DNA from: Clostridia bacterium
GTDB lineage: Bacteria > Bacillota > Clostridia > Christensenellales > Aristaeellaceae
Direction: 5' to 3'
Assembly (NCBI GenBank): GCA_024404245.1
Contig: JAKSQH010000015.1
Coordinates: 1-36,985, forward strand
DNA: 36,985 bases
Shown: in pieces, positions 1-36,985 of the stretch
Numbering within the stretch: position 1 is the stretch's first letter
Layout of the letters: each line of letters starts with the position of its first letter
Notes under the pieces: model-generated
Told to the model about the DNA's origin: nothing
What the model saw: the letters and a program-made list of their open reading frames with translations, nothing else
Database searches by the model: none
Position numbers and translations under genes: made by a program

Positions 1-17
1 AAAACCAAGATATTGGC

Positions 18-45
18 GGCCGAACGGCAGAATGCCTGTTCGGCC
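18..45. repeat. Perfect stem-loop near left edge
   Basis: An 8-bp perfect stem (18-25 pairs with 38-45) encloses a second 4-bp stem (26-29 with 33-36). A short outer match, 6-10 with 46-50, may extend it. It lies downstream of the transposase gene in that gene's reading direction and could be a terminator or part of the element end. There is no clear T-run. Confidence 0.5.
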
Positions 46-60
46 TCTTGACCATTACGT

Positions 61-144
61 TACCAGAAATCAGACAGGCATGTCAAGGGCGCCCGGCGAG
101 CCGGGCGTTCATTTTACCCTTGATATGACTGGCTGTTTCTGGTA
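61..144. repeat. 84-nt imperfect hairpin abutting the transposase stop codon
   Basis: The outer arms 61-69 and 136-144 are perfectly complementary. Inner arms 81-89 and 118-126 pair with one G-U-type mismatch, and a GC-rich core (90-97 with 100-107) closes the tip. It ends one base before the transposase stop codon. It could be a terminator or protective structure of the insertion sequence. The role is inferred; the pairing is read directly. Confidence 0.55.
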
Positions 145-1389
145 TTAGTCGGGCAATCGACCTTCGTACATAATGGACAACTCACCATAAATCCTACCCC
201 AGTTGTGGATGGGCATCGTCCACTTTTTCGTTGCTTCAAAAGTGGATAGATACAATGCTTTCAACAGGGCTGTATCACTCGGAAACACGCTGCGTTGCCG
301 GTTCAGCTTGCGATACGTGGAGTTCAGGCTCTCAATGGCATTGGTAGTGTAGATGACTGTCCGGACATCTTTCGAGAATTTAAAGATTGGACTGACAGCA
401 TCCCAGTTATCATACCAGCGCTTCATGGCCCGAGGATATTTTTCTTCCCATTTTTCCGTGACCTCATCCAGTGCTTCCCGCCCTTCCTGTTCGGATGGAG
501 CGTTATAGATCTTCTTCAGATCTGTTGCAAAGGCTTTGCGGTCTTTGTCAGCAACATATTTCAAAGTGTTACGGACCTGGTGAACAATACAACGCTGGTA
601 TTCTGTGTTCGGGAATGCCGCTGTAATGGCCTCTTTGATTCCGGTCAGACCGTCTGCACAGAGAATCAGAATATCTTTCACACCACGGTTCTTGAGTTCA
701 TTCAGCACGGAAAGCCAGTACTTGGCGCTTTCATTTTCACCGATCTGGATCGTAAGGACTTCTTTCATTCCGTCGCAATTGATTCCCAGAATAACATAGG
801 CTGCCAACTTGCAGATAATTCCGTTATCACGCACAGAATAGTGAATGGCATCAATGAAAATGACCGGGTAAATCTCATTCAATGGCCGTTTCTGCCATTC
901 CTCGATCTGCGGGAGGAGCTTGTCTGTCACATCGGAAATAAAGCCTTCTGAAGCCTCGAATCCATAGATGTCCATGAGCGTATCGGAAATCTGCCGGGTT
1001 GTCATTCCTTTGGCGTACATGGATATAATCTTCTGGTCGATCTCAGAGATGTCTTTCTGCCGCTTTTTGACGACTTTAGGTTCGAATGTGGACTTGCGAT
1101 CCTGCGGCACCTCAATTTCCATATCCCCATAGCTGGTGGTTATATGCTTGCTCTTGTAGCCATTCCGTGAATCGTCATTGTCTGAACGCTCGGACTTTTC
1201 ATATCCAAGATGATCATCCATCTCTGCTTCCATCATTTCCTTGATGGTCCCGCCGAGAAGATCTTTCAAGGCTTCCTGAATGTCTGCTGCTGACTGTATG
1301 TCATATTCCTGCAGCAGGCCTTGAATAATGTTCCTTTTCCCTTCGGTCATAGGTCCGGGCTTGTAGTACTCTTTCTTTTTGTTCGCCAT
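145..1389 (-). CDS. IS256-family (Mutator-type) transposase
   Basis: DDE transposase of the IS256/Mutator superfamily, which catalyses cut or copy transposition of its own insertion sequence. The 414 residues match the usual family length, so the gene looks intact. The acidic triad is visible: D180 in the FIDAIHYSV block, D246 in the LILCADGLTGI block and E353 in the TTNAIESLN block. The C-H pair C267/H270 between the second D and the E is also typical. The start is an ATG followed by a lysine-rich N-terminus, and a GGAGG-like site lies just upstream (plus-strand cctcc at about 1398-1402). It sits next to a ruined relaxase gene, so the insertion may have taken part in disrupting that mobile element. 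The far end of the element is not in the window. Confidence 0.95.
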   Translation of the reverse strand: MANKKKEYYKPGPMTEGKRNIIQGLLQEYDIQSAADIQEALKDLLGGTIKEMMEAEMDDHLGYEKSERSDNDDSRNGYKSKHITTSYGDMEIEVPQDRKSTFEPKVVKKRQKDISEIDQKIISMYAKGMTTRQISDTLMDIYGFEASEGFISDVTDKLLPQIEEWQKRPLNEIYPVIFIDAIHYSVRDNGIICKLAAYVILGINCDGMKEVLTIQIGENESAKYWLSVLNELKNRGVKDILILCADGLTGIKEAITAAFPNTEYQRCIVHQVRNTLKYVADKDRKAFATDLKKIYNAPSEQEGREALDEVTEKWEEKYPRAMKRWYDNWDAVSPIFKFSKDVRTVIYTTNAIESLNSTYRKLNRQRSVFPSDTALLKALYLSTFEATKKWTMPIHNWGRIYGELSIMYEGRLPD

Positions 1390-1440
1390 AAATACGGCCT
1401 CCTTGATAATTTTTATCTTTTCATAGAAGGCCGCTCTCGT

Positions 1441-1474
1441 TTAGCTATTTACAGACTTTTTTTCACAAGCTCCA
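1441..1474. mobile_element. Candidate right terminal inverted repeat of the IS256-type element
   Basis: The stretch beginning ctatttacagact and ending ttcacaagctcc resembles the ends of clostridial IS256-family elements, which often read as T-rich 'tttaca...ttcac' on this side. No matching inverted copy is visible between 1 and 144, so the left end must lie outside the window. The exact tip and any target duplication cannot be fixed. Confidence 0.3.
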
Positions 1475-1555
1475 AATGGTATCCAATGTCTACTTAATAC
1501 ACCACAATTTTCTGTTGTTTTTGTGTTTTTTCTTATGTAAAGATTGAACTTTATA

Positions 1556-2087
1556 TTAGAATACCTTGCTGCGCAGATCGTAATATTCACTGTTGATTTT
1601 CTTGACAGCAGCGGCGTAGGAGGCAGCATCGTGAATGTCATAATCCTTCATAAGATTTTGTACTCCGACTGCATCCTTCAGGCGATTGTCCTTCTGATTA
1701 TCCGGTTTATGTGCATCCAGAAGACGCATGACAAATCGATACGCGAGATCAGGTTCCGGTTCAGCCATTCCGTGCTCTATGGCATATTCGCTCGCTTTCT
1801 TCTCTGCCATTGCCCAGGATTTCTCTTGCCAGCTGATTGTTCCGTTTTGGTTCGTTCCACTCGACACTGTTCCATAGTGTGGCACGGTCATAGAACTCAC
1901 GAGGTGCCTGGGACGGCAACGTGATCTGCGAATAAACGATATGCTACTTTCTTGTATAATCGTGTGTTCTGCCATCCCACGTGCATTCAATGCGGGTACC
2001 GCTTCGGTAAGCGGCAGCGGCTACCGCGGAACGGCCTTTTTGACGTGATGTGATCTGTACCGGGGCATGAAAAAATTCCAAATTCAA
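1556..2087 (-). pseudogene. MobA/MobL-family relaxase, decayed remnant
   Basis: N-terminal fragment of a plasmid-mobilisation relaxase, the family that nicks oriT and starts conjugative transfer. The diagnostic start reads FFHAPVQITSRQKGRSAVAA and continues through AYRSG to THDYTRK. An in-frame TAG at 1944-1946 follows RK, yet the same frame continues past it with HIVYSQITLPSQAPREFYD and RATLWNSVEWNE, clear family sequence. Near 1810-1830 coding sense moves to another frame that ends with HDAASYAAAVKKINSEYYD and stops at 1556. This suggests a nonsense mutation plus a frameshift or internal deletion, and loss of the rest of the C-terminus. The likely original start is a TTG at 2087 or 2081, the latter about 7 nt after AGAAGG. 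The transposase lies just downstream. It is surely non-functional. Confidence 0.85.
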
Positions 2088-2111
2088 ACCTTCTTTCTGA
2101 TGAATGTCATA

Positions 2112-2140
2112 TTGATTTCCATGTGCAATAATGGTATAAT
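2112..2140 (+). promoter_or_regulatory. Sigma-A promoter of the toxin-antitoxin operon
   Basis: TTGATT (2112-2117), 17-nt spacer, TATAAT (2135-2140), a perfect -10. It stands 45 nt upstream of the antitoxin start codon. Confidence 0.75.
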
Positions 2141-2166
2141 GCACATGTAGTTGATTGCATTGCAAT
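2121..2166. promoter_or_regulatory. Candidate autoregulatory operators of the toxin-antitoxin operon
   Basis: Two perfect inverted repeats. The first has arms atgtgca (2121-2127) and tgcacat (2140-2146), bracketing the -10 box. The second is attgca-t-tgcaat (2154-2166), downstream of the likely transcription start. RelB/DinJ-type antitoxins are known to repress their own promoters by binding such palindromes; assignment here is inference from position. Confidence 0.55.
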
Positions 2167-2184
2167 TTGTTTGGAGGCGATCTC

Positions 2185-2460
2185 ATGAGCGAAACTACGA
2201 ATTTTACCTGCCGCATGGATACGAAGATCAAAAATCAATGCGAGGAAATGTATGCCGAACTGGGGGTAAATCTCTCTACCGCCGTGAATGTTTTCATGCG
2301 TGAATCACTTCGTGTCGGAGGATTTCCATTCGATGTACGTCTGAAGCAGCCGAATAAGACGACGATTGCAGCTATGCTGGAAGCGGAAAAAGCTGCAACT
2401 GACCCCGCATATAAGCACTATGATGATGTGGAGCAATTGCTGAAGGAGCTTAAAGAATGA
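2185..2460 (+). CDS. RelB/DinJ-family antitoxin
   Basis: Antitoxin of a type II toxin-antitoxin pair. It neutralises the RNase encoded next to it and, as known for the family, represses the operon through its N-terminal ribbon-helix-helix fold. The 91-residue product shows the family pattern: an N-terminal beta strand (TNFTCRMD), the helix KIKNQCEEMYAELGVNLSTA followed by VNVFMRESL, then a loop with a GGFPFDV motif and an acidic C-terminus that would wrap the toxin. I chose the ATG at 2185 because GGAGG stands 6-7 nt before it; a TTG at 2155 would add ten residues without a ribosome site. Its stop overlaps the toxin start by 4 nt (ATGA), the usual coupling. Confidence 0.9.
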   Translation: MSETTNFTCRMDTKIKNQCEEMYAELGVNLSTAVNVFMRESLRVGGFPFDVRLKQPNKTTIAAMLEAEKAATDPAYKHYDDVEQLLKELKE

Positions 2461-2738
2461 AGCGGCAGATCGTTGTTACCAATCAATTCCGCAAAGACTA
2501 TAAGCAGGCGATGAAACGCGGCTTGAAGATTGACTTGCTCGATGACGTGATCCGAATGCTTTCCGAAGGGAAAGCATTACCGGAGAAGAATCATGATCAT
2601 CCGCTAACCGGTAATTGGGTCGGGCATCGTGAATGCCATATTCAACCGGATTGGCTGCTGATCTATCGGATTGAAAACGAAGTTCTGATATTGACCCTGT
2701 CAAGAACAGGAACCCATGCTGACTTGTTTGGCAAATGA
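2457..2738 (+). CDS. YafQ-family toxin (RelE superfamily mRNA interferase)
   Basis: Toxin partner of the antitoxin just upstream. YafQ proteins are ribosome-dependent endoribonucleases that cut mRNA and stop translation. The 93 residues match the family length. Residues corresponding to the E. coli YafQ active site are present: H48 (in DHPL), H61, D65 and W66 (in CHIQPDW), and H87 with F91 in the terminal THADLF motif. The C-terminal strand order is complete, so the toxin looks intact. Start ATG overlaps the antitoxin stop by 4 nt, and a strong terminator follows at once. The pair lies beside a ruined plasmid relaxase, suggesting it arrived with, and may once have stabilised, a mobile element. 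Confidence 0.92.
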   Translation: MKRQIVVTNQFRKDYKQAMKRGLKIDLLDDVIRMLSEGKALPEKNHDHPLTGNWVGHRECHIQPDWLLIYRIENEVLILTLSRTGTHADLFGK

Positions 2739-2760
2739 CCGGCTCTATGCCGGTTTTTTT
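2738..2760 (+). terminator. Rho-independent terminator after the toxin gene
   Basis: Six-bp stem ACCGGC (2738-2743) with GCCGGT (2749-2754), a 5-nt loop and a run of seven T. It overlaps the toxin stop codon by one base. Confidence 0.85.
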
Positions 2761-2931
2761 CGTATCCCGGGGTATGGGGCTTGTCCCATCGCGGTGAAGC
2801 CGCAACGGGTACCGCAGGTCGCACAGACATACAAAGTATGTATTCTAACTACTGGGACTTTGCGATTTTCTCTGAAAATGTGAAGGATGGTCTGTTTACG
2901 GATAAAAAATATGAAAATCAAGGAAAATATG
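2761..2931. other. Non-coding gap, nothing recognised
   Basis: Between the toxin terminator and the operon promoter. The left half is GC-richer and the right half AT-rich. Short palindromes such as acatac/gtatgt near 2828-2840 are present. No gene or RNA was recognised. Confidence 0.4.
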
Positions 2932-2960
2932 TTGACGAACACTGTTAACTTTGCTAATAT
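2932..2960 (+). promoter_or_regulatory. Sigma-A promoter of the glycan-utilisation operon
   Basis: TTGACG (2932-2937), 17-nt spacer, TAATAT (2955-2960): near-consensus and well spaced. It lies about 150 nt before the first gene, leaving an AT-rich leader. No other equally good promoter was seen up to 19.6 kb on this strand. Confidence 0.75.
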
Positions 2961-2966
2961 TAGCAA
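2951..2966. promoter_or_regulatory. 16-bp perfect palindrome on the -10 box (candidate operator)
   Basis: TTGCTAATATTAGCAA is its own reverse complement and fully contains the -10 hexamer of the operon promoter. A repressor bound here would block RNA polymerase. It lacks the central CG of typical LacI operators, so the binding protein is open; the LacI-type regulator at 19710 is the nearest candidate. Confidence 0.55.
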
Positions 2967-3111
2967 GAAGTTAAGTAACAATAAACTAAACACAATAAAT
3001 TAATTTAAGAACAAATCAAAAAAGTTAACAACAAGCGGTAACGTAGATGTATGGCAACAGAGGAAGGACCGGGTACAGTAACGCGGAACGGAAAAGCCGG
3101 AGGAATGAAGC

Positions 3112-4569
3112 ATGAGAAAGCACACCGTTATGGCAACAGTTATTTTGCTGATATGTCTGCTTGGCATTCAGGCGTTGGGGGAGGATGTAATGTGCTTTGA
3201 GGCGGAATACGGATATTTGGGCGGAAAGACCGGTACGGGAAGTGAAAACGGCATCACTTTCGTGACCGGTTTCGCGGCTGATGATGACAGCGTTGAAATC
3301 CCCGTAACGGTTAATGAAAGCGGTTTTTATGATATTGTTTTCAATCTGCGCAGCCAGGACGGCGGCTACAAGGAAAACTATGTACTGGCGGACGGTGAAA
3401 ATGTCGGCACAGTGAAAGCGGAAGGAAAGCAATGGCAGAAACAGCGTGTTGAATATGTTTACCTCACTGCCGGTGAACACCGCGTTACCGTAAAGAAATT
3501 CTGGGGATGGATTCAGATTGATTCCTTACAGATGATTCCCTCCGCGCCTCTTCCGGATGACCTGTATGACATTGAGCCGGTACTGATCAACCCGGACGCT
3601 TCGGAGGAAGCAAGATCCCTGATGGCCTATCTGTGCGGTATTTACGGGAAAGCCGTTCTTTCGGGCCAGTATTGTGATGAGGGGATGTACGGCGCGGAGA
3701 ACGCCACAATCTGGCGGGCGACAGGCGGTAAATATCCGGCGATGCTCGGGCTGGACCTGATTGAATACAGCCCGAGCCGCGTGGCGCACGGCGCGAAAGG
3801 AAAGACGGTGGATCTCGCGCTGGATTACTGGAATCAGGGCGGAATCGTGACCTTCTGCTGGCACTGGAACGCGCCTGAAAAGTACATCACGGGTCCGTGG
3901 TATTCGGCTTTCTATACGGATTCATGCAATCTGGATCTCGCGTCCGTAATGGACGGAAGGGACCCGGAAGGTTATGACCTGCTGATGAAGGATATTGACG
4001 CGATTGCCGCTCAGCTGCTGCGGTTGAAGGAAGCGGGTGTGCCGGTACTCTGGCGTCCGCTGCATGAGGCGTCCGGAGGATGGTTCTGGTGGGGCGCCGC
4101 CGGAAATGAAGCATATCTGAAGCTGTATCGCCTTCTGTACGACCGCCTGACCGATGAGTACGGACTGAACAACCTGATCTGGGTCTGGAACGGACAGGAC
4201 GCCGCGTGGTACCCGGGCGATGAGTATGTCGATATCATCGGCGAGGACATTTATCCGGGAGAACGGGTATACACTTCGCAGGCCGCGCGCTTTATTCAGG
4301 CAATGAGATACACGGACGCGAAAAAACTGATTACGCTGAGTGAAAACGGGTGCCTGCCTGATCCGGAGCTGCTGTTCCGTGACGGGATTATCTGGAGCTA
4401 CACCGGAACCTGGGGCGGCGAGTTCGTGATGAAGAACAAAACATACAACATACTGAGTGAACAGTATACAGATGAGCAGATGCTCCGGAAATTCTACACA
4501 AGCGAAAAGGTTATCACCAGAGACGAACTGCCCGATCTGAAGAACGGCTTCGGTCTGAACAATCAATAA
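3112..4569 (+). CDS. Secreted GH26 glycoside hydrolase (beta-mannanase-like) with N-terminal CBM-like domain
   Basis: Predicted extracellular endo-acting enzyme that cuts beta-1,4-mannan or a related glycan. Residues 1-24 form a signal peptide ending at QALGED. Residues about 26-145 look like a CBM6/35-type beta-sandwich (FEAEYGYLGG start, GFYDIVFNLRS, GEHRVTVKKFWGWIQID). The rest is a GH26 barrel. The acid/base is E319 in WRPLHEASGGWFWW and the nucleophile is E411 in TLSENG, both in the clan GH-A arrangement. Further aromatic motifs, CWHWNAP and WVWNGQD, are typical. No anchor, dockerin or sortase signal is seen. GGAGG stands before the ATG. It is the first gene of a long operon of transport genes, which suggests that its products are imported. 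Some GH26 members act on beta-1,3-xylan or mixed-linkage glucan, so the substrate is inferred. Confidence 0.92.
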   Translation: MRKHTVMATVILLICLLGIQALGEDVMCFEAEYGYLGGKTGTGSENGITFVTGFAADDDSVEIPVTVNESGFYDIVFNLRSQDGGYKENYVLADGENVGTVKAEGKQWQKQRVEYVYLTAGEHRVTVKKFWGWIQIDSLQMIPSAPLPDDLYDIEPVLINPDASEEARSLMAYLCGIYGKAVLSGQYCDEGMYGAENATIWRATGGKYPAMLGLDLIEYSPSRVAHGAKGKTVDLALDYWNQGGIVTFCWHWNAPEKYITGPWYSAFYTDSCNLDLASVMDGRDPEGYDLLMKDIDAIAAQLLRLKEAGVPVLWRPLHEASGGWFWWGAAGNEAYLKLYRLLYDRLTDEYGLNNLIWVWNGQDAAWYPGDEYVDIIGEDIYPGERVYTSQAARFIQAMRYTDAKKLITLSENGCLPDPELLFRDGIIWSYTGTWGGEFVMKNKTYNILSEQYTDEQMLRKFYTSEKVITRDELPDLKNGFGLNNQ

Positions 4570-4592
4570 AAACGAAAACAGGTGGCAGGATC

Positions 4593-7500
4593 ATGAGCAG
4601 GAGTATATGTCGAATCCGTTTCGCGCTGGCGCTGATTGCAATGTGCGTGCTGGTATCATGCACGGGTTTTGCCGTGTCCGGAATGAATTATACGGATTAT
4701 GTGAACCTGGCCGGCATCTACGCGGTGGACGAAACGATTCCGGAATACGCGGATTACCTGGCAGGCACAGAAGCGGTCCGCCCCGACAAGCGGATTACGG
4801 TGGACGCGGCGAAGCCTGACAGGTATGAGGAAAACGGCGGGACAGCGGAACCGGTTGTACTTGACAACTGGGACGGGATGACCGGCGCGGCGCTGCTGAC
4901 CGGAGAAACCGGTCTTGCCGAATATACTTTTGCCGTTGAAGAAACCGGACTGTATGAACTGAATCTGGTCTATTATCCGTACGGCGGAAAAGCGTCCGAC
5001 ATTCAGCGCGCCTTTTTCCTGGACGGCCGGCTTCCGTACCGTGAACTGGCCATGATTGAGCTGAGCCGGATCTGGCGGAACGGAAACGCGGACACGCGGG
5101 AACTGATCACTGATGAAAACGGCATACCGGTAAGAAAATGGAAAAAGGACAATCAGGGAAACGACATGAAACCTGTGGCGGAGGAAACGCCCGCGTGGAT
5201 CAGCGAAACGGTTACGGATTCCAACGGGTATATCATGGCGCCTCTTTCCGTGATGCTTGAGGCAGGTGAACATACGCTGACGGTGCTGTCCCTCCGTGAA
5301 CCGGTGCTGCTGAAGGAAATCATTTTTGCCAATACGGACGGTATTCATACCTACGCGGAACGGGCGGAAGAATGGAAAGCCTCCGGGATCGCGGATACAA
5401 GCGGGATTTCCGTACGGGTGGAAGGAGAAAACGCGGCGCGTACCTCCTCCCAGATGCTGTATCCGGTGCAGGATCAGTCATCACCGTCTGTTTATCCGTC
5501 CAGCTCACGGTATCTGCTGAACAACACCATCGGCGGCAACAGCTGGCGACACGCCGGTCAGTGGATCGAATGGGAATTCGAGGTGCCGGAGAACGGCCTT
5601 TACTGCCTTTCCGTATACGGACAGCAGAACTTTGTGCGCGGAATTGATGTCAGCCGGAAAATCACGGTGGACGGACAGGTGCCGTTTGCCGAATGGGAGG
5701 CCGAACGCTTTCCGTATTCGCAAAGCTGGCAGATGAAGACCCCCGGGAATGAGGACGGCGCGTACCGGTTTCCGCTGACCGCCGGGAAGCATGTGCTGCG
5801 GATGGAAGTGGTCCTCGGGGATATGGCGGAAATTATCGGTAACGTGCAGGATTGTGTGGAGGACCTGAACCATATTTACCGTGAAGTGCTGTATCTGATC
5901 GGTGTTTCACCGGACCAGTACCGGGATTATCAGATTGAAAGAAACCTGCCGGGCCTTAAGGCGGAACTGGAGGAAGTGGACGAAAAACTCTGCCGGTCCA
6001 TTGATACGCTGCAGCAGGTGGTTGGAAACAATTCAGATAAACTGACTGTTCTGCGTACAATGCACGATCAGCTGCGTGAACTGATTGCCGATCAGGAGCG
6101 CTTTACCGAAGTGATATCTTCCTACAAGGTCAATGTCCGCGCGTGCGGTAACTGGATCACGCAGGTACTGACGCAGCCTCTGCAGATCGACCGGCTGTAT
6201 ATTCATTCGGCCGATGTGAAACCGGAAGCGGGCAACAGCGGATGGTTCAGCCGCGCGCTTTTCGAGATGAAGCGGCTCGGGAACTCCTTTATCATTGACT
6301 ACAACCGTGTGGGCAATGTGGCGGGCAGGGATTCCGATCCGGATGCCCCGGTACTGACGCTCTGGATCGGCACAGGCCGGGATCAGGCCAATGTGATCAA
6401 AAATCTGATTGATGAACGCTTTACTCCGGAGAGCGGAATCAATGTTAATGTGCAGCTGGTGGATATGAACACGCTTCTGCGCGCGACTCTGTCCGGCGAG
6501 GGACCGGATGTGGCGATTCAGGTCGCGAACACCAACGGTATTGCCGGCGCCGTGCTGAATACGGGCAATGATACGCCGGTCAATTACGGCTTGCGGAACG
6601 CGATTCTTGACCTGAAACAGTTTGACGATTTCGACGAGGTGGCGGAACGCTTCGCGGACAGCGCGCTTGTGCCGTTTTCCTTTAACGGCGCCTGCTACGC
6701 GCTGCCGGATACCATGACTTTTCCGATGATGTTCTACCGGAAGGATATACTGGCGGAAACCGGTATGGAACTGCCAAAGACATGGGATGACGTCAAGGTG
6801 GCCATGTCAGTGCTGGCTAAGAATCAGATGGAATTCGGAATGCTTCCGGGTGAACAGATCTTCGCGATGCTTCTGTTTCAGGCGGGCGGACAATACTACA
6901 CGGAAAACGGCGACGCTTCGGCGCTTGACAGCGAAACAGCCATCAATGTATTCCGCCGCTACTGCGAATACTATACCGACTATAAGCTGGACGCCGGAAC
7001 CAGTGTTGAAGAACGGTTCAGGACAGGCGAGTGCCCGATCATTATCAGTGACTATACGACCTATAACAACCTGCAGGTGTCCGCTCCGGATATCGAAGGG
7101 CTGTGGGGTTTTACCAACGTCCCCGGTACCGTGAATGAAGACGGCACTGTGTCCATTACCACCGGATCCTCCGGACTGGCGGATATCATTATGGCACAGA
7201 CACAGTATCCGGAAGAATGCTGGACGTTCCTGAAATGGTGGACGGACGCGTCAACGCAGACGCTGTACGGCCGTGAAATGGAGTCGCTGATGGGCGAGTC
7301 CGCCCGGGTCCCCACGGCGAACCTTGAAGCGCTCGGGAATCTTTCGTGGCCGGCTGCCGATTACGCGGTTCTGATGAAACAGCTGAAAGCGGTACGCGGA
7401 ATTCCTCAGGTTCCCGGCGGATATTACACGTGGCGGAATGTGAACAACGCGTTCTACACGGTTACAACACCCGCGGCATCACGCGTGGACGGAAAAACGG

Positions 7501-7613
7501 ATACGACGCCGCGTGAGGAACTGATGGACAAAATCTATTACATCAACGCGGAAATCGATTATAAGCGCACGGAATTCGGACTGCCGCTGAGAAACGCGGG
7601 AGAGGAGGAGTGA
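4593..7613 (+). CDS. Chimeric lipoprotein: two glycan-binding-like domains fused to an ABC solute-binding domain
   Basis: Surface-bound receptor of a carbohydrate ABC importer with unusual added domains. The N-terminus has a lipoprotein-like signal with LVSC at Cys23. Residues about 85-245 and 272-420 look like two beta-sandwich carbohydrate-binding modules; both carry the pattern 'GLYxLxVxY... FLDGR/VDGQ.P... AGxHxLxxxV'. A largely helical linker of about 150 residues follows. From residue 585 (VLTLWIGTGRDQ) to the end is a family 1 extracellular solute-binding domain with FTPESGINVNVQLVD, SGEGPDVAI, MMFYRKDILAETGM and the late YTWRNVNNAFY block. Ordinary solute-binding proteins have about 430 residues, so this 1006-residue product is more than twice the norm. 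It follows the GH26 gene by 23 nt and precedes its permeases by 1 nt. No frameshift is seen. Confidence 0.85.
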   Translation: MSRSICRIRFALALIAMCVLVSCTGFAVSGMNYTDYVNLAGIYAVDETIPEYADYLAGTEAVRPDKRITVDAAKPDRYEENGGTAEPVVLDNWDGMTGAALLTGETGLAEYTFAVEETGLYELNLVYYPYGGKASDIQRAFFLDGRLPYRELAMIELSRIWRNGNADTRELITDENGIPVRKWKKDNQGNDMKPVAEETPAWISETVTDSNGYIMAPLSVMLEAGEHTLTVLSLREPVLLKEIIFANTDGIHTYAERAEEWKASGIADTSGISVRVEGENAARTSSQMLYPVQDQSSPSVYPSSSRYLLNNTIGGNSWRHAGQWIEWEFEVPENGLYCLSVYGQQNFVRGIDVSRKITVDGQVPFAEWEAERFPYSQSWQMKTPGNEDGAYRFPLTAGKHVLRMEVVLGDMAEIIGNVQDCVEDLNHIYREVLYLIGVSPDQYRDYQIERNLPGLKAELEEVDEKLCRSIDTLQQVVGNNSDKLTVLRTMHDQLRELIADQERFTEVISSYKVNVRACGNWITQVLTQPLQIDRLYIHSADVKPEAGNSGWFSRALFEMKRLGNSFIIDYNRVGNVAGRDSDPDAPVLTLWIGTGRDQANVIKNLIDERFTPESGINVNVQLVDMNTLLRATLSGEGPDVAIQVANTNGIAGAVLNTGNDTPVNYGLRNAILDLKQFDDFDEVAERFADSALVPFSFNGACYALPDTMTFPMMFYRKDILAETGMELPKTWDDVKVAMSVLAKNQMEFGMLPGEQIFAMLLFQAGGQYYTENGDASALDSETAINVFRRYCEYYTDYKLDAGTSVEERFRTGECPIIISDYTTYNNLQVSAPDIEGLWGFTNVPGTVNEDGTVSITTGSSGLADIIMAQTQYPEECWTFLKWWTDASTQTLYGREMESLMGESARVPTANLEALGNLSWPAADYAVLMKQLKAVRGIPQVPGGYYTWRNVNNAFYTVTTPAASRVDGKTDTTPREELMDKIYYINAEIDYKRTEFGLPLRNAGEEE

Positions 7614-7614
7614 C

Positions 7615-8562
7615 ATGAAAGAAAAGCTTCGGGTCACCCATGCCGACGGAACCGTAACGGCTGTACGACAACGCGGACTGTGGGCGGATATCTGCAGGAA
7701 CAAGGTGTCCTACGCGCTCATCGCGCCTTACTTTATCCTGTTCTTTCTGTTTACTGTTCTGCCGGTTCTGATTTCCATCTTCTTCTCCTTCACCGATTTC
7801 AACATGCTTGAAGTGCCTGATTTTGTCGGCTGGAGAAACTATGTAAAGCTTTTGCTGGAAGATGATATTTTTATCATCGCGCTCAGGAACACGCTGCTTT
7901 TCGCGGTGATCACCGGCCCTGTCAGTTACCTGCTGTGCCTGCTTTTCGCGTGGATCATCAATGAATTCAACCCCAGGGTCAGGGCCATTCTTACCCTTAT
8001 TTTCTACGCCCCGTCCATTTGCGGAAACGCGTATATGATCTGGAACCTGATTCTGACGGGAGACCGCTACGGATTCCTGAACGGTCTGCTTCTGAAGCTG
8101 GATGTGATCTTTGAGCCTGTTCTGTGGATGCAGACCGAAAGATACGTAATGCCTGTGCTGATCATTGTACAGCTGTGGCTTTCACTCGGAACCGGCTTCC
8201 TGTCCTTTGTCGCAGGACTGCAGACCGTGGACAAAAGTATGTATGAGGCCGCGGCGATTGACGGCGTGAAAAACCGCTGGCAGGAACTGTGGTTCGTGAC
8301 TCTGCCCGCGATGAAACCGCAGCTGATGTTCGGCGCTGTGATGCAGATTACCCAGTCTTTCGCGGTGGCTGATATTTCAATCAATCTGGCCGGTAACCCG
8401 TCTGTCAATTACGCGGGAACAACCATTGTGACGCACCTGCTGGATTACGGTTCCACCCGGCTGGATATGGGCTACGCTTCGGCGATTGCCACAGTGCTGT
8501 TCCTTCTCATGGTCGGCACCAACAAGCTTGTGCAGCATCTGCTGAGAAGGGTGGGTGAGTGA
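7615..8562 (+). CDS. Carbohydrate ABC transporter permease, MalF/UgpA type
   Basis: Membrane subunit of a CUT1-type sugar importer; it forms the channel with the partner encoded next. The 315-residue product has a cytoplasmic N-terminus, a first helix (YALIAPYFILFFLFTVLPVL) and about five more. The cytoplasmic loop that touches the ATPase carries the EAA motif, here YEAAAIDGVKNRWQELWFV followed by TLPAMKPQ. The ribosome site GAGGAGG lies in the end of the upstream gene; the start is 1 nt after that gene's stop, so translation is coupled. It most likely works with the solute-binding domain of the 1006-residue lipoprotein. No ATPase gene lies nearby; a shared MsmX-type ATPase is expected. Confidence 0.93.
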   Translation: MKEKLRVTHADGTVTAVRQRGLWADICRNKVSYALIAPYFILFFLFTVLPVLISIFFSFTDFNMLEVPDFVGWRNYVKLLLEDDIFIIALRNTLLFAVITGPVSYLLCLLFAWIINEFNPRVRAILTLIFYAPSICGNAYMIWNLILTGDRYGFLNGLLLKLDVIFEPVLWMQTERYVMPVLIIVQLWLSLGTGFLSFVAGLQTVDKSMYEAAAIDGVKNRWQELWFVTLPAMKPQLMFGAVMQITQSFAVADISINLAGNPSVNYAGTTIVTHLLDYGSTRLDMGYASAIATVLFLLMVGTNKLVQHLLRRVGE

Positions 8563-8563
8563 A

Positions 8564-9730
8564 ATGGCAAAGCATCCGGTTTCTGAGGAAGCCCGCCGTG
8601 TACAGCTGGCGGAACGCGAGGAGCAACTGAAAAAGCTTCACCGCTATCAGAAAATGACCCCTCTGCAGAAAGCCCTGAAAATAGCGGGGCTGGCGATGGC
8701 GGTGGCCGCGGTTCTGCTTCTGCTGATTGACCTGATCGGTCTGGTGAATATTCACTCCACCTGCGCGACTGAAGCCGACTGGCAGGAATACCGTAGCCGT
8801 CCCTTCTGGTGGCTGGGCGGAATCAGCTTTACCGCGACAGTGATTTGCCTGGTGATCGGCCTTATTTTTTCACTGGTGCTGAATCTGCCGAGAAAAGTCA
8901 ACCGCTCGGCGGCGGGAAACGGGCTGCTGTTCTTTATCATGGGCATCTGCGGCGTGTTTATGGCGGTACCGCTGGTGATGATTTTCAATAACGCGCTGAA
9001 GCCTCTGGATGAACTGTATCAGTATCCGCCGCAGATTTTCGTGCGCAACCCCACCCTGGAGAATTTCTCGGACCTGTTTGTGCTGATGAACGGATCCTGG
9101 ATTCCTTTTTCCAGGTATATCCTCAACACAGTCATTATTACCGTGGGCGGCATGGCGGGTCACGTGATTGTGGCGTCCCTGGCTGCCTATCCGCTGGCAA
9201 AGCATAAGTTCCCCGGCAAAAAAATGCTGTTCGGAATGGTTGTGCTGTCCCTGATGTTCTCCTGGACGGTCACGCAGATTCCCCAGTACATGATTATTTC
9301 ATGGCTCGGAATCAACAACAGTTACTGGGCGCTCATCCTGCCGGCCTGGTCCTTCGGCATGGGACTGTATCTGATGAAGCAGTTCATGGAGCAGCTGCCG
9401 GATTCACTGATGGAATCCGCGAGAATTGAAGGCGCGAGCGAATGGTGTATTTTCTGGAAAATCGTGATGCCGAATGTGAAACCCGCGTGGCTCACACTGG
9501 CGATTTTCCAGTTCCAGCAGATGTGGGGAAATACCGGAAGCCTCTTCCTTCGCAACGAGGAACTGAAACCGATTCAGTTTTCGCTGCAGCAGATTGTTTC
9601 CGGCGGAGTCGCGAGGGCCGGCGCCGCGGCCGCGGTGACGTTCATTATCGCCGCGATTCCGATCCTTTTCTTCCTCCTGTGCCAGAGCAATATTCTGGAG
9701 ACCATGACGACCTCAGGTATGAAAGAATGA
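8564..9730 (+). CDS. Carbohydrate ABC transporter permease, MalG type, with N-terminal two-helix extension
   Basis: Second membrane subunit of the importer. The core (from about residue 120) has the family helices and the EAA loop ESARIEGASEWCIFWKIVMP. The 388-residue protein is about 110 longer than usual MalG-type permeases because of an N-terminal part containing a charged amphipathic start (LAEREEQLKKLHRYQKM) and two extra membrane segments (AGLAMAVAAVLLLLIDLIGL and WLGGISFTATVICLVIGLIF). I start at ATG 8564, one base after the preceding stop; a GTG at 8555 overlaps the upstream gene and would add MSE. The upstream permease is its partner. Confidence 0.9.
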   Translation: MAKHPVSEEARRVQLAEREEQLKKLHRYQKMTPLQKALKIAGLAMAVAAVLLLLIDLIGLVNIHSTCATEADWQEYRSRPFWWLGGISFTATVICLVIGLIFSLVLNLPRKVNRSAAGNGLLFFIMGICGVFMAVPLVMIFNNALKPLDELYQYPPQIFVRNPTLENFSDLFVLMNGSWIPFSRYILNTVIITVGGMAGHVIVASLAAYPLAKHKFPGKKMLFGMVVLSLMFSWTVTQIPQYMIISWLGINNSYWALILPAWSFGMGLYLMKQFMEQLPDSLMESARIEGASEWCIFWKIVMPNVKPAWLTLAIFQFQQMWGNTGSLFLRNEELKPIQFSLQQIVSGGVARAGAAAAVTFIIAAIPILFFLLCQSNILETMTTSGMKE

Positions 9731-9745
9731 CGGGAGAGACAGAAA

Positions 9746-11218
9746 ATGAAATGTAAATCCTTCCGGTTTCTGTGCTGTATCCTGCTGCTGACGGTGCTGC
9801 TTCCCGGTGCCGCGGGCGCGGACACGCTCCCTTATACGCCCTATAACTACGACTATTGGGGAAACACTGTATACTCGCCGGCCGCGTATGTACCTGAAAG
9901 GACGCTGTCCGGCGCGGACATGACGTGGAACGGTGAGCCGCTCGGAGCGTTCAGGACGCCGCAGGACCTGTTTGTTTCGGATGCCGGCGATATATATGTG
10001 GCTGACACGGGAAACAACCGGATCGTTGTGCTGGACGCGGTTACCGCTCAGGTGAAGAATGTGGTGGATTCCTATGAGCAGGACGGACAGACACGGACTT
10101 TCAGCTCGCCGTACGGGGTGGCGGTTACGGCTTCCGGAGAGCTGTATATCGCGGATGCGGACAACCACCGGATCGTGGCCCTGAAGCCGGACGGAAGCCT
10201 GCTGAAGGTGATTGAAAACCCGCGGGCGGAGGTACTGGACGATTCCTTTGTGTTCATCCCGCTGAAGGTGTGCGTCGATTACGCGGACCGTGTGTACTGC
10301 ATCGCGCGCAATATGTTTGAAGGCATTATGGTGTTTGAGTCAAACGGTGCGTTTACCGGATTCTTCGGCACGATCAATGTCAAAATCAGTTTGTGGGAGA
10401 AATTCTGGAAAAAGTTTTCCACCAAGGAAGAAAGATCCAAGCAGCAGCTGTATATCGCCACTGAGTTTACCGGAATCGATGTGGATGATGAAGGATTTGT
10501 GTACGCGTCCAATGTGGACACGGAAGGACTGCAGGCGGTGCGTCGCCTGAACCCCAGAGGACAGGACGTGATCCGTAAGGGACCGGCGCAGAACCTCGGC
10601 GGCGATCTGAATATCGGCGCGACATCATCCACCTACGGCGGGCCTTCCATGATCCGGGACGTCGCGTATCGCGGCCACGGAATCTATTCACTGCTGGATA
10701 CGAGGCGCGGGAGGATCTTCACCTATGACCATGAAGGCAATCTCCTGTATATCTTCGGCGGGTTGGGAACCCAGAACGGAACCTTCACCACGCCCGTGGC
10801 GATTGATCAGGCCGGCGATTCACTGCTTGTGCTGGATTCCAACCGGGCCACGGTATCGGTGTTCAGCGTTACCGAATACGGACACCTGATCAACGAGGCG
10901 GTCGCGCTGAGACATGACGGGGATGAAACCGAGGCGGTGGCGTTATGGCAGAAGGTTCTGGAAATCGACCAGAACAACGAGCTGGCCAATACCGGTATCG
11001 GCAAGGCGTATCTGACCGCGGGGGACGATGAGAAGGCGATGACCTACCTGAAACGCGGGATGAACCGGGAGTACTATTCCGTCGCGTTCAAGCGCTTCAG
11101 GAACGGTATGCTCAAGGATCATCTGGAACTGATCCTGACGGCGGCTGTTGTTCTGGCGGCCGGAATCATCCTGTTCGTGCGGATCCGGAACAGACGGAAA
11201 GGGGGAGGGCAGGAATGA
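9746..11218 (+). CDS. NHL-repeat beta-propeller protein with TPR and C-terminal membrane anchor
   Basis: Function unknown. A signal peptide (LLLTVLLPGAAGA) is followed by a conserved YNYDYWGN start and a beta-propeller built from NHL repeats, the clearest being GDIYVADTGNNRIVVLDA and GELYIADADNHRIVALKPDG. About residues 385-450 form a TPR-like helical pair (AVALWQKVLEIDQNNELANT, then GKAYLTAGDDEKAMTYL). One membrane helix (HLELILTAAVVLAAGIILFV) and a basic tail end the protein, so propeller and TPR are extracytoplasmic. NHL propellers commonly bind proteins, RNA or glycans. Its start lies 15 nt after the permease stop, with GGGAGA before it, and its end overlaps the Yip1-family gene by 4 nt. 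I recall this gene order from Paenibacillus-type loci, but the job is undescribed as far as I know. Confidence 0.8.
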   Translation: MKCKSFRFLCCILLLTVLLPGAAGADTLPYTPYNYDYWGNTVYSPAAYVPERTLSGADMTWNGEPLGAFRTPQDLFVSDAGDIYVADTGNNRIVVLDAVTAQVKNVVDSYEQDGQTRTFSSPYGVAVTASGELYIADADNHRIVALKPDGSLLKVIENPRAEVLDDSFVFIPLKVCVDYADRVYCIARNMFEGIMVFESNGAFTGFFGTINVKISLWEKFWKKFSTKEERSKQQLYIATEFTGIDVDDEGFVYASNVDTEGLQAVRRLNPRGQDVIRKGPAQNLGGDLNIGATSSTYGGPSMIRDVAYRGHGIYSLLDTRRGRIFTYDHEGNLLYIFGGLGTQNGTFTTPVAIDQAGDSLLVLDSNRATVSVFSVTEYGHLINEAVALRHDGDETEAVALWQKVLEIDQNNELANTGIGKAYLTAGDDEKAMTYLKRGMNREYYSVAFKRFRNGMLKDHLELILTAAVVLAAGIILFVRIRNRRKGGGQE

Positions 11219-11847
11219 AAAACATGTTCGGCCGTGAGAAATGGCAGCATTTCTTCTATACACTCTCTCACCCCGCGGACGGCTTTTACTGGATCAGGCA
11301 TCAGGAAAAGGGAAGCGTCGGTATTGCCCTGCTGATGGTGGTGCTGTTTTCACTCAGCTTTTCACTGAACCGGGCTTACGCGAGCTTCGTTGTCAACAAT
11401 GTGAATCCGCGTGATGTAAACGGACTGACGGAGCTGATCGGCGTTATCCTGCTGTTTACCGTGCTGTGCGTTGGCAACTGGTCAGTGACCTGCCTCATGG
11501 GCGGCGAAGGCAGGATGAAGGATATCGTGATCGCGGTCGGATACGCGTTCGGCCCGATCGCGCTGACGTTTGCCGCCGCGACGCTGATCAGCCAGGCCAT
11601 TGCGGAGAATGAGACCGCGTTCTATTCCATTGTGATGCTGATCGGTATCGGCTACGGGCTGGCGGTAATGCTGATCGGCATAATGACAGTGCACAACTAT
11701 ACGCTGGGGAAGACGCTGCTGACGCTTCTGCTGACCGTGCTGGCTGTGTTCATTATCATCTTCCTCGGAATGCTGGTCGCGGACCTGATCGGCAAAGTGG
11801 TGAATTTCTTCAGCAGTATCTATACCGAGCTTGTATACCGGATGTAA
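11215..11847 (+). CDS. Yip1-family membrane protein
   Basis: Small polytopic membrane protein of 210 residues with about five helices and a cytoplasmic start (GREKWQHFFYTLSHPADGFY, WIRHQEKGS), the usual opening of bacterial Yip1-domain proteins. Helices include VGIALLMVVLFSLSFSLNRA, LIGVILLFTVLCVGNWSVTC, FGPIALTFAAATLI, IVMLIGIGYGLAVMLIGIM and LLTLLLTVLAVFIIIFLGML. The start overlaps the NHL gene stop (ATGA), so the two products are probably made in step and may form a complex. The biochemical role of bacterial Yip1-family proteins is not established. A transporter accessory or assembly role is inference from the gene order only. Confidence 0.8.
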   Translation: MKNMFGREKWQHFFYTLSHPADGFYWIRHQEKGSVGIALLMVVLFSLSFSLNRAYASFVVNNVNPRDVNGLTELIGVILLFTVLCVGNWSVTCLMGGEGRMKDIVIAVGYAFGPIALTFAAATLISQAIAENETAFYSIVMLIGIGYGLAVMLIGIMTVHNYTLGKTLLTLLLTVLAVFIIIFLGMLVADLIGKVVNFFSSIYTELVYRM

Positions 11848-11862
11848 GGGAGGAGAAGGGCA

Positions 11863-14508
11863 ATGAAAAAGAATAAAGCCGGCTCTTTGACTTCCGTACA
11901 GGTCAGCGGACTGACTGAAAAGGAAAAACAGGATGCTTTTTTCAAAAAGGTCCTGAGAATCGGCCTGGCATCGCTGGCGGGCATCGCGCTGATCACGGTC
12001 GGATACTTCCTTGTGCGGTTTGAGTTTTACGGTGAATACCGTGAAGACTTCAGAAATGAATATGCCGCTGAAAACGGAACAGCTTTTGTACCCCTGGAAG
12101 ACAGTGAAAACAGCGTTCCCGGAATGAAACTGGCCGCGCAGAATGAAACGCTGAAGCTCTACGCGGATCCGGATACCGGTGAGGTGGCGGTTTACGACCT
12201 CAGAAGCGGAAAAACATTCCGCTCCAATCCGGAAAACGCCGACCGGGATCCGATCGCGAACAAAACCAATAAAGCATACCTGAAGTCCCAACTGGTGATC
12301 GATTACTACAACGCGAACCGGAACAGCGGAAGCTATGATTCATGGAGCATGAGCACAGACCGCGGACAGATGACCTGCGAGGCCATCGAAAACGGCGTCC
12401 GGTTTGTATACGGCCTGGGTGAAATCGCGGAAATCAAGTATTATGTGCCGTTCTTCCTGAGCCAGGACTGGTACGATGCCGTGAAGGCAAAAGCAACGGA
12501 AAAGGACGCCAAGAATCTGGCGCGCCTCTATCCGTCACAGAATGCCGAGGGGCTGTGGGTACTGACGGAAATGGCCCGGAATGACAACAGCAAAAAGAAA
12601 AAAGCGGACGCGGCGCTGCAGCAGGCCGGCTTTACCGAAGCGGATTATTACGAGATGCAGGAACTCGGGGGCGTGGAGACCGCGGAATCCCTGTTTTTCA
12701 CGGTAAGCGTGGATTATCGCCTGAACGGGGACGGACTTGATGTTTCCGTGCCGACCGACAGAATCGAGGAAAAAGGCGGCGGAAAGATCTACCGGATCCA
12801 GCTGCTGAGATTCATGGCAGCCGCCGGAACGGACGAATCCGGATACTTTGTTGTGCCGGACGGGTGCGGCGCCCTGATCAGATTCAATAACGGGAAAAAC
12901 AGTGTGCCGGTTTATTCACAGTATGTATACGGCCTTGACCCGCTCAGCGCGGACTACACCGTGACACAGAACACCGAAAACGCGTGTTTCCCGTTCTTCG
13001 GCATCTGCCGCGAAGACAGCACGGTGCTTGTATCGGTTGAACGCGGTTCCGCGCTCTGCAGCTTCAATGCCGATGTCGCCGGAAGAACAAACAGCTGGAA
13101 TGTCTGCCAGCCGGTGTTCACGGTGCGGGGTACCGAAAACCTGAGCATGTTCGGTGTGGACGGAACCAGCGCGGATGTACCGGTAATCGAAAACAATCTC
13201 GTGCTGGAGAACCTGACTGTACGGTACGCCTTCCCGGACGGGGAATACCTCGGGTATGCCGGAGTCGCGTCATACTGGCGCGAAAGGATGCTCCGTGAGG
13301 GCAGACTGACTGCCGCGGAAACCGGAAAAGACCTGCCGTTTTTCTGTGATGTGATCGGCGGTGTGAAAACGGCAAAGCATGTTCTCGGTTTCAAATACCT
13401 GGCTGTGGAACCGATGACAACGTTTGCCGAAACCGGTGAAATGGTCAGGGAGATGACTGAGCTCGGCATCGCGAGACCGGTGATTAACCTGCAGGGCTGG
13501 TTCAACGGGGGATTCTATCATGACGCGCCCGGCGGTATATGGGTGCTGAAGGAGCTCGGCGGCGATAAGGGCCTGAAGAAGCTTGAAAAGGATGTAGCTG
13601 CCGTGAACGGTGAACTGTTTACGGATGTCGCGTTCCAGAAGGTCAGCTATATCGCGAAGCATTATATGCCGGATATGGAGAGCTCCCGTTACTACGGCGC
13701 CGGTTATTCCGTGCGGCTGGGGCAGGTCAGCCCGGTGACACTGCGGCAGACCTCATCCCTCGGGTTTGATGAAACAGTATACGATCTGCTGAGCCCCAAA
13801 TTCATTCCCCGGTATGTGGGTGATTATCTGAAGTCGCTTGCGGGAAAAACCGGAGCCGGCATCTCACTGCGTGATCTGGGAAACGAACTTCATTCCGATA
13901 AACGCAGGACCAATATGATCAGCCGTGAACAGGCGAAGGATATTGTGGAAGCATCCCTCGACCGCATGAAGGAAACCGGCCGCGGAATGATGATATCGGG
14001 CGGAAATGATTACGCGCTGGCAAGGACCGATTACGTGATCAACGCCCCGATGCAGGCGACCGTGTACCATATTGTGGATGAGGAAATACCGCTTTTCCAG
14101 ATGATCGCGCACGGCTGCGTGGAGTATGCAGGAACGCAGATGAACCTGAATTCCGGCGATGAGCGTGAGCAGCTTCTGAAGGCTGTTGAATACGGCGCGT
14201 CATGCCATTACGTGTTCACGGATCAGGATGCCACACAGATGAAGTATACCGGGATGAACATGTATTACTCCACCGCGTTTGACATCTGGAAAGAGAAAGC
14301 CGCCGAAAACTGGCAATTCCTTAACACGGCGCTGTCACCGGTTTCGGGCGCGTTCATGACGGGACATGAGAAGATAAACGAAGATCTCGTTCATGTGACA
14401 TATTCCAACGGGATTTCCGTCTGGATCAATTACGGACCGGATGACGTAACGGCGGACGGAATCACCGTACCCGCGGAAAGCTACGCGCTGGGAGGTGAAG
14501 GAGTATGA
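11863..14508 (+). CDS. DUF5696-family membrane-anchored protein
   Basis: Large (881 residues) protein of unknown function, signature member of this type of locus. A cytoplasmic N-terminus (about 30 residues) leads to one membrane helix at about 32-50 (IGLASLAGIALITVGYFLV); the rest is predicted outside. Motifs seen include YADPDTGEVAVYDLRSGKTF, VPDGCGALIRFNNGKNSVPV and VYSQYVYGLDPL, then a long mixed alpha/beta part with the DVIGGVKTAKHVLGFKYLAV and PVINLQGWFNGGF segments that resembles a glycosidase-like barrel. If so it may process imported or captured glycan at the membrane; this is inference. Ribosome site GGAGGAG precedes the ATG. Its stop overlaps the next permease start by 4 nt, pointing to a physical link with that transporter. 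Confidence 0.75.
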   Translation: MKKNKAGSLTSVQVSGLTEKEKQDAFFKKVLRIGLASLAGIALITVGYFLVRFEFYGEYREDFRNEYAAENGTAFVPLEDSENSVPGMKLAAQNETLKLYADPDTGEVAVYDLRSGKTFRSNPENADRDPIANKTNKAYLKSQLVIDYYNANRNSGSYDSWSMSTDRGQMTCEAIENGVRFVYGLGEIAEIKYYVPFFLSQDWYDAVKAKATEKDAKNLARLYPSQNAEGLWVLTEMARNDNSKKKKADAALQQAGFTEADYYEMQELGGVETAESLFFTVSVDYRLNGDGLDVSVPTDRIEEKGGGKIYRIQLLRFMAAAGTDESGYFVVPDGCGALIRFNNGKNSVPVYSQYVYGLDPLSADYTVTQNTENACFPFFGICREDSTVLVSVERGSALCSFNADVAGRTNSWNVCQPVFTVRGTENLSMFGVDGTSADVPVIENNLVLENLTVRYAFPDGEYLGYAGVASYWRERMLREGRLTAAETGKDLPFFCDVIGGVKTAKHVLGFKYLAVEPMTTFAETGEMVREMTELGIARPVINLQGWFNGGFYHDAPGGIWVLKELGGDKGLKKLEKDVAAVNGELFTDVAFQKVSYIAKHYMPDMESSRYYGAGYSVRLGQVSPVTLRQTSSLGFDETVYDLLSPKFIPRYVGDYLKSLAGKTGAGISLRDLGNELHSDKRRTNMISREQAKDIVEASLDRMKETGRGMMISGGNDYALARTDYVINAPMQATVYHIVDEEIPLFQMIAHGCVEYAGTQMNLNSGDEREQLLKAVEYGASCHYVFTDQDATQMKYTGMNMYYSTAFDIWKEKAAENWQFLNTALSPVSGAFMTGHEKINEDLVHVTYSNGISVWINYGPDDVTADGITVPAESYALGGEGV

Positions 14509-15398
14509 GCAGAAGACGCAAGGCTCTGAACGGTTACCTGTTCATCCTGCCCTGGCTGATCGGTTTCATCTGGTTTTATGTAATCAGTATCTGGATGACG
14601 CTGAAGTTTTCCATGTCCGAGCTCAAGGTGCTGCCGACCGGCGGATACGAAACCGCGTTTGTCGGTTTTGTGAACTATATCAAGGCGTTTACGGCTCACG
14701 CCTCGTTCAGGCAGACGCTGGTCACCTCGGTGGGAAATATGATTATCGATGTTCCGCTGATCATATTTTTCAGCCTGTTTATGGCACTGCTCCTGAACAG
14801 AAAGTTCAAAGGCCGGGGCCTGGTACGGGCTATATTCTTCCTGCCGGTTATTCTTTCATCGGGCGCGATCACGGACGCACTGAACCGGAGTCAGGCGCTG
14901 ATGAACGGCGGACTTTCCCAGGTTTCCGGAGAACTGAACTCGGCGGTTTCCGGAGGAATGTCAGTCGCGTACTATATCGGCCTGTTTGAGAATCTGGCTG
15001 TTCCGACAAGCGTACTGGAGTATCTGGTTGACGCGATTAACCGCATCAGCACCATAGTCAGTGCTTCCGGTGTGCAGATCATTATTTTCATCGCGGCTCT
15101 GCAGGCGATTCCACCGGCCTTGTATGAGGTGAGCAGAATCGAGGGCGCGACCGGGTATGAAACCTTCTGGAAAGTGACATTCCCGATGATCATGCCGCAT
15201 ATCATTACCAACCTGGTGTACACCGTCATCCGGCGCTTCGCGGAGAGCGAACTGGTCAACCTGGCATACACAACCACGTTCACTGATCTGAATTACGGCC
15301 TGGGCGCGGCCTTCAGCGTGGTTTCCACACTGGTGGTGCTTGTTGTTCTCGCGGTCACCGTGATCCCGATTCAGAAACACACGTTCTACTATAACTGA
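14505..15398 (+). CDS. Carbohydrate ABC transporter permease, MalF type (second pair)
   Basis: Membrane subunit of a second importer in the same operon. The 297 residues hold about six helices, starting with LNGYLFILPWLIGFIWFYVI. The EAA loop reads YEVSRIEGATGYETFWKVTF, followed by PMIMPHI. A long periplasm-side loop (about residues 125-175) is helical. The gene overlaps the DUF5696 gene by 4 nt and is followed 18 nt later by its partner. Either solute-binding protein of the operon, the 455-residue protein encoded at 18222 being nearest downstream, could feed it. Confidence 0.92.
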   Translation: MSRRRKALNGYLFILPWLIGFIWFYVISIWMTLKFSMSELKVLPTGGYETAFVGFVNYIKAFTAHASFRQTLVTSVGNMIIDVPLIIFFSLFMALLLNRKFKGRGLVRAIFFLPVILSSGAITDALNRSQALMNGGLSQVSGELNSAVSGGMSVAYYIGLFENLAVPTSVLEYLVDAINRISTIVSASGVQIIIFIAALQAIPPALYEVSRIEGATGYETFWKVTFPMIMPHIITNLVYTVIRRFAESELVNLAYTTTFTDLNYGLGAAFSVVSTLVVLVVLAVTVIPIQKHTFYYN

Positions 15399-15416
15399 GG
15401 AAAGGGGGAGACAAAC

Positions 15417-16376
15417 ATGAATCTGACACGGAAGATGAATGAAATCCGGGAAAGCAATGTCTATTTCGACCGCGTCAACCGTGCCCGGAACGGAACAAAG
15501 GAACTGATCATGAAACTGTTCCGCTTCATCCTCATTGCCGGTGTGAGCTACGTGATTCTCGCGCCGATGATCGGGATCCTGACAAGCTCCTTCTTTTCGG
15601 ACAGTGACCGGTACAACCCCATTGTTTTCACCGTTCCGATCAATCCGACACTTGAACGCTACGCGACGGCGGCGGAGTATCTGGATTACGGGAAGACCCT
15701 GGGAACAACGGTTGTATATACGCTGCTGCTGACGCTGATTCAGGTATTTGTCTGCTCCATGGTCGGCTACGGATTCGCGCGGTTTGAGTTCAAACTGAAA
15801 AAGATCCTTTTCGCCTGTGTCATCCTGATGATCGTGCTGCCGGTACATACGGTCATGCTGCCGCTGTACGTGACTTTCCGCAACTTCGGTATCGGCGGGA
15901 GTACAACCAATCTGATGGGCACATGGTGGCCGGTAACCATTATGAGCTGTCTCGGAACGGGCCTGAGCAGCGGGCTGTATATTTACATTTTCAATCAGTT
16001 CTTCAGAGGATTGCCAAAAGAAATCGAGGAAGCCGCGTTTGTGGACGGTGCCGGCACCTGGTATACGTATTTCAGGATCATGCTGGTGAACGCGATGCCC
16101 GCGCTTATCACAGTTACCGTGTTTTCAATTGTATGGCAGTACAACGATACGTTCTACGCGAGTTTGTTCAATGTGCCGACGGATACCCTGCTGAGCAAGC
16201 GTATTTCCACGTTGATGGACACGATCTCCAATGTGAAGAAGATCTATGATCCGAGCCTGCTCACCCTGTATCTGAATGCCGGAATCGTGATGATTGCCGC
16301 GCCGCTTGTGCTTATCTACGTTGTGCTTCAGAAGCAGTTTATCGAGGGTGTGGAACGAAGCGGCATTGTCGGATGA
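15417..16376 (+). CDS. Carbohydrate ABC transporter permease, MalG type (second pair)
   Basis: Partner of the preceding permease. It has 319 residues, a 45-residue charged cytoplasmic N-terminus (NEIRESNVYFDRVNRARNGT) and about six helices. The EAA loop reads EEAAFVDGAGTWYTYFRIML, typical of the group except that the usual P after 'ML' is replaced (VNAMPAL). GGGGGAG lies before the start. It ends the permease part of the operon; an 80-nt gap with a hairpin separates it from the two secreted binding proteins. Confidence 0.92.
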   Translation: MNLTRKMNEIRESNVYFDRVNRARNGTKELIMKLFRFILIAGVSYVILAPMIGILTSSFFSDSDRYNPIVFTVPINPTLERYATAAEYLDYGKTLGTTVVYTLLLTLIQVFVCSMVGYGFARFEFKLKKILFACVILMIVLPVHTVMLPLYVTFRNFGIGGSTTNLMGTWWPVTIMSCLGTGLSSGLYIYIFNQFFRGLPKEIEEAAFVDGAGTWYTYFRIMLVNAMPALITVTVFSIVWQYNDTFYASLFNVPTDTLLSKRISTLMDTISNVKKIYDPSLLTLYLNAGIVMIAAPLVLIYVVLQKQFIEGVERSGIVG

Positions 16377-16391
16377 CCCGCGCGGACTGAG

Positions 16392-16417
16392 GTTATTCGG
16401 GGCAGACGCCCCATAAC
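16392..16417 (+). promoter_or_regulatory. Intra-operon hairpin between permease and binding-protein genes
   Basis: Arms gttat and ataac flank a perfect GGGGC/GCCCC stem with loop agac and a 2-nt bulge. There is no T-run, so full termination is unlikely. Such hairpins often stabilise or process polycistronic mRNA so that binding proteins are made in excess; that use here is inference. A second small repeat, tttccc-aaa-gggaaa, follows at about 16423-16437. Confidence 0.5.
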
Positions 16418-16455
16418 AATTATTTCCCAAAGGGAAAATCAAAGGAGGATTCACT

Positions 16456-18189
16456 GTGAAAAAGATCCTGGTAGTTCTCTTGGCACTCATGCTCGTGATG
16501 AGTGTGAACGCCGTCTGCGGTGAAGAAGCCGCGACAGTCATCGATTTTGAAGATGACTGCTTCGGATTCGCGGCCGTGGAAAAGCTGGTCGGCAATGCCG
16601 GCGACGCTGAAATCTCCATCGGAGAATTCAACGGCTCCAAGGCTCTGAAGGTGACAGTGCCGGCAAAGGTGCCCTATGTGACCGTCGGCCTGGATGCCCT
16701 TGCCGGTGAAAAAGCCGGCGATGTCCGTACGATTAAGATGGACATCGGTCTGGATAACGCGGAGGACGGAAAATTCTACGCCGTATCCGGAAACCTGATC
16801 ATGTATTACGGAACGGAAGACACTGCCGAAAAGACCGGCTGGTCCGTGTACATGGCCAAGAAAAATCCTTACACCGTAACCGCGACGCTGTCCGATGCGG
16901 CTGCTTTTGTCGCCGGCGCGAACAACCGTGTAACGGTAAGCAAGGAAACGGACAATTACGTAACCAAGAAAAACGGCACCCCTGTGACATTCTATATTGA
17001 CAATATCAGCCTGCTGGATGCCGAAGGAAACGCGCTGCCGCTGAACAGCAAGGGTGTGTACGAAGCTCCTGCCGCCACCGGCAAGGACCTGACAAACCTG
17101 TATGCTCTTTCCAACGCGGTTGAATTCCCCGGATTCTCCGTTTCCGCCGGCGCCTGGGCGCAGAACGGACTGGATATGCCGCAGGAAATCATTGACGCGC
17201 TGGTGCCCGGCTCCGTGGTCGAAATCGAGTTCGAAAGCGCCTCCGGAGATATGTGGATCGTAATGCCCGATTCCGCGGCCGGCTGGATGCGCGTGGGCGG
17301 ATGCGGAAACGGAACGGACTATGTGAATAATTCGAAGAGCATCGCTCAGGTTCCCTATGAACTGATTGCTCAGTTCTGCGGTGAGGATAAGGCAACCTGG
17401 GGCGCCCGTATGCAGTGCGAAGCCAGCGGCGACTGGCAGGTCTATTCCGTGAAGGTGGGAACGCTGAACAAGATCCCCGCGCTTAAGGGATTTGTTGAAT
17501 TCCCCGGATTCTCCACTTCCGCCGGCGCCTGGGCGCAGGACGGACTGGAAATGCCGCAGGAAACCATTGACGCTCTGGTTCCCGGCAGCGCCGTGGATGT
17601 TGAATTCGAAAGCGCGAGCGGCGATATGTGGATCGTGATGCCCGACTCCGCCGCGGGCTGGATGCGCGTCGGCCAGGGCACGGACATCATCGCAGGCGGA
17701 CACGCCTATATCACCTATGAACAGATTGCCGAACTCTGCGGTGAGGATAAGGCGACCTGGGGCGCCCGTATGCAGTGCGAAGCCAGCGGCGACTGGCAGG
17801 TCTATTCCGTGAAGGTGGGAACGCTGAACAAGATCCCCGCGCTTAAGGGATTTGTTGAATTCCCCGGATTCTCCACTTCCGCCGGCGCCTGGGCGCAGGA
17901 CGGACTGGAAATGCCGCAGGAAATCATTGACGCTCTGGTTCCCGGCTCTGTGATTGATGTGGAGTTTGAGAGCGCCGGCGGCGATATGTGGATTGTTATG
18001 CCTGATTCCGCCGCGGGCTGGATGCGCGTCGGTCAGGGTACTGACATTATTGACGGCGGACATGCCTATATCACTTATGAACAGATTGCTGAGCTCTGCG
18101 GCGAGGATAAGGCGACCTGGGGCGCCCGCATGCAGTGCGAAGCCGGCAGCGACTGGCAGGTATACTCTGTGAAGATCGGTCAGCGCTGA
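16456..18189 (+). CDS. Secreted protein with three tandem repeats, putative glycan-binding
   Basis: Residues 1-22 form a signal peptide (ending NAVCGEE). Residues about 25-195 look like a jelly-roll carbohydrate-binding domain: VIDFEDDCFGF at the start, FNGSKALKVTV, and FYIDNISLLDAEG at the end. Three repeats follow at about 222-346, 347-466 and 467-577. Each holds VEFPGFS.SAGAWAQ.GL, GDMWIVMPDSAAGWMRVG, Y..IA..CGEDKATWGARMQ and DWQVYSVKVG, with conserved Trp and Met that could line a binding face. No catalytic motif, anchor or dockerin is seen. I do not recognise a named family for the repeat. It lies in the operon between transport genes and a solute-binding protein, with GGAGG before its GTG-ATG-like start (GTGAAAAAG at 16456). 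Binding of the GH26 substrate is inferred. Confidence 0.7.
   Translation: MKKILVVLLALMLVMSVNAVCGEEAATVIDFEDDCFGFAAVEKLVGNAGDAEISIGEFNGSKALKVTVPAKVPYVTVGLDALAGEKAGDVRTIKMDIGLDNAEDGKFYAVSGNLIMYYGTEDTAEKTGWSVYMAKKNPYTVTATLSDAAAFVAGANNRVTVSKETDNYVTKKNGTPVTFYIDNISLLDAEGNALPLNSKGVYEAPAATGKDLTNLYALSNAVEFPGFSVSAGAWAQNGLDMPQEIIDALVPGSVVEIEFESASGDMWIVMPDSAAGWMRVGGCGNGTDYVNNSKSIAQVPYELIAQFCGEDKATWGARMQCEASGDWQVYSVKVGTLNKIPALKGFVEFPGFSTSAGAWAQDGLEMPQETIDALVPGSAVDVEFESASGDMWIVMPDSAAGWMRVGQGTDIIAGGHAYITYEQIAELCGEDKATWGARMQCEASGDWQVYSVKVGTLNKIPALKGFVEFPGFSTSAGAWAQDGLEMPQEIIDALVPGSVIDVEFESAGGDMWIVMPDSAAGWMRVGQGTDIIDGGHAYITYEQIAELCGEDKATWGARMQCEAGSDWQVYSVKIGQR
17395..17563 (+). repeat. 169-bp exact direct repeat, copy 1 (copy 2 at 17755-17923)
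   Basis: Positions 17395-17563 and 17755-17923 are identical, 360 nt apart, spanning the junction of repeat units 1/2 and 2/3 of the secreted protein gene. Single differences at 17394/17754 and 17564/17924 bound it. The sequence around these blocks is only moderately conserved. Confidence 0.9.
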
Positions 18190-18221
18190 TGACGGAAAAA
18201 TAGGAAAGGAGATATTACATT

Positions 18222-19589
18222 ATGAAAAAGTTTGTCGCTTTACTGCTGGCTGTTCTGATGGTTGCCTCCGCCACGCTGTGCCTGGCTGAAGTGGACCCGA
18301 ACCGCCGTACGATCACGATCGGTCTCTGGTGGGATATCTATTATGACAGCACGCATGAATCCCTTGAGGATGATCCTTCCTATTCCGGTACCGAAGCTGA
18401 CGAGCTCCGGTTCAATGTGGTGAAGGAAATCGAAGACAAATACAACGTCAACATCGAATTTGTGAACCTGACCTATACCGGTGTTCAGGATTCCATCAAC
18501 ACCTCCATCCTGGCGGGCACCCCTGACTGCGATGTGTATCTGGTGGAACTGGGCTGGGGTATTCCCGCGGCCATGAAGGGCTATTTTACCGACCTGCATA
18601 CCATTCTGCCCGAAGACAGCGATATCTTCACAAAGCAGACGGTCCTCTCCGGAACAACCGTGGCCGGCGGGGAAGAAGTGTATTTCTTCAATACCATCGG
18701 TATGAACAACACCTATCCCCTGATGTTCAACCTGCAGATGCTTGAGGATGCCAACCTGGAAGACCCGCGTGACCTGTATGAACGCGGTGAATGGACCTGG
18801 GACAAGTTCATCGAATACTGCCAGGCGCTGACCAAAGACATCGACGGCGACGGAGTGAATGACCAGTACGGATTCTGCGGCTATGTCAATGATGTGATGA
18901 ACAACCTCACGCTGTCCAACGGATGCACAATCGCCAGCGGCGAAACCGAACAGTTCTCATCCGAGGCGGTCGGTGAATGCTTCCAGCTGGTTCAGGACAT
19001 GTACACAAAGTACAAAGTGTGTGTACCTTATGACGAGAACTATGATTCCGCCAGTGATTCCATGCGTGTGGCCTTCATGAACGGCAATGTCGGCTTCAGC
19101 GTCGGCGCGGTCTGGATCCTGAACGGCCAGGGCGCTTATTCACCCAACAGTGAAGCGCCGCTGGAATTTGACACGGTATTCGTTCCGTGGCCTGTAGGAC
19201 CTCACGGTAACAAGGACACCAACGCGCTGATGCAGGTCGGTTCCGGCAACAGCTATTACGCGATTCCCGTCGGCGTGGAAGACCCCGCTCTGGTATACAA
19301 TGTATTCTATGATTACCAGAACTATTTCCACGATGACACTTCCATCCGTGATGACGAGGAAACCCTGTGGTGGTGGATCTCCGAAACCGGCAAGGAAGAA
19401 GAGTATCAGCGCGCGAACTTTGATGTTCAGCTGCTGTGCCTGACCCGTCCTCAGGTTGACCTGTATGAAGCGCTGGGCGTGGATGTTGACTGGCTGCCTC
19501 TCCTGAAGGGTGAGGTAACAGTGGCTCAGTTCCAGGAAACCTACCGTCAGCAGTATCAGGACGGTCTGGACATTCTGTTTGGCAAATAA
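18222..19589 (+). CDS. Extracellular solute-binding protein, family 1
   Basis: Sugar-binding receptor of an ABC importer, last gene of the operon. The signal peptide (LLLAVLMVASATLCLAEVD) lacks a clean lipobox, although a Cys is present at residue 20. The mature 430 residues are standard length. Family features include the first strand RTITIGLWWD, EIEDKYNVNIEFVNLTYTGV, the hinge segment TPDCDVYLVELGW, and ERGEWTWDKFIEYCQALTKD plus IDGDGVNDQYGFCGY, the classic segment of this family. GGAAAGGAG stands before the ATG. It probably feeds the second permease pair (14505-16376), since the first pair has its own fused receptor; this is inference. Confidence 0.92.
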   Translation: MKKFVALLLAVLMVASATLCLAEVDPNRRTITIGLWWDIYYDSTHESLEDDPSYSGTEADELRFNVVKEIEDKYNVNIEFVNLTYTGVQDSINTSILAGTPDCDVYLVELGWGIPAAMKGYFTDLHTILPEDSDIFTKQTVLSGTTVAGGEEVYFFNTIGMNNTYPLMFNLQMLEDANLEDPRDLYERGEWTWDKFIEYCQALTKDIDGDGVNDQYGFCGYVNDVMNNLTLSNGCTIASGETEQFSSEAVGECFQLVQDMYTKYKVCVPYDENYDSASDSMRVAFMNGNVGFSVGAVWILNGQGAYSPNSEAPLEFDTVFVPWPVGPHGNKDTNALMQVGSGNSYYAIPVGVEDPALVYNVFYDYQNYFHDDTSIRDDEETLWWWISETGKEEEYQRANFDVQLLCLTRPQVDLYEALGVDVDWLPLLKGEVTVAQFQETYRQQYQDGLDILFGK

Positions 19590-19709
19590 TGCTTAAATGA
19601 CACGGGTGGGCCGCGGCCGGAACCCCGCGGGTGACGGCCGCAGCCCGATAACAGACACGCGCGCTACAGGAAACGGTCTGTTGATTTCTGTGCTGATGGA
19701 TGTGAAAAA
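19590..19709. other. GC-rich spacer with potential stem-loop, before the LacI-type gene
   Basis: The stretch 19602-19650 is very GC-rich, with complementary blocks around ccgcggccgg and cggccgcag, and could fold. It lacks a T-run. No convincing promoter for the next gene was seen, so that gene may be co-transcribed. Confidence 0.35.
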
Positions 19710-20717
19710 ATGGCAAAGATTACAATGCGGGATATCGGGAAAGCCGCGGGTGTCAGTGTGGTCACTGTGTCAAAGGCATTGGCGGGAAAACCGGGTATGA
19801 GCGAGGAAACAAGGCAGAATATCCGCAGGATTGCCGAACAGGCAGGCTACCGTTATCCGGATACACGTAAAGAGAGCTCAAGGACCGGGCTGGATATCGG
19901 GATTATGATTCCGGAAAAATATTTCGCGTCGGAGTCTTTCTATGCCGCAGTTTACAAGAAGCTTGTACGTCAATTGGCCAAACTGGGCCACTTCGGTCTG
20001 CTGGAGCTGATATCCAAGGAAAGCGAAGAGGCGCTGGAAGCACCGGTGCTGATGAAAAATCACCGTGTGGACGGAATCATCCTGCTGGGAGAACCGAACA
20101 AAGATTACTACAGGATGCTGGCGGGACAGAATTTTCCTGTGGTTTATCTGGATTTCTACGATGAACAGTGCACCGCCGACGCGGTAGTGGGGGATAATAC
20201 ATACGGCTGTTACCGGCTGACCGGTCATCTGATCCGGAACGGCCACCGGGATATCGGCTTTATCGGCAATTATCAGGTGACAAGCAGTATTATGGACCGG
20301 TATCTCGGCTTCTGCCGGGCGATGCTGTCCAATAACCTGCCTATCCGGGAGGAATGGGTGCTGAGCGACCGTGACCGGAACGGGGAATATATCGGCTTCA
20401 CGCTTCCGGAGAAAATGCCGACGGCATTTGTGTGCAACTGCGATCTGGTCGCGCAGAAGCTGATCACGCGTCTGAGACATGCGGGGTATCGGGTGCCGGA
20501 AGATATATCGGTGACCGGTTTTGACGATTATATCACCGGCGCGCGGAATGACAGTGAAATCAGTACGTTCCGTGTGGATACCGACAGTATGGTGGAACAC
20601 GCGATCAAGCTTATTACAGAGCGCTGCGCCGGGCTGACCACACCCTTTGGCAGAACGGTGGTCAGCGGACAACCGGTGTACCGGACATCAGAAACGGTAA
20701 AAAAAGAATACGTGTGA
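19710..20717 (+). CDS. LacI-family transcriptional regulator (1)
   Basis: DNA-binding sugar-responsive repressor. Residues 3-50 are a typical LacI helix-turn-helix with hinge: MRDIGKAAGVSVVTVSKALA then the second helix SEETRQNIRRIAEQAGY. Residues about 60-335 form the periplasmic-binding-like effector domain (DGIILLGEP, VVYLDFYDEQ, GNYQVTSSIMDRYLGF, VTGFDDYITG). Full family length. The start lacks a strong ribosome site, only GGA at fitting distance. It follows the solute-binding protein by 120 nt on the same strand, so it is the natural candidate to control the 3.1-19.6 kb operon. Which operator it binds is unknown; the palindrome at 2951 is one option. Confidence 0.93.
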   Translation: MAKITMRDIGKAAGVSVVTVSKALAGKPGMSEETRQNIRRIAEQAGYRYPDTRKESSRTGLDIGIMIPEKYFASESFYAAVYKKLVRQLAKLGHFGLLELISKESEEALEAPVLMKNHRVDGIILLGEPNKDYYRMLAGQNFPVVYLDFYDEQCTADAVVGDNTYGCYRLTGHLIRNGHRDIGFIGNYQVTSSIMDRYLGFCRAMLSNNLPIREEWVLSDRDRNGEYIGFTLPEKMPTAFVCNCDLVAQKLITRLRHAGYRVPEDISVTGFDDYITGARNDSEISTFRVDTDSMVEHAIKLITERCAGLTTPFGRTVVSGQPVYRTSETVKKEYV

Positions 20718-20790
20718 ATATACAGCGCCATGCTCCGCGGCCCGATACAGGCTTTGAACCGGAGATGGCGAATTGAACAAACGGAAATGA

Positions 20791-20838
20791 ACACCGGACC
20801 CGGCTCCCTTAAAACGGGGAGGACCGGGCCCGGTGTTT
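20791..20838. terminator. GC-rich hairpin, probable bidirectional terminator
   Basis: Arm 20791-20808 (acaccggacccggctccc) pairs with 20816-20836 (ggggaggaccgggcccggtg and one more t) with few mismatches and a loop of aaaac type. It lies after LacI (1) on the plus strand and after the decayed minus-strand remnant at 20863 on the other. Confidence 0.55.
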
Positions 20839-20862
20839 ACGATGTATGCTGTTTGCTGTTCG

Positions 20863-20985
20863 TTACCGGAACCTGAGTTTGTTCCATACCTTCCTGCCCG
20901 GGTAAACCGCATTGCCGGCGTCCTTTCCGACATCGACCCCGAACCCGACCGGGCCGCCTGTGCCCGGCGCCTGCCTGCCGGGCGG
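20863..20985 (-). pseudogene. Decayed C-terminal remnant, copy A of a dispersed module
   Basis: Read on the minus strand, the frame ending at the stop 20863-20865 gives VGFGVDVGKDAGNAVYPGRK followed by VWNKLRFR. This matches, residue for residue at most positions, the remnant at 34549 (VGFELDVGKIADKAVDPGKK then VWSKLKFW). Upstream it degenerates to Pro/Arg-rich sequence. Only the tail of a former gene seems to remain, followed by a terminator hairpin as in the other copy. The family is not recognised. Confidence 0.6.
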
Positions 20986-21104
20986 AAACTGTAAGTACAG
21001 CGGGGGTAACAATTCCGGCAGCGGTGCCGGCAACCGGATATGCCGGGGAAGACGCTCCGGATCATATTGTCACATTTTAAACGTACAATTTATGCTGAAA
21101 TGTA

Positions 21105-21134
21105 TTGACAAAACCGCACACGTTGTTGTATGAT
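21105..21134 (+). promoter_or_regulatory. Sigma-A promoter of LacI-type regulator (2)
   Basis: Perfect TTGACA (21105-21110), 18-nt spacer, TATGAT (21129-21134), 53 nt before the start codon. Confidence 0.75.
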
Positions 21135-21139
21135 ACTGA

Positions 21140-21161
21140 TGAAAACGATTACATGGGTTAC
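21140..21161 (+). promoter_or_regulatory. cre-like / LacI-family operator upstream of regulator (2)
   Basis: TGAAAACGATTACA (21140-21153) fits the cre consensus TGWNANCGNTNWCA at every defined position and sits at the transcription start. The block cgattacatgggttac (21146-21161) recurs with one change at 22229-22244. Binding by the encoded regulator (autocontrol) or by CcpA are both possible. Confidence 0.65.
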
Positions 21162-21187
21162 ATAAACAAACGGGCGGTGAATCAAAC

Positions 21188-22186
21188 GTGGTTACATTGA
21201 GGGCTGTGGCGCAGGCGAGCGGCGTTTCCGTGGCGACAGCTTCCAGGGCGCTGAACGGACTGAGCAACGTGGATCCGGCAAAAGCGCAGATGATCCGTGA
21301 TACCGCCGCCAGCATGGGATATGTGCCCAACGCGGCCGCTCTTTCACTGAGAAGGGCCCGCTCCGGGAATATCGGTATCCTTTATGACGATGAGATTTTT
21401 CACGATTACTATGCCTTGCTGCTGAATGAGCTGCGCGTTGAAACTGAAAAAGCGGGCTACGACATGTCCATTGTCAGCCGGATTATGGAAGAAGGCGGAA
21501 GCTTTTATTCCCATGCCCTGAGCCGCAATCTGGACGGTGTGGTCATCATGCAGGCGGATTTCCGTTCCGCCGAGATCGTGCGCCTGGCCAACAGCGAGGT
21601 TCCGGCGGTGATCGTTGACTGCGACTTCAAGGACTGCAACGTGGTTCTGAACGCCAATACCGAGAGCATGGAGGAACTGGTGGACCGGGCATACCGCCTG
21701 GGGCACCGCCGTCTGGCTTTTATCCACGGCCAGCACGGAAACGCGACCGACACCCGCCTGAGCGGTTTCTATAAGGGATGCGCGGAGCACGGGCTGACCG
21801 TGGGACGGGATTATGTGATACAGGGCGTTTTCCATGACAAAGAATCCGCCACAGAAGCGACCGGCAGGCTGCTGGATCTTCCCGAACCGCCCACCTGCAT
21901 CTTCTATCCGGATGACACTTGCGCCATCTGGGGCATGAAGGCAATGAAAGCGCGCGGACTGAAAATCGGGCGGGATATCAGCGCGGTGGGGTATGACGGT
22001 ATCCGTATGGCGGAAATGGTTGAACCCACACTGGCGACATGGAAGCAGGATTACCGCGCCATCGCGCGCAGGACGGTGGAGATCCTGTGTTATAACATTG
22101 AAAACCCGGGCACGAAAACAGCATATCAGGTCTGTATTCGCGGCTGCTTCCAACCCGGAGAATCCCTCGGTCCTGTTTCGCCGTGA
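21188..22186 (+). CDS. LacI-family transcriptional regulator (2)
   Basis: Sugar-responsive DNA-binding regulator. The helix-turn-helix is at residues 2-22 (VTLRAVAQASGVSVATASRA) and the hinge helix at 50-58 (NAAALSLRR), joined to a PBP-like domain (NIGILYDDEIFHDYY, DGVVIMQADF, AVIVDCDFKDCNVV, HRRLAFIHGQHGN, AVGYDGIRMAEMVEPTLATW). 332 residues, full length. Start is GTG at 21188, supported by GGGCGGTGA 7 nt upstream. Matching operator-like sites lie before this gene and before the next permease gene, so it probably controls itself and the downstream transporter. A short CGCCGT/ACGGCG hairpin (22179-22193) spans its stop codon. Confidence 0.94.
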   Translation: MVTLRAVAQASGVSVATASRALNGLSNVDPAKAQMIRDTAASMGYVPNAAALSLRRARSGNIGILYDDEIFHDYYALLLNELRVETEKAGYDMSIVSRIMEEGGSFYSHALSRNLDGVVIMQADFRSAEIVRLANSEVPAVIVDCDFKDCNVVLNANTESMEELVDRAYRLGHRRLAFIHGQHGNATDTRLSGFYKGCAEHGLTVGRDYVIQGVFHDKESATEATGRLLDLPEPPTCIFYPDDTCAIWGMKAMKARGLKIGRDISAVGYDGIRMAEMVEPTLATWKQDYRAIARRTVEILCYNIENPGTKTAYQVCIRGCFQPGESLGPVSP

Positions 22187-22221
22187 TACGGCGGGATCCG
22201 GCCGGGTTCATTTATGCTGTA

Positions 22222-22244
22222 ATGTAATCGATTACATGAGTTAC
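22222..22244 (+). promoter_or_regulatory. Perfect palindromic operator before the second-regulon transporter
   Basis: ATGTAATCGATTACAT (22222-22237) is a perfect 16-bp palindrome with central CG, the mark of LacI-family operators, and it also fits the cre consensus. The following gagttac extends the match to the site at 21146. It is 33 nt before the permease start codon. Confidence 0.7.
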
Positions 22245-22269
22245 CTGCTCAAAGCTGGGGGTCTGAGTG

Positions 22270-24816
22270 ATGAAGAAATGGGGCATCGCGGTCATTCTGG
22301 CGGCATTACTGCTGACACTGCTGCTGCCGGGGATGAATATCTATGTTCACAGCAAAGTGGATGCGGAAATCGCCGCGGCTTTTCCGGGCTCCGTCCCTCT
22401 GGGCGGGATCATGCTCCGCGGCGCGGACTGCCTGCCCGCGGACAAGGTGCCGTCACTTCATCTGATGCAGACAGGTAATGTCAACCTGCTGGCAGGCGTG
22501 ATCCTGACTGTGCTGGCGGGCGCGGTTCTGTTCACGGCGAAAAAACGCGCTGTCTGGCTGGCCGGTCTGGCACTGGGCCTGGCCGGTATCGGCTGCTGCT
22601 TTACCTTTGGCTTCCAGATGCAGAACCTTTCCGACAGCCTTCTGTTCGGGCTGCTGGTGACACCGCAGGTATGGTGCTGGGCACCGACGGTGTGCGCTCT
22701 GGCGCTGCTTGTGCTCGGGCTTTTCCTGCGACCCGCGGAACCGCTGGGCCTTTCGGACACGTTCTGGCGGAAGGCAGGTGCCGTGCTGGCGGTTCTTGCC
22801 CTGCTGTGCGTGCTGCTTCCTTTTGCCGTTGTTCATGTGCCGGAAACGGTGACGGACAATCCGGAGGACGCCGCGCGGATGAACCGGACAACTTCGCTCC
22901 TTTCGGCTATGACGGCAGGGGAGCGTAATCTGAGAAGCGAGAAGGATGAAGGCGCCTACGCGAATGTCCTTTCGGGCGATATCGGTGAAATGGCCGTGTA
23001 TTCCGGGGACGAAAACAATGTGAAAGGCGTGTTCCTGATCGGCACCGCGACAGAGAGCGCGAACCCCGGACTGCTGATCGCGGCTGTGCTGCTGCTCGCG
23101 GGCGCGGTGCTGGCATTTATACCGAAGGTGGACCGCTGGTTTGTGACGGCGTGCCAGGCGGGCGCGACGGTGGGGCTCCTGTCCTCCGTGATCGGTCTGA
23201 TCAGCGTGACGGACGCCGATATGTATTCCGCGGCTACCCGCCAGCTGATCCATCTCGGTGTGGGCGGAATCACGCCGCTGCCCGTGATTATGCTGCTGCT
23301 GGCACTGGGCGCGTTCCTGTGTGAGGCGGCCGGTATCCGCGTGGCAAACGAGCCGTATTTTGTAAACCCGATTCCCAAACGGAAGCGCAACCGTGTGATC
23401 GCGCTGGTACTGGCGGCGCTGAGCCTCGCGGCGGTGCTGCTGCCGGCTGCGGACATCAGCTTTTACAAACCGGGAAAGACGAAAATCGTTTCTTCCGCGC
23501 CGGTCTCAACTTTTGACAGCATGATTTTCCGCGGCAGTGAGGCGCTGACTTCGCCCGCGGATAACAAAGGAAAACCCGTTTATCCGGAAACTGCGGATGA
23601 AGGCGAACTGACCGCGGAGGCCGCCGGAAAGAGCATACTGGACGTGGTACGTAAAAACGGGATCTGCAGCTGGGCCGCCGTGGCGCTGATTCTCGCCGGT
23701 ATGTTTGAATGCCTGCCGGGACGGAAACGGAAACTGGCCGCGATCTTCTTCCTCGGCGCTTTCGCGGCGCGCGCGGCGCAGTGGATCACACTCGCCTTTG
23801 CCCTGCCGGCCGCGATCGGGACGGCGGACATCCGCTTCAACCTGTATATCAGCCTGCCGTTGTTGCTGTATGCCGCGTTTATGACCAAATTTACGGACAT
23901 GGACGAGGTGCCCAAGAAATACCGCCTTTTCCTGATGCTTACGCCTTTCCTCGCGGCGGTGTTCCTGTTCAGCTATCTGCCGCTGGCCGGATGGCGGTAC
24001 GCGTTCTATAACTACAAGTTCGGCCTGCCCATGAACCAGCAGGAGTTTGTCGGCTTCAAGTGGTTCACGGAGATGGTGACCAACGAGGGACACCGCACCA
24101 ATATCGTGCGCGTGATGAAAAACACCCTCGGTATGAGCATGCTGGGCCTTGTTACCAGCTGGCTGCCCATGTTCTTCGCCATCTTCCTGAACGAAATGGG
24201 AAACCGGCGGTTCAAGAGATTTGTACAGATTTTCACCACGCTGCCCAACTTTATCTCCTGGGCGCTGGTATTCGCCTTCGCGATGGCGATGTTCGCGATG
24301 GACACGGGCATTTACAGCAAGTTTATGCTGGCGACGGGGGCCATTGACAAGCCGGTGGCCTGGCTGAACAGCGGCGACAATATCTGGCTGAAGATGTGGG
24401 GCTGGGGCCTGTGGAAGGGCCTGGGCTGGAACGCCATTATGTATCTGGCCGCCATTTCCGGCATTGACCAGGAAATGTATGAGGCCGCGAAAGTGGACGG
24501 AGCGAACCGCTGGAACATAATCCGCCACATCACGCTGCCGAGCCTGCTGCCCACGTTCTTCGTGCTGCTTCTCCTGTCCATCTCCAATATCATCAACAAC
24601 GGTATGGAGCAGTATCTGGTTTTCCAGAACCCCATGAACAAGAACACCATTGAGGTGCTGGACCTGTATGTATACAACATCACCATCGCGAGCCGGGGCA
24701 CGACGCTGTACTCCTTCGGTACGGCCATCGGCATTCTGAAGACGCTGGTGAGCGTGATACTGCTATTCTCCGCCAACTTCGCCTCGAAGAAACTGCGCGG
24801 CGAATCCATTGTGTAA
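22270..24816 (+). CDS. ABC transporter permease, LplB/YtcP type, with a triplicated four-helix membrane extension
   Basis: The last 300 residues (from about 550) form a normal LplB-type permease: FLMLTPFLAAVFLFSYLPLA, then ITLPSLLP preceded by the EAA loop YEAAKVDGANRWNIIRH (about 738-754). In front stands an extension of about 545 residues that I read as three related units (about 3-155, 165-355, 373-545). Each starts with a helix ending in LLP (LLLTLLLPG, ALLCVLLPF, LAAVLLPAA), then an outside loop, then three more helices; loops of units 1 and 3 share IMLRGADCLPADK versus MIFRGSEALTSPADNK. Normal LplB permeases have about 300 residues. No frameshift is seen. Start is ATG 22270; a GTG directly before would add one Met. 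Role of the extension is unknown. Confidence 0.85.
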   Translation: MKKWGIAVILAALLLTLLLPGMNIYVHSKVDAEIAAAFPGSVPLGGIMLRGADCLPADKVPSLHLMQTGNVNLLAGVILTVLAGAVLFTAKKRAVWLAGLALGLAGIGCCFTFGFQMQNLSDSLLFGLLVTPQVWCWAPTVCALALLVLGLFLRPAEPLGLSDTFWRKAGAVLAVLALLCVLLPFAVVHVPETVTDNPEDAARMNRTTSLLSAMTAGERNLRSEKDEGAYANVLSGDIGEMAVYSGDENNVKGVFLIGTATESANPGLLIAAVLLLAGAVLAFIPKVDRWFVTACQAGATVGLLSSVIGLISVTDADMYSAATRQLIHLGVGGITPLPVIMLLLALGAFLCEAAGIRVANEPYFVNPIPKRKRNRVIALVLAALSLAAVLLPAADISFYKPGKTKIVSSAPVSTFDSMIFRGSEALTSPADNKGKPVYPETADEGELTAEAAGKSILDVVRKNGICSWAAVALILAGMFECLPGRKRKLAAIFFLGAFAARAAQWITLAFALPAAIGTADIRFNLYISLPLLLYAAFMTKFTDMDEVPKKYRLFLMLTPFLAAVFLFSYLPLAGWRYAFYNYKFGLPMNQQEFVGFKWFTEMVTNEGHRTNIVRVMKNTLGMSMLGLVTSWLPMFFAIFLNEMGNRRFKRFVQIFTTLPNFISWALVFAFAMAMFAMDTGIYSKFMLATGAIDKPVAWLNSGDNIWLKMWGWGLWKGLGWNAIMYLAAISGIDQEMYEAAKVDGANRWNIIRHITLPSLLPTFFVLLLLSISNIINNGMEQYLVFQNPMNKNTIEVLDLYVYNITIASRGTTLYSFGTAIGILKTLVSVILLFSANFASKKLRGESIV

Positions 24817-24837
24817 ACAGGGAAGGAGGAAAAACCA

Positions 24838-25764
24838 ATGACAGCGGTGACAAAGACCGGACGCAGAAAACACCATATGAGCGGCGGGGATCTCGCGTTC
24901 AACATTGTTAACTATACGGTGTTCGCGCTGATCACCCTCGCGTGCGTGTTCCCCTTCTACTATCTGTTTATCAACACCATCTCCTCCAACGAACTGGTTC
25001 GGCTGGGCAAAATTCAGCTGTATCCGCGGGAGATTCACTTTGAAAACTATGTTCAGGTGATGAAAATCTCCGGTATGTTCGACGCGCTGCTGACATCCGT
25101 CGCCCGTACCGTGCTCGGTACCCTGTGGACGGTCGCGGGAAGCGCGTTCCTGGGTTATCTGGTCAGCAAAAAGGAGATGTGGCTGCGCCGTTTCTGGTAC
25201 CGGGTGATCATCATCACAATGTATTTCAGTGCCGGCCTGATCCCATGGTATATGAATCTCAAGAACCTCGGCTTTGTGGACAGCTTCTGGGTTTATGTGA
25301 TCCCGGGACTGGTGAGCCCGTATAACGTGATCCTGGTGAAGACCTTTATCGAGGCGCTGCCTCCGAGCCTGGAGGAGAGCGCCACGCTGGACGGCGCGGG
25401 ATACACCAGGTGCTTTGTCAGTGTGATCTTCCCGCTGATTACCCCGATCCTTGCCACGCTGTGCATCTTCTCCGCGGTGGGCCAGTGGAACAGCTTTACC
25501 GATACCATGATGCTGCAGCCCGCGGGCAACCACTATACACTGCAGTTCCTGCTCTACAAGTATCAGAACGAGGCAAGCTCCATTGCCGCCCTGGTGCGCA
25601 ACACGCAGGACAGCGCGGCCCTTGGCAATGTGGCGACCAAGCAGACCGCGCTCAGCGTGCAGATGACCGTGGCCATGGTCGTTACTTTCCCCATTCTGCT
25701 GGTGTATCCGTTCTTCCAGCGCTATTTTGTGAAAGGCATCATGATCGGTGCCGTGAAGGGCTGA
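24838..25764 (+). CDS. Carbohydrate ABC transporter permease, LplC/YtcP type
   Basis: Partner of the extended permease upstream. It has 308 residues, a basic cytoplasmic start (TKTGRRKHHMSGGDLAFNIV), about six helices and the EAA loop LEESATLDGAGYTRCFVSVI followed by FPLITPI. The segment HYTLQFLLYKYQNEASS is typical of the LplC group. The start follows a GGAAGGAGG site 22 nt after the previous stop. In this family the importer often carries oligosaccharides (for example rhamnogalacturonan or alpha-glucan fragments); the sugar here is not evident. Confidence 0.93.
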   Translation: MTAVTKTGRRKHHMSGGDLAFNIVNYTVFALITLACVFPFYYLFINTISSNELVRLGKIQLYPREIHFENYVQVMKISGMFDALLTSVARTVLGTLWTVAGSAFLGYLVSKKEMWLRRFWYRVIIITMYFSAGLIPWYMNLKNLGFVDSFWVYVIPGLVSPYNVILVKTFIEALPPSLEESATLDGAGYTRCFVSVIFPLITPILATLCIFSAVGQWNSFTDTMMLQPAGNHYTLQFLLYKYQNEASSIAALVRNTQDSAALGNVATKQTALSVQMTVAMVVTFPILLVYPFFQRYFVKGIMIGAVKG

Positions 25765-25842
25765 CAGCCCTTATCCCCGCGCGCCTGCCCCGGCCAAGCA
25801 AAAAACCGGGAAGCGATATATTATGAAGGAGGTATCCCAACC

Positions 25843-27531
25843 ATGAAGAAAGCCCTCGCAATCGTGCTGAGCCTGATGCTGATCGTCACGGCTCTGCCCA
25901 TCTTCTCCACCGCGGAGGAAACCTACCGTGAGCCCATCACGCTGACAGTCTTCTCCGAACTGGCAAACGCCGCCGGCGAACAGGGCGGCTGGTTCGCCAA
26001 GGAAATCAAGGACCGTTTCAACGTAACGCTGAACTTTGTTTCCAGCAACGTTGATACCAACGCCTTCACCACGGGCGTGTCCAGCGGAAACCTGGGTGAT
26101 ATCATCAACCTGGGTGACACCGGTGAACATCTCCTCACCGCGCTGAACGCGGACCTGGTTCTCGACATGAGCGACATCGACCTGACACCCTATCCTGTGC
26201 TGAACGAAAAGTTCACTGCCGCCTTCGACAAGATTCAGCAGTTCTGCGCGGACAACGGCCATGACGGCAAGTACGGCTTTGCCTACTCTGTGGCTATGGA
26301 AGATGACGCGTGGGCCGAGATCGCCGATCCCACCTACGCCCTGCAGATCCGTTATGACGCCTGGGAAAAGGCCGGCAAGCCCGAGCTGAACACCCTGGAA
26401 GATCTGCCCGCATTCCTGAAGGCCCTGCAGGATGCCGTGCCCACCAACGCTGACGGCGAAAAGGTGTACGCTTACGGCGGATTCCCGGACTGGGAAGACT
26501 GCGTTATGAAGTTCACCTGGGACCTGATGACCTTCTACGGATACAAAGAGTGCGACTTCCTGGGCGTCAACTACGCCACCAAGGATGTTGTGAACCCCCT
26601 CGAAAAGGACAGCCTGTACTACCGCTGCCTGAAGGTGAACAACCGGATGTACCGTGACGGCACCTTCGACCCCGAATCCGTAAGCCAGAACTACGACGCT
26701 TACAACACCAAGCTGACCGCGGGCCGTTATCTGATGGCGCTGTGGGGATGGATCATCGGCGGTTACAACACGCCCGAAAGAGCCGCGAACCGCGACGGTT
26801 TCTACACCTTCCTGATCGGCGACTCCGCTCCCCAGCAGCTGACCAACTCCACCGCCGGCAGCAACCGTATGTGGGCCTTGGGCGCTGATACCGAATACGC
26901 GGATCGCGCGCTGGAAATCATTGAATGGCTGAGCACCGAAGAAGGCGTTATCATCCAGAACTACGGCCCCAAGGGTCTGACCTGGGATTATGACGAGAAC
27001 GGCGTGCCCTACTTCACCGATTTCGGCTGGGAATGCTACGGCAACGGCAGCACCACCGAAATGCCCGCTGAATACGGCGGCGGCACCTTCCAGGATGGCG
27101 TGAGCATGTTCAACCATGAAACCATCAAGCTGGAGCAGATGGTACCCGGCAAGGATTATTCCTACTCCTGCAAGGGCTGGCCCTGCTATGCCGAGCACTA
27201 TGCCACCGAACTGACCAAGGCCTGGAGTGAAGAATACGCCAATGGCGCTGTCAACGGCATTGACCTGTATCGTAAGACCGGCAAGGCTTCCGTTGTTCCC
27301 TCCGAAGCGATCGCCTACTCCTTCCCCGCGATGAGCGACGCCGCCAGCGAAGCCCGCGCCCTCTTTGCCCCCGTGATGAAGGAAGGCAGCTGGAACTGTG
27401 TTTACGCCAACAGCGACGAAGAATTCGACGCGATTTGGGAGAACATGGTCAACACCTGCAAGAGCTACGGCTATGACGATTTCGTGGCTGAAAAGATGAC
27501 CGCCATCGAAGCGTGCTTCGCCCTGTATTGA
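25843..27531 (+). CDS. Extracellular solute-binding protein, LipO/YtcQ type
   Basis: Receptor of the second-regulon importer. It has a signal peptide (LSLMLIVTALPIFSTAEE, no lipobox Cys) and a mature part of about 540 residues, the long form usual for LplBC-type systems. Family features are ITLTVFSELANAAG at the start, FNVTLNFVSSNVDTN, GNLGDIINLGD, the RYDAWEKAGKPELNTLEDLP block and the late ALEIIEWLSTEEGVIIQNYG block preceding a GPKGLTWDY motif. A very strong AAGGAGGT ribosome site precedes the ATG. Absence of a lipid-attachment Cys is unusual for a Gram-positive; it could be tethered otherwise or the N-terminus may remain as a membrane anchor. A strong terminator ends the unit. Confidence 0.93.
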   Translation: MKKALAIVLSLMLIVTALPIFSTAEETYREPITLTVFSELANAAGEQGGWFAKEIKDRFNVTLNFVSSNVDTNAFTTGVSSGNLGDIINLGDTGEHLLTALNADLVLDMSDIDLTPYPVLNEKFTAAFDKIQQFCADNGHDGKYGFAYSVAMEDDAWAEIADPTYALQIRYDAWEKAGKPELNTLEDLPAFLKALQDAVPTNADGEKVYAYGGFPDWEDCVMKFTWDLMTFYGYKECDFLGVNYATKDVVNPLEKDSLYYRCLKVNNRMYRDGTFDPESVSQNYDAYNTKLTAGRYLMALWGWIIGGYNTPERAANRDGFYTFLIGDSAPQQLTNSTAGSNRMWALGADTEYADRALEIIEWLSTEEGVIIQNYGPKGLTWDYDENGVPYFTDFGWECYGNGSTTEMPAEYGGGTFQDGVSMFNHETIKLEQMVPGKDYSYSCKGWPCYAEHYATELTKAWSEEYANGAVNGIDLYRKTGKASVVPSEAIAYSFPAMSDAASEARALFAPVMKEGSWNCVYANSDEEFDAIWENMVNTCKSYGYDDFVAEKMTAIEACFALY

Positions 27532-27638
27532 GCAAAACGCTCTTCATGCAGTATGCCATGAAAAGTTAAACACGGGTTCATGCCGATGAACTGCCGCCTG
27601 CCCGGCGGACAGGAAAGAATGAACCTGAAGCGGAATCC

Positions 27639-27672
27639 GGGTCCGGCAGGGGAACCTGCCGGACCCTTTTTA
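27639..27672 (+). terminator. Rho-independent terminator of the second regulon
   Basis: Perfect 12-bp stem (27639-27650 with 27655-27666), loop ggaa, followed by five T. It lies about 110 nt after the solute-binding protein stop. Confidence 0.9.
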
Positions 27673-27720
27673 CGGAATTCACTTCTGACAATTGCCGTAG
27701 AAACCTGTAAATGATATAAA

Positions 27721-27770
27721 GGGGCTGCCTCTCATGATCTTTGCAGATCATTTTGAGACAGCCCCGTTTT
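27721..27770. terminator. Bidirectional terminator hairpin
   Basis: Outer arms ggggctg (27721-27727) and cagcccc (27759-27765), with inner tctca/tgaga and tgatct/agatca pairs and loop ttgc. T-rich sequence follows on both strands. It would end the minus-strand repeat-protein gene, whose stop codon is at 27773-27775. Confidence 0.8.
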
Positions 27771-27772
27771 GT

Positions 27773-30460
27773 TTACTTTTCAGCCATCAGGTAGAAGCCG
27801 TCTCCCGCGAAGGGGATCATCCAGCGGCCCGCGTCGCCGTCATTCTCAACGATGTATTCCGCCTGCAATTCGGTGAAACTGCCCTGTTCATCCAGGAACA
27901 GGCCCACCGTCTCATGAGCGGCGTCGGAAAGCGGCGCAGTACCGGGCATCCGCAGCTTCACCCCGGCAAAGCGGGCAGGCTCGACGGGGATCCTTTCACC
28001 GTTTTTGCAGATCCACGCGGTTGCCTTGATGACAGGGCCGGCAGCCGTGCAGCCCTCGGGCAGCACCGGCTCCATACCCTCCGGCAGCACCGCGGTATCC
28101 GCGATCAGAATCTGCAGCTGATCCGCGTCCTCCAAAAGGGCCTGCATGTCCGCGATGTCCGCGGTCACCTCCAGCATACCGCAGGGGCTTTCCAGAATGA
28201 AACGGGCAAAACCGTCCGCGGCCAGGGCCTTCAGGTCATCAGCGGTGAAGACCAGCTCCATCTCATCTGTCTCCAGCAGGTTTTCTTCAGGATCAGCCGC
28301 GATCCGCAGTGTTTTGGGCGCGGTCTCCGTGGCGGGGACCGTGGTGAGAATCTGGCGGACCGGAACGCCAAGCAGGGTCAGATAGGTCTTCGATGCCGTG
28401 GCCGGGCCGGCAGTGGGCTTCGGAGTGGGATTCGGACCGGGCTTCGGAGTAGGCGTAGCGGTGGGCGTGGCTGTGGGGGTAGCGGTGGGGGTAGCGGTGG
28501 GCGTGGCCGTGGGTGTGGCCGTGGGCGTGGCTGTCGGCGTGGCCGTAGGCGCGGGCGTGGGCGTAGCCGTAGGTTCAGGCGTGGGCGTAGGCTCTAATTT
28601 GGGGATTGAACGGCTGTCCACCACCGTGCCGCAGCGTTCACACTGCTTTTCTTCCCGGCCCTCGGCCTCATAGGTGGGCTCCAGCACGATCACCCAATCG
28701 CCGGGCAGGTGGCTCAGCGGGTCGCCTACGGGCACGGTCTCCGTCTTTTGCGCGGTGAAGGCCTCGTTGGCGAAGGACGCTTCATAGTGCCCTGTCTCGG
28801 CATCGGTGCAGGTGACGTCCGTGTCCTTCACGTAGGTGCCGTTTTCTTCAGTCTCCTTTTCGGTGCAGCCTTCACGGGTGCAGGCCCGTTCAGCGGTGCA
28901 TTTCCCGTCCGTCCAGGTGTAGGCGGGCGTACCGAAGACGTGGCCCAGCGGGTCGCCCACGGGCACGGTCTCCGTCTTTTGCGCGGTGAAGGCCGTGTTG
29001 GCGAAAGACGCTTCATAGTGGCCGGTCTCGGTCTCGGTGCAGGTGGCGTCCGTGTCCTTCACGTAGGTGCCGTTTTCTTCAGTCTCCTTTTCGGTACAGC
29101 CTTCCCGGGTGCAGGTCTGTTCAGCGGTGCATTTCCCGTCCGTCCAGGTATAGGAGGCATCGCCGAAATCGTGGCCCAGCGGCGATCCGACGGGCTTCAC
29201 AGCCGAGGTCTGGGCGGTGAAGGGCTCTTTGCTGAAGGAAGCTTCATAATGTCCGGTTTCGGCTTCCGTGCAGGTGGCGGCTGTATCCATGACATAGACG
29301 CCGGCCGCGGTCTCGTTGCGGTCGGTGTCACAGCGGGAACAGGTGCATTCCGCGATGCAGGAATACTTGCCCGTCTTGGAGGAATAGCCCCAGATATAGG
29401 ACGGTCCGACAAAATCATGCCCCAGGGGATCCCCTGATTCAGCGGAATTTTTCGCGCTGCTCTGGGCTGTGAAGGCCGTGTTTACAAAAGAAACCTCATA
29501 GTGGCCCCGGGCGGCGGCAATGCACGTCGCTTCCGTATCCTCGATAAAGGTGCCGGTCACGGTTTCCGTGTCTTCGCCTTCACAAATCCCGCAGGCGCGC
29601 ACGGCGGTGCAGGAAGCGCCGTTCCACAGGTAGTAGGGCTTCATGTATTTATGGGGAATCGGGTCTCCCTTTGATACGGAGCAGGGGTCTGTCTTCTGCA
29701 TTGTAAAATCCGGATTGGTGAAGATCGCCTGATAATGACCCTTTTGGGGGGATGTACAGGAAGCCTGCTGATCCATCACGTATTCGCCTGTCTGCGTCTC
29801 CGATTCAACGTAACCGCAGCCGACGCGATCGCAGGTATGCTCCGCCTTGCAGCTGTCTTCTGTCCAGGTATAGCTGACGGCCCCGTAATTGTGGCCCATG
29901 GGCGCCAGATAGCCGGCGCCGCCCAGCCCCGTCCAGGCGCTGACGTCGATCTGGGTGCCGGCCGTTTCGTTTGTAAAGCTTTTTCCGCAGTCCTTGCAGG
30001 TATAGTATTCCAAATGGCCGGCTTCCGTACAGGTGGATGCTTTCGCTGTCTGCAGTTGCATGTTGTTATGCGTCGGAGCGGAAACCGTAAAGGTCGCGGA
30101 GCAGCATTGCACCCAGTCCGGTGATGAAAGCACTTGTATTGAGACGGTATGCTGCCCCGGGCTCAAAACGCCCGCCGATATTGTCTGGCTGCCGGACGCG
30201 TTATAGGGATCGGTTCCATAGGGGCTGCCGGAAGTCTGACAGATCAGTTTTCCGTCAACGAAGTATGACGGCGGGAGCTGCCTGGGTTTGGCGTTCGACA
30301 AGGTAACGCTGAACGTGACACTCAGCGATACGCCGTTGCATTTGCTGGTAACAGAGTTCACGGAAATGCTGCCGCTGGCGGCTGCCATCGCGTTCACTGC
30401 CCAGATGGACAGGAGCAATACCGTCAGGACAAACACTATGACCGTGCATTTTCTTTTCAT
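27773..30460 (-). CDS. Large secreted repeat protein with Thr-Pro linker
   Basis: Function unknown; likely cell-surface or secreted. Of 895 residues, 1-28 are a signal peptide (VIVFVLTVLLLSIWAVNAMA). Residues about 29-130 look like an Ig- or beta-type domain (SISVNSVTSKCNGVSLSVTF). Then come about six repeats of roughly 77 residues, each with Y.W....C.A...C...GC, ATCTEAETGHYEASF and FTAQ....V..GDPLGH motifs; paired Cys could bind metal or form disulfides. A linker of TATP units follows, then a C-terminal domain of about 200 residues (LRIAADPEENLLETDEMELV and so on). No sortase motif or terminal membrane helix is seen. The gene has its own promoter and terminator and points against its neighbours. 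Similar repeats occur in clostridial surface proteins. Confidence 0.75.
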   Translation of the reverse strand: MKRKCTVIVFVLTVLLLSIWAVNAMAAASGSISVNSVTSKCNGVSLSVTFSVTLSNAKPRQLPPSYFVDGKLICQTSGSPYGTDPYNASGSQTISAGVLSPGQHTVSIQVLSSPDWVQCCSATFTVSAPTHNNMQLQTAKASTCTEAGHLEYYTCKDCGKSFTNETAGTQIDVSAWTGLGGAGYLAPMGHNYGAVSYTWTEDSCKAEHTCDRVGCGYVESETQTGEYVMDQQASCTSPQKGHYQAIFTNPDFTMQKTDPCSVSKGDPIPHKYMKPYYLWNGASCTAVRACGICEGEDTETVTGTFIEDTEATCIAAARGHYEVSFVNTAFTAQSSAKNSAESGDPLGHDFVGPSYIWGYSSKTGKYSCIAECTCSRCDTDRNETAAGVYVMDTAATCTEAETGHYEASFSKEPFTAQTSAVKPVGSPLGHDFGDASYTWTDGKCTAEQTCTREGCTEKETEENGTYVKDTDATCTETETGHYEASFANTAFTAQKTETVPVGDPLGHVFGTPAYTWTDGKCTAERACTREGCTEKETEENGTYVKDTDVTCTDAETGHYEASFANEAFTAQKTETVPVGDPLSHLPGDWVIVLEPTYEAEGREEKQCERCGTVVDSRSIPKLEPTPTPEPTATPTPAPTATPTATPTATPTATPTATPTATPTATPTATPTPKPGPNPTPKPTAGPATASKTYLTLLGVPVRQILTTVPATETAPKTLRIAADPEENLLETDEMELVFTADDLKALAADGFARFILESPCGMLEVTADIADMQALLEDADQLQILIADTAVLPEGMEPVLPEGCTAAGPVIKATAWICKNGERIPVEPARFAGVKLRMPGTAPLSDAAHETVGLFLDEQGSFTELQAEYIVENDGDAGRWMIPFAGDGFYLMAEK
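28445..28575 (-). repeat. 12-bp minisatellite encoding the Thr-Pro linker
   Basis: About nine to ten copies of a 12-bp unit with variants of gtggccgtgggc encode ATPT units on the minus strand. On the plus strand the same DNA reads GVAV, which explains a spurious open frame there. Copy number is likely to vary by slippage. Confidence 0.85.
28731..29192 (-). repeat. 231-bp tandem repeats inside the surface-protein gene
   Basis: Blocks beginning ggcacggtctccgtctttt at 28731 and 28962 are 231 nt (77 codons) apart and nearly identical over more than 100 nt; more diverged copies continue to about 29900. This points to recent duplication or gene conversion among the last units. Confidence 0.75.
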
Positions 30461-30581
30461 TGTCTTTTCACGTTCCTTTCGCCGCTTTTGAACGCGTGCC
30501 GATCTTCCGGCCGGACGGATCCCTCCGGACGGACCTCACGAAGACGCGGTACGGTATCAGCGGCATTTTCTCTGTTTTTAT

Positions 30582-30610
30582 ATTCTAATAGAATTACGGA
30601 CACATGTCAA
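30582..30610 (-). promoter_or_regulatory. Sigma-A promoter of the secreted repeat protein
   Basis: On the minus strand TTGACA (30605-30610), 17-nt spacer, TAGAAT (30582-30587). The distance to the start codon is about 120 nt. Confidence 0.75.
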
Positions 30611-30637
30611 CAACATCCACGGTAGCCCGTCCGGCGG

Positions 30638-30690
30638 AAAAACGTTGATACCGACCCCGAACCCGACCGATCCGCCGATGCCCGGGACGT
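30638..30690 (-). pseudogene. Decayed remnant, copy C of the dispersed module
   Basis: On the minus strand the piece reads PGIGGSVGFGVGINVF. It shares 26 identical nucleotides (30658-30683) with copy B (34626-34651) and 18 (30652-30669) with copy A (20934-20951). Only this core remains; neither a start nor the usual C-terminal tail is present. Confidence 0.55.
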
Positions 30691-30774
30691 GTGGATCGAA
30701 GATTGTCTGACCTGCTTATATGTTTATATATTTTACAGAGCGTTTACATTGCAGTAAAAAAGGGTTCATATATG

Positions 30775-30783
30775 TGGTATACT
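30775..30783 (+). promoter_or_regulatory. Probable extended -10 promoter of the VTC cluster
   Basis: TGG directly before TATACT (30778-30783) forms an extended -10; no good -35 is seen at 17 nt. It lies 62 nt before the first gene of the cluster. Confidence 0.45.
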
Positions 30784-30844
30784 CTGTACGCGGAAAAGCC
30801 GGCGATTATCGGGCCGGCCTGAATGTAACGAAAGGATCTGAACT

Positions 30845-31591
30845 ATGACAGTAAGCCCGGACAACGCGCGCTTTGAGCGGATAGAGAAGAAATTCCGCCT
30901 GACACCGGCGCAGTACGAACAGCTGCTGCCGGTGCTTGAAGAACATATGGAGCGGGACGCGTACGGAGAAACGCGGATTTTCAATATCTTCTATGACACA
31001 CCGGATCTGTACCTGATACGCCGCTCGGTGGAGCGCCCTCTTTTTAAGGAAAAGCTGCGGCTGAGAAGCTACGGGATTCCGGCGGAGGACAGCCGGGTTT
31101 ACGTGGAGATCAAGCGGAAGCTGAACGGCATCGGATATAAACGCAGGATTGCCGTGCCGTTTGCCGACGCGAAACGGCTGCTGCGCGGGGAGAAGATCGC
31201 TACGGAACAAACGCAGATTGAGCAGGAAGTAGCGGCGTTTGTAAAGCGGTATCATCCGCAGCCGGCGGTGTGCCTTTCATACCTGCGATACGCCATGTAC
31301 GGCAGGGAGGACCCGCTGTTCAGAATCACAGTCGACCGCGACCTGCGATACAGAACGGCGCGCCCGGAGGCACCGGATGAGAACGGCATGCTGCCGGTGA
31401 TGCCGGATCACGATTCGTGGATGCTGATGGAAATCAAGGCCATGAACGCGATTCCGCTGTGGCTGACAGACGCGATGAGCCGCCTGAAAATCTATCAGGC
31501 TCCTTTTTCCAAGATCGGCACCTGCTACACACTGCATCTGGCCGGCGGACAAAACAACGGTGAAAACAGAAAGGACGATTCATTATGCTGA
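30845..31591 (+). CDS. VTC-domain protein (polyphosphate polymerase-like)
   Basis: Cytosolic protein of the VTC/CYTH-like tunnel fold. In yeast Vtc4 this domain makes polyphosphate from ATP; bacterial members are mostly untested. The 248 residues carry the expected basic tunnel residues: FERIEKKFRL at the start, KEKLRLRSYG, VYVEIKRKLNG and YKRRIAV, followed by AVCLSYLRYAMYG and a late Glu in MLMEIKAMNAIP. AAAGGA precedes the ATG. The gene overlaps the next (DUF4956) by 7 nt. VTC and DUF4956 genes are regularly neighbours, often with a CotH kinase or glycan-binding protein, pointing to a shared surface or spore-coat-like modification; no CotH gene is present here. Confidence 0.88.
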   Translation: MTVSPDNARFERIEKKFRLTPAQYEQLLPVLEEHMERDAYGETRIFNIFYDTPDLYLIRRSVERPLFKEKLRLRSYGIPAEDSRVYVEIKRKLNGIGYKRRIAVPFADAKRLLRGEKIATEQTQIEQEVAAFVKRYHPQPAVCLSYLRYAMYGREDPLFRITVDRDLRYRTARPEAPDENGMLPVMPDHDSWMLMEIKAMNAIPLWLTDAMSRLKIYQAPFSKIGTCYTLHLAGGQNNGENRKDDSLC

Positions 31592-32247
31592 ACAGTATCC
31601 TGACCACTCCCATTACGCTGACAGGGCTGGTGCTGACCCTTTTGTGCGCGTTTGTGCTCGGCACGTTATCCGCGCTTGTGTTTTCATGGAAAAAGCCGCT
31701 GTCATCCTCGCTGTCCCTCACGCTGGTGATTCTGCCGGTGGCCATGAGCATGGTTGTGGTGATGATCAACGGCAATCTGGGCATCGCGGTGGCGGTGGCC
31801 GGCGGATTCACGCTTGTGCGCTTCAGAAGCATCGCGGGCACCGGAAAGGAGATCAGCGCCGTATTTACGGTGATGACGCTCGGTGTGGTCTGCGGAATGG
31901 GCTATCTTGGAATCGCCGCGATCTTTTTCGCCGCGATTGCGCTGATCGTGCTCCTGCTGACCGCGTTGCGCTTCGGTGAAAGCCGGAATGAAAAGCTGCT
32001 GCGTATCACCATTCCGGAGGATTATGATTACGCGGGCCTGTTTGATGAGATATTTGAAAAATACGGGGTGCGCGCGACAATCGACAGCATCCGCACCACC
32101 AATATGGGCAGCCTGATCGACGTCAGCTACCGCGTGACGCTGCCCGGGGAAACCATGAGCAAGGAAATGCTGGACGAAATCAGAACGAAAAACGGAAACC
32201 TGAGCATACTGCTGAGGAACTGCGCTGGCGAACACGATCAGCTGTAA
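31585..32247 (+). CDS. DUF4956 membrane protein
   Basis: Membrane protein of unknown function, 220 residues. Four helices occupy about residues 10-130 (LTGLVLTLLCAFVLGTLSAL, LTLVILPVAMSMVVVMIN, AVFTVMTLGVVCGMGY, AIFFAAIALIVLLLTAL). The conserved motif AVAVAGGFTLVRFRSIAGTG, followed by KEIS, lies between helices 2 and 3 and is the family hallmark. A soluble C-terminal ferredoxin-like part follows (LLRITIPEDYDYAGLFDEIF). The start overlaps the VTC gene, so the two are translationally coupled and probably act together, perhaps as a membrane-linked polyphosphate or phosphotransfer unit (inference). Confidence 0.88.
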   Translation: MLNSILTTPITLTGLVLTLLCAFVLGTLSALVFSWKKPLSSSLSLTLVILPVAMSMVVVMINGNLGIAVAVAGGFTLVRFRSIAGTGKEISAVFTVMTLGVVCGMGYLGIAAIFFAAIALIVLLLTALRFGESRNEKLLRITIPEDYDYAGLFDEIFEKYGVRATIDSIRTTNMGSLIDVSYRVTLPGETMSKEMLDEIRTKNGNLSILLRNCAGEHDQL

Positions 32248-32257
32248 GGGGAACGCG

Positions 32258-34327
32258 ATGACAAAAAGAAGAACGATACCGCTGCTGATCATCCTGCTCG
32301 CGGCGGCCGCCGCGCTTGCTTTTTACTGCGCCGCCGCCGGCCGCACGCCCGATGAGGTGATGAACGACGGCGGTGAAACAGCAGCGCAGGCCCTGCTGAA
32401 CGCGGAACAAATGGCCGAAAGCATTCGCAAGGCCATGGAGGACGGGCGCTGCGGGGAGATCCTGCTGTCGGACGCGGGAAGCACCGCGAACTGCACCGGC
32501 ATCACGGTGACGGAGAAACAGGTTGAAATCGCCTCGCCCGGCATTTACAGGCTCAGCGGAAGCCTGAGCAACGGGCAGATTACGGTGAAGTGCAAAGGCA
32601 ACGTGGGCCTGGTGCTGAACGGGGTATCCGTGACGAACGCGGACGGACCGGCGCTTTACGCGGAGGACGCGGCGCATGTACAGCTGTGGCTGACGGACGG
32701 CACGGAAAACCGGCTGGCGAGCGGCTCGCCGGTTGATATCACCGGGCGGAGTGATGACAGCGGGGAAGAGGAGAACGGCGGCGCGGCCGTATACGCGAAG
32801 GATACCCTGTCCGTAGCGGGCACGGGCGTACTGACCGTGGAAGGCTTCTTGCACAACGCGGTTTCCACCACGGACCACGCGGTTATCCTGGACGGGGAAC
32901 TGCGTCTGACCGCCGTGAACAACGGCATCCGGGGAAAGGAATCCGTAACGGTGCGCGGCGGAAAGATATCCATCCTGAGCGGAAATGACGGGATTCATTC
33001 CGTGAACGGCGATCAGGAGAACAATGTCACCGGGGCTGTAAGCGTGACGGGCGGCGAAACAATAATACGCTGCTACGGCGACGGTATCCACGCGGGTAAG
33101 GACCTGCTGGTGCTGGACGGAACCGTAAATGTGACAGCGGGCGATACGGAAAACATCACAATGAACGCCGGGCAGCCGGAAGGCACGCAGATGCCGGACG
33201 GACAGCAGCCTCCGGAAGGCATGCAGATGCCGGGCGGCCCCCGGCCTCCGGACGGCGTGCAGATGCCGGGCGCTCAGCAGCCTCCGGAAGGCATGCAGAT
33301 GCCGGACGGACAGCAGCCTCCGGAAGGCGTGCAGATGCCGGGCGCTCAGCAGCCGCCGGAAGACATGCAAAAACCCGGCGGACAGCAGCCGCCGGATGCC
33401 ATGATGATGCCCACCGGCAGAAACATTGCCATGGAAGGCAACCCGAACAAGACGGATGACGGCGTGAGCCGCAAAGGGCTGAAGAGCGGCGGTACGCTGG
33501 AAATCCGCGGCGGAACTGTAAATGTGACCTCGGTTGACGACTGCCTGCACGCGGACGACGAGGTATCCGTGCACGGCGGTGAGCTGCAGCTGATTTCCGC
33601 CGATGACGGCATTCACGGCACGAACCGGGTGACGGTAACGGGCGGAACGGTGAATATACAGCAAAGCTATGAAGGCATTGAAGGCCATGAGATCACCGTA
33701 AGCGGAGGAACGGTCCGCGTGACAGCCGATGATGACGGCTTCAACGCGAACGGCGGGGCGGACATGTTCTCCGGCTTTTTCCGCCGTGAAAGCACAGCGG
33801 AGGAGGATGTTCACCCGGTGTTGCGGATCAGCGGCGGCAGTGTTTATGTGAATGCCGGCGGTGACGGCCTGGATTCAAACGGGGATCTGCTGATTCAGGG
33901 CGGCCTGGTGATTGCGGACGGACCGGAGAATGACGGAAACAGCGCGCTGGACTCCGGCAGTGAGAACGGCGGCATCATGGCAGTGGAAGGCGGCACGGTA
34001 CTGGCTATCGGTATGTCCGGCATGGCTGAGAGCTTCGGCACGGAATCGACGCAGTGCTCCTTTATTGAATCCTTCGGCACCGTGTTCCCGGCCGGCACGG
34101 AAATACGGATTATGAACAGCGACGGTAAAACACTGTATGAATACACTTCCGTAAAGTCATTCAACTGCGTTGTGTTCAGCAGCTCCGACCTGCATACGGG
34201 TGAAACCGTAACACTTTCGGTGGGGGAAGAAACCGCGGAAGTGAAACTGGACAGCATTTCGAACGGTAAAACCGGCGGATTTTCCGTGCCGGGCGGCTTC
34301 CGGAATTATCCTGAAGACAGACGGTAA
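32258..34327 (+). CDS. Cthe_2159-like carbohydrate-binding-domain protein with Gln-Pro-rich insert
   Basis: Secreted or membrane-tethered beta-helix protein. A short basic start and one hydrophobic segment (IPLLIILLAAAAALAFYCAA) form a signal or anchor; the Cys in it could be a lipid site. The body shows the stacked strands of the Cthe_2159 family, whose C. thermocellum member binds acidic polysaccharide: GIYRLSGSLSNGQITV, ALYAEDAAHVQLWLTDGTEN, then repeated 'DDGIHG.N.VTVTGGTVNI' rungs with many Asp that could bind calcium. A low-complexity insert at about 305-390 consists of six 12-residue units (QQPPEGMQMPGA type). GGGG precedes the ATG 11 nt after DUF4956. This family commonly accompanies VTC/DUF4956 genes. 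Confidence 0.85.
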   Translation: MTKRRTIPLLIILLAAAAALAFYCAAAGRTPDEVMNDGGETAAQALLNAEQMAESIRKAMEDGRCGEILLSDAGSTANCTGITVTEKQVEIASPGIYRLSGSLSNGQITVKCKGNVGLVLNGVSVTNADGPALYAEDAAHVQLWLTDGTENRLASGSPVDITGRSDDSGEEENGGAAVYAKDTLSVAGTGVLTVEGFLHNAVSTTDHAVILDGELRLTAVNNGIRGKESVTVRGGKISILSGNDGIHSVNGDQENNVTGAVSVTGGETIIRCYGDGIHAGKDLLVLDGTVNVTAGDTENITMNAGQPEGTQMPDGQQPPEGMQMPGGPRPPDGVQMPGAQQPPEGMQMPDGQQPPEGVQMPGAQQPPEDMQKPGGQQPPDAMMMPTGRNIAMEGNPNKTDDGVSRKGLKSGGTLEIRGGTVNVTSVDDCLHADDEVSVHGGELQLISADDGIHGTNRVTVTGGTVNIQQSYEGIEGHEITVSGGTVRVTADDDGFNANGGADMFSGFFRRESTAEEDVHPVLRISGGSVYVNAGGDGLDSNGDLLIQGGLVIADGPENDGNSALDSGSENGGIMAVEGGTVLAIGMSGMAESFGTESTQCSFIESFGTVFPAGTEIRIMNSDGKTLYEYTSVKSFNCVVFSSSDLHTGETVTLSVGEETAEVKLDSISNGKTGGFSVPGGFRNYPEDRR
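33178..33410 (+). repeat. 36-bp tandem repeat in the carbohydrate-binding protein gene
   Basis: About six copies of a 36-bp unit encoding variants of PGAQQPPEGMQM. Units 1 to 5 are closely similar, later ones drift. The frame is kept, so unit number could vary freely. Confidence 0.85.
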
Positions 34328-34353
34328 ACACGGGTACAGGCGCCCGCTCCGGA

Positions 34354-34452
34354 ATGACGAATGAAAGCTATCTGATGTTCCATACCATGAGTCCTGAAAT
34401 GGCAGTCGAAGACCTGAAAGAGATTTATCGGCAGCGCACACGGCGCAGATAA
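34354..34452 (+). CDS. Very small open frame, doubtful
   Basis: An ATG-to-TAA frame of 32 residues (MTNESYLMFHTMSPEMAVED then LKEIYRQRTRRR) begins 26 nt after the preceding gene. Its amphipathic composition looks more protein-like than random sequence, but the ribosome site is poor. It may be a remnant of a larger gene. I do not recognise it. Confidence 0.25.
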   Translation: MTNESYLMFHTMSPEMAVEDLKEIYRQRTRRR

Positions 34453-34482
34453 CGCTTCGCTGCTATTTGAATCGAAAATTGA

Positions 34483-34512
34483 GCGGGGCCGGATCTGAGA
34501 ATCCGGCCCCGC
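34483..34512. terminator. Perfect 12-bp hairpin, terminator of remnant B
   Basis: gcggggccggat (34483-34494), loop ctgaga, atccggccccgc (34501-34512). The minus-strand side is followed by a T-rich tail, consistent with termination of minus-strand transcription from remnant B; it may also stop readthrough from the left. Confidence 0.75.
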
Positions 34513-34548
34513 CATTTGCTGCTCGCGTGTTTTGCTGTTCGCTGTCTC

Positions 34549-34704
34549 TTACCAGAACTTGAGTTTGCTCCATACCTTCTTGCCCGGGTCGACCGCCTTG
34601 TCGGCGATCTTTCCGACATCGAGCTCGAACCCGACCGATCCGCCGATGCCCAGAGCCGCGCCGAATTCGCACTTCAGCTTGCCTTTGCTGTAGCCGACGC
34701 CAAC
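34549..34704 (-). pseudogene. C-terminal gene remnant, copy B (best preserved) of a dispersed module
   Basis: Minus-strand frame of 51 codons ending at TAA: VGVGYSKGKLKCEFGAALGI, then GGSVGFELDVGKIADKAVDP, then GKKVWSKLKFW. Two successive in-frame TAA codons stand directly before it (34705-34710) and there is no start codon or ribosome site, so only the C-terminal end of a former gene is left. Glycine-rich strands of the kind AALGIGGSVGFELDV occur in tails of some large Firmicute toxin-like or surface proteins; that link is a guess. A terminator hairpin follows 37 nt downstream, as for copy A. Confidence 0.65.
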
Positions 34705-34770
34705 TTATTAACCGTTGCCATGCTAACGCTTCAACGCAATCAATAACGCAACATTAACAGAACACCACAA

Positions 34771-34795
34771 CGGCAGAAATTAAAATTTACTGCCG
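34771..34795. promoter_or_regulatory. AbiE operator-like inverted repeat 1
   Basis: cggcag (34771-34776) and ctgccg (34790-34795) with AT-rich centre; each arm matches the GGCAGTAAA half-site of the second repeat with small changes. It is upstream of the -35 box. Confidence 0.6.
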
Positions 34796-34803
34796 ATAAT
34801 GTG

Positions 34804-34832
34804 TTTACTTGCTCTGTATAATATGATATTAT
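34804..34832 (+). promoter_or_regulatory. Promoter of the AbiE-type operon
   Basis: TTTACT (34804-34809), 17-nt spacer, TATTAT (34827-34832). It stands between the two inverted repeats. Confidence 0.55.
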
Positions 34833-34847
34833 TTTATACGCAACAAC

Positions 34848-34870
34848 GGCAGTAAAAAGCGTTTACTGCC
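34848..34870. promoter_or_regulatory. AbiE operator-like inverted repeat 2
   Basis: Perfect 9-bp arms GGCAGTAAA (34848-34856) and TTTACTGCC (34862-34870), 5-nt spacer, just downstream of the -10 box. Occupancy here and at 34771 would sandwich the promoter. AbiEi proteins of Streptococcus and Serratia are known to repress their operon by binding paired inverted repeats. Confidence 0.65.
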
Positions 34871-34898
34871 CAAATGGAGAGAATGGGGATTGATGATA

Positions 34899-35627
34899 AT
34901 GAAGACTCCACAGGCGTTAATTAATACAGACTCATTCACAAGAGAAGAATACATATCTGTTATCAAAGAAAATAATAGAGAATTGTCTGAAGGAGCATTG
35001 GCGTACAGACTGCGAGAAGATGCTGCTAACGGGAATATAATCCGTATCGGTAGAAACCAGTATGTTTTCCCGGGAAATAAACAAAGCTACGGTCATATGT
35101 ATTCTGATGAGGCACAAAAAATCGCAGCTGAGATAGAAAACGAGTATTCAGACGCTGAGTTTCAGATTTTTGAACTGACTCAACTTAATGCGTTTGTAAA
35201 TCATCTGTATGCACATAATACCATATTTGTTTTTGTTGAGAATGATCTGGTAGATTTTGTCTTTGATTTTTTACATCGTATATACCCCGGAAGGGTCATG
35301 CTAAAACCGTCTTCCGATCACTATTACAGATATCTTGTTGAAAATCAAATTGTGATCTTAAGGCTTCCATCTGAATCGCCGAGAAATGATTCAGCTCCCT
35401 GGCAAGTACGATTGGAAAAAATACTCGTGGATATTACTGTAGATAAGCTTTTGTCCGGAATTGTTGCACCAGGCGAACTTGAAACGGTTTTTACAGAATC
35501 TGCGAATCAATACTATCTGGATATCAATGCCATGTTCCGTTATGCCCGACGTAAGGGATCGTTGGAAAAGTTCAGAAAGATATATATGGAATATACTCAC
35601 GTTAATACGGAGAGACAGAAATGCTAA
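34899..35627 (+). CDS. AbiEi-like antitoxin (type IV toxin-antitoxin)
   Basis: Putative antitoxin and autorepressor of an AbiE-type abortive-infection system. The N-terminal about 75 residues form a winged-helix-like unit (FTREEYISVIKENNRELSEG, ALAYRLREDAANGNIIRIGR, NQYVFPG), which in AbiEi binds the promoter. The rest resembles the AbiEi antitoxin domain with QIFELTQLNAFVNHLYAHN, VFVENDLVDFVFDFL and LEKILVDITVDKLLSGI. Length (about 243) is typical. I favour ATG 34899 because TGGGGA ends 9 nt before it; ATG 34893 is possible. The gene overlaps the toxin gene by 7 nt. Codons are visibly more AT-rich than in the 3-34 kb blocks, a sign of horizontal arrival. Confidence 0.75.
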   Translation: MKTPQALINTDSFTREEYISVIKENNRELSEGALAYRLREDAANGNIIRIGRNQYVFPGNKQSYGHMYSDEAQKIAAEIENEYSDAEFQIFELTQLNAFVNHLYAHNTIFVFVENDLVDFVFDFLHRIYPGRVMLKPSSDHYYRYLVENQIVILRLPSESPRNDSAPWQVRLEKILVDITVDKLLSGIVAPGELETVFTESANQYYLDINAMFRYARRKGSLEKFRKIYMEYTHVNTERQKC

Positions 35628-36373
35628 CGGAAATGAACTTCAGTGAGGAACACATCCGGAAAATTCAAAACGAGAGTCATCGGGATCCCGGATTGATAGA
35701 ACGGACATTATTTGCGTTTGGATTGCTGGAGGCACTTTCAAAAGTTGGTTTGAAGTTTATTTTTAAGAGTGGTACCAGCCTGATGCTGTTACTTCCTCAT
35801 CCGATGCGACTGTCAACTGACATAGATATTGTTGTCGAACCCGGAACTGACATTGAAAAATATATCCGGAAAGTCAGAGGTATCTTTCCTTTCAGAGAAA
35901 GCATTGAACAGTCAAGATCTGCTAAAGGTAATATCGAAAAACGTCACTTTAAATTTGTTTACGATTCTCCAATCAATGACGGTAATCCGTTATATATCTT
36001 GTTGGATGTACTTTTCGAAGAGAATCACTATGATGAGAATTATCAGGTCGTTTTGAATATCGCTAAAAAATGCAGGCGGATACCTACTGAACTATTCTAC
36101 GGTAAAGCCTTTGCATTATCGCCAAAAAGAAGAAACAGCCTGCCGCTTTGGGTTTCACACCCAGTCTCGGCAGGTTGTTTTCGTAAAGTGGAAAGAATCA
36201 TTGCGTGGATTGCGGGAGGGCTATCATTTCGTTTGATAAGTCAAGCCATAAATTTTACAATACTCCTCCGCATAGGAACCGGCACCGACATGAACAACCA
36301 AGTCTTCGGCACAGTCATCGAACGCATAATAACCGATGCTTGTTACGCTGTCGGGAATTGTGACAGAGGATAG
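35621..36373 (+). pseudogene. AbiEii-like nucleotidyltransferase toxin, C-terminally truncated
   Basis: Toxin partner of AbiEi. AbiEii/MenT-type toxins are nucleotidyltransferases that block growth after phage infection. The catalytic half is present: FKSGTSLMLLLP (G51-T-S-L), then STDIDIVV with D67 and D69, and YILLDVLFEEN with a third acidic residue at D129. From about residue 160 (ELFYGKAFAL) similarity ends and the frame runs through a terminator hairpin (36139-36174) and antisense of a leucine-rich-repeat gene, giving an unrelated tail. The normal C-terminal half of about 120-150 residues, with the second set of conserved Lys/Asp residues, is missing. So the toxin is most likely dead, the fusion arising at a junction near 36100-36125. 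The antitoxin upstream is intact. Confidence 0.7.
36139..36180 (-). terminator. Terminator of the leucine-rich-repeat gene
   Basis: Stem cctgccg (36139-36145) with cggcagg (36168-36174), inner TGGGT/ACCCA pair. On the minus strand it is followed by a T-rich tail (reverse of 36122-36138). The plus-strand toxin frame reads straight through it. Confidence 0.75.
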
Positions 36374-36913
36374 CGCACTGCAGCCCCGAAAACCGGCTAA
36401 ACCAATAGTTTATACGCCATCCGGAATCGTGATTGATGTAAGAGAAGTACAGTCATGAAATGCACCGCGTCCGATTTCCGTCACCGTTCCGACAATCATG
36501 ACAGACATAAGATTTGAACACTCAGTAAACGCACTTTCCCCGATTGATTTACCGCTGCCGATAATTGTAACATCCGTGAGGGAATCACAATCCCAGAAAG
36601 CATTCTTCCCTTTATCAATTGCCGTATCATAGACGGTAATGCTTTTCAAAGAAGTGCATCCACGGAATTAAACGCCCAGGAAAGTCACGCCATCCGGTAT
36701 GGTAACTGATGCAAGCGATTTGCATTCGTAAAATGCCATGATATTAATTTCGGTCACACCGTTTGGGAGAAGAACAGAGGTGAGAGATGTACAATCCATA
36801 AAGGCGGCTAGATTCCTGCTGGTCGGTTTATGATCGCCTGATGCGGAAAGCAATTGTGTCAGTGTTATCCCAGTGTTTTCAAACTTGTTTTTCAGTTTGT
36901 TTGTTATTCGCAT
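36224..36913 (-). pseudogene. BspA-type leucine-rich repeat (LRR_5) protein, decayed
   Basis: On the minus strand one continuous frame of 229 codons shows LRR_5 repeats: FMDCTSLTSVLLPNGVTEI, FYECKSLASVTIPDGV, FRGCTSLKSITVYD, FHDCTSLTSITIPDGV and FRGCSALSSVTIPDSVTSIG, and ends with the typical tail SYAEEYCKIYGLTYQTK. Two in-frame TAA codons interrupt it, at 36668-36670 (after VTFLGV) and 36410-36412 (after TIPDGV). No frameshift is needed. BspA-like proteins are surface adhesins. Such a short N-terminal part (start ATG 36913, MRITNKLKNKFENTG) lacks a signal peptide, so the 5' end may also be lost or altered. The repeats are clear; function is lost or needs stop readthrough. Confidence 0.85.
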
Positions 36914-36984
36914 AAATCTTTCAGATACGTTTCAACATTCAGATAATGAACCCCGTTCACATCGCGTGTTTCGCCGCGATAGAT
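36904..36984 (-). CDS. C-terminal 26 residues of a gene entering from the right edge
   Basis: A minus-strand frame without start in the window gives IYRGETRDVNGVHYLNVETY then LKDLCE and a TAA at 36904-36906. It overlaps the start of the leucine-rich-repeat frame by 10 nt. It looks coding, but 26 residues do not allow identification. It could be the true upstream part of the repeat protein in another frame. Confidence 0.4.
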   Translation of the reverse strand: MYRGETRDVNGVHYLNVETYLKDLCE

Positions 36985-36985
36985 C

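Follow-up and report, generated by a model that had tools for sequence, protein, structure and literature searches.

Three uncharacterised membrane proteins, namely an NHL-TPR protein, a Yip1-family protein and a DUF5696 protein, are encoded as a fixed unit beside MalF/MalG-type permeases and probably form an undescribed helper complex for the uptake of plant-fibre sugars. ABC sugar importers are usually regarded as complete with a receptor, two permeases and an ATPase; if the trio is truly part of import, plant-fibre oligosaccharide uptake in Paenibacillus, Clostridia and their relatives uses an unrecognised machine. We are inclined to regard the locus described here as one of three copies, within its own genome, of a conserved glycan-import cassette that works as follows.

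The core of the cassette would comprise the NHL-TPR, Yip1 and DUF5696 proteins together with a permease pair B, usually accompanied by a second importer made up of a large receptor, SBPbig, and a permease pair A. The Yip1 protein, in association with or fused to NHL-TPR on the outside of the cell, would adjoin permease pair B and organise the importer in the membrane, and the membrane-anchored, GH129-like DUF5696 protein may bind or orient oligosaccharide chains at the importer mouth, coupled to pair B. SBPbig and a second receptor, SBP2, would hand chains over to the two permease pairs, both of which would draw on a common MalK/MsmX-type ATPase whose gene lies elsewhere. The paralogous cassettes may each serve one class of plant glycan, in the present case beta-mannan. 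The gene order suggests that the trio may be a physical complex, of which gene order alone is no proof.

Gene layout of the locus

The window, i.e. the whole stretch of 36,985 nucleotides that was analysed, corresponds to contig C7 in an assembly of 1.98 Mb whose completeness is rated at 65%. Its open reading frames and their Pfam matches place eleven genes of the same direction (+) at positions 3112 to 19589, not ten as counted in the preliminary description, and these are followed by a regulator gene:

3112..4569, +, GH26 enzyme with N-terminal CBM35 and N-terminal hydrophobic stretch (Pfam Glyco_hydro_26, 258 bits; CBM_35, 54.1 bits)
4593..7613, +, SBPbig, a receptor of 1006 aa that ends in a C-terminal solute-binding protein part
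7615..8562, +, permease A1, MalF-like (BPD_transp_1, 37.1 bits)
8555..9730, +, permease A2, MalG-like (BPD_transp_1, 54.2 bits)
9746..11218, +, NHL-TPR protein (Pfam NHL, 62.6 bits, cut-off 20; TPR matches below or near cut-off)
11215..11847, +, Yip1-family protein (Pfam Yip1, PF04893, 52.5 bits, curated cut-off 28.6)
11863..14508, +, DUF5696 protein (Pfam DUF5696, PF18952, 606.8 bits, curated cut-off 25.6)
14505..15398, +, permease B1, overlapping the DUF5696 stop by 4 nt (BPD_transp_1, 40.9 bits)
15417..16376, +, permease B2 (BPD_transp_1, 55.8 bits)
16456..18189, +, protein with three CBM65 domains and N-terminal hydrophobic stretch (Pfam CBM65_1, 3 stretches)
18222..19589, +, SBP2, the second solute-binding protein (Pfam SBP_bac_8, 53.5 bits)
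19710..20717, +, LacI-family regulator, after SBP2 (Pfam LacI and Peripla_BP_3)

The genes named in the preliminary description lie on the + strand where it had placed them, with Pfam support for each of the names NHL, Yip1 and DUF5696, and the packing it reported is exact, with a 4-nt overlap between NHL-TPR and Yip1, a gap of 15 nt, and the 4-nt overlap of DUF5696 with permease B1. All four permeases of pairs A and B score above the BPD_transp_1 cut-off, which gives two per importer. The GH26 enzyme is presumably of mannanase type, and the LacI gene possibly regulates the operon upstream of it. At gathering score there is no Rfam match in the window. Promoter-like sites within the operon are at the mean of shuffled sequence (12 versus 13.0, sd 3.8) and terminator-like sites number 23 (versus 16.8, sd 4.0); we took neither as evidence for internal promoters or terminators.

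Conservation of the trio and its permease neighbours

In one set of 398 genomes from the phylum of the window, taken to be Bacillota, we searched separately for DUF5696, the Yip1 subtype and NHL-TPR and scored at most three candidates per genome (seven for the Yip1 subtype), so that copy numbers per genome are lower bounds and weaker true matches could be missed. Full-length DUF5696 (E below 1e-90) was found in 41 of the 398 genomes including the window's own, and the same 41 contain the Yip1 subtype, with E 7.5e-26 or better for profile A5. Matches to the NHL-TPR profile at E 3.5e-61 or better were found in these 41 genomes and in G223, where the match is a 284-aa fragment starting at a contig end and both Yip1 and DUF5696 are absent from the 8.5-kb contig. 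Lesser matches comprise short, weak DUF5696 matches only in 11 further genomes (two of them barely above the curated cut-off), weak Yip1-subtype matches in four extra genomes (E 1.8e-8 to 9.5e-7), and NHL-TPR matches covering part of the propeller only in 35 additional genomes (E 3.6e-18 to 9.3e-11). We limit the statement of linkage to the Yip1 subtype because the Pfam Yip1 family at large is more widespread, being present in seven of 14 control genomes. That the three families might occur mostly apart from each other, the outcome that would have spoken against the system proposed in the preliminary description, is refuted at the level of these subfamilies.

In the own genome, DUF5696, Yip1, NHL-TPR and SBPbig are each present three times, and the same three contigs hold all of these copies. 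At least seven Yip1-subtype matches were found in each of G058, G150, G037, G124 and G077, indicating that cassettes can be strongly multiplied. A phage origin was also considered and dropped, since none of 21 pattern matches in viral contigs was confirmed as a relative.

We then compared gene neighbourhoods at 133 loci (131 distinct), consisting of the window, 52 loci fetched by place and 80 named loci. The searches gave 66 near-full-length DUF5696 rows, and 50 of the 63 rows from other genomes were taken in and 13 left out; the named loci are the best 80 of at least 535 relatives, which gives too much weight to close relatives of the query. Among the named hosts are Paenibacillus, Cohnella, Thermobacillus, Amphibacillus, Halalkalibacter and Lederbergia as well as MAGs of Lachnospiraceae and Oscillospiraceae. 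Wherever the contig was long enough, NHL-TPR lies within 4 kb and Yip1 within 2.5 kb upstream of DUF5696 on the same strand (117/117 loci), and a permease of pair-B type lies within 4.5 kb downstream on the same strand (123/123 loci). Before removal of two duplicates (L036 = L119 and L042 = L167) these counts were 118/118 and 125/125; those on active-site residues, substrate labels, gaps, trees and the ATPase motif still include both. The next recognised gene after DUF5696 is a pair-B permease in 128 of 133 loci, with a median gap of -4 nt; in 119 of the 128 the gap does not exceed 30 nt. In 28 of 117 loci, among them the third own-genome copy (L034), NHL-TPR and Yip1 are successive, non-overlapping parts of a single open reading frame of 672 to 835 aa. 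The link to MalF/MalG permeases drawn in the preliminary description thus holds far beyond this locus, and its argument that such tight coupling speaks against chance is borne out by the locus counts and the co-occurrence across 398 genomes.

The second importer is less constant. Of 102 loci with full flanking sequence, 92 have permease A upstream and 97 have SBPbig on one side or the other; the five without a nearby SBPbig, from four genomes that carry SBPbig elsewhere, show that the two-importer arrangement is not obligate.

These counts also bear on the reading that the trio has an envelope or cell-wall function, unrelated to transport, and merely travels with hemicellulose loci. All three proteins are predicted to be membrane-tied and we found no function test of the trio subfamilies in the literature, which would suit such a role, but a permease gene follows without exception and almost always within 30 nt. 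Furthermore, full-length matches to DUF5696, the Yip1 subtype and NHL-TPR are all absent from 356 of the 398 genomes, which makes a general wall function unlikely; overall, we regard this reading as most improbable.

Enzymes encoded next to the cassettes differ between loci. Cluster representatives include GH26 (as in the window), GH113, GH130, GH2 mannosidase, GH5 and GH9, and also GH10, GH43, GH30, GH3, GH28, GH31, GH42, GH29 and GH95. The mannan focus of the preliminary description was therefore too narrow: copies adjoin GH10, GH43, GH30, GH28 and other families. Among the own-genome copies, L034 adjoins a GH43 gene, and no enzyme was identified at L033, where one neighbour was scanned. We labelled 71 of the 133 loci as mannan-type (44) or xylan-type (27), none as both, and left the remaining 62 uncounted; labels were assigned through sequence clusters with one Pfam-scanned representative each, plus the window and L034, and denote enzyme family, not tested substrate. 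Members of GH43 and GH130 are known to act on other substrates as well. On the DUF5696 tree the labels need two changes, compared with 16 to 27 in 200 shuffles; two also suffice on the trees of NHL-TPR, SBPbig, all four permeases and SBP2, and three on that of Yip1. Segregation with substrate type is thus common to all cassette genes and gives no reason to pick DUF5696 as the part that faces the substrate. The window groups with loci, mostly of Clostridia, that bear mannan-type enzymes, and the CBM65 protein recurs in many of these loci; its cluster is present in 15 of 133 loci including the window. With its varied neighbour enzymes and clade-wise segregation of labels, the cassette gives the impression of an import module of general use that has specialised by glycan.

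Candidate roles of the three membrane proteins

Membrane helices are predicted for NHL-TPR, Yip1 and DUF5696 alike, in agreement with the preliminary description of all three as membrane-tied. The NHL-TPR protein has an N-terminal hydrophobic stretch of signal type (residues 1-19) and a predicted C-terminal membrane helix (460-478), the Yip1 protein five predicted membrane helices in as many hydrophobic stretches, and the DUF5696 protein a single predicted N-terminal membrane helix followed by a GH129-like domain (about 88-881). By sequence, the Yip1 protein has no PDB match at E 1.

NHL propellers and TPRs are interaction modules, and genes of LacI type are found beside the window cassette and as a neighbour cluster in 15 loci (named by sequence likeness to the window's LacI genes), so that the trio might be imagined to sit on the importers, sense flux or glycans and pass a signal to a regulator. 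As a rule, however, LacI regulators detect sugars inside the cell on their own, and the Pfam matches of NHL-TPR, Yip1 and DUF5696 include no signalling domain, so we consider a sensor clearly improbable.

For the helper complex that we favour, the excerpts of PMC4887032 considered here offer a precedent in the Bacillus YknWXYZ system, in which the Yip1-family protein YknW modulates assembly of the ABC complex and YknYZ is MacB-like with an ATPase of its own, YknY, and a membrane fusion protein. As in that system, the Yip1-family protein of the cassettes is encoded alongside ABC transporter genes; unlike this exporter, the cassettes encode importers of CUT1 type and an NHL-TPR protein, and an ATPase gene was detected by motif inside 0 of 133. 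As to the preliminary statement that none of the three families has an assigned role in sugar import, we found no paper describing the set, and the Yip1 family has a precedent in transport with YknW in an ABC exporter.

The predicted structure of the DUF5696 protein, a check that the preliminary description had suggested, shows an N-terminal beta-sandwich and a barrel that together correspond to the GH129 fold, and GH129 ranks first in structure comparison. The GH129 profile PF11308 does not match the window's DUF5696 protein at E 0.01 or anything in its own genome at E 0.001. We take the catalytic pair of GH129 to be Asp435/Glu478 of NagBb; its Asp435 is equivalent to Asp486 in ZgGH129. At the presumed catalytic position, assigned by strand order and spacing and not by residue-level superposition, the window protein has D671 (Asp in 103 of 133 loci, another residue in 30), and at the presumed acid/base position, assigned in the same way, N715 (Asn in 124 of 133).

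Given this fold, the DUF5696 protein could be an active membrane-anchored alpha-glycosidase, held in place by NHL-TPR and Yip1, that trims alpha-linked side chains such as galactose on mannan or side groups of xylan before import. The prevailing Asn at the presumed acid/base position, the replacement of D671 in 30 loci and the missing PF11308 match all argue against this, and we regard it as unlikely. An activity like that of GH13 or GH36, as hinted at by weak PF18952 matches in other proteins, was dismissed because these matches are short and the structure ranks GH129 first. The sole PF11308 match among 299 genomes of the phylum, an 881-aa protein on contig 17 of G297 (L087), has a weak DUF5696 match near its C-terminus; residue-level mapping of the GH129 active site through this protein was abandoned, as the homology is weakly supported (E 1.1e-4, probability 56%) and the barrel alignment unreliable. 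With the GH129 glycosidases NagBb (5wzn) and ZgGH129/DagB (5opq; PMC5698469, of which a part was considered), the DUF5696 protein shares the fold at about 15% identity, and it differs from them in its predicted N-terminal membrane anchor, in the Asn at the presumed acid/base position and in its place in transport loci. Of the accessory complex for two importers envisaged in the preliminary description, the trio's fixed place beside the permeases stands; the wider range of glycans, the Yip1 precedent and the GH129 fold have to be added.

Receptors, candidate ATPases and the surroundings of the locus

Like CUT1 importers, the cassette has an extracellular solute-binding protein of sugar type, and the predicted fold of the C-terminal half of SBPbig is that of such a protein. 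SBPbig as a whole consists of two beta-sandwich regions (about 67-250 and 270-410), a helical bundle (411-526) and the solute-binding domain (about 585-1000). For the N-terminal half, the best Pfam match, GH115_C, is below cut-off (E 0.18 in the window, 0.024 in L096), there is no PDB match, and fold searches returned the solute-binding half alone.

The motif search that found no ATPase gene inside the cassettes located one in the flank of seven of 133 loci, and five proteins with the MalK-type OB_MalK domain are encoded in the 65% complete own genome on contigs other than the three cassette contigs. Oligosaccharide importers of CUT1 type with the shared ATPase MsmK are described in the consulted part of PMC8579813, and the cassette resembles importers with shared MsmK/MsmX in having a solute-binding protein and two permeases in a locus without an ATPase gene, in its association with plant oligosaccharides and, in some cases, in having two solute-binding proteins. 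The Anaerocellum bescii locus athe_0595-0598 encodes a GH5 endoglucanase, a heterodimeric TMD and two solute-binding proteins (PMC12838199); unlike this locus, the cassette has two permease pairs that flank three extra membrane proteins. We did not count this cello-oligosaccharide locus as a cassette, since the portion of PMC12838199 considered names none of NHL-TPR, Yip1 and DUF5696 there.

The Sus-type systems of Bacteroidetes are surface machines that couple glycan capture to import, and the proposed cassette machine would likewise couple surface capture of glycans with their import. Neither a TonB-dependent SusC nor a SusD lipoprotein appears among the Pfam matches of the genes at 3112-20717. 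A bolder reading, which we offer tentatively, is a stable Sus-like complex at the Gram-positive cell surface: Yip1 and NHL-TPR as scaffold and DUF5696 as tethered pseudoglycosidase would join two ABC importers into one machine, which across Bacillota would have diversified into paralogues that serve mannan, xylan or further plant glycans. We take the cassette to be ABC-type sugar import extended by accessory proteins that had gone undescribed; a distinct machine is possible.

In a literature search largely confined to papers free of subscription, so that a description elsewhere is possible, DUF5696 was named in no paper found, and none described the NHL/Yip1/DUF5696 cassette as judged by title and start of abstract (literature on Yip1/NHL sugar transport, Caldicellulosiruptor transport and GH129). 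The main text of the Paenibacillus JDR-2 transcriptome paper (PMC4765114) contains neither "NHL" nor "Yip1". DUF5696 thereby gains a fold and a context, the Yip1 subtype is linked to sugar import, and the presence of cassettes in culturable Paenibacillus makes direct tests feasible.

Elsewhere in the window, a Mutator-type transposase (145-1389) lies upstream of the operon, and a pair of RelB-type antitoxin and YafQ-type toxin (2185-2738) directly upstream of it. Another putative sugar importer (22267-27531) is encoded behind a second LacI gene (21188-22186). It comprises two permeases, one of them 849 aa in size and carrying a long extension at its N-terminus, and a 562-aa protein, possibly the binding protein, for which Pfam gave no match. 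An 895-aa open reading frame on the minus strand (27773-30460), also without Pfam match, starts in the manner of a signal sequence and contains repeated segments as well as a stretch rich in Thr, Pro and Ala. Consecutive genes at 30845-34327 encode VTC-domain, DUF4956 and Cthe_2159-type carbohydrate-binding proteins, and at 34890-36373 the gene of a DUF6577 protein precedes that of an AbiEii-type nucleotidyl transferase, the two possibly forming a type IV toxin-antitoxin pair.
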